Part shown: positions 1-43,862 of the stretch, one piece after another
Layout: each line of letters begins with the position of its first letter
Position numbering within the stretch: position 1 is the stretch's first letter
Origin: a virus
DNA: 43,862 nucleotides
Virus record (IMG/VR): IMGVR_UViG_3300044714_000018
Location: 1 to 43,862 of that record
Strand: one strand, 5' to 3'
Made by a program: the position numbers and the translations under genes
The notes under the pieces: generated by a model
Databases searched by the model: none
What the model was told of the DNA's origin: nothing
The model's input: the letters and a program-made list of their open reading frames with translations, nothing else

Positions 1-2402
1 GCGGGACGGGCTGCGGAGGCTGTGGGGGCCGCAGCAGCGCCGGTTGGGGCAGCGCTGGCGACCTGACGCGGAGCCGCCGCGCCGCCAACGCCCGGCGGTC
101 TGCTCAAGCCCATGACTTGGGCGCCCGTCGTGACGGTCTGGTTCGGGCCGACCGCAATCGGTCGCCCGGCCTGGCTGGCGACCGCCTGCTGGATCTTGAG
201 CGGGTTGATTTCGGTCTCGTAGGCCGCCTCTTCCTTGCGCTTGACGTGCTCGAGTTGCTGCACCACCCGCGGGTCCGCAGCCGCGGCTTCCTTGAAGATC
301 GACGCCGCCTTGTCGGGGTCGATCGCCGTCAGGGCGTCCGCGATCGCGTATTGCCGATCGATCCGCTGGATGTGGGGGTTGGCGGTCTGGCCGTAGCCGG
401 CCGGCGCCATGGTGCCATTGGGCAACTGCACAGGCACCGGACCCTGAGACTGTCCGCTGACCGGGCCGGCGCCGGGACCGGCCGGCGCGGCATCTGTACC
501 GCCAGCAGACGCCACGGGCTGGCCGGGCGTCAGCGGCACGCGACCCGCACTGATGTCCTGGATGTGCTGGAGCACGGCCAAGCGCTGCTTGGTCATCTGG
601 GTCGTCAGTTGCGCGCCGGCGGTCTGCGCGCCCAGGAGGCTCGTCCGCGCCTGGGTCTCGGGCTCCTCCATGTCGAGTCGGCGCTTGGTCTCGTTGACCT
701 TGGCGGCCAGAGCCTCGGCGTCCAGGCCCTGCTTCTGCTCCTGCTGGTAGGTCTGCAAGCCGGCCTGGATGCCGCGGCCCAGCCCGACACCGAAGTTGCG
801 CGTCGGGTTGGTCATCATGCCCGAGCCAGCGGCGAGCAGCGCCATGGCCAGGGTATGCCGGTTGTCGCCGGTCTGCAGGAAGTCGGCCGCCGTCTTGTCG
901 GGCGCGCGCGCCTTGGGCGCCGGTGCGATGCCGCCGCTGTCGGGGGCAGCTGCGGCGATGCCCTGCGGGCGGTTGATCTGCATCTCGCCCGGCGCTGGCT
1001 CGCCCTGCGAAAATGCCGCCGGGTCCACGACGTCGCCGCCGTCATAGTAGCCCCTGATGCCGCCGCCCCAGCCGTAGGTGCCGGTCGCGCGGTGCTCGGT
1101 CCAGCCATTATCGTTGGCGATGCCGCCGCCACGCCGGTAGACCGGGCCGCCGATGCCGTCGGACTGGATCGGTGCGTCGTCGCCAAAACCGCCACCGCTC
1201 GCGACGTCGGGCGTCATGCCCATGATGCCACCGCCCGTGCTAGGGGGGCCACTGCCGGTGTCGCTGTTGCCGCCGAACCAGCGGTCGAGCTTGTCCATGA
1301 AACTTTCGCCGGACGAATCGTCGCCCGACTTGTCGCCCTTCTTTTTCTTGCTGCCGGCGAGGCTTGATATATCGCCGAGCGACGGCAGTCCGCTGCCTTG
1401 CGCCTGCGGCGCCGGCGCGGTCGGCGCGCCGCGCCCCTGCGCTCCCTGCGTCGCGGGAATGATGCCAGCCGCTGATTCGTCGGGCACTGCAGGCAAGATG
1501 ATTCCCGAAATCCCACCGCCGCTGTCATAGTGCGGCATCAAGCGGCCGCCGCGCCGCGCGAACATGAGAGCGAGCGCGGCCGCATCCGCAACGCCACCCG
1601 CGATCTGGCTGCCGGTGCTCGGCGCCGATTGGGATGTCGAGCCCGTGCCGCCGGCGAGGCTACCCGTGCCCTCGGCGATGTTGGCCAGGAAGTTGATGTT
1701 CTGGTAGGGCCACGCCTGTTGAGCCACGTATTGCTGATAGGGGACGTTCAATTGCTCCTGACCGAGCTGCTGTTGAAGGCCGCCGGTGGTCAGCAACTGG
1801 TTGGCCGAACTGAGCGCGGTATTCTGGGCCGTCGTACCGAGATTGGCCTCGCCGAACGCGCCCTGGCTCTGAATCCAGTCCTGGGCCTCGGCGCCGCTCA
1901 GCGCAGTCTGGAAGCCCTGGTTCTCGAGGCCGGCGATCACCGGCGCCTGCGCGGTCGCCTCCTGGCCAGCCGCGATGCCCTGCGCGACCCCGGCGCGATC
2001 GCCACCCCAGGCGCCGCTCGAGATCGCATTACCGACGATGCCCTGGTTCTGGATCGCGTTCTGGTTGGTGAAGCTCTGCTGCGTCGCGCCGACGACCTGC
2101 TGCGTGTAGGGCGATTCGAGCGAACCGATTTGCGTCGACAGCGGCTGCGTGGCTTGACCGAGCAAGCCCTGCGCGTTGTTGATGTAGCTTCCTGCGATTC
2201 CGAGGCCATTGTTGCCGGCTGCATTCCCGACGATGCCGAACGCCTGCTGCTGCTGCGGTGAGAAGCCCTGGACGATCTGGCCGGTATACGGCTGATAGGG
2301 CTGCTGGGCCTGCTGTTGCGCCTGCTGCAGGACGTTCGAATAGGCGTCCTGGTAGATCTGCGGAGGTGCCGAACTCGTTGTCGTGTTGGTCCCGCCCGAC
2401 AT
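1..2402 (-). CDS. Large late virion protein, ejection/internal-protein candidate (partial, runs off left end)
   Basis: An open frame starts at the ATG directly after the GNAT gene stop (TAG-ATG) and stays open for 800 codons to base 1, so the C-terminus is missing. The first ~250 residues are Gln/Asn/Ala-rich, with a YxPYTGQxVxGFSPQQQQA-type segment near residues 30-50 that I associate with podoviral internal or DNA-transfer proteins. Around residues 275-450 there are Gly-rich segments with the GG motif found elsewhere in this genome (RRGGRLMPH, YDSGGGIS, YRRGGGIAND, YYDGGDVVDP). A helical Lys/Glu/Gln-rich stretch follows. High G/C at third codon positions supports this frame over the plus-strand frames. 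Its place at the end of the late operon fits an ejected virion protein; the function is inferred. Confidence 0.75.
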   Translation of the reverse strand, partial: MSGGTNTTTSSAPPQIYQDAYSNVLQQAQQQAQQPYQPYTGQIVQGFSPQQQQAFGIVGNAAGNNGLGIAGSYINNAQGLLGQATQPLSTQIGSLESPYTQQVVGATQQSFTNQNAIQNQGIVGNAISSGAWGGDRAGVAQGIAAGQEATAQAPVIAGLENQGFQTALSGAEAQDWIQSQGAFGEANLGTTAQNTALSSANQLLTTGGLQQQLGQEQLNVPYQQYVAQQAWPYQNINFLANIAEGTGSLAGGTGSTSQSAPSTGSQIAGGVADAAALALMFARRGGRLMPHYDSGGGISGIILPAVPDESAAGIIPATQGAQGRGAPTAPAPQAQGSGLPSLGDISSLAGSKKKKGDKSGDDSSGESFMDKLDRWFGGNSDTGSGPPSTGGGIMGMTPDVASGGGFGDDAPIQSDGIGGPVYRRGGGIANDNGWTEHRATGTYGWGGGIRGYYDGGDVVDPAAFSQGEPAPGEMQINRPQGIAAAAPDSGGIAPAPKARAPDKTAADFLQTGDNRHTLAMALLAAGSGMMTNPTRNFGVGLGRGIQAGLQTYQQEQKQGLDAEALAAKVNETKRRLDMEEPETQARTSLLGAQTAGAQLTTQMTKQRLAVLQHIQDISAGRVPLTPGQPVASAGGTDAAPAGPGAGPVSGQSQGPVPVQLPNGTMAPAGYGQTANPHIQRIDRQYAIADALTAIDPDKAASIFKEAAAADPRVVQQLEHVKRKEEAAYETEINPLKIQQAVASQAGRPIAVGPNQTVTTGAQVMGLSRPPGVGGAAAPRQVASAAPTGAAAAPTASAARP

Positions 2403-3209
2403 CTAGGCTTCCTTCGGCGTCGGATAGATGAATACCGCGCCGACCTGGCTCATGTGGCGCCGATAGAGCCGCGTCTTGGCCTTCGAGCGCACCGTCGACA
2501 CCACGCTCGACATCAACGGCACCGTGTAGCCGAAGCCACGCGACCACTCGTCGCTCACCCACTTCGAGAACTGGATCAGGGTCGCCGCATGATTGCTCCT
2601 GCGGTGATCGGGGTGCACGAAGTCGAAGACCTTGTGGATGTAGAACGCCTTCGAGAATGCCCACTGCTGGGAGATCAAGACGACCACGGCGACCGGGAAC
2701 AACGGCCCGTCGATCACGGCGACGATGCCGCCTTGCTGCCGCGTGCCGCGCTGCACGATCTCGCGCACTTGGCCGAGATCGACTGTCGCGATGTGCGCGG
2801 CGTTCTCCTGCAAGTCGATGTCTAGAAGATCGATGATATTGTCTTCGTCGGCCTGCGTCGCCAGTCGCACGGTATCGGGCTTGACTGTCGGACCGACGTG
2901 CGGCGTTTGCTCGCGCTCGTCGGCGATCATCAACCGCAGTTCCTTGCGCGCGTAGGCAAGGTTCGGGCTGAAGGTTTTGGCCAGCCATTCGTTGCTGACG
3001 AAGAAGCCGTCGGGCAGCACGCGCGCGCCGGCGTCGTCAGGCGCCTGGCCGAGCAGCGCGCGCAGCCGCGACAGACCGAGATCGAGAGACGCCCCGTTGC
3101 CGGCCGACGCGCCCAGCGACTTGATGTAGTCGACCGGGATTACCCAGCCGTCAGCCGTCATGCCGCCCATGGTGGGTGCGCGATCGCGTGACTTGAGGAC
3201 CGCCCTCAT
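2403..3209 (-). CDS. GNAT-family acyltransferase-like protein
   Basis: 268 residues. The ATG overlaps the upstream stop (ATGA). The C-terminal ~160 residues look like a GNAT fold: a beta-alpha start (TVRLATQADEDNIIDLL), a strand AVVVLISQQ, then VHPDHRRSNHAATLIQF resembling motif A, the acetyl-CoA pyrophosphate loop, although the usual Q/R-x-x-G-x-G/A is imperfect. The first ~90 residues are an extra N-terminal region. In related phages a GNAT protein often lies next to the protein encoded just upstream here, so the pair may be a unit. The substrate is unknown; it could be a virion or host protein. Confidence 0.7.
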   Translation of the reverse strand: MRAVLKSRDRAPTMGGMTADGWVIPVDYIKSLGASAGNGASLDLGLSRLRALLGQAPDDAGARVLPDGFFVSNEWLAKTFSPNLAYARKELRLMIADEREQTPHVGPTVKPDTVRLATQADEDNIIDLLDIDLQENAAHIATVDLGQVREIVQRGTRQQGGIVAVIDGPLFPVAVVVLISQQWAFSKAFYIHKVFDFVHPDHRRSNHAATLIQFSKWVSDEWSRGFGYTVPLMSSVVSTVRSKAKTRLYRRHMSQVGAVFIYPTPKEA

Positions 3210-4207
3210 GCCGCCGCTCCGACCGGGCCCGGCAATTTGCGCATCTTCTTGATCGTGTCGCCGCGCATCTTCTTGACGAACTTGTCGAGGCGCGCGTGGC
3301 CCTTCTTGAGATCGCCGCCGCCGATCCAGCGGACCTGCTCCGGGGTCAGCACCATCTCGCCATGCGATAGCGCGACGTCGACCGGCTCGCCCTCGCCATG
3401 CTTCATGCGGCCGCCCTTGGCCGCGCTGTAGAGGTCGGGATAGCCGATCCGCAACGCCGGCGGGCGGGGAGGGCCGGAGCCCCGCGCGCCGCGTGGCAGC
3501 GCCGTTCCCGCCGGCCCGGTCTTCAAGACCTCGTTCATGATCTTGGCGCCGGCCAGGTTGTTGCCGTCGCCCAGCCCCGCGATCACGTCGGCCGGGATCA
3601 CGTAAGCCCCGCCGGGGGCCTGGGTGATGATCTTGTCGGCGCGCCCGCTGGTGGCGCCGTGCAGATAGCCTGTCGCGAGTTCCCGCGCCTCGGCCTTGCC
3701 GAACCACGGCATCTCGGGCACGTCGCCGCCCTCATCGAAACGCGGGCGCGACAGACGCCTCATCTTCATGCTGTCGAGGATGCCTCCCGACGCCATGCCG
3801 GGCTGCGCCGCCGCGATTCCTTGGCCCTGCGGAGGTGTTGGGGTCGCAGTTTGCGCGGCCTGCGGCATCATCTTCTTCTGCTGCAGAACCTTCTGAACCA
3901 TTTGGCCCTGCGGGCTGTTGCCGTACTGCGCGGCGAGCTGCTGCAATTGCTCGACCGTCATCTGGCTGTACTGCTGGAGCTGTTGCTGTTGCTGGGGCGC
4001 CATGGTCGTCGTGGGCTGCGTGATCGGCGCGCCCGCGATGCCGCCGCCTACATCGCGGTAGGCGATGCCGCCGCCAGCCGCCCGCGGATGCCGGTCGGCG
4101 TTCGAGAGGGAGGCAGCAACTGCCTGCCGCTGCGGGTAACCAGCCGCAACCATCTCACGAATGTTGCTCGACACCGTTGCTCGCGATGATCCCGGACTGA
4201 GCGGCAT
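3206..4207 (-). CDS. Conserved phage virion-associated protein with duplicated GGGD-type motif
   Basis: 333 residues. The N-terminus (SSNIREMVAAGYPQRQAVAASL) matches a short helical module seen at the ends of many phage proteins. A Gln-rich middle follows, then Gly-rich GG segments (AAGGGIAYRD, MASGGILD, RFDEGGDVP). The C-terminal third carries two related copies of a motif: GAYVIPADVIAGLGDGN...LAGAKIMNEVL and GEMVLTPEQVRWIGGGD...KGHARLDKFV, ending in RKLPGP. I recognise this arrangement as a conserved alphaproteobacterial phage family of unknown function. A GAGGG-type ribosome site precedes the ATG, and an AT-richer 69-base gap lies upstream. Confidence 0.75.
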   Translation of the reverse strand: MPLSPGSSRATVSSNIREMVAAGYPQRQAVAASLSNADRHPRAAGGGIAYRDVGGGIAGAPITQPTTTMAPQQQQQLQQYSQMTVEQLQQLAAQYGNSPQGQMVQKVLQQKKMMPQAAQTATPTPPQGQGIAAAQPGMASGGILDSMKMRRLSRPRFDEGGDVPEMPWFGKAEARELATGYLHGATSGRADKIITQAPGGAYVIPADVIAGLGDGNNLAGAKIMNEVLKTGPAGTALPRGARGSGPPRPPALRIGYPDLYSAAKGGRMKHGEGEPVDVALSHGEMVLTPEQVRWIGGGDLKKGHARLDKFVKKMRGDTIKKMRKLPGPVGAAA

Positions 4208-4230
4208 GCGGTTCCCTCAAAAGCGGCGAT

Positions 4231-4259
4231 AAATTACACGATCATCAGCCGGTAGACAA
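4231..4259 (-). promoter_or_regulatory. Possible weak promoter in the tail gene gap
   Basis: In the 69-base gap between the fibre-tip-like gene and the gene starting at 4207, the minus strand reads TTGTCT (4259-4254), 17 bases, then TAATTT (4236-4231). The -10 match is poor, and an overlapping TGTAAT (4238-4233) is better but gives 15-base spacing. The gap is visibly richer in A/T than its surroundings. This is a suggestion only. Confidence 0.25.
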
Positions 4260-4276
4260 ACGGGACCAAATGAACA

Positions 4277-4807
4277 CTACATGAAGTAGTAGAAGTGACC
4301 GTTGAGCACGCTGTTGTTGTTGAAGTTCGCGTCGCTCAGCGCCGCCGACGCCGCGGCGCCCGACGACAAGAGGCTGGCCGTCGTGCCGCCGGCCGGCACG
4401 TTGATGATCGGCACGCCGGCCAGGCTCGCCAGGTTCGAATAGACCGGACAGCTGCCGCCGACGCCCGCCATGGTGGTGTCCGCATTGGCGGTGAAGGGCA
4501 GGCCCGTGATCGTCGCGGCGCCGTTGCTCGCGCCCTTGCTGGTCAGGACCAGCCGGAACTCGCAGAGGATGAGACGCCCGAGTTGGGTATAGGTGCCGAG
4601 CTGGCTCGAGTAAGTGATGCCGGTCGGCGAGCCGTTGAGATTGAGGGCCGGCGTCCAGGTGCCCGTCGCGTAGGTCGGGGCCAGAGCGGCCTTGATGCCG
4701 CCCAGCACGTCGTAGATTTGGCCCTGCTGGAGCACGATCTGTTGCAGGGCATTGATGACGCCCTGCAGATTGGGCGCGCCGATCTGGTCGTGTCCGGCTC
4801 CGCTCAT
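4277..4807 (-). CDS. Tail fibre/tailspike tip-like protein
   Basis: 176 residues. A short helical N-terminus (LQGVINALQQIVLQQGQIYDVLGGIKAAL) could trimerise. After it comes a beta-rich domain beginning GTWTPALNLNGSPTGITYSS and continuing GRLILCEFRLVLTSKG. I recognise the TWTPxLxxxG...GITYSxxxGxYTxxGRL pattern from C-terminal domains of many phage fibres and spikes. The start codon overlaps the stop of the gp10-like gene by 4 bases, so translation is probably coupled. It is likely a virion receptor-contact protein. Confidence 0.65.
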   Translation of the reverse strand: MSGAGHDQIGAPNLQGVINALQQIVLQQGQIYDVLGGIKAALAPTYATGTWTPALNLNGSPTGITYSSQLGTYTQLGRLILCEFRLVLTSKGASNGAATITGLPFTANADTTMAGVGGSCPVYSNLASLAGVPIINVPAGGTTASLLSSGAAASAALSDANFNNNSVLNGHFYYFM

Positions 4808-6894
4808 GGCCGCCTGCCAGCCGGTGCGGCATTATAGCGGATGCGCCCTAAACGCCAGAACACGCCGATATCGGTCGAGTAGATCCTGATCGCGGCGACC
4901 CGACCGCGCGCCCTCACGATGCTGTACGGCGTGACACTGGCGCCCGTCGGCGCCCACACATAGGGGCCGTAGACCGTCGGCGTGTCAGTCGGATAATCGG
5001 CGACCAGGATCTCGTAGAACACGCGGTTGTTGGGCGCCGTCCCGCCTTCGAACGCGAAGTCGGCGAGCACGCGCTCGATGAACGTGAAATACTCGCCGTC
5101 GGCGATCGACATCCAGCCCGACTGGACGAACGGCATCATGGGCTGGCCGTCGGCATCGAAGCCGACCTCGTGCTGCTGGACCAGGCCCGAGGCATCGACC
5201 GCAATCGGCGGACCAAGCGCCGACATATCGACCCCGCAGACACGCGGCAGAACCCCGAGCCCGTAGTCCCACTGGCCCTGTTGGTTCATCTTGACGTAGC
5301 TGTCGCACTCGCCGTTGCCGCCCTGCGACGGGAAGAACCACCAGATCTCGCCGAACCACGAATTGACCCAGCACCAGACCTTGTCCTTCTGCTGCTGGTT
5401 CAGGTTCTCGAAAAAAATATCCCAGACCGGGCAGGCCACGATCTGCGGGCCGCTCGCCCCCATCGTCCAAAAGTTGCCGCCCGTCGTCTCGCCGCCCGTC
5501 ACGACGCTGCTCGACACCCAGTAGGGCACGGCCCCGAGCACACCCGCGCCGCGCGCCGACAGAAGACCGCAGCCCGACCCCTGCTTGTTGAAGCTGAACA
5601 CTAGCGGGAAACCCATGTACGACATCACCCAGACGTCGACATCGGTCCAGATGAAGCCGAAGTTCCCCGCCTGCAGGGCGCCGACGATGCGCGAGCCCGT
5701 GGGGATGCGGAAGCTCCCCGCCTGGTTGGTCGCCTCGGCCTCCCAATCCGTGAAATCCGCGACGTCGCACCACCGCACCAGATTGGGGTCGAGCGTGCTG
5801 CTGCCGAAGGGCGCGCAGCCCCACGCGACCAGGATCTGCGCGGGCATCGCGACAAAGCATCCGTTGACTTGGGTAGGAGGCTCCAAGGCCCCGGGATAGT
5901 TCGACGTGTTGATCGGGATGGCGAGGTTCCCCGTCGCGTTCGGCGGAATCCAGACGTAGATCGGCGAGCCCGTGTAACTGCCGATCAGGTCCTGGCCCCA
6001 GTTGTCGAGGAACCACTGGCGCAGCGGCGCGATCAAACTGGTCCCGCTGGTCTGGCCATAGGGCCCGCTGCCATAGGGTCCGGTGCCGTAGCCGCCCTCG
6101 GCGGTTGCCGACGCCAGACCGGTTGGGATCAGGTATTCGATCGATACATCGCCGCCGTTTTCCAATGTGGTGGCGCCTCCCGAACTCGTGCCGCCTGGCG
6201 TGATCTGGAAAGTGTTGGTGGTGACACTCGACACCGCATAAAGACCGGGGGCGATCGTGATCCCACCGACCGTCGTCGAGAAAAACACCTGGAACGTCTG
6301 GCCATTCGCAAGGCCGTGGTTGGCGAGCATGACTGTGACGACAGTCACGCCGGACCCCGAGGTGTTGTACGACGGCACCGCACCGCCGCTGCTTACGCCC
6401 GCAATCCCGTTCGATCCGGCCGTGATGTCATAGTCGCTGGCGTCGACGATCGTGCCGACCTGATAGAAACCCTGCAGGATGATGCCATCGACCGACACGA
6501 AGGGCTCGATGTAGATCCAGTCGCTGGTGCTGGCGCCGTTGGCGGCATCGGTGACCTTGACGGTCGGCGAGCCCATCGTGGTCGAGAAATTCGGCGCTAT
6601 CGTCGAACTCTTGCGCAATGGCGTGATGTCATAGGTGACGCCACCCGACACCAATTGAAGCCGCTGCTCCGTGCCGGCTGCCACATAGGCATTGCCGGAC
6701 AGATCGGCCCAAGCGTGCATGCCACGTCCGGTTCCGATGAGGGCCGGCGCATTTATGTGGACCCAGCCGCCGAGTTTCTGCAGGAAGCCCTGAAAGAATC
6801 GCACGAGCCCCGACAAGCTCCAGCCGAGCTTGTTGAGCGTCGGCGTCGCCTCTACATCGATGCCAGGTTGAAGCTGGACGGTTTGAAGCGGCAT
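4804..6894 (-). CDS. P22 gp10-like packaged-DNA stabilisation / tail hub protein candidate
   Basis: 696 residues, no signal peptide, beta-rich throughout. Features include an N-terminal MPLQTVQLQPGIDVEATPTLNKLGW segment, which is typical of podoviral proteins that plug the portal, and a central region with aromatic-rich, propeller-like strands (RIVGALQAGNFGFIWTDVDVW, YWVSSSVVTGG, VWCWVNSWFGEIWWF). Length and position between fibre genes match the P22 gp10 / phage stabilisation family. The assignment rests on overall pattern, not on a diagnostic motif. The stop and start share a base with the upstream gene. Confidence 0.55.
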   Translation of the reverse strand: MPLQTVQLQPGIDVEATPTLNKLGWSLSGLVRFFQGFLQKLGGWVHINAPALIGTGRGMHAWADLSGNAYVAAGTEQRLQLVSGGVTYDITPLRKSSTIAPNFSTTMGSPTVKVTDAANGASTSDWIYIEPFVSVDGIILQGFYQVGTIVDASDYDITAGSNGIAGVSSGGAVPSYNTSGSGVTVVTVMLANHGLANGQTFQVFFSTTVGGITIAPGLYAVSSVTTNTFQITPGGTSSGGATTLENGGDVSIEYLIPTGLASATAEGGYGTGPYGSGPYGQTSGTSLIAPLRQWFLDNWGQDLIGSYTGSPIYVWIPPNATGNLAIPINTSNYPGALEPPTQVNGCFVAMPAQILVAWGCAPFGSSTLDPNLVRWCDVADFTDWEAEATNQAGSFRIPTGSRIVGALQAGNFGFIWTDVDVWVMSYMGFPLVFSFNKQGSGCGLLSARGAGVLGAVPYWVSSSVVTGGETTGGNFWTMGASGPQIVACPVWDIFFENLNQQQKDKVWCWVNSWFGEIWWFFPSQGGNGECDSYVKMNQQGQWDYGLGVLPRVCGVDMSALGPPIAVDASGLVQQHEVGFDADGQPMMPFVQSGWMSIADGEYFTFIERVLADFAFEGGTAPNNRVFYEILVADYPTDTPTVYGPYVWAPTGASVTPYSIVRARGRVAAIRIYSTDIGVFWRLGRIRYNAAPAGRRP

Positions 6895-8021
6895 CAGTCG
6901 TAGTACTCATCAATAATGATGATGCCAGAGCCGCCGTTGCCCCCAGCGTTGACTCCTGCTGCTCCACCAAGCCCTCCAGCCCCTATGCCGTATGCATAGC
7001 TTGATGCCGGCGTCGACAGAAGTTTCTCGCAATACGCGCCGGCGCCGCCGCCGGACCCAACAGCCCCAGATGTTCCGTTTCCTGCTCCAGATCCGCCGGA
7101 GCCGGAATTCGTCGCTGCGTTGTCTCCTGCTGAGTTGATCGGGTTGGCCGGCGCACCGCCAAAGATCGAAGCCCCACCGTATCCGCCATAGGTTACCGTT
7201 GCCGCGTTCGCTGCAGCTGATTGACCGGCATTCCCCGGTATAGTGAAATCACATCCGGTCGACGTTCCTCCAATGCCCCCACCGCCGCTTCCGCCACCGC
7301 CACCACCGCCGCCTCCCCCTGCAGTTAGAGAAGCCCCGAAGGTTGAGCTCGCCCCTGGAGACCCAGTGTTCGTTACGGATGCTCCACCACCCCCACCACC
7401 GCCGACCATGCGGACATAGAGGCGGATGGAACCTAGCGGGGTTGTATAGGTTCCACTGCTAGAAGAAATCGTGCACCCAGATGCGCAAATCGTCGTGCGC
7501 GTCGGGTTTGTCGGCATGAACGGTACCGTGTAGGTCGCCCGCGTGCCGATGTTGGTGCCGTCGCTATAAACTGAGAGCGCCACACTCTGAGGTATGGCGA
7601 CGGTATTCCCGGCTGGAGACCCGGACCCATTATTGACGCCGAGCGTCAGCGTGAAGGCACCGGTCGTGTTATTGACAACTGAAAATGATCGGCACAGTGA
7701 TTGCGGCCATAGGATGGTTGCGTTTCCGCTGAGCACGCCCGTGACGACATAGACCGCGTTGCGCGACTGATCGACCGCTCCGCTCGCCGAGGTCAAGATC
7801 GTCGTGCCGCCCGTCGTGCTGACGGGCAGGATTCCAGCGGAGGCTTGGTCGAGTAAATCGAAATCTGTGTTGAGAACGCCGCCCCACGAATTCGTATTGG
7901 CCGGATTTCCTACTACTGGTTTAGCGATGGTCAGACACGTCGTGTAGGTCGATACCTGAGCTGCCGCGGGCCACGTGGCGCAAAGCGCGAACGCAATGGC
8001 GATCAGAAGTCTCTCGAGCAT
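6894..8021 (-). CDS. Fibre-like protein with Sec signal peptide and glycine-rich adhesin tip
   Basis: 375 residues when started at the ATG at 8021. Residues 1-22 form a Sec-type signal (positive MLER, a hydrophobic stretch, ending WPAAA-Q). A fibre-like beta region follows (NTNSWGGVLNTDFDLLDQAS, then AVYVVTGVLSGNATILW). From about residue 205 the protein becomes a long Gly-rich domain with several GGGGGG blocks, closing with GGSGIIIIDEYYD, a common ending for glycine-rich phage adhesin tips. At least eight cysteines occur, unusual for a cytoplasmically assembled fibre. A longer frame to 8075 would bury the signal and is less likely. Confidence 0.7.
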   Translation of the reverse strand: MLERLLIAIAFALCATWPAAAQVSTYTTCLTIAKPVVGNPANTNSWGGVLNTDFDLLDQASAGILPVSTTGGTTILTSASGAVDQSRNAVYVVTGVLSGNATILWPQSLCRSFSVVNNTTGAFTLTLGVNNGSGSPAGNTVAIPQSVALSVYSDGTNIGTRATYTVPFMPTNPTRTTICASGCTISSSSGTYTTPLGSIRLYVRMVGGGGGGGASVTNTGSPGASSTFGASLTAGGGGGGGGGGSGGGGIGGTSTGCDFTIPGNAGQSAAANAATVTYGGYGGASIFGGAPANPINSAGDNAATNSGSGGSGAGNGTSGAVGSGGGAGAYCEKLLSTPASSYAYGIGAGGLGGAAGVNAGGNGGSGIIIIDEYYD

Positions 8022-8026
8022 GACTT

Positions 8027-8782
8027 TTATGTCCTCGGCGGTTGAGCAAGCGGTGTCGGAAGATTCGGCGACCAACCCGCGCCCTGCGAACGTAAGCGCT
8101 GCTCCTGCGTCATTGCGTTGGCCTTTCGCATGTCATATTGCTGCTGCCAGGACTGTGCCAACTTAGGGTCATCTGCTTGCTGGCCGTAATCGCGGAGATA
8201 GCCTGCAACAGTGATCATGCATGCTGCCAGCAGAAGGTCTGGATAGGTCAGGCTGACGTAAGTCGTCGGATTGGTAGCGCTGATCGGGGCTGGCTGGAAC
8301 AGCCCCGTAATTTCTGCAGCGTAGGTGCTGTCGGGTGTCGGCGCCACGACCATCGTCTGGTTGTCGCGCATCGCCCAGTAGCGCCCCATCGAGTCAGCAT
8401 AGTTCGATGTCGGGTTGACGGTCACACTTTCTTGCTGCCAAATCGAATCGATTGTGTCGAGTGATGCCGCGTCGAACTGGATGCGAGTGCCAGCACTAGG
8501 CGTCGCGCCGGCCGGATAGATGAGGGACAACCCCTCTGGGACGATGATGATAACTGAGGCCGCGCTTAAGTTCAGGGATCGCGTTGCGCCGGTGAATGTA
8601 AGACTCGCATCTTGCGCGCGCGTCGCTAGCAGGACGAGATCGCGGTAGATGAGGCATTCTCCACCCTCGACGAATCGCGGCATCATGGTCTGGAAGTCGA
8701 TCGGAAGCGTCGAAAACACGTAAGGAGACGGCGCCTGCACCGCCAGGATCGTCAAGGCATTGGTAAGGTCCGTGTAATCCAC
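8027..8782 (-). CDS. Head-tail adaptor-like structural protein
   Basis: 251 residues starting MDYTDLTNALTILAVQ. The pattern (N-terminal helix, MMPRFVEGGECLIYRDLVLL, beta strands with SVTVNPTSNYADSMGRYWAMRD, then helices in PDLLLAACMITVAGYLRDYGQ and a basic Gln-rich C-terminus) resembles phage adaptor/connector proteins of the gp6 or tail-tubular kind. The gene sits between two fibre-like genes, with a 5-base gap to the next. No catalytic motif is seen. The role is inferred from pattern and neighbours. Confidence 0.5.
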   Translation of the reverse strand: MDYTDLTNALTILAVQAPSPYVFSTLPIDFQTMMPRFVEGGECLIYRDLVLLATRAQDASLTFTGATRSLNLSAASVIIIVPEGLSLIYPAGATPSAGTRIQFDAASLDTIDSIWQQESVTVNPTSNYADSMGRYWAMRDNQTMVVAPTPDSTYAAEITGLFQPAPISATNPTTYVSLTYPDLLLAACMITVAGYLRDYGQQADDPKLAQSWQQQYDMRKANAMTQEQRLRSQGAGWSPNLPTPLAQPPRT

Positions 8783-8796
8783 TATCCGCTTCCCGG

Positions 8797-10326
8797 TTAA
8801 TTCACTCGCACGACGGTGATTGTGCTGTCCTTACTGTTACCGCTCTGATTAGCGATGATATTGCCTGACGTTCCAGCAAGGTCTCGACAGGAGATTTTGA
8901 TGTTTGCAGCGGGTGTCGCCAGCACGCCAGATAGTGAAATTTGTATGTAGTCGCTTCCGGCAAAAAGCGTCGCGGCGCGTGAATCGATGACCGTCGTCCC
9001 GTCCCAAAGTTTGCAGTAGAAATTGCCGCCTCCTGAAGAATCAGTAAGTGTCACACCCCCTGTAGCAAGCCATGTCCCGCTCGTGCCCTGCGCCACGCTC
9101 GGCCCGTCGAAATAATTCGACGTATTGTTCATTGCGACGTTGCCGCCGATGGAATTCGTCAGAGTCGATAGACCACAGGCCGAACCAAGCGTGCATGTCT
9201 GACCCGCCACTGTCGTGCTCGAATTTGTGAGCGACCCGTTGGCGATGTTAGTCAGCGTATTCGAGCCGCCGCTAATGGTTTTATTCGTCAAAGTCTGCGT
9301 GGCGGCAAGGGCGGCAATGGTGTCGGTTGTCACTGGAAGTGTAAGAGTGATGCCAGTCGTCGTAACATTGCCTGGTTGGATTGTGGTTGTGGCACCCGTA
9401 GCGCCGCCGTTGGCCAGGCCCAGTGTTCCTGTGACGCTGGCATTGACACCCAAGATCGGCGTAGAGGTGAACGCAGGGCCAGACCCCGCCAGGACTTGAC
9501 CCGCAACACCTGTGATCGAGATCGCGCCAGCAGCACTGACAGCGACCGGTGCCGTGCCACTCAACGCGCCGCCGTTGGTCGTGGTCGCGCAGGTCGTGCA
9601 CGACACCACTCCAGCCGCACTGACGGCCACGGGAGCGGTGCCCGTGACGGCGCCGCCGCCGCTAGAGGTCACGCAGGTCGGACACGTCAGGTTGCCTGTC
9701 GTCGCGCTGAGCACAAGCGGCGCCGAGGCGCCATCGGCCAGCGTGCCCGTCGTGTTCGGCAGGGTAAGGGTTGGTGACCCGGCAGTCGCCTGCGGCTGGA
9801 TCGTGACGGTGCCCCCGGTATTGCCGAGCATAAGGAGCTTGCCGAGCGTGCCGCTGGCGCCGATCGTCAGGCCGGTGCTGTTCGTGATCGTCGGGGCGCC
9901 CGTGAACAGCGACGTGCCGCTGTAGGTATTATTGCCGCTGATCGTATTGTTGCCATTCAGGAAGCCCAGAACCGCACCGCTGGTCCCCGTGGGCACGCCG
10001 AGATTGATGCGCGCCGTCGCGGGAGCCGTGAGCTCGCTCAAATTATTGGATCCCCGCATCGGCGTGTAGCCGAGCGCGGTCACGACGTCGCTGCTCAGCA
10101 GCGTGATCGCGCCGACGCGCCCCATGAAGGACAGTACGGGCCCATTGGCTTGCAACTGCGTCACCGAGACGCCGTAGGTCTGCACGCCGGCCACTGCCAT
10201 CGGCACGATGCCGGTCGACGGCAGGGCGCCGCTGGTCCAGGCGGGCAACTGGCTGATCGGCTGCGCGCCTGCATACGCGCTCCACAACGCGACGACAGCG
10301 GTGAGGATGATGCGCGTCAACTTCAT
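8797..10326 (-). CDS. Tail fibre-like repeat protein with Sec signal peptide
   Basis: 509 residues. The ATG at 10326 overlaps the upstream stop (ATGA). Residues 1-22 are a clear signal peptide (MKLTR, a hydrophobic stretch, AYAGA-Q). The body is Gly/Thr/Ala/Asn-rich fibre repeat: GYTPMRGSNNLSELT, NNTISGNNTYSGTSLF, two near-copies of GTAPVAVSAAG, and TQTLTNKTISGGSNTLTNI, all typical of phage tail fibres. Two Cys-x-x-Cys pairs (TCPTC, SCTTC) lie about 25 residues apart. The combination of a fibre body with an export signal is unusual. Confidence 0.7.
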   Translation of the reverse strand: MKLTRIILTAVVALWSAYAGAQPISQLPAWTSGALPSTGIVPMAVAGVQTYGVSVTQLQANGPVLSFMGRVGAITLLSSDVVTALGYTPMRGSNNLSELTAPATARINLGVPTGTSGAVLGFLNGNNTISGNNTYSGTSLFTGAPTITNSTGLTIGASGTLGKLLMLGNTGGTVTIQPQATAGSPTLTLPNTTGTLADGASAPLVLSATTGNLTCPTCVTSSGGGAVTGTAPVAVSAAGVVSCTTCATTTNGGALSGTAPVAVSAAGAISITGVAGQVLAGSGPAFTSTPILGVNASVTGTLGLANGGATGATTTIQPGNVTTTGITLTLPVTTDTIAALAATQTLTNKTISGGSNTLTNIANGSLTNSSTTVAGQTCTLGSACGLSTLTNSIGGNVAMNNTSNYFDGPSVAQGTSGTWLATGGVTLTDSSGGGNFYCKLWDGTTVIDSRAATLFAGSDYIQISLSGVLATPAANIKISCRDLAGTSGNIIANQSGNSKDSTITVVRVN

Positions 10327-10664
10327 GTCTCGCTCTCTATGATGCCGCCCTGCTCGGTCTCGATCGGCGAGCCGCCTTCGGTCTCGATCGCCGGGTTGTT
10401 GGCTGCCGTGAAGTTCTCGGGCCGCGGGTTGTAGCGCGGGATCGGATCGGGCGGCAGGATCACGGGCTTGAGCTGCGCTTGCGGGATATCGAGGCAATGC
10501 TGGCACTTCAGAAAGCCGGTCCACTGCAGCGCAGGACCGTAGTATTCCATCTGCTTCTTGAGGTCGTCGAGATTGTACCACTCGCCGCAATCATCACAGA
10601 CGCCGAACGCCGACGGCGCTCGCGGCCGCGTCCGTGCCCGCCCTGCGATGTCGCCCCAGCCCAT
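10323..10664 (-). CDS. Small zinc-ribbon-like phage structural-region protein
   Basis: 113 residues. Two Cys-x2-Cys knuckles (VCDDC near 22-26 and KCQHC near 53-57) surround the segment WYNLDDLKKQMEYYG, followed by a Pro-rich stretch (VILPPDPIPRYNPRPE). I recognise this from alphaproteobacterial phages, where it sits beside head-tail genes; it probably binds one zinc ion. The C-terminus has a short acidic duplication (AIETEGGSPIETEQGG). It lies 3 bases after the connector gene. Function unknown. Confidence 0.65.
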   Translation of the reverse strand: MGWGDIAGRARTRPRAPSAFGVCDDCGEWYNLDDLKKQMEYYGPALQWTGFLKCQHCLDIPQAQLKPVILPPDPIPRYNPRPENFTAANNPAIETEGGSPIETEQGGIIESET

Positions 10665-10667
10665 CGC

Positions 10668-11408
10668 CTACATCCTAAAATAGCCCGATACATCGGGCAT
10701 GATCTCGATTGGCGCGGTCTCCTGATCGTTCGTCACTGCGAGGTCCCAGGACTCCTTGGCTTCGACCTTCGCGGCTTCGTACATCGCGGGCGCGAACTTG
10801 CGCGCCAGGCGCTTCGCCATCTCGTCGGCGAGCGCGTCGAGAAAGCGGTACGGGACGTCGGCGATCTGCCCGACCGCCGCCGTCGCGTCCTGAATGCGCG
10901 ACAGGAAGTAGTAGTTGACCTCGTTGACGGGATAGCTGGCCTGCGGCACCTGATAGAAGGTGATCTGCGGCACGCTTTCCAATCGCTGGAACCAGAACTG
11001 TGAGGGATAGCCCTGCACGGCCTTGTTCGGCAGCGCCGCGTACTGAGATCGCGACAGGCTGATCAGGATGCGATCGGTGTTTATGCCCGAGCCGCCGCCG
11101 TTGATCGTCGTGAAATAGACGTCCAGCATGCTGACGATGTTCGGCGAGATGTTCGAGACCCCGGTGCCCGCCGTATACGTCGCCTGCCCGGCAACAAGCT
11201 GGATGGTTCCGAGCTGGACTTCCCACAGGTTGACGCCGCAGTTGCCGAAGCCCTGCAGGGCGAAGTTCATCGAGCGCCGGAACGACGCCCAGTGATGGCG
11301 GGTCAGCGCGGTCGGCCGGATGCCGATGCGGTCGAACGCCTCGACGCCGATTTCCGCCGTCGCAGGATTCCAGTTGTAGGTGCCGCTTGTGGTGTTCGGC
11401 GTCGCCAT
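10668..11408 (-). CDS. Head-tail connector protein, P22 gp4-like
   Basis: 246 residues. The order of elements fits podoviral connector / head-completion proteins: helical N-terminus (AEIGVEAFDRIGIRP), the LVAGQATYTAGTGV strand, ILISLSRSQYAALPNKAVQGYPSQFWFQ, ITFYQVPQ, and the helical DVPYRFLDALADEMAKRLARKFAP. In this family the protein docks under the portal after packaging. Its place between capsid and tail genes agrees. The family call is from pattern memory and was not searched. Confidence 0.6.
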   Translation of the reverse strand: MATPNTTSGTYNWNPATAEIGVEAFDRIGIRPTALTRHHWASFRRSMNFALQGFGNCGVNLWEVQLGTIQLVAGQATYTAGTGVSNISPNIVSMLDVYFTTINGGGSGINTDRILISLSRSQYAALPNKAVQGYPSQFWFQRLESVPQITFYQVPQASYPVNEVNYYFLSRIQDATAAVGQIADVPYRFLDALADEMAKRLARKFAPAMYEAAKVEAKESWDLAVTNDQETAPIEIMPDVSGYFRM

Positions 11409-11426
11409 CGGACAGCCCTCAGACGA

Positions 11427-11669
11427 TCAGTCTTTGCCGATGCCGGGATACTTCCGGTGGACGGCGGCGCGAATGCGGCTCTGCTCGCTCGGCGAGGCGT
11501 TCTGCGCGCCGCGCGCCAGCGCATTGCGCGCCCGGTTCGGCGTGTCGATCGGATAGCGCTCGCCGGGCAAAGCAAAATCCTTGCCCGGCAGCGCGTGCCG
11601 TTCCTCTGCCGTGAGACGTCCGCCGTGGGCCCTGGCTTCGGCACCGCCGGACCCGCGATCAGTCTCGCT
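11427..11669 (-). CDS. Frame-shifted C-terminal domain of the GG-motif protein (no start codon of its own)
   Basis: 80 codons continue in the +1 frame from the end of the 139-residue gene to TGA at 11427. The peptide holds HGGRLTAEERHALPGKDFALPG, RYPIDTPNRARNALARGAQ and RIRAAVHRKYPGIG, a small domain I recognise from many phage proteins. This frame contains no ATG, GTG or TTG between an in-frame TGA near 11788 and the domain. It can therefore be made only as an extension of the upstream gene, by +1 slippage at GGC-AAA-AAG (A5 at 11669-11673), or because the sequence has one extra A there. Confidence 0.6.
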   Translation of the reverse strand, partial: SETDRGSGGAEARAHGGRLTAEERHALPGKDFALPGERYPIDTPNRARNALARGAQNASPSEQSRIRAAVHRKYPGIGKD

Positions 11670-12078
11670 TTTTGCCCATCGAGGACGCCGGCCCCTCGCC
11701 GTGCGATTCGACCTCGAGCTGGTCCTTCTCGTAGGGCAGGCTCGACATCTTATGGGCCTCGCTGAGCGGCGAGTGCTCGGCGCCCTTCAGCCGGCCGCCG
11801 CGCGCTCGCTTGTCGAGGCGATGCCCGGGATGCTTGCCGTGCACCGCACCGCCGGACTTCTTCTTGACCGGCAGCTTCTCGTGGTCGCGCTTCTTGCCGT
11901 CGTGCTTGTGCGGATGCAGCATCTTCTCGCCCTCGCTCTCTTCCTCGCGCTTGATCGAGGCGCCGGTGTGCTCCTCGGGGCGCTCTTCCATGTCGGCGAT
12001 CCCGCCGCCGCGCGCGCGATGCATGCGGTGCTCGCCCTTGTGGTGCATCCGCTCTTCGTGATCCTTGTGGCCCTTCAT
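11659..12078 (-). CDS. Lys/His/Glu-rich GG-motif protein (N-terminal part of a split reading frame)
   Basis: 139 residues, extremely hydrophilic, with about a third of residues Lys, Arg or His. It contains RARGGGIADM, KKKSGGAVHGK and KRARGGRLKG. The stretch GGAVxGKxPxHRLDK followed by RGGR is nearly repeated in the protein at 24812-25855. No membrane segment or enzymatic motif is seen; it is probably disordered and nucleic-acid or virion associated. The conserved domain expected after a RGGRL motif is present downstream in the +1 frame, so the annotated stop at 11659 may not be the true end. Confidence 0.7.
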   Translation of the reverse strand: MKGHKDHEERMHHKGEHRMHRARGGGIADMEERPEEHTGASIKREEESEGEKMLHPHKHDGKKRDHEKLPVKKKSGGAVHGKHPGHRLDKRARGGRLKGAEHSPLSEAHKMSSLPYEKDQLEVESHGEGPASSMGKKRD

Positions 12079-12120
12079 GTCGATCTCCTGTGGTCTGGCG
12101 ACCCTTCGTAGTTTCTTCTT

Positions 12121-12816
12121 CTAGTTGTAGATGCCGCCCCCGGCGGGGACGGACTGCATCTGGACGCTGTTGCCGGCGCCCGCCGTCTCTGAATTCAGCT
12201 TGAGGCGGAATGCGAACACCGTGGTCTGCATCTGGTAGGTCAGGCTGGTCGTCTTGCCCGACACCACCGCGTCATCGAAGCACACCGGCGGCACGTTGCT
12301 TTGCGGCTCGGTCGAGCCCCCGATCGGATTGTTCGCGATGACGTTGGGGTCGTCCATCGTCTCTTCGAGCGAGTAGTTGACGACGCCCGTCACGTTGAAC
12401 CGCATGCCGACGTTGGTGGGGTTGCGCTGCTGGTCGAGGATGAACCATTGAGTCGACGCCACGCCGCTCGTGCCGACCTCGACATTTGCCGCCACCGCGC
12501 CGCTGGCGCTGACCTTCGTCACGGTCTTGAAGTCGTTGATGGTCTGGTAGGTGCCGGCGTTCGGCCCCGCGAATGCCTCGCTGATCGCAATGCCGAAGGT
12601 GTTGGTGCCGAAGATCGTGTACGTGATCCCGGTGTCGTTGCCCGTGTTCGTGAGCAGGACGCGGCGCGCGACATCCAGCGTCGCGATGCCGCCGGCAACC
12701 GTCGCCCCGTTGAGGACGAGATTGCCGGCGGCTGCGAGTGCCTGGCTCAGCGCGATGTTCGTCGCGGACGATGCGGCGAGCGGCCCGAGCGTTACGGTGG
12801 TCGGGTTGCCGGACAT
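12121..12816 (-). CDS. Structural protein, beta-rich, unknown
   Basis: 231 residues, no signal peptide. Small-residue-rich beta sequence (TTVTLGPLAASSATNIALSQAL, VLLTNTGNDTGITYTIFGTN, GAVAANVEVGTSGVASTQWFIL). The N-terminal part resembles a jelly-roll or Ig-like virion decoration domain. A GGAG ribosome site lies just before the ATG. It follows the secreted structural protein in the capsid-proximal gene set and is probably a virion component. I do not recognise the family. Confidence 0.6.
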   Translation of the reverse strand: MSGNPTTVTLGPLAASSATNIALSQALAAAGNLVLNGATVAGGIATLDVARRVLLTNTGNDTGITYTIFGTNTFGIAISEAFAGPNAGTYQTINDFKTVTKVSASGAVAANVEVGTSGVASTQWFILDQQRNPTNVGMRFNVTGVVNYSLEETMDDPNVIANNPIGGSTEPQSNVPPVCFDDAVVSGKTTSLTYQMQTTVFAFRLKLNSETAGAGNSVQMQSVPAGGGIYN

Positions 12817-12835
12817 GGCTCTCCGCGGTCACCGC

Positions 12836-14305
12836 CTACTTGAGGGCGTCGAAGGTGGCCTGGATGCACACGTTGTGCGCGGCCGCCGACGCGGTGGCGC
12901 TCGTGATCATCACGCCGGTGTTGCCCTTCTGGCCGACCGGATCGACGGTCACGGTGAGGTCGGCGCCGCCCGTGGTATCGCGCCAGTTGGCGTTCGCCGA
13001 GACCGGGTTGAAGGTCGTCACGGTCGGCGACGCAAACATCGGCGGGTCGAACTCGAACATCGCCGTCTGGGCCTGCGCTGCCTGGCTGACCTGGCAGAAC
13101 GAGCCGCCGAGGATCTGCTGGGCCGGCGCGGTGCCCGAGAAGAAGGTCTTCTTGTAGAAGCGCCGTGCCTTGGCCAAGCTGATCGTGCCCGGGTCGGCCA
13201 CGAAGGCCGTGGCCACGGAACCGCGTTCGACCTTCCACGCGCCGAGTTGGAAGATCGCCGAGGCGGTCGCCGTGATCTGGGTCTGCGAGCTCGTGCACAC
13301 CGCGTTGTTGCCCTGCCACGAGCCTGCGGTCTGCTGGAAGGTCGAGCCGCAGGCCGCCGTCACGGTCAGGATGCCGCCGACGTTGAACGGAGTCAGGGTC
13401 CAGGTGCCCGCGGTGTCGGCCGGGATGGTGAACGTGCACTTCGTCCACACCCCAGGGGTGGCCGAGGTCGTGCAGTTCTGGACGTAGGAGCGGTTCGGCG
13501 TGGCGTTCTGCAGGGCAACACCGTAGGTCGCCGACGCGATGCTCGACATCGCCCAGCCCGAGACCGTGACGGGCGTCCCACCGCTGGCGTTGCCAAAGCC
13601 GAGATCGGCCATGTCCTCGCCTTCGATGAACTGCTGGTACGGCAGGATCAGGGCCGCCGGCACGGTCGTGCTCGGCGTGGCGTTCATCGCGGTCGCGAGA
13701 ACCTTCGGCGTGAGCGTGAACTGGGCCGGCGCGGTGACCTGCTTGCTGGTCGGGTTGCCGGCGCTCGAGGTCGAGGTGACGAAGCTCGCCATCCAGCGGT
13801 CGGCCATGCGGACCACGCTGCCCGATGTGAGCGTCGCCGAAGCGCCTTCGTTCTGCTGGTCGATCGCAAAGTCGCCGTTCTGCAGGATGTTGGAACCCGC
13901 CTGGCTGCCGGCGCTCGCCGCGAGGCTGAGTGCCTGATAGTTGGTGCCGTCGCTGATCAGACGGATGCCCTGGCCGGCCGGCAGCGAGTAGGTCGCCGCG
14001 CCGCCGATGGTCGAGGTCGTCGAGGTGATCGCGAGCGGGAACGCGGTCTGGTTCTGGAAGTCGGCATACCAGCCGGGCATGAACAGCCCCGAGGCCGCCG
14101 CGATGCCGGCCTGCGGCAGGGTCACGGAGACCGCAGCGGCGTTGCTGAAGGTCAACAGCTTCGACTGGTCGCTGTTGACGACGGTGTAGCTGGTGCCCGT
14201 CTGGGCGTTGGGAAACTCGATCGGGACCTGGGCGTGCGCGGCGAGCGGCGCGGCCAGCAGGCCGAGCGCGGTCAGGGCGCCGAGGATCTTGGACTTGAGC
14301 GTCAT
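12836..14305 (-). CDS. Structural/fibre-like protein with Sec signal peptide
   Basis: 489 residues. Residues 1-25 are a textbook Sec signal (MTLKSK, a hydrophobic stretch of Ala/Leu, AAHA-Q). The mature part starts with a fibre-like beta region (YTVVNSDQSKLLTFSNAAAVSVTLPQAG), with a carbohydrate-binding-like jelly-roll segment around residues 140-350 (NILQNGDFAIDQQNEG, ADRWMASFV, YVQNCTTSATPGVWTKCTFTIPADTAGTW). NILxNGDF/W...RW is typical of phage fibre carbohydrate-binding domains. Many cysteines are present. It lies between two cytoplasmic-type structural genes. Confidence 0.7.
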   Translation of the reverse strand: MTLKSKILGALTALGLLAAPLAAHAQVPIEFPNAQTGTSYTVVNSDQSKLLTFSNAAAVSVTLPQAGIAAASGLFMPGWYADFQNQTAFPLAITSTTSTIGGAATYSLPAGQGIRLISDGTNYQALSLAASAGSQAGSNILQNGDFAIDQQNEGASATLTSGSVVRMADRWMASFVTSTSSAGNPTSKQVTAPAQFTLTPKVLATAMNATPSTTVPAALILPYQQFIEGEDMADLGFGNASGGTPVTVSGWAMSSIASATYGVALQNATPNRSYVQNCTTSATPGVWTKCTFTIPADTAGTWTLTPFNVGGILTVTAACGSTFQQTAGSWQGNNAVCTSSQTQITATASAIFQLGAWKVERGSVATAFVADPGTISLAKARRFYKKTFFSGTAPAQQILGGSFCQVSQAAQAQTAMFEFDPPMFASPTVTTFNPVSANANWRDTTGGADLTVTVDPVGQKGNTGVMITSATASAAAHNVCIQATFDALK

Positions 14306-14321
14306 GGCGGCTGGTTCTCCC

Positions 14322-15593
14322 CTACGCCTGGAACTGACCGTAAAGCGTCGTCGGTGTCGCCGGGATGGCGCGAATCATGTTGAACATCGGCGTGTCCTGG
14401 GCCATCACGAAGCGGTTGCCGGTCAGCACGACACCCGTGAGCGCGCCGTTGGAAGCCGCGCCGCCGGAAATCCCCGAGCCGCCGCCGGTCGACGAGACCT
14501 GCACGGTGCCGCGGACATCACCTGTCAAGTTGGTGGCCGGGTTGGTCTGGTCGCCCGCCAGCCAGCCGGTGGCCGAGGGCATCGGCGTGCCGGCCCAGAA
14601 TACCGCCGTGTACTCCCACTCGTCCGAGCGCAAGCCGAAGCCGAACACGTCGCTGTTGCCGACCGTGTAGTTGTGGCTCGCGTCGGTGAACTGCGGCACC
14701 ACCGAGGCGATGTACTTGAAGGTCTTCTTGGTGTAGCCCGTGCTGGCGCCGGCGGCGACCGTGACGAGCTGCGTCATCGGCTGGCCGTAGACATCCCAGC
14801 CCGAGACCAGGAAGTTGCCGCCCGTCGCGCCGCTGGTGCCGGTGATGCGGACGCCACGGCACAGCGCCTGCTGCGGATCGAACAGCGCCTGCGAGCCCGC
14901 CGCGACATAGGGGGCTGCCGCCACCGGCGTCGGGAAGCCGGCCGTGCTGGGCCCCCAGATATTGCCGGTGCCGATCGGCACCGTCGCGCTGGCGAGCGGA
15001 GCGTTCTGCACCGTGATCGTGGTCGCCGTCGGGGCGCCCGTGACGATGGTGAGCAGCGGGATCGTGCCGGCCGCGTTGCCCGCGTTGCCGATCACCAGCG
15101 GCATGCCGGTCGGGAACTGGACGCTGTTGTTGACCGTGATCGTGGTGTTGCCGGCGATCGTCGTGCCGAAGGCGAAGCCGAACTCGAGGGCGAGCGCCGC
15201 CGTCACGACAGGTGCATCGTTGTAGGCCGTCGACCACGGCACGATCGGCACGTTGGGCGTGACGCCGAGCGATGACCCCGCCAGCGTCATTGCGACGCCG
15301 TTGGCCACGGCCTGCGCGGCCGCGATGTTGTTCGATGCCAGAGCGGTCGGGATCGTGTCGGCCGAATAGAAGCTCGGCGCGTGGAAGTTCGACGGCGTGA
15401 TGCCATATGACCCGGCCGCGCGATCCTTCTGGAAGAACACGCGGAGGTCCTGGAACGTCGTCGACTGGAAGAACATGCTCGGGCCGCGGCTGGCGTTCGG
15501 ATCCAGGAACGCCGCCACGCCGCTCGGCTGATTGTAGAGGTTGCCGGTGTCCCCGTAGACGAGGAGCGGGCCGTCGATGTCGGTGTCGGCCAT
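14322..15593 (-). CDS. Structural protein, unknown (capsid-proximal)
   Basis: 423 residues starting MADTDIDGPLLVYGDTGNLYNQPSGVAAFLDP, without a signal peptide. It is rich in Gly, Ala, Thr and Val, with beta segments including a putative Ig-like insert (AGNTTITVNNSVQFPTGMPLVIGNAG). A GGGAGG ribosome site sits at the end of the preceding HNH gene, 8 bases from the ATG. The neighbouring capsid gene and high expression signal suggest a major virion component. I do not recognise a family. Confidence 0.6.
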   Translation of the reverse strand: MADTDIDGPLLVYGDTGNLYNQPSGVAAFLDPNASRGPSMFFQSTTFQDLRVFFQKDRAAGSYGITPSNFHAPSFYSADTIPTALASNNIAAAQAVANGVAMTLAGSSLGVTPNVPIVPWSTAYNDAPVVTAALALEFGFAFGTTIAGNTTITVNNSVQFPTGMPLVIGNAGNAAGTIPLLTIVTGAPTATTITVQNAPLASATVPIGTGNIWGPSTAGFPTPVAAAPYVAAGSQALFDPQQALCRGVRITGTSGATGGNFLVSGWDVYGQPMTQLVTVAAGASTGYTKKTFKYIASVVPQFTDASHNYTVGNSDVFGFGLRSDEWEYTAVFWAGTPMPSATGWLAGDQTNPATNLTGDVRGTVQVSSTGGGSGISGGAASNGALTGVVLTGNRFVMAQDTPMFNMIRAIPATPTTLYGQFQA

Positions 15594-16193
15594 CTATGCG
15601 GCCTCCCTACTGATAGCGGCCGTGCACGTGCGGATCACGTGGCACTTGAAACGGGGGAAGACCGGATCAAACACCGGCACAGCGGCGAAGCGGCCGTGCA
15701 TCCGAATTTCGGCATGACGCCGAACCGCAACGGCATCTTCGATACGATCGAACCGCCCGAGTGCGATAGTGCGATAGTTGACCGTAATAAACGCGAACCA
15801 CTTCTTGCGGCTGGCGTCCCACGAAACGCCTTTGTGACTCGACGTGTTGTTGCGCTGAACGCCGCGGTTCATCGTGTTCTGCGCCTTCGTGGCCAATCGA
15901 AGATTGTCGATTCGATCGTCCGAACGAATGCGGTTGTGGTGGTCGACTTCGAACGGCTTCGGGGGCATCTCGCCGTGGATGTAGAGCCATACGAGATGCG
16001 CTGCCTGATATCGGCGCCCGTTCACGTTGAGGTAGCGATAGCCGTTGGTGTTGAGATAGCCAGCGACTTGACCGGCGTGCTTGCGGTTCCACGCGCGCGT
16101 GCGATCCTCCCTCAGTCGCCACGTAAACAGCCCACTGGCCGCGTCGTAGTGAAGCGCCGACTTCAGTTCTTGCTGGGTAAGATGAGGAAACAC
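15594..16193 (-). CDS. HNH homing endonuclease with AP2-type DNA-binding domain
   Basis: 199 residues from the GTG at 16193; a TTG at 16208 overlapping the capsid stop is the alternative. The N-terminus LTQQELKSALHYDAASGLFTW is typical of phage HNH proteins. HNH core: AAHLVWLYIHG (His66), VDHHNRIRSDDRIDNLRLAT (residues 83-102). A C-terminal AP2-like domain spans 121-165 (KGVSWDASRKKWFAFI...ALGRFDRIEDAV). It is inserted right behind the major capsid gene. Base composition is less GC-rich than its neighbours, in line with a mobile gene. Such enzymes nick or cut a cognate site and spread by homing. Confidence 0.85.
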   Translation of the reverse strand: MFPHLTQQELKSALHYDAASGLFTWRLREDRTRAWNRKHAGQVAGYLNTNGYRYLNVNGRRYQAAHLVWLYIHGEMPPKPFEVDHHNRIRSDDRIDNLRLATKAQNTMNRGVQRNNTSSHKGVSWDASRKKWFAFITVNYRTIALGRFDRIEDAVAVRRHAEIRMHGRFAAVPVFDPVFPRFKCHVIRTCTAAISREAA

Positions 16194-16204
16194 CGCTAAC
16201 TCAT

Positions 16205-17113
16205 TCAATTGGTTGGAAAAATACCGAACCCAGCGCGCCAGTCGTCCCAACCTAAATAGTATCTTTCGTACCCCTTCACGAGCAGGTTGTCGGTGGTGAA
16301 CTCGACCTGCATCGACGACTCGAACGGCACGCGCTCGAGGTAGATGAAGCCGCCGAGGTCCGACAGCACGAACCAGGCGTAAGGCGAGGTCAGGAAGTCC
16401 ATGACGATGTAGCCGTCGCGGAGATCGTCGTTCTCCTTGACGCTGGCGACGTCGTTGTTGGCGGTGCCCGGGCGAAGCGGGGTCTCCATCAGTCGCTTGG
16501 CGACGTGGCGCAGCTCGACCGGCACGGCCAGCTTCTTGCCTTGCGTGCCGATCAGCAGGCCGGCGTTGTCGCGGAAGCGCCGAATCTGGTTGTTGGCGAG
16601 CAGCAGGGTGTTTTCGTTCAGGCCGATCTGGACGGTCGGCGTGTTCGGCACCGTGTAGCCCTCGACCGGGTGCAGGGTCGAGAACAGCGGCAGGTTGTCG
16701 CCGCCGATCTGCGGGTTGAGCACGTTGCCGGTGTTGAAGTTCGCCGCCGCCAGGATTTCCTTCATCTGGCGGAAGCTGCGGATCAGCCCGAGGTTGGTCG
16801 GGTCGAACTGCGTCTTGTAGAGGTTGTCGTCGATGGCCTCTCGGGTGAAGGCATAGCCCAAGCCGATCGCGACGTGCACGTGGTTGTAGGTGAAGCGCTG
16901 GCCGGCGAGGTTGTCGAACTGCGTCGGCGCGCCCGACTGCTTGAGCTGCGGCAGCGGCAGGTAGCGCATCGATTCGGTGCGCTCGACCGCCATGTCGGAC
17001 TTGCCGACCGCGTAGATGTGCGGCCATTGCTGCGGGATCTGCTTGTAGTCGCCCTTGATCTTGCGGACGCCCGGCAGCAGCAGCGCGGGGATGTTTGAGG
17101 TGCCGATGGCCAT
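16205..17113 (-). CDS. Major capsid protein candidate
   Basis: 302 residues, ATG with a strong GGGGAG site 7 bases upstream. The sequence has the alpha/beta character of HK97-fold capsid subunits of this size: FNTGNVLNPQIGGDNLPLFSTLHP, LRDGYIVMDFLTSPYAWFVLSDLGGFIYLER, then VEFTTDNLLVKGYERYYLGWDDWR near the C-terminus, matching the final strands of gpT/HK97-type capsids. It follows a decoration-type gene and is downstream of the scaffold candidate. The call is from position, length and pattern. Confidence 0.65.
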   Translation of the reverse strand: MAIGTSNIPALLLPGVRKIKGDYKQIPQQWPHIYAVGKSDMAVERTESMRYLPLPQLKQSGAPTQFDNLAGQRFTYNHVHVAIGLGYAFTREAIDDNLYKTQFDPTNLGLIRSFRQMKEILAAANFNTGNVLNPQIGGDNLPLFSTLHPVEGYTVPNTPTVQIGLNENTLLLANNQIRRFRDNAGLLIGTQGKKLAVPVELRHVAKRLMETPLRPGTANNDVASVKENDDLRDGYIVMDFLTSPYAWFVLSDLGGFIYLERVPFESSMQVEFTTDNLLVKGYERYYLGWDDWRAGFGIFPTN

Positions 17114-17128
17114 GTTCTATCTCCCCGC

Positions 17129-17755
17129 CTAGATGCCACCCGGGGACGTCGCTTCCGGCGTATTCAGCCGGACCTCGACCCACGGGTTGGTGTTGGTGGG
17201 GTCCTGCGGACCACCGACGACACCGGCTAAACCGATGATGCGGAAGGGCAGCGTCGGCGAGGTGCCGAGCGTGGTGGCATCGAGCGCCAGCGTCGAGATG
17301 CCCGCCGCGTTGGGCGCGCCGTTCGTGCCCGCCAGGAAGTTGATGTTCTGGCCGATCCATGACTGGGTGGCCGGGCCGCCGCTGACCTGAGCGCGGAACA
17401 CCACGCCGGGGTCCTCGTAGACGTAGCAGCCGATGTTGACGCCAGCCGGCGGCGACGCGCTCGCGATGTACGAGCCGTTGAGGCCGTACAGCGTTGTCTG
17501 CGCGTTGGTGTCGTAGTAGCCGGTGTTGATGATGCCGGCGAAGACCCCGAGGATGTCGGTGTCGTTCAGCGTGGCGAGGACGATGCCGCCCTGGAAGCCA
17601 GAGCCCTGCGCCCCTCGCTTGACCAGATCGCCGATGCCGATCGCGGACCCGTAGCCGCGGATGATGACTTCCTGGTTGCCCTGGTAGGTCGCAGAGCCGC
17701 CGTAGAACGACCGGCTGGCCAACAGACCGTTGGGTGCGAGGGTGTTTGTCGCCAC
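17129..17755 (-). CDS. Capsid-proximal structural/decoration protein candidate
   Basis: 208 residues, GTG start. Beta-rich sequence opening MATNTLAPNGLLASRSFYGGSATYQGNQ, with IRGYGSAIGIGDLVKRG and VEVRLNTPEATSPGG at the end. Proteins with this opening and a DLVKxG segment commonly precede phage capsid genes and may decorate or stabilise the head. It is the first gene after a 137-base gap holding a possible promoter. A 5-base-pair inverted repeat (AGCGG...CCGCT, 17756-17770) lies just before its start. Confidence 0.6.
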   Translation of the reverse strand: MATNTLAPNGLLASRSFYGGSATYQGNQEVIIRGYGSAIGIGDLVKRGAQGSGFQGGIVLATLNDTDILGVFAGIINTGYYDTNAQTTLYGLNGSYIASASPPAGVNIGCYVYEDPGVVFRAQVSGGPATQSWIGQNINFLAGTNGAPNAAGISTLALDATTLGTSPTLPFRIIGLAGVVGGPQDPTNTNPWVEVRLNTPEATSPGGI

Positions 17756-17858
17756 AGCGGAAACCCCGCTTATGGACGCGACAACCCTGCGGCAGGCTAG
17801 GTCGGGTGCGTCGGTTCGATCGACGGGCCGAGGCGCGGCATGCGCTTGGCGATGTCAG

Positions 17859-17888
17859 AGCATAAGCACGAAAAAATTCTACGCGCAA
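17859..17888 (-). promoter_or_regulatory. Possible promoter for the capsid gene set
   Basis: On the minus strand TTGCGC (17888-17883), 18 bases, TATGCT (17864-17859). The spacer contains an A/T-rich run (GAATTTTTTC) that stands out from its GC-rich surroundings. It lies in a 137-base intergenic gap, one of the largest in the window, and points at the decoration and major capsid genes, which would need extra expression. Match to the sigma-70 consensus is only moderate. Confidence 0.35.
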
Positions 17889-17892
17889 GCAT

Positions 17893-18243
17893 CTATTTTT
17901 GTTCGCTTATTTGGTCCGCTTTCTGGACGCCGGGCCGCAGGCTCCGCAGCCGCCCAGCCGCTTGCCTGGTCTTGATCTGCGTATCCACGACCTCGACGAG
18001 CGTGTTGACCATGGTCTGCTGCTCCGCCGTCAGCCGTCCGCTGCGCCACGCTGGCGAGTGCCCCATGTCCTCGATGATCCACCACAGGTGATCGCCGCCG
18101 CGGCCGTGCAGGTCAGGCATTTCGACGGCCTGGTCGAGCGTCGCGACTTGGTTCATGAAGTGCTTCGCGTTCAACGCCAGTTCGTAGCTGTCGTGCGCGG
18201 CCCAAGCGAGCGCGCCGGCGCAGAGAAGGCAGACGAAGCGCAT
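17893..18243 (-). CDS. Small secreted protein with Sec signal peptide
   Basis: 116 residues. The ATG shares its A with the preceding TGA (TGATG). Residues 1-16 form a signal peptide (MRF, hydrophobic stretch, ALAWA). The mature part is mostly helical (LNAKHFMNQVATLDQAVEMPDL and TMVNTLVEVVDTQIKTRQAAGRL), with a His/Trp-rich middle (GRGGDHLWWIIEDMGHSPAW). I do not recognise the family. It sits in the membrane cassette between scaffold and capsid genes, so a periplasmic role in envelope modification or lysis is possible. Starts at 18249 or 18246 are also available. Confidence 0.6.
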   Translation of the reverse strand: MRFVCLLCAGALAWAAHDSYELALNAKHFMNQVATLDQAVEMPDLHGRGGDHLWWIIEDMGHSPAWRSGRLTAEQQTMVNTLVEVVDTQIKTRQAAGRLRSLRPGVQKADQISEQK

Positions 18244-18317
18244 CACCATTCGTTGAAAAAGCCGTCGCCGGGGTCGCCGAACCAGCGCTTGAGCCAGCGG
18301 CGGAAGCGGTTAAGCAT
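18243..18317 (-). CDS. 24-residue basic/aromatic amphipathic peptide (possible gene)
   Basis: This short frame (MLNRFRRWLKRWFGDPGD..., 24 residues) overlaps the end of the upstream gene by 3 bases and couples to the next gene through TGATG. The first 13 residues have alternating Arg/Lys and Trp/Phe/Leu and would form a basic amphipathic helix able to bind membranes. Its reality rests on the two couplings and composition. It has no clear ribosome site. Confidence 0.4.
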   Translation of the reverse strand: MLNRFRRWLKRWFGDPGDGFFNEW

Positions 18318-19374
18318 CGCGTGGGCCGAGAGCCGCCAGCCCGAGCGCCAGGAACGGCGCGCACTGCGGCAACGGATACCAGATCGCGTAGAGCCCGGCT
18401 AGCGCTACCCATGCGGCCAGTGCCCGCGGGTTCACGCTCGAGATCAGCGGTGGCACGGCGAACAACGCGACCGCCAGGAACATCCCGAGCGGCCCGAGCG
18501 CCAGCAGCGATTCGGCCCACAGGTTATGGCTGTGCGCGGCGCCCATGCCGAGACCTTCCCAGGTGGGGTCGATCGCGGCGAGGGTAGGGCGCGCGGCGAG
18601 CACAGCATCGTTGAACTCGCCCCAGCCGGCGCCGTGCCAAGCCGTGCCGTCCTTCATCGGCAGCGCTAGGCCGATGACCTCGATCAGCATCGCTCGCGAG
18701 TGTGCCGATGGCCACGGCAGGATGAACATGGCCGCGGTCGCCGCGAACGGCACCATAAAGGCCAAGCCAGCAGCCAGCGCGGTCAGCGGCCGCCACCGAT
18801 GCCAGAGCGCCCACAGCACCAGCGCGCCGGCGGCGAGCAGCCACGCGCCTTTGCTGCCCGACACCGCGACCAACGCCGCCCCCGTCAGCAGTGCCGGCCA
18901 GCCGTCGAGCATGACCAGCCCGAATCCGGCGAACGCCGTCCAGTCTGACCAGTCGTGCTCGGGATGAGCGGCGACCAGCGTCCATGCGACGATGCCGGCA
19001 CCCGATGCGACGGCGCCCCAGGTGAGCCAGCGCCGGTCGGCCGACGCCATGAGCGCGGTTAGCACCGCCACGGACAGCCACCAGAAGCCGCCTTGACCAA
19101 CCTGGGGCGCGCCGAACCAGGATCGCGCGGGGAACGCCAACAACGGGGACAGCGCGAAGGTTGGGAGAGCGATGGAGAGCGGTAGTAGAGCTAGCGGCGC
19201 ACCGAATGTTTCACGTGGAACGACGGACAACCACACTGCCGCAATTGCTCCCGCGCCGTACAGCGCCACGGCCGCCGGCTCGGCCTTTACCCAGATGCCG
19301 AGCGCGAACGCCGGCAGGGTAAGGAACCACAAGCACAGAGAGGCCGTCGCCAGCAGGGCGGCGCCACGCGCCAT
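18310..19374 (-). CDS. O-antigen ligase / polymerase-like integral membrane protein (WaaL/Wzy superfamily)
   Basis: 354 residues, about ten predicted membrane segments. Near the C-terminus it has H283-N284-x9-G294-x-x-G297 (within HSHNLWAESLLALGPLG), an exact match to the WaaL signature H[NSQ]-x9-Gxx[GTY]. A large periplasmic-type loop before it contains DGTAWHGAGWGEFNDAV. Known members join O-antigen or other glycans to lipid A or proteins in the inner membrane. The ATG couples to a 36-residue membrane peptide (TGATG). A phage copy could alter the host surface or block superinfection; this role is inferred. Confidence 0.75.
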   Translation of the reverse strand: MARGAALLATASLCLWFLTLPAFALGIWVKAEPAAVALYGAGAIAAVWLSVVPRETFGAPLALLPLSIALPTFALSPLLAFPARSWFGAPQVGQGGFWWLSVAVLTALMASADRRWLTWGAVASGAGIVAWTLVAAHPEHDWSDWTAFAGFGLVMLDGWPALLTGAALVAVSGSKGAWLLAAGALVLWALWHRWRPLTALAAGLAFMVPFAATAAMFILPWPSAHSRAMLIEVIGLALPMKDGTAWHGAGWGEFNDAVLAARPTLAAIDPTWEGLGMGAAHSHNLWAESLLALGPLGMFLAVALFAVPPLISSVNPRALAAWVALAGLYAIWYPLPQCAPFLALGLAALGPRDA

Positions 19375-19484
19375 CAGAACATCCGGTCGGTGTCGTCGTC
19401 AGTCGAGACCCATATGATGATCCCGACGCACGCCGCGAACGTCAACAGCCCGGCGAGCAGGAAAATCGCGCTATCGATGGCCAC
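19374..19484 (-). CDS. 36-residue single-pass membrane peptide
   Basis: GTG start. One hydrophobic segment (IFLLAGLLTFAACVGIIIWV, residues 7-26) followed by an acidic tail (STDDDTDRMF). Its stop is coupled by TGATG to the O-antigen-ligase-like gene, which suggests a joint membrane function. A possible alternative is a small holin-like or regulatory peptide. No recognised family. Confidence 0.55.
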   Translation of the reverse strand: MAIDSAIFLLAGLLTFAACVGIIIWVSTDDDTDRMF

Positions 19485-19489
19485 TCGGG

Positions 19490-20098
19490 CTACTCGTCGC
19501 CACGCTGCTTGGCGACCCCGACGTGCCCGGTGATCTCCATGGTCTCGAGCCGGGGCGTTCCGATCTTGCCGCCAGCGCTCGCCACCGCGCCGCGCAGCTT
19601 GTCGGCGAGCTGCTCGTCGGCGATCTGACGATCCTCGCGGCGCGCCGCCTGGGTCAAGTGCATGGGCCGCGTCATCAGGATCTGGCCGTAGCGCTCGATC
19701 GTCTTCTTGTCCCAGCCCGGCGGCACGAGGTCCGGCATCTCGGACGCCGCGACCGGGCGCCAGCCCTGGCCGTAGATCTTCGCCATGTCGGCGCCGTCGA
19801 CCGGCTGGCCCATGACGGTCAGGGACTTCCACTCGTAGTCCCAGCCGGGCTTCTTGCAGTCCTCGGGCACGTCGAAGTCGTCGGAGCCGCGGTTGACCCG
19901 GGAGCGCCGCGTCAGCCGGTCGGGCGCATCGTCGCCGCCGATCGGCACCGTGGCCGGCGCAGCGCTGGTCGCAACCCGACGCTGGCCGCGGTCCTCGGTC
20001 GGATCGCCGCCAGCACCGTCGGCGGCGATCGTAGCGCCCTTGCGGACGTAGCGCCGGCGCGGCCGGCCGGTCGGCGTGGTGGTCGCGGTGTCCGTCAT
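19490..20098 (-). CDS. Structural-region protein, unknown
   Basis: 202 residues with an Arg-rich N-terminus (TGRPRRRYVRKGATIAADG), then a compact part: VPEDCKKPGWDYEWKSLTVMGQPVDGADMAKIYGQGWRPV, ending in ERYGQILMTRPMHLTQAARREDRQIADEQL. The W-rich middle resembles small capsid-associated proteins encoded next to phage scaffolds. The first six residues (MTDTAT) are the same as in the preceding scaffold candidate. The ATG overlaps that gene's stop by 4 bases. Confidence 0.6.
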   Translation of the reverse strand: MTDTATTTPTGRPRRRYVRKGATIAADGAGGDPTEDRGQRRVATSAAPATVPIGGDDAPDRLTRRSRVNRGSDDFDVPEDCKKPGWDYEWKSLTVMGQPVDGADMAKIYGQGWRPVAASEMPDLVPPGWDKKTIERYGQILMTRPMHLTQAARREDRQIADEQLADKLRGAVASAGGKIGTPRLETMEITGHVGVAKQRGDE

Positions 20099-21183
20099 TC
20101 GTAGACCCCTTCATGGTCGAATCGGATACCCTGCTGGGCGATCTCGATCTGGCTCAGCGTGTACTCGGGCAGGCTCATGTTGCAGGCGCTCGCGCCCTTC
20201 TCGAACTCGGCGCGCACCATCGGGTCGCGGAACGCGATCTGCAGCGGCTTGCCGTCGGCGCCGACTTGCGTGACCTCGACCGGTCCCAGATTGGTCCGCA
20301 CGGTGCCGACGCGGCCGGCGCCGACATTGCCGCTGCGGCCGCCCGGATCGTCGCGGTCGCCGCGCGGCGCCGCCGTGCTGGTGCGCGACTGGCGCGGCTG
20401 GCGGGTGAGGTTGGTGTCGGTGGTCACGGTCGCCTCCCGGCGCGTGCCATCGTGGCCATGGTCGGCGCCATAGAGTTTCTCCATTCGCGCGTTGAGGAAG
20501 TCGAAATAGGCCGGCGTGTTCGCCTGGATGCCCTTGTCGAGCGCCAGCTGGTGCGCGGCCAGCGCGTCGGCCTTGTAGTCGTCGTCGGTGTTGAACTGCG
20601 GGTGCGCGTCGATCCAGCGCTGCGCCTCGGGCGCATAGCGCTGCTGGGCGCCCGGCTCCTGCGTCGTGCTCGCTCGGCTGTTGGGATCGGCCGCGAGCTG
20701 CGGCTTGACCACAGTCTCGAAATGCGTCTTCGCGGCATTCGCCTGCTTGAGCTCGGCCACGGCCTCGGCCAGCTTTTCCTGCGCCGCCATCTGCGCGTCG
20801 AGGTCGCCCTTCTCCGTCGCGGCGCGCAGCTCGGCGATCGCGGAATTCTTCTCGGCGGTCGATGCCGCAATGTGGTTGATGATCGCCTGCTCGCGGTCGC
20901 CGACCTGCGTCGTGACGGCAGCCGCGGCCGTGCGCTCGGCCTTCTCGGCGCGCGCGGTCGCATCCGCTGCCTCACGCCGGGCCGCATCGACCTTCGCCTG
21001 GGCGCTGTCCTCGGCCTTCTTGCGCGCGTCCTCGACGGCGGCCTTCAACGGGTCGACGGCATCCGTGCCGGTGTCGCCGTCGCCATCGATGATGATGGTC
21101 TTCGGCGCGTCCTCGACGCCCGGCCGCTTGGTGTCGCGCGGCTGGCGGGTTGCGGGCTCGACGATCGTGGCGGTGTCGGTCAT
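20095..21183 (-). CDS. Scaffolding protein candidate
   Basis: 362 residues from the ATG at 21183, which overlaps the preceding stop. Residues 45-160 are a long charged coiled coil (AVEDARKKAEDSAQAKVDAARREA..., AEKNSAIAELRAATEKGDLDAQ). Then comes a small helical region (APEAQRWIDAHPQFNTDDDYKADALAAHQLAL), a Gly/Arg-rich linker, and a C-terminal segment (VRAEFEKGASACNMSLPEYTLSQIEIAQQG). Location between portal and capsid, acidic coiled coil and length all fit a head scaffold; no protease signature is seen. Confidence 0.55.
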   Translation of the reverse strand: MTDTATIVEPATRQPRDTKRPGVEDAPKTIIIDGDGDTGTDAVDPLKAAVEDARKKAEDSAQAKVDAARREAADATARAEKAERTAAAAVTTQVGDREQAIINHIAASTAEKNSAIAELRAATEKGDLDAQMAAQEKLAEAVAELKQANAAKTHFETVVKPQLAADPNSRASTTQEPGAQQRYAPEAQRWIDAHPQFNTDDDYKADALAAHQLALDKGIQANTPAYFDFLNARMEKLYGADHGHDGTRREATVTTDTNLTRQPRQSRTSTAAPRGDRDDPGGRSGNVGAGRVGTVRTNLGPVEVTQVGADGKPLQIAFRDPMVRAEFEKGASACNMSLPEYTLSQIEIAQQGIRFDHEGVYE

Positions 21184-21356
21184 GATCTCTCCCGGTAGCA
21201 GAGAAGGCGGCGATGCAGATGCTTGTCGCCCCAGAGATTGAACAGCGCGACGAAGCGCCCAACGCGCACGCCGCCCAGCAGCATCTTGCTGGCAACGTGA
21301 TGGCCTGGGCGCCAGCCGATGTGGAAGTAAAGGCCCGGGAGGTTGAGCACGATCAC
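21180..21356 (-). CDS. 58-residue conserved-looking small protein, unknown
   Basis: GTG start overlapping the previous stop (GTGA), and its own stop overlaps the scaffold start (ATGA). The sequence MIVLNLPGLYFHIGWRPG...VGRFVALFNLWGDKHLHRR is His-, Trp- and Leu-rich. It is not membrane-like overall. Double coupling and codon use support a real gene; function unknown. Confidence 0.6.
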   Translation of the reverse strand: MIVLNLPGLYFHIGWRPGHHVASKMLLGGVRVGRFVALFNLWGDKHLHRRLLCYRERS

Positions 21357-21580
21357 GGCTGCACCAGCGGCAGTGCGGCATCGAGCACGGCACGGTAGGT
21401 TCGCTGAATGATGCAGCGCTGCAACCCGTTGCCTTCAAGTTGCGAGCGGTAGACGCGGGCGGCGTTCAGCAGTTCGGGATCGGCGGACAGCACGGCAGCG
21501 ATCTCGGCGTCGGTCAGCTTCGGCGCCAGGCCGACGCGGGCGTTGTAGCCTTGAGAGAGAAGGGCGGTGAGGACGGTCAC
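21353..21580 (-). CDS. Small helical protein, unknown
   Basis: 75 residues, GTG start. Helical composition (KLTDAEIAAVLSADPELLNAARVYRSQLE, IIQRTYRAVLDAALPLV). It lies 3 bases from the GroES-like gene and overlaps the following gene by 4. No family recognised. Confidence 0.6.
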   Translation of the reverse strand: MTVLTALLSQGYNARVGLAPKLTDAEIAAVLSADPELLNAARVYRSQLEGNGLQRCIIQRTYRAVLDAALPLVQP

Positions 21581-21583
21581 GCG

Positions 21584-22051
21584 TCACACTACCGAATGGG
21601 GTAGCTTAACTCGCCCGTAGATGTAGCGCGATTCGATGATCCGGCACGGCCAGCCTTCCCAGCCGCGGCCGTCCTTGTCCTTGCGGTCGGTTGCCTTCGC
21701 GCCTTCGCCCTGGACCGAGCAATTCCAGGCATCGTAGATCTTGCCGTAGACCCAGTCGCCGATAACCGGCAAGCGGCCGTTGAAATCAGCGACCTCGCTT
21801 TCACGGAATGCATCGGGGCCGATCTTCAGCACCATGCTGATCGGGCCCTGATAAATATCCTCGCGCTGCGTGTCGCTCAGCGTGATGATGCTGCCGGCGT
21901 AGACTGGCCGCACGTAGACCGCGAGCAGCACGCGATCGTGAAACACCTCGACGCCGTCGATATCGCCGACGGCATCCCAGATCTCTTTCTGGGCGGCGGC
22001 CAGATCCGTATGTTTCCAGCCATGAAGGACGCGAGCGCTTGCAACGGGCAT
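21584..22051 (-). CDS. GroES/Cpn10-like fold protein
   Basis: 155 residues. The order of elements follows co-chaperonin 10: an N-terminal strand HDRVLLAVYVRP, a GGIxLP-like segment (AGSIITLSDTQREDIYQG), a strand plus turn MVLKIGPDAF, then VIGDWVYGKIYDAW, equivalent to the GDxVxxxxYxG strand of GroES. An extra C-terminal part (WPCRIIESRYIYGRV) extends it beyond the usual ~97 residues. Phage GroES-like proteins help fold capsid subunits, and its position between portal and scaffold is compatible. The mobile loop is not obvious, so it may be a fold-only relative. Confidence 0.5.
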   Translation of the reverse strand: MPVASARVLHGWKHTDLAAAQKEIWDAVGDIDGVEVFHDRVLLAVYVRPVYAGSIITLSDTQREDIYQGPISMVLKIGPDAFRESEVADFNGRLPVIGDWVYGKIYDAWNCSVQGEGAKATDRKDKDGRGWEGWPCRIIESRYIYGRVKLPHSVV

Positions 22052-22052
22052 A

Positions 22053-22259
22053 TCAGGTTCCTGGTCCAGTTCCGTGGATGGCTTGAAACGCCTGGTCGCT
22101 GAGTTCGGCGGCGCGGTACATCCCAGCCATGAAGCCCTGGGCGTAGCGCATGTCGCCGTAATCGGCGGTCAGGTTGGTGCAGAGATTGCGCGCGCGCTCG
22201 TTGATCTCGGTGACGGTGAGACGGTTGAACTCTTCGCGGAGCGCGGAGGCCGAGGTCAC
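22053..22259 (-). CDS. Small protein, unknown
   Basis: 68 residues, GTG start coupled to the previous stop. Helical (ALREEFNRLTVTEINERARNLCTNL, DMRYAQGFMAGMYRAAELSDQAF). It belongs to a series of coupled small genes between portal and scaffold. No family recognised. Confidence 0.6.
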   Translation of the reverse strand: MTSASALREEFNRLTVTEINERARNLCTNLTADYGDMRYAQGFMAGMYRAAELSDQAFQAIHGTGPGT

Positions 22260-22624
22260 GACTGGTTCGCCGGGTCCTGCTGCTGGGCCTGCTCCGAGCC
22301 GGGCTGCGCTTGCGTCTGGATCGGCGGGTTTTCCAGCTTCTCGATTCGCGCGCAGATGGCGTGGATCGCGCTCTGCAGATCGCTCTCGGCGGTCTCTAAC
22401 CGCTCGGTCAGTTCCGCGATCTTCGCCAGCAAGGGCGCGGGATCGAACGGCGCGCCGGGCTCGGCTGCCGGCTGTGCTGCGAACTGCGCCTCATGGGCTT
22501 CCACCGCCATTTGCGCGGCCTCCGCGGCATCGGCTGCCGCCGGATGCTGCACGCTGCTGTTCACGCCGTCGTGGCAATCCACGATCCAGCCCTTCTCGGC
22601 GTCGCCGTCTACGGTCACTCTCAT
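22256..22624 (-). CDS. Small coiled-coil protein, unknown
   Basis: 122 residues. A short beta N-terminus (MRVTVDGDAEKGWIVDCHDG), an Ala/Glu-rich linker, and a coiled coil (LLAKIAELTERLETAESDLQSAIHAICARIEKLE, about residues 65-98), then a Gln/Pro tail. Coupled to both neighbours by 4-base overlaps. Possibly a structural accessory; function unknown. Confidence 0.6.
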   Translation of the reverse strand: MRVTVDGDAEKGWIVDCHDGVNSSVQHPAAADAAEAAQMAVEAHEAQFAAQPAAEPGAPFDPAPLLAKIAELTERLETAESDLQSAIHAICARIEKLENPPIQTQAQPGSEQAQQQDPANQS

Positions 22625-22845
22625 GTCATCTCCTTTGGCAAAAATCCGTTGAGTTCCGTCAAGCCGCCATCGCGGACTGGCTCGTGCGCCATCGCGTGCA
22701 CCGCCTGAAGCGCGGCAGCGCGCGCCAGTCTATAATCTGACGGCACCTGTACCAATAGGCCGCCCGGATCGCGAATGCGCATCACGGCGGTCGCGACCGC
22801 TAGCGCGAGCTTGTGAAGCGCATCATCGTCTATGCTCAGCATCAC
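22621..22845 (-). CDS. Small protein, unknown
   Basis: 74 residues, GTG start overlapping the previous stop by 4. Helical N-terminus (DDALHKLALAVATAVMRIRDPGG) then VPSDYRLARAAALQAVHAM. No family recognised; its codon use matches the operon. Confidence 0.55.
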   Translation of the reverse strand: MMLSIDDDALHKLALAVATAVMRIRDPGGLLVQVPSDYRLARAAALQAVHAMAHEPVRDGGLTELNGFLPKEMT

Positions 22846-23033
22846 GCGGCCCCCAGGCTGCCATAGCGCCGCCGCATCTCGATCTCACGAAAGCGCCGCT
22901 TGATTTCCGCGACCACCGGCACGATGGGGAAGCCAGCGTCAACATGAACCATCAGATCTTTCCACGCCGCGGGCGACGCAATCGAGACCAGTAGCCGATC
23001 GATCATCTCCTGTCGCTGCGCAGCTTCCCTCAC
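22842..23033 (-). CDS. Small protein, unknown
   Basis: 63 residues, GTG start coupled to the previous stop. Helical and charged (REAAQRQEMIDRLLVSIASPAAWKDL, VVAEIKRRFREIEMRRRYG). Unknown function. Confidence 0.55.
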   Translation of the reverse strand: MREAAQRQEMIDRLLVSIASPAAWKDLMVHVDAGFPIVPVVAEIKRRFREIEMRRRYGSLGAA

Positions 23034-23284
23034 CTGCGCATCCCCTTCACGAACACCAGCGGCAGCGGCCCATCCGCATCCGACGCGCGTTCGATAACTT
23101 CATCGTCGGGCCAGACGACCTCGCCCGCAACCGACGTGAGCGCCGCAATGGCCGCCGACCGCAGCCGCGTCGGGTCGATCGTGCCCATGATCTTCACACG
23201 GCCGTGATGGTCGCGGGCGCGCGTCAGAACCTCGACCATGTGGGCGGCGAGGTCGTCCAGGCTGTGGCCGGCGATGACGATCAT
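23030..23284 (-). CDS. Small alpha/beta protein, unknown
   Basis: 84 residues, ATG coupled to the previous stop. It alternates strands and helices (MIVIAGHSLDDLAAHMVEVLTRA, VKIMGTIDPTRLRSAAIAALTSV, LPLVFVKGM). No motif seen. Part of the small-gene run. Confidence 0.55.
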   Translation of the reverse strand: MIVIAGHSLDDLAAHMVEVLTRARDHHGRVKIMGTIDPTRLRSAAIAALTSVAGEVVWPDDEVIERASDADGPLPLVFVKGMRR

Positions 23285-23463
23285 TGCTTGAACTGCCCGG
23301 TTTGAAGCTTCTCGACATCGGCCTCATGCGCGAATCGCCCGAGCTGCCCAGCGATCTCGCGTGCGCTGTTCGGCGACAGGTTGATGCGCTGCTCGCCATC
23401 GATCAGCATGTAGACGACCGGCGGCTTGGCCTCGCGGTTGATGCCAACCTGTACGGTGGTCAT
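23281..23463 (-). CDS. Small protein, unknown
   Basis: 60 residues from the ATG at 23463, which overlaps the previous stop (ATGA); a longer frame to 23520 is less likely. Beta hairpin then helix: VQVGINREAKPPVVYMLIDGEQRINLSPNSAREIAGQLGRFAHE. It resembles small phage proteins that pair a short sheet with an amphipathic helix, but the function is unknown. Confidence 0.6.
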   Translation of the reverse strand: MTTVQVGINREAKPPVVYMLIDGEQRINLSPNSAREIAGQLGRFAHEADVEKLQTGQFKQ

Positions 23464-23720
23464 GCGAAGACGATCTCGAATGGTAGCGGCCGCTGCAGCG
23501 CGCGCGCCATCAGCAGCCACGCGAGCGCATCGATCCCGCGTGACGTCGCTTCGCGCATGTCGCGCGGCGCCAGATAGGCCGGGTCACCCCAATAGTTCGG
23601 GTCCGCGGCTTCCGACCACGAAATGCGGTTGACTTCGCCAGCCGAGCACCCGATGCAAATCCCCGTGCTGACCGGCCTGCCGCATTGAACGCAGGCACCC
23701 ATGATCCAGTCGCGGCTCAC
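23460..23720 (-). CDS. Small protein with N-terminal zinc-ribbon-like knuckles
   Basis: 86 residues, GTG start coupled to the previous stop. ACVQCGRPVSTGICIGC near residues 9-25 holds two Cys-x2-Cys pairs, a plausible zinc site. The rest is helical (ATSRGIDALAWLLMARALQ). Possibly nucleic-acid or protein binding. Confidence 0.6.
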   Translation of the reverse strand: MSRDWIMGACVQCGRPVSTGICIGCSAGEVNRISWSEAADPNYWGDPAYLAPRDMREATSRGIDALAWLLMARALQRPLPFEIVFA

Positions 23721-23998
23721 GCTGCGCGCTCCCTCTCGGCGAGCAAGCGGAATTCAGATCGGATCAACGGACCGATCTTTAGTGCGGTCATCTTCAGTGC
23801 CGTATCGGCGTAGATCATGCGCTCGTAAGCGTAGGTGATCTTGATCAGAGGCTTGTAGCGGCGCGTCGCTTCATCAATGAGGCAGTAACGCCGTTTGATT
23901 GCAGCATCGAATAGATCGTGAAAATGCGGCGTGGGCGCGAACGCACCCCGCGCCCAATCACGAGCCTTCATGTGCATCCAGGGCGCTCGATCGCTCAC
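23717..23998 (-). CDS. Small basic protein, unknown
   Basis: 93 residues from the GTG at 23998, coupled to the previous stop (GTGA). His/Arg/Tyr-rich (MHMKARDWARGAFAPTPHFHDLFDAAIKRRYCLIDEATRRYKPL). No motif recognised. Confidence 0.55.
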   Translation of the reverse strand: MSDRAPWMHMKARDWARGAFAPTPHFHDLFDAAIKRRYCLIDEATRRYKPLIKITYAYERMIYADTALKMTALKIGPLIRSEFRLLAERERAA

Positions 23999-24162
23999 GC
24001 CGCCCGCTCCTTCTCGGCCTTCTCCGCGGCGCGCACGATCTCCGCAGCGAATGCGCGCGCCTGCCACGGCGGCAGCGATTGCGGCTCGACCGTCAGCATG
24101 ACCAGCGGGCCGCGCTGATGGTCCTGGATCGGGGCGCAGAGGCGCACGGGAGGCGTGGTCAT
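23995..24162 (-). CDS. Small protein, unknown
   Basis: 55 residues. The ATG shares a base with the preceding TGA, and the stop overlaps the next start. Sequence MTTPPVRLCAPIQDHQRGPLVMLTVEP then a helix QARAFAAEIVRAAEKAEKERAA. A real gene by coupling and codon use; no family recognised. Confidence 0.55.
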   Translation of the reverse strand: MTTPPVRLCAPIQDHQRGPLVMLTVEPQSLPPWQARAFAAEIVRAAEKAEKERAA

Positions 24163-24815
24163 CAGAACTTGAACGCTCTCGTGAGTGCCGCCGCGCGTTT
24201 CTCTTCGGCGGTGGGCTCGGGCTTCGGGGTGAGTTCAGCGATGCGCTTCTCAGCTTCGATGAGCTTGCCGATCCATTCCAGCTTTTCGGCGAACAGACGC
24301 TGTGCGTCGGCTGCTTGCTGGTTGCGCTCGGCCGCGAGGCTACTGATCCTCGCCTGCTGCGCGGTCATGTCGAGCGCCATCTGACTGACCTGAGCGCGCA
24401 GCGCGGCGACTTCCTTCCACGCGGTGCGCCAGTCGCGATCGCCCATGCATTCCGTCGGGGCCATCGCGTCATCGATCTCTTCTCGGCGCGCGCCGCAACG
24501 ACCGCAGACTGACGACCAATTGTCCCAGGTATGCAGCGGATAGCGGGATTCGGTATAGGCAGAGCCCGTCAAGCTATATCCGTCCCCATCGACCTTCACC
24601 GCAGGACGAATGGGCGGCCATTCCTTGCCGTCGCGGTCGCGCCAGATCAGGGCGTTGGGATCCTCTTTCCCAGGCTCGACCCTTACGGGCTCGTCGAAGA
24701 TCTTGCTCCAGTCCGAGTCGATCTGCTTCTGCATCTCGGGGCTGAGATGCCAATCCTTTCGCATCACCGCCACGCGCGCCGCGTCGCTGAGCGACTTTGC
24801 AAAATCCTCGCTCAC
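24162..24815 (-). CDS. Coiled-coil protein with a CxxC centre, unknown
   Basis: 217 residues, GTG start coupled to the previous stop. The first half is globular, with YPLHTWDNWSSVCGRCGARREEIDDAMAPTEC carrying a CGRC knuckle and a third Cys, a possible zinc site. The second half (about residues 130-200) is a coiled coil rich in Ala, Glu and Gln. No family recognised. Confidence 0.6.
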   Translation of the reverse strand: MSEDFAKSLSDAARVAVMRKDWHLSPEMQKQIDSDWSKIFDEPVRVEPGKEDPNALIWRDRDGKEWPPIRPAVKVDGDGYSLTGSAYTESRYPLHTWDNWSSVCGRCGARREEIDDAMAPTECMGDRDWRTAWKEVAALRAQVSQMALDMTAQQARISSLAAERNQQAADAQRLFAEKLEWIGKLIEAEKRIAELTPKPEPTAEEKRAAALTRAFKF

Positions 24816-25855
24816 GGCTTCGTGACGTCCTTCGTGCGCGCGAGATCGCGCTGGTGCCCGCGGAAATGCGCGGTGTTCAAGCCGCGCCGGCTGTGTGCGG
24901 CCTCATGCAACCGGCCGCCGTCGGCATACGCCCTCTCCTTCTCGGCGCGGCCTGCGCCGCCACCACCCCCGGCGTCGGGATGCGGATAGGGCGGTGCATC
25001 GAGGCGACCGCCGTCCTTGCGGGGCGGCATCATGGGCGGCGGACCACCGGCCCCAGGCCCAGCGGCAGCCATGCCGGGCCCGGGACCGGCAGCGCCCGGA
25101 GGCGGCATCGGCGCCGGCGCGGGGGGTTGACCAGCGCCCGGCGCCATCCGTGCGGCGGCGGCGCGCGCGCCCATCTGCATGCCGGCCTGCATGCCCTTCT
25201 GGGCGGCCAACTGCTTCTCGGCGTCGGTGTTGCCCTGCGTGATGACGTTGACGACCACCCGGCCCTTGCCGACGCGGCCGCCATCAGCCCGGCGAGCTCG
25301 GCCGCCATTCCTGCGCGCCTCGTCGTCGCCGGTCTGCGGGGCTGGCGTTGCGGCGCCGTCGGACGGATAGGCCATCTGGCCACCATCCTTGCGATTGATG
25401 CGACCGCCGGACTTCTTGCTCTGGTCGCTGCTGCTCGACGCCGGCTGCGCTTGGCTGCTGCTGGTGCTCGGCGACATCCAGTCACTCACCTTGTCGGCAA
25501 CGGCGCCGACAGCGCTTTTCGCAGCGTTGATGACCTTGGGGCCGTACTTCCGGGTTGCCTGCACCAGCGGATCACTGTTCTGATCCCAGCCGATCGCGTT
25601 GCCGTCCGCGTGGTGCTCGCGGCCGCCACGCGGCTTCTTGTCGAGCCGGTGCTTGGGCGCCTTCCCCTGCACCGCGCCGCCGTGGCGCAGCTTCAGCTTG
25701 GTGCGCTTGCCGCCGTGCAGATGGTCCTCGTGCTCGTGCACGCCCTTGGCGACCATCTTGGCGTCCTGCGCCTTGTCGCCGCCGTGCCCCGAGCGCTTCA
25801 TATGGTGCTCGGCTTCCTTCTGCCGGCCCGCGCGGACGCGAGAGTGGATGCTCAT
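24812..25855 (-). CDS. Large Lys/His/Pro-rich GG-motif protein
   Basis: 347 residues from the ATG at 25855, coupled to the previous stop. The N-terminal ~90 residues are His/Lys-rich (KEAEHHMKRSGHGGDKAQDAK, EHEDHLHGGKRTKLKL). GG motifs recur: HGGAVQGK, KPRGGREH, KKSGGRINRKDGGQMAYP, RRNGGRARRADGGRV, PRKDGGRLD, YADGGRLHE. The segment GGAVxGKxPxHRLDK...RGGR is shared with the protein at 11659-12078. The C-terminal half has a short helix (TDAEKQLAAQKGMQAGMQMG) and a Pro/Gly-rich tail. Probably disordered; the function may be nucleic-acid packing or virion assembly (inference). Confidence 0.65.
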   Translation of the reverse strand: MSIHSRVRAGRQKEAEHHMKRSGHGGDKAQDAKMVAKGVHEHEDHLHGGKRTKLKLRHGGAVQGKAPKHRLDKKPRGGREHHADGNAIGWDQNSDPLVQATRKYGPKVINAAKSAVGAVADKVSDWMSPSTSSSQAQPASSSSDQSKKSGGRINRKDGGQMAYPSDGAATPAPQTGDDEARRNGGRARRADGGRVGKGRVVVNVITQGNTDAEKQLAAQKGMQAGMQMGARAAAARMAPGAGQPPAPAPMPPPGAAGPGPGMAAAGPGAGGPPPMMPPRKDGGRLDAPPYPHPDAGGGGGAGRAEKERAYADGGRLHEAAHSRRGLNTAHFRGHQRDLARTKDVTKP

Positions 25856-25962
25856 GACTGCACCGCCAGCCAGGCGCGCGCCCAGGCGAAGAAGTCCTTC
25901 AAGCTGCGACGAAGCGATCGGCATGACGCCTTTGGCCAGTTCGGATGGTCTGTCTGGATCAT
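25852..25962 (-). CDS. 36-residue small basic protein
   Basis: MIQTDHPNWPKASCRSLRRSLKDFFAWARAWLAVQS. An AGGAG ribosome site 7 bases before the ATG supports it, and its stop overlaps the next start (ATGA). The C-terminal half would be a basic amphipathic helix. Unknown function. Confidence 0.5.
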   Translation of the reverse strand: MIQTDHPNWPKASCRSLRRSLKDFFAWARAWLAVQS

Positions 25963-25996
25963 TTCCGCGCTCCTGTCAACAAATCCGGACCAAAAT

Positions 25997-26317
25997 TCAG
26001 TCGATTGCGTTGGGCGCCGCGCCCGCAGCGTGGGTGCCGACGTAGGGGTCTCCGACCGGCATGGGACCGCTGTCGTCCTCGGGCGCCGGCACGACGGGGC
26101 CGCCTTCGCTGCGGTAGGCGTGCTTGCCCTTGATGTTGCGGTGCAGGTAGCCGCCGACACTCTCGGACGCCAGCGCGGCCGGCAGATGCTCGGGGCCGAC
26201 GCCGTGGTAGATCGTGCGGCCGCCGCGCAGGTAGGTGACGTGCAGTTCTTCGCTGTCGGGGTCGTAGCCGATCTCCTTGATGTTGGACGACCGGACGCGG
26301 CGCATTTCGATGGTCAT
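25997..26317 (-). CDS. KTSC-domain protein
   Basis: 106 residues, ATG coupled to the previous stop. Residues 5-70 match the KTSC fold: VRSSNIKEIGYDPDSEELHVTYLRGGRTIYHGVGPEHLPAALASESVGGYLHRNIKGKHAY (motif given in overview; key residues Ser-Ser, Tyr18, Gly33, Tyr-His, Gly55-Tyr). In bacteria this small domain is often next to lysyl-tRNA synthetase or in phages; its function is not settled. The C-terminus is a Pro/Gly-rich tail with one GG motif (YRSEGGPVVP). Confidence 0.8.
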   Translation of the reverse strand: MTIEMRRVRSSNIKEIGYDPDSEELHVTYLRGGRTIYHGVGPEHLPAALASESVGGYLHRNIKGKHAYRSEGGPVVPAPEDDSGPMPVGDPYVGTHAAGAAPNAID

Positions 26318-26745
26318 GCTGCGCTGTCCTTGAACCAGACGTCGACCGAGCCATCCTCACGCACTTTGTCGGGCACGCGGTCCGAGATGAGAAGCCGAGA
26401 ATAGCCGACGTACAGAGGCCCTATCTGGAGGATCTCGCGGAGCATCCGGTCCTTGATCGAAAAATCTTTAGGGACGTCCCGCTTCATGACCTCGGGCCGC
26501 ACGCGCCAATACAATTTTCCGCGCTTGTTCTCGGCGTAGAGCATGATCGCGTCGCGCAATGTTCGCACCGCGATATCCTCGCTGGTACAGAGGATCGGAC
26601 ACTTGGTGTCGGAGCGGAAGTCTTCGTATTGGCCGCCGCTTACCACGACCGTGTAGGGCTCGCCTGTCTGCGACAGGGCCGATGGATACCCCTGGACAAT
26701 CTCAAACCTCTCGGCGAGATCGGCTTCGAGTTCCTCGATGGTCAT
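26314..26745 (-). CDS. Hypothetical alpha/beta protein
   Basis: 143 residues from the ATG at 26745, which overlaps the previous stop; the frame to 26769 is not favoured. N-terminal helix MTIEELEADLAERFEIVQG, then YTVVVSGGQYEDFRS, CTSEDIAVRTLRDAIMLYAENKRGKLYWRVRPEVM, and a C-terminal VGYSRLLISDR. The pattern resembles small phage proteins of unknown function. No motif for catalysis seen. Confidence 0.65.
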   Translation of the reverse strand: MTIEELEADLAERFEIVQGYPSALSQTGEPYTVVVSGGQYEDFRSDTKCPILCTSEDIAVRTLRDAIMLYAENKRGKLYWRVRPEVMKRDVPKDFSIKDRMLREILQIGPLYVGYSRLLISDRVPDKVREDGSVDVWFKDSAA

Positions 26746-26933
26746 GCTGCCCCCTTCCCAAACGCCCATTGCGCAAACATGACGCCGATGTTGGCGAGCG
26801 CGACCACCAGCGGCATCAACCCGAAGCTGGTCTCTTCCTTGATCTCACCGAACGCGATGCCGCCGGCGAGCGCGGCGAGCACTAGCAGCGCGATGAAGCC
26901 GAACGCCATGCGGGTTGCGTCGAGCCAGGTCAC
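26742..26933 (-). CDS. Two-pass small membrane protein, holin-like candidate
   Basis: 63 residues, GTG coupled to the portal stop. Two hydrophobic segments (about 9-28 and 37-57) separated by an acidic turn (GEIKEETS), with a short basic/polar N-terminus. Length and topology fit a class II holin, but no endolysin gene is visible nearby, and other small membrane roles are possible. Confidence 0.5.
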   Translation of the reverse strand: MTWLDATRMAFGFIALLVLAALAGGIAFGEIKEETSFGLMPLVVALANIGVMFAQWAFGKGAA

Positions 26934-29257
26934 GCGCCACCACCCTGCGGCCCCTCTGGCGCCGGCGGCACGGCTGCCGCCATCTCATCGAGATGGTGCG
27001 CGTGGTCCTGGTTCAGCTCGGCGCCATGCTGCTGCGCCTCCGCGACAATCCCAGCCGCGTGCTGCGCCGTCCCGTGCGCGGCCTCGATCTTCTTGCCCTC
27101 AAGCGACATCGCGGCGCGCCGCTCCTCCGATTCGCTCTGCGCGGCGCGGTCCGCGCTCTCCATCTTGGTAGTCTCCAGCGCGGTCTGGCCCTTGATGGTG
27201 GCCGTGGTCACGTCGGTCTGCGCTTTGGTTTGCGCGATCTGGACCTGTGCTGCGGCCTTGGCCGCGTTGGGATCGGGTGCGGCCTGCGGCGGTTGCGGCG
27301 GCATCGTGAACTCCTGCGGCTGGTCCACCGCGAGGATGCGCAGGCCCATGTCCCAGACCGAACGCGCGTTCGCGATGCCCGCGAACTGCGGCATGCCGGC
27401 CATCATGATCAGCGCCTCGAGCCGCTTCAGGCGGTGCACCATGCTCGGCGTGTTCGGATCGGCCGCCGGGATCAGGTCCTGGTCCTCGATCTCCTTGGCG
27501 ATCTGCCATTGGCGCGCCGGGCTCTTGTTGAACTTCCACAGCGCCTCGGGCTCTTCGCAGAACAGCTCCTTGAGGAGCTCGAATTCCTCCTGCTGGGCGA
27601 TGTGGTCGTCCTTGTGCACGGCGCCCGGAACCTGCGCGATCGCCTCGATGTAGGACATGATCGTGCCGACCGGGACGTCGCCGACGCGGCCCTCGCCGAC
27701 CGGCAGTTCGATGATGCCCGCGAGCCGGCGCGCGTCCGCCGCAATCATCGCCTTCTCGGCCGCCAGCACATTCGACGGCTCGGCGAACGGGAACGGCATG
27801 ATGACCGCGCGAATGTCCTGGCCGCCGGTGTTGATCGGCTGGAACTGCCCGAGCCCGGCGCGGATCTCGGTCGTCTGCACGCGCGAACCCGGGCCCGACG
27901 AGATCACGCCGCCCGGCATCGACTTCAGCATGCCGCTGTCGATCAGGATGCGCTCGATCGCGGTGCACGCGCGCTGCGGGTTGCCGATCAGGTGGATGAA
28001 GCCGAGGTCGTAGAAGCCCAGTCCGGGGATGAAGCCGTATTTCACGTAGCGCTGGCGGACCTTGTACTCGTCGTCTCCCTCGCGCCAATTGCGGCGGATC
28101 TCGAGAACCTGCCGGCTGTCCTTGTCGATCGAGATGCGGTAGGGCAGCGGGAAGCCGGGCTTGTTGCCGTTCTCGTCTTCGCCGAGCGGCCCGGCCTCGC
28201 TCTCCGTCAGGCACTCGTAAATCAGGTGCCGATGGTCCTCGGTCAGTTGTGGCTGGATGTTGATGCCCTGGTTCTGCGCGACCTTGGTCTCGGTCGGCGT
28301 CGGCTGCTCGGTCGGCGTCACCAGGCTGACATCGCGATAGTGGCCCTGCTTCTGCAGACGCTTGACCGTCGACTGGCGCATGCGGATGCGCTCGGTCACG
28401 CGCGCCGCGTCGGTCAGGTGCGAGGCGTCGGGCGACACGATCAGGTCTTGCGCCTTCACCCAGCGCGACACCGGCCGCCGCGCGATCGGGCACCGGTAGA
28501 CCTTGCGGAACTGCGTGCCGACCAGCGCGCGCGAGAACAGCATCTTGCTGAAGTCGGGATAGTACGGCTTGTCGACGACGGTCAGGTAGTGGTTGAAGTC
28601 CATCTCGAGCGCGTCGGCGAGCTCGCTGCGACTCATGGGCTTGGTGCCGGGGGGTGGGGCCGCATCCAACGGCGGCCCGCCGTTATGCCCGATGCCGACG
28701 GGGGCCGCAAGCGCGGGTGCCGCTTCCGGCGCGCCCGGCGGCTTGTCGTCGCGCACCTTCACCGGCCCGCTGACCGGCAGTAGTTCGGCGCGCGCGTTCG
28801 ACCACGATTTGGCGACGGCCTCCATCAGCAGCGTGTGGTGGACCTTGCTGATCGTGCCGTTGGGGCTGGGCTGCGCGCTGGGCTCCTCGAGCGTCGTGCC
28901 CAGGTAGTCGGCGCCCTTGTTTGCGGTCTCCTCCCACTCGAGGCGCGCGCGCTCGTCGGCTTCGATGCCTTCGAGCAGCCGGCTCGCCAGCGTGGCGAGC
29001 TCGTCGTCGGCCAGGTAGTCGGCCAGGTTCTCGTCGAAATCGCGGGCGGCGTCGCGTGGTTTGCGCTCCGGCGCAGCGCCCGGGAAGTTGATGACCGTCG
29101 AGCCGTCCGGGCCTTCCTGCGTTACCGCGCCCGACTTGGCGTCGACCGTTACGGTGGTGTCGCCCGGCAGACTGACCGGACCATCCCCGGTGGGCGCCGA
29201 CGGCTGGTCGGGCTTCGCGGCGGCGAGCGACAGGTAGGATCGGCCGGGAGGCGCCAC
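26930..29257 (-). CDS. Portal protein
   Basis: 775 residues, GTG start. N-terminal extension of ~75 residues (Gly/Pro-rich), then a helical portal core: DFDENLADYLADDELATLASRLLEGIEADERAR, ADYLGTTLEEP, HHTLLMEAVAKSWSNARAELLP. An insert with GIGHNGGPPLD (residues 188-198) is an alphaproteobacterial phage short motif of unknown role. Core markers: FRKVYRCPIARRPVSRWVKAQDLIVSPDA, IYECLTESEAGPLGED, VLEIRRNWREGDDEYKVRQRYVKYGFIPGLGFYDLGFIHLIGNPQRACTAIERILIDSGMLKSMPG. This matches long podoviral (P22-like) portals. A long charged/Gln-rich helical tail follows. (Only short runs are intended as motifs.). Confidence 0.85.
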   Translation of the reverse strand: MAPPGRSYLSLAAAKPDQPSAPTGDGPVSLPGDTTVTVDAKSGAVTQEGPDGSTVINFPGAAPERKPRDAARDFDENLADYLADDELATLASRLLEGIEADERARLEWEETANKGADYLGTTLEEPSAQPSPNGTISKVHHTLLMEAVAKSWSNARAELLPVSGPVKVRDDKPPGAPEAAPALAAPVGIGHNGGPPLDAAPPPGTKPMSRSELADALEMDFNHYLTVVDKPYYPDFSKMLFSRALVGTQFRKVYRCPIARRPVSRWVKAQDLIVSPDASHLTDAARVTERIRMRQSTVKRLQKQGHYRDVSLVTPTEQPTPTETKVAQNQGINIQPQLTEDHRHLIYECLTESEAGPLGEDENGNKPGFPLPYRISIDKDSRQVLEIRRNWREGDDEYKVRQRYVKYGFIPGLGFYDLGFIHLIGNPQRACTAIERILIDSGMLKSMPGGVISSGPGSRVQTTEIRAGLGQFQPINTGGQDIRAVIMPFPFAEPSNVLAAEKAMIAADARRLAGIIELPVGEGRVGDVPVGTIMSYIEAIAQVPGAVHKDDHIAQQEEFELLKELFCEEPEALWKFNKSPARQWQIAKEIEDQDLIPAADPNTPSMVHRLKRLEALIMMAGMPQFAGIANARSVWDMGLRILAVDQPQEFTMPPQPPQAAPDPNAAKAAAQVQIAQTKAQTDVTTATIKGQTALETTKMESADRAAQSESEERRAAMSLEGKKIEAAHGTAQHAAGIVAEAQQHGAELNQDHAHHLDEMAAAVPPAPEGPQGGGA

Positions 29258-29312
29258 GGACGGCCTGGGAGATCGGCGGCTCCTACCCTTGCGGCGGGCT
29301 CAGGTGAGCGGC

Positions 29313-29621
29313 TTAGCGGTCGGCGGCCCGGGCCGGCAGGGGCGGGCAATCAGCTGGAGTATAGCCCGCGAATAGGCTTTCCGCTAGTTCGCGTTCTCGG
29401 CGGCGCGCCCAATAGTCCTGCCAATCCGCCACGCTCATTTGCCAGTCTCGGTCCACGTGCAAATCGTCGTAGATCCGAACCACGAACGGATTGTGTTTGA
29501 TCCCGAACGGCACCGCCGGTTGAGCGAGATAGTCGCGAAGTGGAACCATCAGGCTCTCCGGCATCAATCGCCCGACGAGCGGCAGTGCGGCGAGGCCAGC
29601 GAGGAATCCACGGCGGTTCAT
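29313..29621 (-). CDS. Small exported protein with Tat-like signal
   Basis: 102 residues, ATG overlapping the previous stop. N-terminus MNRRGFLAGLAALPLVGRLM has a twin-arginine motif (RRGFLAG) plus a moderate hydrophobic stretch, suggestive of Tat export. The remainder includes IKHNPFVVRIYDDLHVDRDWQMSVADWQDYWARRRERELAES. No family recognised. A following gap of 55 bases precedes the portal gene. Confidence 0.55.
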   Translation of the reverse strand: MNRRGFLAGLAALPLVGRLMPESLMVPLRDYLAQPAVPFGIKHNPFVVRIYDDLHVDRDWQMSVADWQDYWARRRERELAESLFAGYTPADCPPLPARAADR

Positions 29622-29743
29622 ACGAAATGCGAGAACGCGCGCAGGCAGAAGCCGAGCCACAGGCCAAGCGTCCAGGCCAAGGGCCGGCGCATGCGGAGCC
29701 CGTATCCAGTGGCGAGGCCGGCGAGAAGGACCAAGGGCGTCAT
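29618..29743 (-). CDS. 41-residue membrane protein
   Basis: ATG coupled to the previous stop and stop coupled to the next start (ATGA twice). Two short hydrophobic stretches (TPLVLLAGLATGYGL and AWTLGLWLGFCL) flank a basic turn (RMRRP). Probably a small inner-membrane protein; no family recognised. Confidence 0.55.
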   Translation of the reverse strand: MTPLVLLAGLATGYGLRMRRPLAWTLGLWLGFCLRAFSHFV

Positions 29744-29961
29744 GCGGGCACCAATCGACGGCCGCAGGGTACTCGGATCTTGATGAGGCGGTGGTATGCT
29801 GCGGACATCGCCGCCATGGCAGGCTGGACCTGCTGGCGACAACGGAACTCCAGCATACGTCGGTGCTCTGCAACCACCACCATCTCGACTGCAGACAACG
29901 TGATCGATGCGCTTTCCAAAAGGCCGAAGCGATTCTGGATCGGATCGTTTATCCGCGCCAT
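29740..29961 (-). CDS. Small protein, unknown
   Basis: 73 residues. A strong AGGAGG site 5 bases before the ATG at 29961 decides the start over an in-frame GTG at 29991. Helical, with MARINDPIQNRFGLLESASITLSAVEMVVVAEHRRMLEF. It follows a 125-base gap (29962-30086) that holds no convincing gene or terminator. Confidence 0.6.
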   Translation of the reverse strand: MARINDPIQNRFGLLESASITLSAVEMVVVAEHRRMLEFRCRQQVQPAMAAMSAAYHRLIKIRVPCGRRLVPA

Positions 29962-30086
29962 AAGGCCCTCCTCAAAGTCTCCGGCTGTCACGTCTCGGGG
30001 CGCGTGCTACCGCCGACCGGGCCTCGTTACCGGATGCCCCGAAGTAATCCCGCCTGACGAGGCGCGCAGCGAGAAGGGCGGACCAT

Positions 30087-31055
30087 TTATACCTCACCCT
30101 CACCGGGAATGCCAGCACAAGCGACTTCCTTGACGGCAATCCTGACGTGCTCATCGACGCGCGACAGGAACAACCGCAGCCCGTGCTCGGCCACGTACTC
30201 ATCGACCGCCCGCCGCGCGCCGGCGAAGGCGCCGTAGTCGTCCACGATCAGGATGCCGCCGGGCGCCAGTCGTGGGAATAAAGTCTCCATTTCGTGCTTG
30301 GTCGAGCGGTAGAAGTCCGTGTCCAAGCGCAGCAGGGCGATGCGCTCGGGCGCCCAGCCGGGCAGCGTTTCCTCGACGGGGCCCTGCGCGTACTTGAACA
30401 GGTGCCTCGGATAGCCGGTGGCGTTGCAGGCTTCCATGACCTCGGCCAGCGTGCCCTTCATGTCGCCCGGCGCGAGCGGCGAGCCGTCGTAGATCATATC
30501 GTCGGGCTGCGTCGGCGCCGTCATGCCGGCGAAGGTGTCGAACAGCCAGATGCGGCGCGCGTCGACGCCGAGTCGCAGCAGGGTGCGCGCGATCATGACC
30601 TCGGACGCGCCCTTGTAGACGCCGCACTCCACGAAGTCGCCAGGGATGTCGTTGGCGATCACGTGCTCGACCGCGCGCATCAGCGCCACGCCGGCGGCGA
30701 GACCTTGCGCTGCGGCCCGGCTGGCGACGGCATAGATCATCTTCTCGTCGGCTGTAACGTCGTGCTCAGCCTGCGCTGCTGTGGTGCGCGGGAACACGCG
30801 GGCGTCGAGTTCGGCGGCATCGACCAAGGCTCGGCGGTGGTCGCCAATTGCCACCAGTGCGCGGATGCGCTCGACGCGCGCCCAGGAGTTCGCCTTGAGG
30901 CGCTTCGATCGGATGTAGGGAAACACATCCCTGCCGCGCTGGTGGATCGCCGTGATTTCGTTGTGGTCGAGGCTCGCAAAGCCGTGCAGCGCGAGCGCGC
31001 GCCGCAGACGAAAGCGCCCCGACAAATAGAGGTTGTTCAGCGTGATCGCGGTCAT
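30087..31055 (-). CDS. TylF/MycF-family O-methyltransferase
   Basis: 322 residues, ATG overlapping the previous stop. N-terminal ~95 residues are extra. The methyltransferase core has DFVECGVYKGASEVMIA (SAM loop, 141-156), WLFDTFAGMT (170-179), RLDTDFY (243-249) and LIVDDYGAF (269-277). The D-x-D and DD residues are the Mg2+ and catalytic elements typical of macrocin-type sugar O-methyltransferases. It sits next to a glycosyltransferase-like gene, which suggests methylation of a sugar on a host or virion glycan (inference). Confidence 0.85.
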   Translation of the reverse strand: MTAITLNNLYLSGRFRLRRALALHGFASLDHNEITAIHQRGRDVFPYIRSKRLKANSWARVERIRALVAIGDHRRALVDAAELDARVFPRTTAAQAEHDVTADEKMIYAVASRAAAQGLAAGVALMRAVEHVIANDIPGDFVECGVYKGASEVMIARTLLRLGVDARRIWLFDTFAGMTAPTQPDDMIYDGSPLAPGDMKGTLAEVMEACNATGYPRHLFKYAQGPVEETLPGWAPERIALLRLDTDFYRSTKHEMETLFPRLAPGGILIVDDYGAFAGARRAVDEYVAEHGLRLFLSRVDEHVRIAVKEVACAGIPGEGEV

Positions 31056-31231
31056 CCGTTCTGCCCTTCTAGTAGCCTGCGATGCCGCATCACGGCGAGC
31101 CGCCTGATCCTGTCGTCACGGGCAGCCGTGCGGCGCTGGTCCTCGATCGCGCGGCGGATGTGCGCCGGCGAGTGCCAGCGGCCGTGAGCCGCGTGGTACA
31201 AGCTGAGCACGCAGAGCTTGAGCCAGCTCAT
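31052..31231 (-). CDS. 59-residue small basic protein
   Basis: The ATG overlaps the glycosyltransferase stop and the stop overlaps the methyltransferase start, both ATGA. Sequence MSWLKLCVLSLYHAAHGRWHSPAHIRRAIEDQRRTAARDDRIRRL... is Arg/His-rich and helical. Its place between two glycan-type enzymes suggests a linked role, but nothing more can be said. Confidence 0.55.
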   Translation of the reverse strand: MSWLKLCVLSLYHAAHGRWHSPAHIRRAIEDQRRTAARDDRIRRLAVMRHRRLLEGQNG

Positions 31232-32766
31232 GGCGTCGCCAGCAGCGCGCGAAGGTCGCTGACATCGCGCGGCAGGATGCCGATCATCTGATCCGCGATT
31301 CCGTCGGGCATGAAGGCGCGCTCGTAGAGCTCGGCGGCTTGGTCATGGTGACCATGCTTCTCGGCGAGCCGCGCTCGCCAGAGACAGTAGTGCCAACCCT
31401 CGATGATCTCGGGCAATTCACGCACGTTCGCTGAACACCACGGCCGCAGCATGAGCCGCCCAGGCTCCCACACCAAGCCGCTGTCCGCCAAGACCTCGCG
31501 CTCGTAGAAGCTCGCGACCTCCGTGAGCGCCGCTAGCGCGCGCCACGCGATCTCGCGGCGGTCGGCTGGCGCGCCGCGCGGTGGCCCATGCGGCTTGCGC
31601 AGCGCCCGTCGCACGAGCGCATGCAAACGCGGCACCCGCACAAGCGCCGCGACCGCCGCGGCCTTGAGGGATCGCGGACCACGCCAGCGCGAGATACGGC
31701 CGACCGGCGGCAGCGCGTGGCCGGCCATCCACTCGGCGGCCAGCTGACGCGCGGTCTCGAGCTTGCGGGCGTCCCGCAGCCCGCGCCAGCGCGCAAAGAC
31801 ATCGGCCGCCTCGATCAGCCGCTTGATCGGCTCGACGCCGACTGGCGACGTCTGGTCGGACCTGATAGCGCCGATCGGGTGCTCGATCGGCGCGCCACGC
31901 ACATGGGCCTCCTTAACGAAGAAATCCGCCCAACAGCCGAAATGCCGCAGCGCGTCGTCATCCATGCGCCACGGCCGGTAGTAGGCCCACAGCAGCTTCA
32001 GCAGCGGTTCCGCGCTCAGGTAGGGCGTGCTCTCGTAAGCGATCATCTCGAACTGGTCGAGCGGGCACAGGTCATCGCCCATCGCGATCTTGCCGGGCCA
32101 GAACGCGATGGCGTGCGTGGCGATGGTGTGGTGGATATAGCCGGCGCCGGGCACGGGCCGCAGGTAGATCTCGGGGTGCTGGATCGCGCGCGGCGCGCCG
32201 GCCAGCATCGTCATGTTCATCGGATGCAGATGGCGCAGGATCAGGTTGTCGACGTCGCGCTGCGGCAAGCTGATCGGCTCGCCGCCCGGAAACTCTTCGC
32301 CGATGGTCTCGAGCGTCACCTGGATGCCGAGCCCGATGATGGCGAGCGCCGTCGGCTTGTCGCGGTAGAGCGGCATCAGGAGCCGCGACCAGCGCAGAAG
32401 CGTGCCGGCCGGCAGGATGTGGTCGGGCGCGACGAACATGATCGCGGCGCCGTCGGCCTTCGCGTAGTCCGCGGCCCAGCGCCACGCCTGCATGTGGTTA
32501 TGCGGCGCGCCGTCACCGGGCTTGAAGGGGACGAACATCACGTCGACGATGTCGTGCAGCCGGTCGAACAGCGGGGACGCCTCAAGCGCGGCCTGGTCCT
32601 CGGGCGTCGTGTGGATTTGGAACGTGACGTCGTAGGGCGCGGCAATCGCCTCGATGTTGCCGGTGCCCCACAGGCTGCGCAGCGCCAGGCGCAGAAAGCG
32701 CTCGACGAACGGCGCGCCCCAGATGACGCAGGCGAGGTGGATCTTGAGCGGCGAGGTGTTGGTCAC
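31228..32766 (-). CDS. Glycosyltransferase-like protein
   Basis: 512 residues, GTG coupled to the previous stop. The N-terminal half is Rossmann/GT-A-like: IHLACVIWGAPFVERFLRLALRSL, DVTFQIHTTPEDQAAL, AIMFVAPDHILPAGTLLRWSRLL (the APDHIL may sit where a DxD is found), and further MNMTMLAGAPRAIQ, FWPGKIAMGDDLCPL. The C-terminal part is helical, TPR-like (WHYCLWRARLAEKHGHHDQAAELYERAF). The next enzymes are a methyltransferase and, 12 kb on, an O-antigen-ligase-like protein. The family call is by fold pattern only. Confidence 0.55.
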   Translation of the reverse strand: MTNTSPLKIHLACVIWGAPFVERFLRLALRSLWGTGNIEAIAAPYDVTFQIHTTPEDQAALEASPLFDRLHDIVDVMFVPFKPGDGAPHNHMQAWRWAADYAKADGAAIMFVAPDHILPAGTLLRWSRLLMPLYRDKPTALAIIGLGIQVTLETIGEEFPGGEPISLPQRDVDNLILRHLHPMNMTMLAGAPRAIQHPEIYLRPVPGAGYIHHTIATHAIAFWPGKIAMGDDLCPLDQFEMIAYESTPYLSAEPLLKLLWAYYRPWRMDDDALRHFGCWADFFVKEAHVRGAPIEHPIGAIRSDQTSPVGVEPIKRLIEAADVFARWRGLRDARKLETARQLAAEWMAGHALPPVGRISRWRGPRSLKAAAVAALVRVPRLHALVRRALRKPHGPPRGAPADRREIAWRALAALTEVASFYEREVLADSGLVWEPGRLMLRPWCSANVRELPEIIEGWHYCLWRARLAEKHGHHDQAAELYERAFMPDGIADQMIGILPRDVSDLRALLATP

Positions 32767-33068
32767 CGGTAGTCCGGGCAGACTTGGTGGATGAGATCGC
32801 TGATCGCGTCGAGCGCGGCTTCCTCGCCATCGGATTTCCAGAGCTGATAGGCGTTCTCGGCCATGATCTTCACGGGCGCCTCAGCCAGCGCCTTACGGAC
32901 GCGCTTGGGTAGCGCGTCATAGCAACTGAACTCGACGTCGGCGGGCACGCTCCCGACCTCGGCGTTGCCGGGATTGAATGTGTTGGAGGATCGATAGCCA
33001 GCCGTCTGGCGATCGCGGTGCAGAGCGGTCGTGGATTGCTCAAGGATTTGGGCGTAGACGTCGGTCAT
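32763..33068 (-). CDS. Small protein, unknown
   Basis: 101 residues, ATG overlapping the upstream gene by 29 bases. Sequence includes SCYDALPKRVRKALAEAPVKIMAENAYQLWKSDGEEAALDAISDLIHQV. The YDxLPxxVRxALxxAP segment recurs in small alphaproteobacterial proteins of unknown function. Confidence 0.6.
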   Translation of the reverse strand: MTDVYAQILEQSTTALHRDRQTAGYRSSNTFNPGNAEVGSVPADVEFSCYDALPKRVRKALAEAPVKIMAENAYQLWKSDGEEAALDAISDLIHQVCPDYR

Positions 33069-33267
33069 CTGTTGTAAATCCCGAGAACGCGCACAGGCTT
33101 AGCACCGAACAACCGCGCATCTCAGCGTCGAATGGAAACAAGTATTCGCCGACGCGCAGCGCTAGCCGGTCCTCATTGAATTCGCCGTCGAAAACGCGCG
33201 TGTCGACGAAGCCGAAAGCATACTGCTCTGTGGCTCGGATTTGGCTGACGAGATTATCGAAGTCCAT
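33040..33267 (-). CDS. Small protein, unknown
   Basis: 75 residues from the ATG at 33267, which shares its A with the previous TGA (TGATG). Sequence MDFDNLVSQIRATEQYAFGFVDTRVFDGEFNEDRLALRVGEYLFPFD is acidic/aromatic. It overlaps the following gene by 29 bases. No family recognised. Confidence 0.5.
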   Translation of the reverse strand: MDFDNLVSQIRATEQYAFGFVDTRVFDGEFNEDRLALRVGEYLFPFDAEMRGCSVLSLCAFSGFTTDDRRLRPNP

Positions 33268-33500
33268 CACTCACCCACGGCGTCGAATACGCGCTCCGGC
33301 AGGAATTCCGGCGGGCAGTGCGGGTCAAGCCACATCTCGACCAGTGCACACACGGGGCCAGGCACGCGGCGATCGCCGTTCTCCCAATGCCGCACGGTGC
33401 GCGAGCAGCGTGCGCGCAGAGCCTTGGCGAGGCTGGCCGTGGTCTGGCCAAGGGCTTCGCGAGCCGCACGTAGGTCGGCGCCGGTGCGGATCGCGGTCAT
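33267..33500 (-). CDS. XRE-type helix-turn-helix regulator
   Basis: 77 residues from the ATG at 33500, which overlaps the previous stop (ATGA). The helix-turn-helix is in GADLRAAREALGQTTASLAKALRARCSRTVRHWENGDRRVP (about residues 7-47), with the W-E-N-G after helix 3 typical of XRE/Cro proteins. A small C-terminal extension ends MWLDPHCPPEFLPERVFDAV. It could regulate a local promoter; the target is unknown. Confidence 0.7.
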   Translation of the reverse strand: MTAIRTGADLRAAREALGQTTASLAKALRARCSRTVRHWENGDRRVPGPVCALVEMWLDPHCPPEFLPERVFDAVGE

Positions 33501-34078
33501 GGCGCGACCTCGGGAAACAGGTCGGTCCACATAACATCCGCGCCGTCGCCGTTGTCGTCCATGCCTTCAGGAACAGGGATGCGCTTGACGAACTTGGCGA
33601 AGCCGTGCGGGTCCTCATCGCCGTTCGCGATGACGGCCACGATTTCGTCGGTCCAATTGGTCGGACAGGTGTGCTCTTCGTAGAAATAGTGGTCGCTATC
33701 TTTGTTGGGCGCGCCATAGCGACGGCGCAGCGTGACGAAGTACAGCGGATGCGAAGCAGGGTCGACCTTCAACAGGATGAGATCGCGCGGGTTGCCGTCG
33801 CCCTTAAGCTCACCGCGGAACGTGACCTTAGCGGCTTCCCAGTGGTGTGGGCCACTGCTGTGCAACGTGTAGCTGACGTCGAAGTCGGAATAGCCCAGCT
33901 TGATCAGTTCATCGCGCAATTCCGGCAGGCGGTTCGGCGCGAAATCGACCATCACCCACATTTCGTGGCCGCAGCTCTGCACGGTCTTGAAGCCGGCATC
34001 GAGCAGCTTCGCGACATGCGGCCGGATGCGCTCTTCGATCTCGGCCATGTTGACGCCTCTGTAGAAGCCGGTCTTCAT
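33497..34078 (-). CDS. Hypothetical protein
   Basis: 193 residues, ATG coupled to the previous stop; a second ATG at 34048 (MAEIEERIRPHV) is possible. Contains FKTVQSCGHEMWVMVDFAPNRLPELRDELIKLGYSDFDV, TFRGELKGDGNPRDLILL and a Asp/Glu-rich C-terminus. SCGHE...WVMVDF hints at a metal or ligand site, unproven. No family recognised. Confidence 0.6.
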   Translation of the reverse strand: MKTGFYRGVNMAEIEERIRPHVAKLLDAGFKTVQSCGHEMWVMVDFAPNRLPELRDELIKLGYSDFDVSYTLHSSGPHHWEAAKVTFRGELKGDGNPRDLILLKVDPASHPLYFVTLRRRYGAPNKDSDHYFYEEHTCPTNWTDEIVAVIANGDEDPHGFAKFVKRIPVPEGMDDNGDGADVMWTDLFPEVAP

Positions 34079-34263
34079 TTGTCCGCCACGCCGCGCATGT
34101 CGGTGAAACGCAGTTCGCCCTTGCTGTTGACGGTGGCGCGCACGGTTACGGTGAATGTCTTTTCTAGGCCGTGTTCAAACCACGGCGCGCCCATCGCCGC
34201 TACTGTCTTTTGCATGACGTCCATCACGTTGATGTGCCACCGATCTAAGTCTCTGTCGCTCAT
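34075..34263 (-). CDS. Small protein, unknown
   Basis: 62 residues from the ATG at 34263, overlapping the previous stop (ATGA); stop overlaps the next start. Helix MSDRDLDRWHINVMDVMQKTVAAMGAPWFEHG then strands TFTVTVRATVNSKGELRFTDM. No family recognised. Confidence 0.55.
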   Translation of the reverse strand: MSDRDLDRWHINVMDVMQKTVAAMGAPWFEHGLEKTFTVTVRATVNSKGELRFTDMRGVADK

Positions 34264-34430
34264 GGCTCGAGCCTTAGCTGAGACCAATCGATCTTGCGCC
34301 AGTCGTGCTCGTAGCTGCAATCCCATCGGCATGACGGCAGCGTGTTCGGATCGCGCAGGTAGTTGTTGGCCGGCAGGCCGCGCGCATGGCCGTCTGTCAG
34401 CACAGCGGCCAAATATCCGTCACACATCAT
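34260..34430 (-). CDS. Small protein, unknown
   Basis: 56 residues starting at ATG-ATG (34430 or 34427), overlapping the terminase stop. Sequence DGHARGLPANNYLRDPNTLPSCRWDCSYEHDWRKIDWSQL is rich in Cys, Trp, His. Stop coupled to the next gene. Unknown. Confidence 0.5.
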   Translation of the reverse strand: MMCDGYLAAVLTDGHARGLPANNYLRDPNTLPSCRWDCSYEHDWRKIDWSQLRLEP

Positions 34431-36162
34431 ACGGCGCCGCCGTCGGCTTCCTATACCTGCGTCGGTCGATCTCATACTCGTCGTGCTCCTCCTTGAGCAG
34501 CGCCACGCCGTTGGTGCGCAACCACTCGGCGGCCTGCGTCACGGTGTCGACTATACCCTTGCGCTTGCCCTTGGGGAACGACGCGCAGCGCTCGATCACA
34601 AGCTGCGCCCAGTCTCGATCGGGCGCCCACATCATGCCGCCGCCCCACATCTCGATGCCCGTGCGCTCCTCCTTGCCGAGATAGCGGCCGCTCCACATCG
34701 TCTGCACGGCTAGGGCCCGGTTCACCTTGTCGCCGACCGGATTGATTTGGATGACCTGCCACTCGCGGCGGTTCATGCGGCGCTGGATCTCCTGGATGAC
34801 GGCGATGCCGTTGGCCTTGCCCTCGACCAGCAGATAGTCGGCCTTGTTGCGCCGGCACATATCGATGGTGCGCGTGACCAGCGCGTCGAACTCGAGATGG
34901 CCTTCCCAGCCGTCGCGCAGCATGATGTTCGGCCTCGCGTTCTCGTCGGCGAAGGTGCCGAACGCCGTGAGTGCCGATTCGTCGTTGGTCTCCTTCTCCG
35001 TGCTCGCGGTGTCGAGGCTGACCACGCTGAGACCATAGGGTGGGAATGTCGGCTGATCCCAGAGACGCCACCATTCCTCCTTGATGATGCCGCCGCCGCG
35101 GGGTGTTGGAGCTTGCTGTAGCTGCCCCGCGGTGGCATAGGGCCCGAGCTCACCCTTGAGCCCGTCAACCGCTTCGCGCGTGAAGCGCTCGGGCCACAGC
35201 AGTGCGCCATCGGCATCGGCCATCGGGCTGCCGGGCTTCACGACCGGATCGCCGTCCTTCGTGTAGCCGATGCCGGGTAAAAGCTCGCCGTCTTCGTCGA
35301 TGCCGCGCGGGTCCTGGAAGATCTCCGCAGGCTCGCCGTCCTCGTCGTAGCGCAGCACGGTGACGCAGTGACGCAGCGGGTCGTACTCCATGGGCAACAT
35401 CAAGTGCACGACTTCACTGCCACCGTGCTCGATGATGTGCCCGCTCAGGTCACCTTGGCCGAGCCGCTGCATGATCGTGACCTCAGCGCTGGTTCGCGGA
35501 TCGGTAACGCGCGACGCCAACGCTTCCTTGTACGTGCGGATCACGCCCTCGCGCACTAGATCGCTTTCGACCTCCTTGACCTTGTGGGGGTCGTCGATGA
35601 TCTTCACGTCGCCGCCACGGCCGAGCGTGGCGCCGTCGAAGCCCGCCGAGATGCGCGAGCCGCCGGCTGTGGTATCGAAGCGCTCCTTGCTGTCCTGATC
35701 GCCGGCGATCTTGACGTGATGGCCCCAGCGCGCCTGATACCAGTTGCTGAGCAGTAGCCGCTTGGCCGTTGTGCTGTTGTCGAGGCTCAACTGGCTCGCG
35801 TAGCTCAGCGTCAGAAACCGAACTTGCGGCCCCGACAGCGGTCCGCGCTTGCGCTGCGCCCATGTCCACGCCGGCCACGCGACCGACACGATCGCCGTCT
35901 TGCCGACGCGGAACGGAACGTTGATCAGAAGCTTGCGGATGTGGCCGTCGGTCACGGCCATAAGGTGGTCGGAGATACAGTCTATGTGCCAATTTCCCAT
36001 CCAGGGCGCGGGATCGAAGGTCGGCCACGCCTCCTTGTAGAACTGGCTGAGATCGCGTTCGCACTCGACGGCGCTGGCCTCGAGATCGAGGCTCCACGGG
36101 TCGAAGGTCTCGAAAAATTCGGCCGCATCGAAGGCCGGAAGGGCGGCTGAGCGGCGCGGCAC
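34420..36162 (-). CDS. terL: Terminase large subunit
   Basis: 580 residues, GTG sharing a base with the preceding TAG. ATPase: Walker A variant NVPFRVGKTA (81-90) after an adenine-binding-type HIDCISDHLMAV; Walker B VKIIDDPH (186-193); FLTLSYASQ nearby. Nuclease: VVSLDTAST (380-388), LLVEGKANG (444-452), and GIVDTVTQA (537-545) supply the three acidic positions of the RNase H-like fold. It packages DNA through the portal. The Walker A is the terminase-type form lacking the first glycine. The small-terminase candidate and an inserted endonuclease lie upstream. Confidence 0.95.
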   Translation of the reverse strand: MPRRSAALPAFDAAEFFETFDPWSLDLEASAVECERDLSQFYKEAWPTFDPAPWMGNWHIDCISDHLMAVTDGHIRKLLINVPFRVGKTAIVSVAWPAWTWAQRKRGPLSGPQVRFLTLSYASQLSLDNSTTAKRLLLSNWYQARWGHHVKIAGDQDSKERFDTTAGGSRISAGFDGATLGRGGDVKIIDDPHKVKEVESDLVREGVIRTYKEALASRVTDPRTSAEVTIMQRLGQGDLSGHIIEHGGSEVVHLMLPMEYDPLRHCVTVLRYDEDGEPAEIFQDPRGIDEDGELLPGIGYTKDGDPVVKPGSPMADADGALLWPERFTREAVDGLKGELGPYATAGQLQQAPTPRGGGIIKEEWWRLWDQPTFPPYGLSVVSLDTASTEKETNDESALTAFGTFADENARPNIMLRDGWEGHLEFDALVTRTIDMCRRNKADYLLVEGKANGIAVIQEIQRRMNRREWQVIQINPVGDKVNRALAVQTMWSGRYLGKEERTGIEMWGGGMMWAPDRDWAQLVIERCASFPKGKRKGIVDTVTQAAEWLRTNGVALLKEEHDEYEIDRRRYRKPTAAPYDV

Positions 36163-36572
36163 TAAATATCGTCCCCTATGTATGCCAAGGCCCCGTCGCT
36201 TAAAATTCCCTCTATTGTTCGCTGCGCTTCCTCCAGGGAGGCTCTAAACCATTCATTGCCCCTGAAGAGCGGGAATCTTAGGGTCATGGCCTCGAGGCAC
36301 GCGCCCTCGACCGCTGTCAAATCTACGAACTCGTCATTGAGTGTGTAAACGCGACCTGCTGCTATTCCCGTCCCCGGGGCATGGTTCCAATTATCATAGT
36401 TTTTGCGGCGGTTTTTCCATCGTGTGGAGCGGCCCAGCTTAACGATTGTAGGATGTTCCCGTAATACGACCGCGTAGATCACGAAGTGGCTAAGACCTTG
36501 GGGGACAAAGCAATCTATCAATGGCTTTGGTTGACTACGCCAAAGCCGCCGACGCACCCTGAGCTTTAACAT
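36162..36572 (-). CDS. GIY-YIG / T5orf172-type endonuclease
   Basis: 136 residues. Elements: HFVIYAVVL (29-37, the GIY-like strand), IVKLGRSTRWKNRRKNY (43-59, the YIG-like and Arg-bearing helix), AVEGACLEAM (87-96, candidate catalytic Glu), and RGNEWFRASL (104-113), the GxEWF segment common in T5orf172 proteins. Its base composition is visibly lower in GC than both neighbours. It sits alone between the terminase genes, so a homing endonuclease inserted there is the best reading. Confidence 0.75.
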   Translation of the reverse strand: MLKLRVRRRLWRSQPKPLIDCFVPQGLSHFVIYAVVLREHPTIVKLGRSTRWKNRRKNYDNWNHAPGTGIAAGRVYTLNDEFVDLTAVEGACLEAMTLRFPLFRGNEWFRASLEEAQRTIEGILSDGALAYIGDDI

Positions 36573-36579
36573 GAGCCGG

Positions 36580-36957
36580 TTATTTTTCGTCGCCCGGCGC
36601 CGCGATCATCGCGCCCACAATCGCCCGCAACTGCGCGAGCTGCTTGCTCGAGAGCGCCGACAAATCCACGCGGGGCTTCTCGGCGCTGGCGTCCTGCTCC
36701 TTGGGCTTGCCGAACGCGCGGTCGAGGACAGCGGTGGCGGCCATGAAAGCCACGCGATCGTCCTCGCTGCGCATCAGACCAACTAGCTTCTCGATCGCTT
36801 CCTTGGACGCCTCGCGCGCGGCCATGAGGCAGTCGCGATAGGCGCCACCCTTGCCGCCCGGATTGCCCGATTGCCCAGGCTGCCACATCCGCCTTGTGAA
36901 CGCAGCCGGTAGCTGCTTCTTTGACCGTGGCTCCTCGCCTGCACTCTCGGTCTGCAC
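36580..36957 (-). CDS. Terminase small subunit candidate (DUF5681-like N-terminus)
   Basis: 125 residues, GTG start. The WQPGQSGNPGGKGG segment (residues 25-38) matches the short motif at the start of DUF5681 proteins, which frequently precede terL. Then a helical domain (DCLMAAREASKEAIEKLVGLMRSEDDRVAFMAATAVLDRAFGKP). Size and place upstream of terL fit a DNA-recognising small subunit; the endonuclease gene now separates the two. Confidence 0.6.
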   Translation of the reverse strand: MQTESAGEEPRSKKQLPAAFTRRMWQPGQSGNPGGKGGAYRDCLMAAREASKEAIEKLVGLMRSEDDRVAFMAATAVLDRAFGKPKEQDASAEKPRVDLSALSSKQLAQLRAIVGAMIAAPGDEK

Positions 36958-36963
36958 AGCCGA

Positions 36964-37242
36964 TCAGTTCCCCTTGGCCTTGAAGTCGCCGCACCACTGA
37001 GACTTGGCGATCGGCGGCCAACCTGAGACTGTGGTGAAGTTCACCTTGCCTGATGGAGACGCGCCGAGGACGACAATCAGGCTGTTGGGCGCCTTCATGC
37101 GGCACTCGCCGAGATCCTTGTTGCCGGGCGCTTGCCCCTCGAAGGCGCCGAAGCGGCAGGCCCGGCATGAAGCCTCGGGCTCGAACGCAGCGAGGTCAAT
37201 CGGCTCCGGCTTGTCGGCAACGGCGATGCCGCGTTTTTCCAT
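36964..37242 (-). CDS. Small Cys-motif protein (CxxCRF...GECR...WCGDF)
   Basis: 92 residues, GGAG ribosome site 9 bases before the ATG. Four cysteines in order CRACRFG (31-37), GECRM (46-50) and QWCGDF (82-87) form a pattern common to small phage and bacterial proteins, likely to bind zinc or an iron-sulphur centre. WPPIAKSQWCGDF matches the typical C-terminus. The function is unknown. Confidence 0.7.
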   Translation of the reverse strand: MEKRGIAVADKPEPIDLAAFEPEASCRACRFGAFEGQAPGNKDLGECRMKAPNSLIVVLGASPSGKVNFTTVSGWPPIAKSQWCGDFKAKGN

Positions 37243-37248
37243 GGTTGG

Positions 37249-37422
37249 CTACTCCGGTTGACCGATTGATGCCGCAGGTCGATCGCAGACCACGATGCGC
37301 GCGACGTCCTTGTCGTGGGAGGTCAGCACGACGTCTTCACCACGACGCACGCGGGTGACGAGCTCGCCGAGGATCTTGCGGGCCGTCGTCAGGCTGACGC
37401 GGGTCATGGATTGCTTGTACAT
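37249..37422 (-). CDS. Phd/YefM-like antitoxin (orphan)
   Basis: 57 residues from the ATG at 37422, with GAGG five bases upstream. TRVSLTTARKILGELVTRVRRGEDVVLTSHDKDVARIV matches the DNA-binding N-terminal half of Phd/YefM antitoxins (VSLxxARxxLxxLxxxVxxGE.VxLTxxxxxVARIV). The toxin-binding tail is very short. No toxin gene is seen on either side, so it may neutralise a host toxin, act as a repressor, or be a remnant. A longer in-frame GTG start lies upstream near 37550. Confidence 0.75.
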   Translation of the reverse strand: MYKQSMTRVSLTTARKILGELVTRVRRGEDVVLTSHDKDVARIVVCDRPAASIGQPE

Positions 37423-37449
37423 CAAATCCTCGGAGGGGGAAAGTGTACA
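37416..37449 (-). promoter_or_regulatory. Paired TGTACA palindromes upstream of the Phd-like gene
   Basis: Two identical 6-base palindromes TGTACA lie at 37416-37421 (over the start codon) and 37444-37449, 28 bases apart, flanking the ribosome site. Phd-type antitoxins bind short palindromes before their own gene, so these could be operators. This is a pattern-based suggestion. The rest of the 187-base gap 37423-37609 holds nothing else convincing. Confidence 0.35.
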
Positions 37450-37609
37450 GTCGCGGGCTTGAACCAGGAGCTGGCGCGCTTTCCACGCTCTGCGACCGGC
37501 GGAAATGCTGGATTTCGTGGAGCGGCGCTTCGTGTGCAGTCGTGAAACATCGGTCACCGTGATTGACCTTTTGGGATCGATCGGTTCATCCAGCGGCGGG
37601 GATCGGTGG

Positions 37610-37930
37610 TCATGCTGGCATTCCAAATCGCTGCTCGAGCTTGCGCTGACGCTCCATGCGATCGTCCCAGAAGCGGGCAAGCGCGCCCATGTAGGGCGAT
37701 TTACGATTGCAGGCATCGAAGGAGGCTTGGTTGCGCTGCGTAACGGCTACCATGCGGTTGAGCTCGCGATCACTGGGATAGGTTCGGAATTCGGCAACGT
37801 GCTCCCACGCCGCCAGCGCGCAGCCGTTGCGGATCGACCATTGGCCGTAATCGGTGGCCATGAAGGCATCCGCTTCGGCGATGTTGGGCCAGCGGGTGAG
37901 TTCCTGACGTTGAGTGCCACGCCACGTCAC
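37610..37930 (-). CDS. Hypothetical protein
   Basis: 106 residues, GTG start 6 bases after the previous stop; ATG at residue 24 is the alternative. Sequence NIAEADAFMATDYGQWSIRNGCALAAWEHVAEFRTYPSDRELNRMVAVTQRNQASFDACNRKSPYMGALARFWDDR is helical, with aromatic residues. No family recognised. Confidence 0.55.
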   Translation of the reverse strand: MTWRGTQRQELTRWPNIAEADAFMATDYGQWSIRNGCALAAWEHVAEFRTYPSDRELNRMVAVTQRNQASFDACNRKSPYMGALARFWDDRMERQRKLEQRFGMPA

Positions 37931-37936
37931 GCGGGA

Positions 37937-38491
37937 TCAGTCCTCGTCCTTGCCGGGCCACTCGGGCTTGGAGCGCCCCGCGTAGGTGCCCTCGCCGACC
38001 ACCACGGGCTTGCGGGTGAGCCAGCGGTCCTCGCGCTTGGCGGCGTCCCCGAGCCGGCTCTGCGCGAGGCGGGCGCGCACCTGCGTCCCGCGGAGCGGCG
38101 CAGCCGCATCCTGCGCAGCCGACCGAAAGTCGGCCGGGCTCGGCATCGTCGGATAGCGATGATTGAGCCGAACGTGCTTCAGCGCCTCCGCGACTGCGAA
38201 TGCAGGAAAGCCCTCGAGCGCCTCGACGTAGAATTCCATGACGTTCGGGCTGCCTGGCGTGCGCCAGAGCTCCATCGTGCGATCGAGCATGACCGCAAGC
38301 TGCCGGATGTCGATCGGCCGCAGCGCGACTTCAACCTCCAAAATCGCGGCCCGGACCTCCGGTAGTCCCATCGAGGGGAAGGTCTGGTTCGCCGGCTCCC
38401 AATCGCGAAGCGACTGCAGCCGCGAGACCAGCTCGCCGGCGTCGTGTGTTGTCGTCGTCGTGAGCGCCACGGCCGTTGGTTTGTCTGCCAT
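37937..38491 (-). CDS. Replication-accessory / helicase-loader-like protein
   Basis: 184 residues. RPIDIRQLAVMLDRTMELWRTPGSPNVMEFYVEALEGFPAFAVAEALKHVRLNHRYPTMPSPADFRSAAQ resembles phage proteins of the replication P / loader kind, where a helical bundle ends in YPxxPxPADFR. It lies behind the replisome-organiser-like gene and overlaps it by 161 bases if the first ATG is used; an internal ATG at 38371 cuts this to 41. The first ATG has an A/G-rich leader, so it is kept. Confidence 0.5.
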   Translation of the reverse strand: MADKPTAVALTTTTTHDAGELVSRLQSLRDWEPANQTFPSMGLPEVRAAILEVEVALRPIDIRQLAVMLDRTMELWRTPGSPNVMEFYVEALEGFPAFAVAEALKHVRLNHRYPTMPSPADFRSAAQDAAAPLRGTQVRARLAQSRLGDAAKREDRWLTRKPVVVGEGTYAGRSKPEWPGKDED

Positions 38492-39146
38492 TTTCCATCA
38501 CCCTTCGAATCCAGTTTCGCCACGTCGATGGCCAGTCGGCTTTGCGAGCCGCCGCGCCAGCCTTGCCGCACCAGTAATCCCGAAATTTCTGCGCCTCTCG
38601 ATCGATGCTCGCCGGGTCCATGCCTTGCTCGGCAGCGAATTGGTAGCCCTCCGCCGGCAGCGTCCAGTCGTCGGGCAAGCGCGAGCCGTGAGCCGTAGGC
38701 GAACGCTCTTCCCCTGAGCGAAGCGAAGGGGGATCTGGTCTCTGGCTTCTAGCCTCTGGCATATAGGCTTTATCAGGGGGGTTAACCCCCCTCTTAAGCT
38801 TTGGGTTTCCTCCGGCTTTACCGTTTTCGCGATCTTGGGTTGCCTTCGCCGCGTCGCGCACCATGCGCCTGGAATAAGGGGTGCCATCATCAGTTTCCGA
38901 GAAGACGCCCGCGCCGCGCAGTTCATCGAGCGCCAGCCGGCAGTCGCGCTCGGGGGCTCCTACAACGCTGGAGATCTGCTTGATCGTCGGCACTACACCC
39001 GCGATAAGGAGGTGCCCATAGGGCACGGCTTCGTGCATCAGTGCCAGCATGTCAGCCCAGAGACCTCGCGCCGCCAGACTGCACATTCGCAACCTCGGAT
39101 CGGCCCGCCAATCGGACGGATAGAATTTCATCCACGGACGATCCAA
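38331..39146 (-). CDS. Replisome organiser-like protein (DUF1376/DnaT-type)
   Basis: 271 residues. TTG start supported by GGAGG 8 bases upstream; ATG at 39131 is the alternative. N-terminus RPWMKFYPSDWRADPRLRMCSLAARGLWADMLALMHEA is the DUF1376-type winged-helix start of phage replication initiators. A basic disordered linker follows (residues 125-160). The C-terminal LPAEGYQFAAEQGMDPASIDREAQKFRDYWCGKAG...WPSTWRNWIRRV matches the DnaT-like domain. It would load or recruit the replication fork at a phage origin. Confidence 0.75.
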   Translation of the reverse strand: MDRPWMKFYPSDWRADPRLRMCSLAARGLWADMLALMHEAVPYGHLLIAGVVPTIKQISSVVGAPERDCRLALDELRGAGVFSETDDGTPYSRRMVRDAAKATQDRENGKAGGNPKLKRGVNPPDKAYMPEARSQRPDPPSLRSGEERSPTAHGSRLPDDWTLPAEGYQFAAEQGMDPASIDREAQKFRDYWCGKAGAAARKADWPSTWRNWIRRVMENGRQTNGRGAHDDDNTRRRRAGLAAAVASRLGAGEPDLPLDGTTGGPGRDFGG

Positions 39147-39374
39147 TCACGCCGCCTCCACGATATCGCAGATGAGCGTGATCCAGGCTTGGGCGATGGC
39201 CTTGACGGCATCCTCTTCGGTGGGCGCGCGGCCGACAGGGAGAGGCGCCTGGCCGTGCTCGAGGATGATGCGCCAGACCGGCCAGCCGCGGCGCTGTAGG
39301 AGCCAGGAGACGTGCTCGCGGGCGATCTGCTCGGCGAGGGAGGTAGAGGGCTTGGCGAGCCTGCGGACGGTCAT
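39147..39374 (-). CDS. Small protein, unknown
   Basis: 75 residues from the ATG at 39374, coupled to the previous stop (ATGA). Sequence MTVRRLAKPSTSLAEQIAREHVSWLLQRRGWPVWRIILEHGQAPLPVGRAPTEEDAVKAIAQAWITLICDIV, helical with a Trp-rich middle. It directly precedes the replisome-organiser gene. No family recognised. Confidence 0.6.
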   Translation of the reverse strand: MTVRRLAKPSTSLAEQIAREHVSWLLQRRGWPVWRIILEHGQAPLPVGRAPTEEDAVKAIAQAWITLICDIVEAA

Positions 39375-39529
39375 GCGACACCGTCTGGCGAGGGCTTCTC
39401 GGGAGAGGCTGCGCGGGCGCGCTGGTCTGCTATCCGCAAGCTCTGGTGGCCCCACGAGCCGAACGGCCCACGGGCGGCACGCGGCGCTTGAATTTCCGGA
39501 TGGGGTTCGGTATCTCTCGGATCAGCCAT
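39371..39529 (-). CDS. 52-residue small protein
   Basis: MADPRDTEPHPEIQAPRAARGPFGSWGHQSLRIADQRARAAS..., probably disordered. Its stop overlaps the next start (ATGA), which supports a real gene. Unknown function. Confidence 0.5.
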   Translation of the reverse strand: MADPRDTEPHPEIQAPRAARGPFGSWGHQSLRIADQRARAASPEKPSPDGVA

Positions 39530-39557
39530 GCGCGTGGTCTCGCGTTATCGGCTAGAG

Positions 39558-39587
39558 GCCCGGCGGCGACTGAGCATCGCCCCGGGC
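39558..39587 (-). other. GC-rich hairpin between methyltransferase and small gene
   Basis: An inverted repeat of about 11 base pairs with one bulge (GCCCGGCGGCGA, 7-base loop, TCGCCCCGGGC) lies in the 90-base gap after the methyltransferase stop. No T run follows on the minus strand, so it is not a clear terminator; it could stabilise RNA or slow transcription. Confidence 0.45.
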
Positions 39588-39619
39588 TTCGCCATTTGTG
39601 CTAGAAAGTTCGGTGGGCG

Positions 39620-40573
39620 TCAAGATGACGCTTCGGCGAACAGCGTGCCGACCGCGCGATGCTGAGCCTGCAGGTTGGCCACGGCTTGGCGGAAATAGGA
39701 CGCCTTGAGTTCCGCACCGAGCGCGCGCCGGCCCATTTCAATCGCGACGTAGAGCTCAGACCCAATGCCGGCGAACGGCGAGAACACCACGTCGCCGGGA
39801 TTGCTCCACAGGTCTACGCACCGCCGGATGACCGTGAGCTGTAGCGGCGAAATGTGGCGCTCGTCGCGTTCTTCTCGCGCCGTGCGGTGCGTCAGGACGT
39901 CGGACTGGTCGATGTCCATCCACACCGGCTCGGCGTAGCGTTGCCAGACCTTGACGCTGTAGCTCGACGCGATGTGGCCGACGTGAGTTTCGGGATCGTC
40001 AGACGGCATCGTGGGATCGTTGCCGTGGTAAGTCATGAACGGTCCCGCCACCAGCTCAGGGTTGTCGCCAGGCTTGCGCATCGTCACGACGTAATCGGCG
40101 ACCGCCATGCGGCTCATCGCCGAATCCTTGACGATCTGCTTGTGCAGGAGCCCGAGCGACTTCGTGCGCTGCATCGCGGTCACAGGGTCTTTCCGAATGC
40201 AGACCTCGGAATGATAGATCCAGCCGGCATCCTGGTGTGCGCGGATGATCTCGCCACGAAAATCGCGAAGCCCAATGAAGCCGTCGCGCAGCTTCGACGT
40301 GGGAAGCTGCATACAGTGAATGGAGCACAGCCGACCCGGCATTGTGGCGCGGTACAGCCCCTCGATCAGAAAGCGATAGTGCGTCCAGAACTCGTCATCG
40401 GTGCGAGTGTTGCTCATGTCGCGCGGATCGTCGCTAAATACGTAGAGCGACTGGAACGGTGGACTATAGATCGTGTAGTGCAGCCGATCGGGCGGCAACT
40501 CCCGCACGACCTCGACGCAATCGCCGTTGTAGAGATGCCAACCGTCGCCGCTCGCTTGGTCGATCACAGCCAT
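39620..40573 (-). CDS. DNA methyltransferase, beta class (N4/N6-type)
   Basis: 317 residues, start overlapping the helicase stop by 10 bases. Motif IV YSPPF (36-40) comes first and the SAM-binding FSPFAGIGSE (264-273) last, the beta-class order. SPPF is most often an N4-cytosine or N6-adenine amino-methyltransferase signature. Middle region (residues 120-240) is the target recognition part. It could protect phage DNA from restriction or alter promoters. The recognition site cannot be told from sequence. No cognate endonuclease is seen. Confidence 0.9.
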   Translation of the reverse strand: MAVIDQASGDGWHLYNGDCVEVVRELPPDRLHYTIYSPPFQSLYVFSDDPRDMSNTRTDDEFWTHYRFLIEGLYRATMPGRLCSIHCMQLPTSKLRDGFIGLRDFRGEIIRAHQDAGWIYHSEVCIRKDPVTAMQRTKSLGLLHKQIVKDSAMSRMAVADYVVTMRKPGDNPELVAGPFMTYHGNDPTMPSDDPETHVGHIASSYSVKVWQRYAEPVWMDIDQSDVLTHRTAREERDERHISPLQLTVIRRCVDLWSNPGDVVFSPFAGIGSELYVAIEMGRRALGAELKASYFRQAVANLQAQHRAVGTLFAEASS

Positions 40574-42078
40574 GCCGGAAGCTCCTGCCGTTGTAGCGCG
40601 CTGCGCGGGACCGATCGGCCACCAGCGCCGCAGATTTCCTCGATCGATAAGTCGCGCATGTGCCCGACCATCGCCTCACACATCTTGTCGAAATCGCGCT
40701 CCTTGCGTTCGAGATTGGCGACTACAGCACCCTCAAGCTCGGAGGCTACGAGATAAACGTTAACAGGCTTCGTCTGCCCGAAGCGCCAGCATCGACGGAT
40801 CGCCTGGAATAGCTGCTCGAAACTATCGTTGAGCCCGACGAACACCATGTCGGCGCAGTGCTGCCAGTTCATGCCGAAGCCACCGATCTTGGGCTTCGTG
40901 ATCAGAATGCGAGGCTTGCCCTCGATGAAGCCCAGCAATCTTTCGGCCTTGACATCTCGACTGTCCGAGCCGCGCACTTCGAGTGCGTCGCCGAGTGCGT
41001 CGCCGAGTGCGTCGCCTTCGTCATTGAGCCCGCACCAGATCAACCACGGGCGGTCGGGCGCCGCGTTGACGATCTTCGTGACGGCATCGATACGTGGATG
41101 CAGGCTGTCGCGGCGCGCGGCGATGCGTTCACGGAGCGTGCGCGCGGCCATCGGGAACAGCATGCCGCCAGTCGGCTTGTATTCGACCGGCACCGTCACC
41201 TGATGCTTGTAGAGCGGCGGCAGCTTGTAGCCGGGCTCGTCGTATCCGAGATCCCCAGGGGCGCGGATCAGCACGGCCCAGGATGCCACCCAGCGCCAGA
41301 AGTCTTGCTCGGCGTGACCCTTCAATCGCCACTCAACGGTCTCACCACCAGCGCGGATCGCGCCTTCATGGACGAAGTACATCGCGAGCATTTCCTGGTG
41401 GCGCATCACGCCCAGGAACTCGGCATGGTTTCCAAGTTCGACGTAATCGTTGGGCGCTGGTGTGGCCGTGCAGCAGAGCTTGAACGCTGTGTGATCGAAG
41501 CGCTCGATCAGATCCTTGCGCGTCGCGCTGTCGTGAGCCTTGATGATGCTCGATTCGTCGAGCACGACGCCAGCGAACGCCCTGGGATCGAATTTGTCCA
41601 CCCGATCGTAATTCGTCACCACGATGCGATCTCGGATGCCGGCATGGTCCTGCGCGACATGAACCCCCGGGATACCGAATTTCTCGGCTTCGCGGGCAGT
41701 CTGCTGAGCAACCGCGAGCGGCGCCAGGATCAAGACCGGCGCGCCCTCCTGTTCGGCAACCACGTCGGCCCACGCGAGCTGCTGGAGCGTCTTGCCCAGG
41801 CCGGTGCCTTCGAACAAAGCCGCGCGGCCTCGACGCAATGCCCAGCGGACGATATCGCGCTGGAATGGCTTGAGCGGCGCAGCTAGATCGGCCGCATCAA
41901 TCCTGATACCTTCGAGCGGCGTCGCATCGACCTTGGACGCGAGAAACGCTTCGTAATCCTGCATTACCTTGCGCTCCCGCATGCACCGCACCCACCACGC
42001 CCAATCGGCCGAGAACCACTCCCGCCAGCCGTCGTCATCCTCTGCCACTGGGAACCCGCACCCGAGGCTTTGGGGCAT
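40564..42078 (-). CDS. SNF2-type DEAD/DEAH helicase
   Basis: 504 residues from the ATG at 42078. Walker A GTGLGKT (91-97), motif II LDES (173-176), motif III TATPAPND (204-211), motif VI QAIRRCWRFGQTK (about 428-440). Phage members of this group often act in replication or recombination. Third-position GC supports coding from 42048 on, but ATG at 41964 (MQDYEAFLASK) with GGGAG upstream resembles relatives better, so the true start may be there. Three 12-base repeats encode GDAL x3 in the middle. Confidence 0.9.
   Translation of the reverse strand: MPQSLGCGFPVAEDDDGWREWFSADWAWWVRCMRERKVMQDYEAFLASKVDATPLEGIRIDAADLAAPLKPFQRDIVRWALRRGRAALFEGTGLGKTLQQLAWADVVAEQEGAPVLILAPLAVAQQTAREAEKFGIPGVHVAQDHAGIRDRIVVTNYDRVDKFDPRAFAGVVLDESSIIKAHDSATRKDLIERFDHTAFKLCCTATPAPNDYVELGNHAEFLGVMRHQEMLAMYFVHEGAIRAGGETVEWRLKGHAEQDFWRWVASWAVLIRAPGDLGYDEPGYKLPPLYKHQVTVPVEYKPTGGMLFPMAARTLRERIAARRDSLHPRIDAVTKIVNAAPDRPWLIWCGLNDEGDALGDALGDALEVRGSDSRDVKAERLLGFIEGKPRILITKPKIGGFGMNWQHCADMVFVGLNDSFEQLFQAIRRCWRFGQTKPVNVYLVASELEGAVVANLERKERDFDKMCEAMVGHMRDLSIEEICGAGGRSVPRSALQRQELPAWL
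40981..41016 (-). repeat. Three tandem 12-base repeats inside the helicase gene
   Basis: The unit gagtgcgtcgcc occurs three times without mismatch on the plus strand. On the coding strand it encodes GDAL three times (DEGDALGDALGDALEV), in the second RecA lobe region. Slippage could change copy number in steps of four residues without frameshift. Confidence 0.9.
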
Positions 42079-42244
42079 AGAGCTTCCTGAGTTCGTCCAG
42101 GCTCAATCCTTCGTGCTCAGCGGGGAGCTTGATCGGGGGCTTGACCAACGGACGCAGGAACTTCTCGGCTGGCTTCATGTCGTCGGGCGTGGTCTCGACG
42201 CTGATCGAGCCGCGCATCGTAGCGCGCAGGTAGAGGATGGTCAC
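42035..42244 (-). CDS. Small protein, unknown
   Basis: 69 residues, GTG overlapping the GcrA-like stop (GTGA). Sequence MTILYLRATMRGSISVETTPDDMKPAEKFLRPLVKPPIKLPAEHEGLSLDELRKLYAPKPRV is plausible protein. It overlaps the helicase N-terminus by 44 bases. No family recognised. Confidence 0.6.
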   Translation of the reverse strand: MTILYLRATMRGSISVETTPDDMKPAEKFLRPLVKPPIKLPAEHEGLSLDELRKLYAPKPRVRVPSGRG

Positions 42245-42432
42245 AGCGTCGAGCCCGGCCGGATCGGCGATGGCCGCGGCGGCAAGCCCAGTCGGTTGAC
42301 TTTGCCGGCCACGCTGTTCTTGGTCGTGCCGAGAACGCGAGCGATCTGAGTGCAGGTATTCCCGAGTGCCCAGAGGCGACGCAAGGTCTTGATCTGGTCC
42401 GGAGTCCAGGGGATGATTTGGTTGAAGTTCAT
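42241..42432 (-). CDS. GcrA-like mini regulator
   Basis: 63 residues, ATG directly after the previous stop. WTPDQIKTLRRLWALGNTCTQIARVLG (9-35) then TTKNSVAGKVNRLGLPPRP matches the N-terminal helix-turn-helix of GcrA, an alphaproteobacterial cell-cycle activator that recognises promoters with CcrM-methylated GANTC and contacts sigma-70. The sigma-binding C-terminal part of full GcrA (about 170 residues) is missing. It could compete with host GcrA or act at phage promoters. Confidence 0.8.
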   Translation of the reverse strand: MNFNQIIPWTPDQIKTLRRLWALGNTCTQIARVLGTTKNSVAGKVNRLGLPPRPSPIRPGSTL

Positions 42433-42585
42433 TCAGAAAGCCCCGGTCATGCGGCCGAGCGCGAAGGCTCCGTAGAGTAGAAGCCCAGCGCCGCACCAAG
42501 TGATGACGGCAAGCGCCAGCATCTCCCGCGCGCTCGGCGCGGCCTCGCACTCAAGCTCGCCGGGGTTGTCGAGGTCACGAAGCAT
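42433..42585 (-). CDS. 50-residue single-pass membrane protein
   Basis: GGAG ribosome site 7-8 bases before the ATG. One hydrophobic segment (residues 22-45: MLALAVITWCGAGLLLYGAFALG) after an acidic N-terminus. No family recognised. Confidence 0.6.
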   Translation of the reverse strand: MLRDLDNPGELECEAAPSAREMLALAVITWCGAGLLLYGAFALGRMTGAF

Positions 42586-42596
42586 ATCGGGTCTCC

Positions 42597-42785
42597 CTAC
42601 GAGAATATGTCGTCAACCGTCTGAGGTTGGACATAGCGGCGGCGCCGAGCCGGCATCCACCGGTCCAGGATTTCGGCAAGCGGCTTGCCTTCGGCGCCAG
42701 ACTGGATCTGCGCTTGGTCGAGGCGATCGAGTAGAGCGAGCGCCAGCGCCGACTGCGGCGCATAGAGAGCGGCATAGGAGAGCAT
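42597..42785 (-). CDS. Small protein, unknown
   Basis: 62 residues. MLSYAALYAPQSALALALLDRLDQAQIQSGAEGKPLAEILDRWMPARRRRY, helical N-terminus and a basic patch. It lies 7 bases after the regulator stop. No family recognised. Confidence 0.5.
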   Translation of the reverse strand: MLSYAALYAPQSALALALLDRLDQAQIQSGAEGKPLAEILDRWMPARRRRYVQPQTVDDIFS

Positions 42786-42792
42786 GGGGACG

Positions 42793-42996
42793 TCAGGCGG
42801 CGCGACCGTTGCGGCGGCCTGGCGGGTTGTCGGCCATGAACTTGCGGACCTTCTCGACGGTGCGCAACGTCACGCCCTTGGGGTCGCGGCGAAGCCGGCC
42901 GACAAAATTCCCATCCTTGACGGCCAGGGTTCCGAAGCGCGTTGCGGCCATGCCGGTGCGCTTGAGATAGGCTTCGATGGCCGAAAGAATGTCCAT
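42793..42996 (-). CDS. Cro/CI-like helix-turn-helix regulator
   Basis: 67 residues from the ATG at 42996: MDILSAIEAYLKRTGMAATRFGTLAVKDGNFVGRLRRDPKG, followed by VTLRTVEKVRKFM. This matches a short alphaproteobacterial phage/prophage regulator family that starts MDIL/MSDL and has TRFGxxAVxDxxFVxxLR as its recognition region. A longer frame begins at 43032 but would place the start in the control region. It is divergent from the plus-strand genes and is the likely repressor of them. Confidence 0.75.
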   Translation of the reverse strand: MDILSAIEAYLKRTGMAATRFGTLAVKDGNFVGRLRRDPKGVTLRTVEKVRKFMADNPPGRRNGRAA

Positions 42997-43027
42997 AGCC
43001 GGGAGAATATCGAAAAAATTTTGTCTG

Positions 43028-43065
43028 TCCATAGGAAAAATGCTTGACCACTAGGAAGTCTCCTA
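43028..43065. promoter_or_regulatory. Possible operator sites in the divergent region
   Basis: TCCATAGGA (43028-43036) and TAGGAAGTCTCCTA (43052-43065, arms TAGGA/TCCTA) are two partly related inverted repeats. The second sits between the -35 and -10 of the plus-strand promoter, where a bound repressor would block RNA polymerase. They fit a Cro/CI-like switch controlled by the regulator at 42793-42996. Confidence 0.45.
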
Positions 43066-43071
43066 TATGAT
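43044..43071 (+). promoter_or_regulatory. Sigma-70-like promoter of the plus-strand genes
   Basis: TTGACC (43044-43049), 16 bases, TATGAT (43066-43071). The start of transcription would lie near 43078. It drives genes at 43099, 43321 and 43466. A ribosome site AGGAG (43086-43090) is 8 bases before the first ATG. Confidence 0.65.
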
Positions 43072-43098
43072 CGGGGCATCAGATCAGGAGACGGTGCT

Positions 43099-43317
43099 AT
43101 GGCCAACCGCTGGACCGACCTTCTAAACCGCCAAGAGATCGAAGCTCAGTTCGCCCTGACCGCCAGCATCGATCCTCGGTTCGCCCGCTCGCAGCGCGAA
43201 TTCTACGAGAGCCGCACTGCGGCGCAGCTCGGCGCCCTCGCCCAGCAAGCGTGGAACTGCAACGAGGCCGACAACTACCAGTTGGCCCGCTCCTACGCGG
43301 CTTTGATGACGGCCTGA
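43099..43317 (+). CDS. Small early-type protein, unknown
   Basis: 72 residues, good AGGAG site and promoter. Sequence MANRWTDLLNRQEIEAQFALTASIDPRFARSQREFYESRTAAQLGALAQQAWNCNEADNYQLARSYAALM is helical with aromatic residues. It is the first gene of the only plus-strand unit. No family recognised. Confidence 0.65.
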   Translation: MANRWTDLLNRQEIEAQFALTASIDPRFARSQREFYESRTAAQLGALAQQAWNCNEADNYQLARSYAALMTA

Positions 43318-43320
43318 GCC

Positions 43321-43461
43321 ATGCCCATCCAGTCCCCCGACCCCGACATCGCCGCCTTCCTTCTCAGCCTAGAGCCGATGAGACAGGAAACCCAACGGCA
43401 GCTTGAAGAGCTTGAGCGCAGACGGGCCGAGCGGCGCGCCAACAACAACCCCAAGGAGTAA
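43321..43461 (+). CDS. 46-residue small charged protein
   Basis: ATG 3 bases after the previous stop. MPIQSPDPDIAAFLLSLEPMRQETQRQLEELERRRAERRANNNPKE has an acidic start and a charged helix with basic residues. Its end contains the AAGGAG site used by the next gene. Unknown function. Confidence 0.6.
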   Translation: MPIQSPDPDIAAFLLSLEPMRQETQRQLEELERRRAERRANNNPKE

Positions 43462-43465
43462 CCCC

Positions 43466-43862
43466 ATGCAAGTCACGATTAATCGCCTTCCCTGGTCATC
43501 GCTGCCGCCCATTTTGGTCGAGATCGGCGCCGAATTCGAGACCGCATTGCGTAGCATCAAGCTCGGCGTCGCCGTCAAGGTTTTCGTCGGTGTCGAGCGC
43601 GCTGCCGGCCGCGTGCCGAACCTGAGCGGCTCGAACCTGAGCGGCTCGGACCTGAGCGGCTCGGACCTGCGCGACTCGGACCTGAGCGGCTCGGACCTGA
43701 GCGGCTCGAACCTGAGCGGCTCGGACCTGCGCGACTCGAACCTGAGCGGCTCGGACCTGAGCGGCTCGAACCTGCGCGGCTCGGACCTGCGCGACTCGAA
43801 CCTGAGCGGCTCGAACCTGAGCGGCTCGAACCTGCGCGGCTCGGACCTGCGCGACTCGAACC
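43466..43862 (+). CDS. Pentapeptide-repeat protein (partial, runs off right end)
   Basis: 132 residues visible, no stop. AAGGAG lies 7 bases before the ATG. The first 51 residues ([21 protein letters not shown]...) are a non-repeat start. From residue 52, sixteen S(D/N)L(S/R)(G/D) pentapeptides follow without break, a right-handed beta-helix by family knowledge. DLRDS is every fourth unit and NLRGS occupies the position before it in the last two coils. Known relatives (Qnr, MfpA) mimic DNA or bind partners; the role here is unknown. Confidence 0.85.
43619..43862 (+). repeat. 15-base tandem repeats in a 60-base higher-order pattern
   Basis: Sixteen units of 15 bases plus 4 bases. They differ at few positions (gac/aac, agc/cgc, ggc/gac) and the pattern of variants repeats every 60 bases, so four units are the likely unit of duplication. 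Each 60-base block contains one GACTC. The array is cut by the end of the window. Confidence 0.95.

Follow-up and report, generated by a model that had tools for sequence, protein, structure and literature searches.

Sec signal peptides and paired cysteines on candidate tail fibers of an SU10-like podovirus suggest fiber folding outside the cytoplasm

Real signals occur on ordinary fibers, and matched cysteine pairs accompany them in relatives, which points to folding of host-binding fibers outside the cytoplasm in some phages. Here, we describe three genes, A, B, and C, in IMG/VR record IMGVR_UViG_3300044714_000018; the window is the whole stretch of 43,862 nucleotides. Judged from sequence, their products almost certainly carry a functional Sec signal and, with good confidence, would be disulfide-bonded outside the cytoplasm. 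On balance, we favor the view that all three act as tail fibers in host binding and reach the particle via the periplasm.

Results

Three signal-bearing genes in the tail module

The reading frames of A, B, and C were confirmed at the coordinates below. The phage is an SU10-like podovirus, and the three genes lie within its tail module, among SU10-type adaptors, the stabilization protein, and capsid genes.

4804-6894, minus: phrog_3287 virion structural ("stabilization") protein, a tail-module marker
6894-8021, minus: gene A, 375 aa; signal peptide, tail-fiber anchor domain, and glycine-rich tip (phrog_863/phrog_12796 tail fiber)
7533-7958, minus: A anchor domain ("NSWG..LNT") with two cysteines (C29, C110), homologous to the N-termini of signal-less phage tail proteins/spikes
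7959-8021, minus: A signal peptide, residues 1-21, predicted cleavage AAA/Q
8027-8782, minus: SU10-type adaptor protein 2
8797-10326, minus: gene B, 509 aa; signal peptide, fiber repeats with two CxxC motifs, and predicted TNF/C1q-like lectin tip
8800-9180, minus: C-terminal tip domain of B (residues 383-509), in which two cysteines are invariant; TNF/C1q-like fold by AlphaFold2 (pLDDT 92)
10264-10326, minus: B signal peptide, residues 1-21, predicted cleavage AGA/Q
10323-10664, minus: CxxC-type 113-aa protein between the adaptors, at the same position in L002 and L122
10668-11408, minus: SU10-type adaptor protein 1
12836-14305, minus: gene C, 489 aa; signal peptide, N-terminal module, and NGDF-type carbohydrate-binding-like module
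12959-13891, minus: C body module (NILQNGDF...DRW), also present in tail fibers of marine phages
13886-14230, minus: C N-terminal module; the signal-bearing fiber of L126 contains a relative (E 2e-15), and the A anchor domain is weakly similar (E 0.006)
14231-14305, minus: C signal peptide, residues 1-25, predicted cleavage AHA/Q

Homology to tail fiber or tailspike domains is present for A and C. B itself has no PHROG or Pfam match and was assigned by its tip domain, which is also present in fibers of tail modules. As single-sequence queries, C returned no relatives among viral contigs and B none in the phage collection; scans of genome contigs with the B tip gave no matches. The motif TLTNKTIS, previously described as a repeat, occurs once, in B.

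The mature parts would begin directly behind the predicted cleavage sites: MLERLLIAIAFALCATWPAAA followed by QVST in A, MKLTRIILTAVVALWSAYAGA followed by QPIS in B, and MTLKSKILGALTALGLLAAPLAAHA followed by QVPI in C. An earlier note on this DNA had claimed that all three genes start with a Sec-type signal, and our analysis confirms it. Its further claim of a basic N-terminus holds for B and C, which are clear signal peptides with every Sec/signal-peptidase-I feature (positive n-region, hydrophobic core, AxA cleavage site), but fails for A, where a strong hydrophobic core and an AxA end follow an n-region of net charge 0 (R and E); A's signal is therefore the weakest of the three. The signal prediction that the note had proposed as a check was run with a scorer combining hydrophobicity, charge, and a weight matrix built on 31 signal peptides of E. 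coli. It was positive for all three (C 12.6, B 9.9, A 6.6), and these were the only signal peptides among 16 structural-type genes tested in the window (3/16); none of the 13 others scored as signal-bearing. Shuffles matched to body composition reached the protein's own score in 4/5000 (C), 12/5000 (B), and 12/5000 (A) cases, and shuffles of the first 35 residues did so in 18/5000, 102/5000, and 523/5000, respectively, the last of which makes that null weak for A. A lipoprotein reading of A, B, and C was rejected because the lipobox [LVI][ASTVI][GAS]C is absent from the signal ends of their sequences.

Several cysteines had been noted in each protein, and the counts bear this out: A has seven (one within the signal, six in the mature protein), B eight, and C six, so that all mature counts are even.

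Could these N-termini be functionless hydrophobic stretches arising by chance, or misread starts with the true ones downstream? The 10% of first-35-residue shuffles that reach A's score and the downstream starts of signal-less homologues are what such a reading would expect. Against it, A and C have no in-frame start codon between signal and body, which led us to reject wrong start codons as the source of their signals, and in B the sole in-frame option there is TTG, an unlikely start. Moreover, signals are retained over deep divergence and cysteine pairing tracks the signal (below), and we consider chance or misannotation very improbable. The earlier argument that three cases in one operon exceed chance survives by way of signal-bearing relatives; the three cases alone are not what demonstrates it.

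Relatives of the A anchor and the B tip

The A anchor domain is common to 38 proteins, 37 of which begin 1-15 aa ahead of the domain and lack a signal; A alone has a 24-aa extension, and this extension is the signal peptide. Syntenic A orthologues in L002, L003, and L122 are without signal, and in L122 the signal-less A lies next to signal-bearing fibers. The window holds one full-length A-type anchor. Homologues that begin after the hydrophobic region had been named in advance as evidence against export, and, taken literally, that is the pattern for A (37/37 homologues). Since all of these homologues are signal-less, however, we read the A signal as an addition to an ancestrally signal-less fiber protein, presumably cytoplasmic, and export is not thereby refuted.

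The B tip domain was found in 42 IMG/VR loci. Among clusters with a complete 5' end, a signal stands at the start in 18 of 20, on bodies that are largely unrelated. In the Mu-like phage of L009, the tip gene lies downstream of baseplate genes; it comes after a host-specificity-type gene in L099 and between adaptor genes in L122. The AlphaFold2 model of the tip (pLDDT 92) has the fold of the jelly-roll family and superimposes on BC2L-C with Z 12.7 and rmsd 2.5 over 118 residues; by this model, the tip is a TNF/C1q-like lectin fold.

A tailspike family with and without signals

An independent tailspike family, present in 80 contigs, carries a head-binding domain that in L132 matches PDB 7eeq (E 8e-6). 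It comprises 36 unique proteins with a signal and 41 without, and the predicted cleavage of the signal-bearing spikes (...A/AGTI) falls at the Met1 position of their signal-less homologues (MAGTI...). The two domain cysteines are present in 32/36 spikes with a signal versus 0/41 without (Fisher 1.3e-17); four signal-bearing spikes lack the pair. Cysteines of signal-bearing spikes occur solely as pairs, in three position classes: (23,55), (39,66), and (13,16). The spike tree requires at least 4-6 changes of signal state, yet the signal is retained across a 17-member clade. A phylogeny-corrected pair test of signal against cysteine pair gave about three same and no opposite cases (p 0.25), a sample too small to decide. 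The signal states of two fibers in one phage are partially linked (12/26 versus 5/27, p 0.04); the idea that all fibers of one phage switch state together is only partly true, L122 being mixed. A plasmid search returned one remote prophage spike, from Rhizobium tumorigenes, whose annotated start leaves no room for a signal. For several signal-bearing spikes, the contig has an IMG identifier of the isolate type and is probably a provirus.

These alignments bear on whether the signals are cleaved. An uncleaved signal-anchor could tether the fiber to the inner membrane until lysis, in the manner of SAR endolysins; phages are well known to use SAR domains (PMC6116005), and A, with its neutral n-region and a cysteine in the core, fits a classical signal less well. 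This reading is disfavored, and in our judgment quite improbable, because the predicted cleavage aligns exactly with the N-termini of signal-less homologues; in addition, AxA/Q ends are found in A, B, C, and nearly all relatives, and the Gly/Ala-rich weak helix of the SAR type is missing.

A related possibility is that the proteins are cleaved and exported but dock before lysis, for example onto inner-membrane-bound tails, or that only a cytoplasmic fraction, left by inefficient export or a second start, enters virions. The weak signal of A is compatible with this, as is an ATG at the signal end in L132/L141 that could yield a signal-less form, and two-start phage proteins are known from Ms6 LysA (PMC6116005). 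The lack of an internal start codon in A and C speaks against it, as do the cysteine pairs, which imply that the oxidized form is the useful one, and we regard it as improbable.

Signals and cysteines across all relatives

Across all clustered proteins, cysteine content is 1.66% with a signal versus 0.50% without, and an even cysteine number is found in 29/34 (85%) versus 139/335 (41%; Fisher 6.5e-7). For fibre-like proteins alone, the corresponding counts are 22/25 and 49/122. Recognized tail domains on signal-bearing relatives include Collar in L113 and a pectate-lyase-like domain in L134. Clusters of small signal-bearing genes were seen in L010 and L134. Among relatives sharing the stabilization protein, signal-bearing genes are rare (14/802 plus-strand genes, some of them false positives). 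In the cultured relatives phiM5, for which a particle proteome exists, and OH, the structural genes are without signals, and both phages were rejected as carriers of signal-bearing virion proteins.

Taken together, export and disulfide bonding, as proposed in the earlier note, are well supported at the sequence level because the signal is conserved across unrelated bodies, the predicted cleavage site matches the usual fiber N-terminus, and cysteine pairing tracks the signal.

Discussion

Are the exported proteins part of the particle? They could instead be late periplasmic or surface adhesins, or decoys that mask receptors, capture debris (sparing progeny loss to lysed cells), or alter the lysogen surface. 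Lambda Lom and T5 Llp are phage proteins in such roles, and both the loci with clustered small signal-bearing genes (L010, L134) and the spikes in probable proviruses would suit them. The mature proteins, however, retain the head-binding domain or the A anchor domain, which would be useless to a decoy, and this makes host-surface decoration less likely. The genes also lie within the tail operon, and in 16/16 near-full-size genomes tested the head-binding domain is present once, on a protein that bears the signal. We therefore judge a non-virion role unlikely, while incorporation of A, B, and C into virions is fairly likely; given incorporation, docking at or after lysis is very probable.

In the route that we propose, A, B, and C would be made late, together with the tail operon, and exported by the host Sec machinery, after which a signal peptidase cut would leave a mature N-terminus equal to an ordinary fiber start. 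The fiber would then fold, presumably as a trimer, with disulfides forming in the oxidizing periplasm, while head and tail assembly would follow its usual cytoplasmic course. Once lysis breaches the inner membrane, fibers could reach the particles and dock via their intact anchor domains. Signals, a fiber body directly behind each signal, and signal-linked paired cysteines point to cleavage, periplasmic folding, and disulfides; the likeliest way onto the particle is docking at lysis, though with less support than those steps. The benefit, on a less-supported inference, may be stable, protease-resistant receptor-binding tips, or tips kept from cytoplasmic interference. Fibers and particles would be in separate compartments until lysis, an unusual constraint. 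More broadly, we lean slightly toward a compartment-split assembly of tailed phages, in which cytoplasmic heads and tails meet secreted, cleaved, and periplasmically oxidized fibers at lysis, and which was repeatedly gained or lost in several phage groups, with disulfides evolving afterwards.

If true, disulfide-bonded receptor-binding proteins, late docking at lysis, and dependence on host Sec and Dsb join tailed-phage assembly. A signal directly ahead of an anchor domain, combined with even, paired cysteines, offers a search rule for receptor-binding proteins. Annotation pipelines may take such fibers for bacterial secreted proteins, and fiber export would also guide their production in the laboratory, toward the periplasm and oxidizing conditions.

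Textbook tailed-phage assembly is wholly cytoplasmic, with fibers attached before lysis. A literature search on signal peptides with tail fibers, tailspikes, or virions, covering few subscription journals, gave no exported tail fibers among the hits examined, which concerned lysis proteins, lambda Lom, or spanins. Sec-exported lysis proteins (fOg44 Lys44, SAR endolysins, and T4 antiholin RI) likewise depend on host Sec export at a late stage of infection, but they are lysis enzymes or regulators, whereas A, B, and C are of particle-fiber type. T5 Llp, another exported phage protein, blocks a receptor from inside. Lambda Lom has a signal peptide and is encoded between tail-fiber genes (PMC12309495). 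Unlike A, B, and C, these two are an outer-membrane barrel or lipoprotein, non-virion, and without fiber body or anchor domain. In filamentous phage M13, the virion proteins pIII and pVIII insert into the inner membrane or pass across it ahead of assembly, which resembles the proposed route, but they are membrane-anchored and assembled during extrusion in a different kind of virus. The bacterial lectins BC2L-C and PLTL, both of which bind sugar, have the fold predicted for the B tip (VIA-align Z 12.5-12.7) at 12-18% identity; the B tip differs in standing on a phage fiber with an invariant cysteine pair, and its lectin assignment comes from the predicted fold. The closest parallels are the tail fibers and tailspikes of Caudoviricetes (HTVC027P gp69, DSL-LC04 WJZ48130, and 7eeq-type head-binding spikes), which have the same anchor domains, place in the tail operon, and receptor-binding-type tips. 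In those known proteins the anchor domain stands at the very start and cysteines are few, and their synthesis and assembly are assumed to be cytoplasmic, whereas here a predicted Sec signal precedes the domain and the cysteines are paired.

Signal peptides on fibre genes of the tail module

The tail module is encoded on the minus strand of the window, a 43,862-base viral contig from IMG/VR, and its genes follow one another in transcription order as listed here.

Gene C, 12836-14305, minus, fibre-type gene, first transcribed
231-aa gene, minus
139-aa gene, minus
Adaptor 1, 10668-11408, minus, Pfam SU10_adaptor match above cut-off
113-aa CxxC gene, minus
Gene B, 8797-10326, minus, fibre-type gene
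Adaptor 2, 8027-8782, minus, Pfam SU10_adaptor match above cut-off
Gene A, 6894-8021, minus, fibre-type gene
phrog_3287 "stabilization" protein, 4804-6894, minus

Capsid, portal, and terminase genes lie farther along. An HNH homing-type endonuclease (15597-16193, minus; AP2 domain sub-threshold) adjoins the capsid gene, and relatives L002 and L003 also carry endonuclease-like genes, elsewhere in the module.

The translated N-termini of A, B, and C agree with the earlier note's description. On a home-made scorer that placed all but one of 31 known E. coli signals at 12.3-19.6, C reached the lower edge of this control range (12.6), B fell slightly under it (9.9), and A scored lowest (6.6) because its n-region holds one Arg and one Glu; 13 other structural-type genes of the window received no signal call. 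The pattern is real, although for A by itself the score is compatible with chance and it is the relatives that decide.

A signal probably added to gene A

A profile search of the fetched loci with the N-terminal anchor domain of A returned 38 proteins, of which 37 start 1-15 residues ahead of the domain and are signal-less; the sole extension is the signal of A itself. Relatives with the same gene order (L002, L003, and L122) have the A-type gene in signal-less form, and the reading frame of A offers no start codon between signal and anchor domain. Homologues starting after the hydrophobic region had been proposed as evidence against export. The 37 homologues do start there, which we do not read as refuting it; the better reading is that A is an ordinarily cytoplasmic fibre onto which a signal was added. 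The anchor domain (AlphaFold2 pLDDT 89) matched tail proteins in a viral structure library, several of which possess the intramolecular-chaperone domain that characterises tailspikes. PDB matches were weak and came chiefly from phage spikes or baseplate proteins, among them Solidus gp83 (Z 7.4) and CBA120 TSP4 (Z 6.5).

Shared modules of genes B and C

The last 127 residues of B form a mobile tip domain that 42 IMG/VR loci encode and in which two cysteines are invariant. Its predicted structure (pLDDT 92) most resembles two lectins of the TNF/C1q-like type, BC2L-C and PLTL (Z 12.5-12.7). Going by the usual TNF topology, these cysteines would sit in adjacent strands, D and G. Among tip-bearing proteins with a complete 5' end (60% identity clusters), 18 of 20 carry an N-terminal signal on mostly dissimilar bodies; only two short podovirus fibres, from L116 and L125, lack one. 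In L009, a Mu-like phage, the tip-bearing gene lies downstream of baseplate genes; in L099 it follows a long gene of the host-specificity type, and in L122 it occupies B's own place, flanked by the two adaptors. The N-terminal module of C recurs in a signal-bearing fibre (L126) that also bears B's tip, and its body module is common to tail fibres of marine phages. Two distant phages have, beside their B-type fibre, a signal-bearing protein of ~237 aa with six cysteines (L122:10375-11088, weakly GDSL-hydrolase-like, and L113:10398-11120).

An independent tailspike family

In locus L132, a signal-bearing gene (6797-7813) encodes a tailspike head-binding domain directly behind the signal (PDB 7eeq, E 8e-6). 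This domain is encoded by 80 IMG/VR loci, and its unique proteins divide into 36 with a signal (L144, which has no in-frame start codon, and L179 being placed there by eye) and 41 without (L220 being a doubtful member). Signal-less spikes mostly begin MAGTI or MAGSI, and the predicted cut in signal-bearing spikes (A/AGTI) falls at the same residue. Two head-binding-domain cysteines occur in 32/36 proteins with a signal versus 0/41 without (Fisher 1.3e-17, kinship ignored); the relatedness-corrected test runs in the same direction on few pairs (p 0.25). Cysteines of signal-bearing spikes are paired or absent, in exclusive position classes (23,55), (39,66), and (13,16). Signal state changes six times on the best tree, with good branch support for at least four of the changes, and the signal is retained throughout one clade of 17 members.

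On contigs with isolate-type IMG identifiers, all eight spikes are signal-bearing (L144, by eye, L164, L165, L182, L202, L208, L209, and L212), while metagenome contigs carry both forms; a link to host or lifestyle is possible.

Cysteine parity

Proteins of the loci fetched up to then were clustered at 40% identity. Those with a signal (38 clusters) contain 1.66% Cys, with an even count in 29/34, versus 0.50% and 139/335 for those without (556 clusters; Fisher 6.5e-7 for even counts). Among low-charge fibre-like proteins only, even counts occur in 22/25 versus 49/122. The result does not hinge on precisely where cleavage occurs, and it supports the view that signal-bearing proteins fold in an oxidising compartment. 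Mature A, B, and C have 6, 8, and 6 cysteines; C lay outside the test, the gene caller having taken a longer antisense frame, and A outside the signal-bearing count, having fallen in a signal-less cluster. Runs of small signal-bearing, mostly Cys-containing genes also occur inside the structural module at L010:1137-2472 and L134:8569-13419.

Other genes of the window

The minus strand also encodes a 354-aa multi-pass membrane protein (18310-19374), O-antigen ligase/polymerase-like by eye and without a Pfam match, and a 116-aa protein (17893-18249) with hydrophobic N-terminus MRFVCLLCAGALAWA and no match in the families searched, possibly a lysis or spanin component. A TylF-type sugar O-methyltransferase (30087-31055, minus; PF05711, E 2e-41) lies close to a 512-aa gene that is glycosyltransferase-like by eye (31228-32766). 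Near-identical pentapeptide-type DNA repeats, L-S-G-S-[ND] like, occupy the right contig end (~43600-43862, plus).

Virion membership and known exported phage proteins

We regard the signal-bearing fibres as candidate virion proteins: anchor domains are intact behind the signal, the genes lie in the tail operon, the window itself carries a single full-length A-type domain, and in each of the 16 signal-bearing genomes examined (39-44 kb) the only head-binding domain is the one that bears the signal. Against a virion role counts Lom, an exported phage protein encoded among tail genes (PMC12309495). All IMG/VR loci used are uncultivated or provirus contigs, and signal frequency is low in the wider family with the stabilisation protein. 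Our search of the open-access literature found no account of exported tail fibres; phage protein export is known for lysis (PMC6116005). By homology, the proteins are filed as tail fibres or spikes, and what appears new is the putative export signal together with paired cysteines.

Follow-up and report, generated by a model that had tools for sequence, protein, structure and literature searches.

Packaging signals are described for phage T4 (PMC3012670) and phage P1 (PMC9024508). In T4, the CTS is described as a short conserved segment of diverse internal proteins, which takes them into the scaffolding core. In P1, the N-terminal 30 residues of DarB suffice to carry a reporter into the capsid, and the remaining Dar proteins are left out when Hdf and DarA are missing (PMC12810830). 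Packaging of ejection proteins is reported to take place in the procapsid (PMC8954989), and the ejection proteins of SU10, gp20-24, are defined by MS in a phage whose virion is solved (PMC9509320). For polyvalent proteins, packaging and injection (PMC5512222, PMC9503650) as well as processing by peptidases (PMC5512222) have been proposed.

Here we analysed the 43,862-base virus record IMGVR_UViG_3300044714_000018 at its full length (the window), in which a first-pass annotation had noticed a basic GG motif in several proteins. No GG signal is described in the titles and abstract openings of the open-access literature searched, the word 'glycine' is absent from the main texts of PMC9503650 and PMC5512222, and no virion proteome of a carrier phage was found in the literature searched.

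Results

Late genes of the window

The late genes lie on the minus strand in the order terminase, portal, KTSC, GG-A, scaffold candidate, head protein, GG-B, adaptors, gp10-like protein, P3206, GNAT-like protein and ejection protein (Table 1), and all proteins named in the first-pass annotation, GG-A and GG-B included, are encoded on this strand. Judged by gene content and order, the layout is that of a P22/SU10-like short-tailed phage, with an SU10-type adaptor, an SU10 portal match under cut-off, a phrog_4287 ejection protein and a P22-like gene order, the likening to P22 being drawn against what we take to be the gene order of that phage. SU10 is the nearest phage by Pfam match that has a solved virion and MS-defined ejection proteins. 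The labels 'scaffold' and 'gp4a' were given by place and homology, and the scaffold candidate had no PHROG match over 20098-21180. The ejection protein runs off the left end of the record, and its GG segments lie C-terminal of the phrog_4287 domain. The GNAT-like frame itself had no Pfam or NCBIfam match and clusters with a relative that matches the phrog_1249 acetyltransferase. In the portal-scaffold candidate interval, the gene at 21584-22051 takes the same place as the annotated GroES-like co-chaperonin of relatives; its protein had no Pfam match.

Table 1 Positions of the late-gene features in the window
Feature	Position	Strand	Description
Ejection protein	1-2402	-	phrog_4287 DNA ejection protein, E=9.3e-15, residues 2-277
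GNAT-like acetyltransferase frame	2403-3152	-	between P3206 and ejection protein
P3206	3206-4207	-	N-terminal helical hairpin (phrog_2423 module), GG linker, helical part, two 'GxYVIPAD'-type repeats
gp10-like virion structural protein	4804-6894	-	phrog_3287
SU10-type adaptor	8027-8782	-	57.4 bits, cut-off 27
Adaptor/gp4-like position	10668-11408	-	phrog_12985 (function not assigned in PHROG)
DUF6582-like frame	11427-11669	-	under Pfam cut-off; phrog_16160; HGGRL segment at its beginning
GG-B	11659-12078	-	139 aa, K/R/H-rich; coat on one side, adaptor genes on the other
Common module in GG-B	11791-11853	-	GGAVHGKHPGHRLDKRARGGR
Major head protein	16205-17113	-	phrog_371
Scaffold candidate	20095-21438	-	named solely by position, portal to coat
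GG-A	24812-25924	-	370 aa, basic, predicted mostly disordered, ~10 basic-GG segments; between portal and scaffold
Common module in GG-A	25619-25681	-	GGAVQGKAPKHRLDKKPRGGR
KTSC-domain protein	25997-26317	-	Pfam KTSC at residues 10-65
Portal	26930-29257	-	phrog_1216; SU10_portal under cut-off
Terminase large subunit	34420-36162	-	phrog_38

GG-A and GG-B share a basic GG module

GG-A had been given the bounds 24812-25855, which need correction, as 25855 marks an internal ATG and the frame extends to the ATG at 25924. Its claimed common module with GG-B was borne out, with 16 of 21 residues identical. Indeed, when GG-B was shuffled 2000 times, the best 21-residue match to residues 71-130 of GG-A never exceeded 10 identities, and the next best window protein reached 7. 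The modules had also been called alike at the DNA level; 47 of 63 bases are indeed identical, but this adds nothing beyond the protein likeness, because 16 of the 24 identical residues of GG-A and GG-B have the same codon against 13.0 expected from codon usage, so that protein likeness and codon bias predict the DNA likeness. With the same-codon count this near expectation, a recent DNA duplication of the window's module was rejected.

GG-A of the window matched no Pfam, PHROG or accepted NCBIfam family and nothing in INPHARED, and exact peptide patterns of GG-A and of GG-B recovered no relative from viral contigs. The GG-A relatives L117 and L120 had MW202675 as their sole match, and a GG-B-like ORF in L002 had no match in INPHARED. 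A model of GG-A from an alignment of 7 rows has a mean pLDDT of 52.4, with 207 of 370 residues below 50. At its end (11659), GG-B overlaps the DUF6582-like frame in another frame near an A5 run (11640-11700). The DUF6582-like frame has no start codon of its own upstream of the domain and is fused to GG-B in the relatives G003 and G004; read from the sequence, the overlap appears to be a frameshift, either programmed or an assembly error.

The wider pattern of the first-pass annotation, [KRH]x(1-2)GG[RGAK], was compared with composition-keeping shuffles in 37 window proteins (p uncorrected). It proved strong in GG-A (11 vs 1.57 shuffled, p<0.0005), fair in GG-B (4 vs 0.59, p=0.005) and weak in P3206 (3 vs 0.57, p=0.025) and the frame 11427-11669 (2 vs 0.20, p=0.03), and only GG-A survives correction for 37 tests, the case for GG-B leaning also on the module and the relatives. 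A lack of enrichment over shuffles, which the annotation had named as speaking against the motif, was thus not seen for GG-A and GG-B but was seen for two other proteins that it had listed: the ejection protein (2 vs 0.72, p=0.16, not significant) and the KTSC protein (count 0). The latter was dropped as a member because its GG-R lies inside the KTSC domain. For the ejection protein, GGs of a broader kind number 7 vs 0.68 by a pattern devised post hoc, and a profile trained on GG-A and GG-B scores 1.4 twice, under the threshold of 2; in the window this protein is a weak case.

In a per-record test, GG-A was enriched (p<=0.01) in 10 of 12 records and GG-B (p<=0.05) in 7 of 8, the exception being the window's GG-B. 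The same test also picked out a 326-aa protein of G004 and 22621-22845 of the window (2 matches) at p<=0.01, and a 102-aa protein of G004, a 177-aa protein of G014 and a terL-labelled frame of G008 at p<=0.05.

GG-A and GG-B keep their gene places in relatives

Against the records of 15 relatives, window GG-A gave matches in 8 at E<=10, four of them at E<0.001, one of these four (G002) being a GG-B gene. A 7-row GG-A profile matched 14 of 22 further records, including the profile member G014, and 4 of 5 genomes. A first set of 15 records comprised the window, MW202675 and 13 more. All 10 records having the portal-scaffold interval contain there a gene with matches to the motif profile, and in 10 of 12 such a gene sits between coat and gp4; these are mostly the genes on which the motif profile was trained, so position is what counts. 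The second set comprised stretches picked for a GG-A profile match (10 of the 14 records and 3 of the 4 genomes), leaving aside G014, G033, G034 and G039 as training member, near copies or fragment. Here GG-A lies upstream of scaffold in 13 of 13 stretches, 11 of which also show portal on its far side; all 12 stretches that have both coat and gp4 place GG-B between them. GG-B had been missed by the gene caller in G002 and G005, where ORFs exist at L034:2208-2576 and L002:4378-4842. These data show that both gene places are conserved in relatives.

The motif profile matches a restricted set of protein classes

The first-pass annotation had suggested building a motif profile, and such a profile, searched in the window and its relatives, did find matches beyond GG-A and GG-B. 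Its five positions were trained only on GG-A and GG-B contexts with the tested genome left out, and the threshold score was 2; GG-A and GG-B had been chosen partly by motif, and the training set includes relatives of the left-out genomes. Matches numbered 11 vs 2.4 shuffled in the P3206 class (10 of 15 proteins), 20 vs 4.2 in ejection-1 (17 vs 3.9 without its first six residues, where 3 matches lie), 7 vs 1.5 in ejection-2, encoded by the gene that follows ejection-1 past the left end of the window, and 39 vs 19.0 in unlabelled genes, each count being reached by 0 of 300 shuffles. The counts for gp10 (3 vs 0.9), the helicase (1 vs 0.1) and the polyvalent protein of G015 (2 vs 0.5) were reached by 21, 42 and 25 of 300 shuffles, respectively. 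No match was found in portal (12 proteins), coat (14), scaffold (12), the adaptors (13 and 13), terL (13), P14322 (7), P12121 (13), MTase or the polyvalent protein of G003, and a DarB-like 2795-aa protein of G003 showed no enrichment. In the window itself, P3206 and the helicase have one match each at 2 and the ejection protein none. GNAT proteins (6 vs 0.5) were dropped as carriers, since their matches fall in RSAKGGRA, which we take to be the acetyl-CoA loop.

Unlabelled genes with matches cluster near virion genes (25/235 vs 8/280, p=0.0004; 14/223 vs 8/280, p=0.08, once ejection-2, three GG-B and one polyvalent protein are set aside). With plain [KR]xxGG as the pattern, pooled ratios were 2.95 for GG-A, 3.23 for GG-B and 2.32 for P3206, and mild enrichment appeared in terL (15 vs 8.5, ratio 1.76, 5/200 shuffles), gp10 (24 vs 16.5, 1.46, 10/200) and portal (18 vs 12.6, 1.42, 16/200). 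Neither ejection-1 (55 vs 48.5, 1.13) nor ejection-2 (12 vs 15.5, 0.77) was enriched, indicating that the motif signal in these proteins comes from the flanks and not from abundance. In the first 50,000 bases of each of the isolate-type genomes CRP-901, HTVC023P and DSL-LC04, no protein had three or more profile matches at 1.5. By inspection, GG tails were also seen on cyanophage proteins.

GG segments in linkers, tails and around inserted domains

At least 599 viral-contig stretches matched a P3206 pattern and at least 550 encode a P3206 relative; 80 relatives were kept from these stretches and 12 more lie in genome contigs. One relative, L028, sits within a Bradyrhizobium contig. In this family, a 40-residue N-terminal helical module leads through a GG linker to two 'GxYVIPAD'-type repeats connected, as in the window, by a second GG linker. 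GG occurs within residues 37-62 in 74 of 78 distinct N-modules, and in a 61-row alignment the GGs of both linkers are at least 90% conserved, though the surrounding linkers vary. In the model of P3206 (mean pLDDT 73.3), the GG linkers fall in the segments 43-68 and 233-266, with pLDDT <50, and are thus predicted to be disordered. A fold search gave no PDB match (best E 6.1) and only uncharacterised viral models at low E, and a sequence search against PDB returned nothing useful. The repeats, 'GxYVIPADxxxxxGxGN', presumably resemble the C-terminal 'GEFVV' segments of tape measure proteins. In other phages the N-module also occurs on its own, and an N-module of the P3206 kind opens the annotated head maturation protease of Acinetobacter phage RM_A2 (L128:4001-5332). 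Many relatives have a GNAT-like gene in the interval from P3206 to the ejection protein (92 loci contain this family and 98 the P3206 family), and in Roseobacter phage CRP-901 an annotated GNAT gene adjoins late genes. To our eye, the GKxP of the common module and the nearby GNAT gene recall histone tails.

In 7 of the 10 records from which a long next gene was taken, ejection-2 terminates in [RK]xxGGxV, or a similar sequence, followed by a helix-like segment. A profile of this tail gave 55 matches (40 distinct), of which 55 end within three residues of the C-terminus, a count to be read with the GG included in the profile itself. The bodies bearing the tail were split 30/9/1 by blastp, the two largest groups showing weak profile similarity (probability 84.8 over 66 columns).

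P3206-type proteins carry additional stretches between their GG segments. One such stretch, in L023, matches the ADP-ribosyltransferase domain ART-PolyVal under the cut-off (23.7 vs 31.2 bits) and is bracketed by GG segments; seven other P3206-type proteins scanned had no Pfam match. Encoded between portal and GG-A, the 1764-aa protein of G015 combines ART-PolyVal (72.9 bits) with PcfJ, its domains being separated by GG segments, and so has the two or more effector domains by which polyvalent proteins are recognized. Relatives therefore have GG-bearing proteins that are like polyvalent proteins in their ART-PolyVal and PcfJ domains and in their genes beside virion genes, whereas GG-A, GG-B and P3206 of the window contain no Pfam domain and no known effector.

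A and B modules co-vary between genomes

When all A were locally aligned with all B, the own-pair sum in the first set (n=11) was 1016 vs a permutation mean of 768 (p=5e-5), or p=0.0011 when permuted only within two groups of 4 and 7 genomes set by visual inspection of the score table, and in the second set (n=12) it was 903 vs 829 (p=0.029); these statistics ignore the tree. Shuffling B largely abolished the effect: own minus other was 24.8 vs 2.4 in set one (maximum 8.4) and 6.8 vs 1.0 in set two (maximum 6.0; 60 shuffles each). The A-B match is thus genome-specific beyond the composition control, and A and B modules match better within than between genomes, with the own B ranking first or second for just 9 of 23 A. 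Over 11 genomes, the same codon was used at 129 of 243 residues vs 105.1 expected (z=3.1), and DNA copying may therefore explain part of the co-variation.

Discussion

The first-pass annotation had read the GG pattern as a dispersed short linear motif, and this reading gains from its enrichment over shuffles, its conservation in relatives and its place in predicted disordered P3206 linkers. Of the roles offered there, virion incorporation best fits the restriction to candidate internal or ejected proteins, the gene neighbourhood and the bracketing of inserts. We tentatively propose, with rather less than even confidence, that the GG segments are linear recognition elements recruiting internal or ejected proteins into the procapsid in a CTS-like manner. 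The element would be approximately [R/F/Y]-[K]-x-GG-[K/R/x]-[V/A/I] in disordered linkers and tails. We infer that the carriers lie inside the head and are mostly ejected with the DNA; a procapsid partner, which may be the scaffold, the inner coat surface, the portal or GG-A as a many-armed hub, would bind the GG segments and draw the carriers in ahead of DNA packaging. GG-A, with its many copies, could be an early hub or filler like DarA/Hdf, and the clients, with one to few copies, could be GG-B, P3206-type proteins, ejection proteins 1 and 2 and effector-carrying proteins.

The proposed signal is similar by description to the T4 CTS in that one short segment is found on otherwise dissimilar, probably internal proteins (P3206, ejection-1 and ejection-2). 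In contrast to the CTS, it is a GG motif, sits in internal linkers or at the C-terminus and occurs in several copies per protein. Likewise, the P1 Dar hierarchy resembles the proposed scheme of a GG-A hub and its clients, whereas residues 1-30 of DarB, the only P1 protein compared, contain no GG, its one profile match being at residue 1096. The likeness to SU10 in layout does not extend to its ejection proteins: gp20-24 had no profile match at 2 or above, and one match, scoring 2.0, was in the nozzle gp17. Since the motif is missing from the SU10 ejection proteins, the DarB signal and the DarB-like protein, it would be no more than a lineage-specific device.

DNA binding and plain linkers are live rivals to recruitment. 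The segments may be basic linkers that bind or condense DNA, protamine- or RGG-like, with GG-A and GG-B neutralising packaged DNA and no protein reader involved, which we consider possible though unlikely. Indeed, the 24 GG-A and 20 GG-B examined are basic without exception (net charge +19 to +60 and +5 to +21, respectively), and GG-A is predicted to be mostly disordered. However, P3206 and the ejection protein contain acidic GG forms (RFDEGGDV, YYDGGDV), besides charge there is a preference for V at +2 and R/F/Y at -3, the A-B match is genome-specific above the composition control, and a GG is located in the conserved C-terminal tail of ejection-2.

Somewhat more doubtful is a reading of the segments as flexible linkers at domain junctions that recombination and duplication have spread among neighbouring late genes and that no receptor reads. 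Bracketed inserts, the repeats of the GG segment that make up GG-A and the codon sharing above expectation in all 11 genomes together are what such a history would leave; taken singly, the same-codon counts of the window, G001, G003 and G004 (16, 15, 16 and 12 vs 13.0, 13.8, 15.3 and 11.3 expected) are near expectation, the linker GGs of 61 P3206 relatives are conserved while their linkers vary, and shell and motor proteins have no profile match.

Double-glycine leader peptides carry a single GG near the N-terminus and are cut by a C39 peptidase, in contrast to GG-A with its many GGs along its length. That GG is instead a cleavage site at which the proteins are cut into smaller peptides at maturation, as the first-pass annotation had also considered, agrees with GG segments lying between domains of polyvalent-type proteins and with the processing proposed for polyvalent proteins (PMC5512222), but is very improbable given that GG-A would fall into many short fragments and that Pfam detected no peptidase family in the 23 window proteins scanned.

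The recruitment reading can be extended to a GG virion address code, in which a disordered GG-A hub and GG-B share a genome-specific lock-and-key module and any GG-tagged protein is loaded into the head and injected; we regard this wider claim as unlikely, though worth stating for what it would mean. If true, the code would cover transglycosylase ejection proteins, ADP-ribosyltransferase effectors and P3206 carriers, and hundreds of uncultured phages would have a packaging system using neither the T4 nor the P1 signal. With a motif that can be read, one could predict from sequence which proteins uncultured phages inject and find new effectors by their tags, and the motif would offer a testable signal for loading foreign proteins into short-tailed heads.

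Elsewhere in the window, a TylF-type methyltransferase (142 bits) is encoded at 30087-31055, flanked by the portal and terminase genes, and a tandem repeat array of ~300 bases with 15-base spacing occupies the right end (43550-43849).
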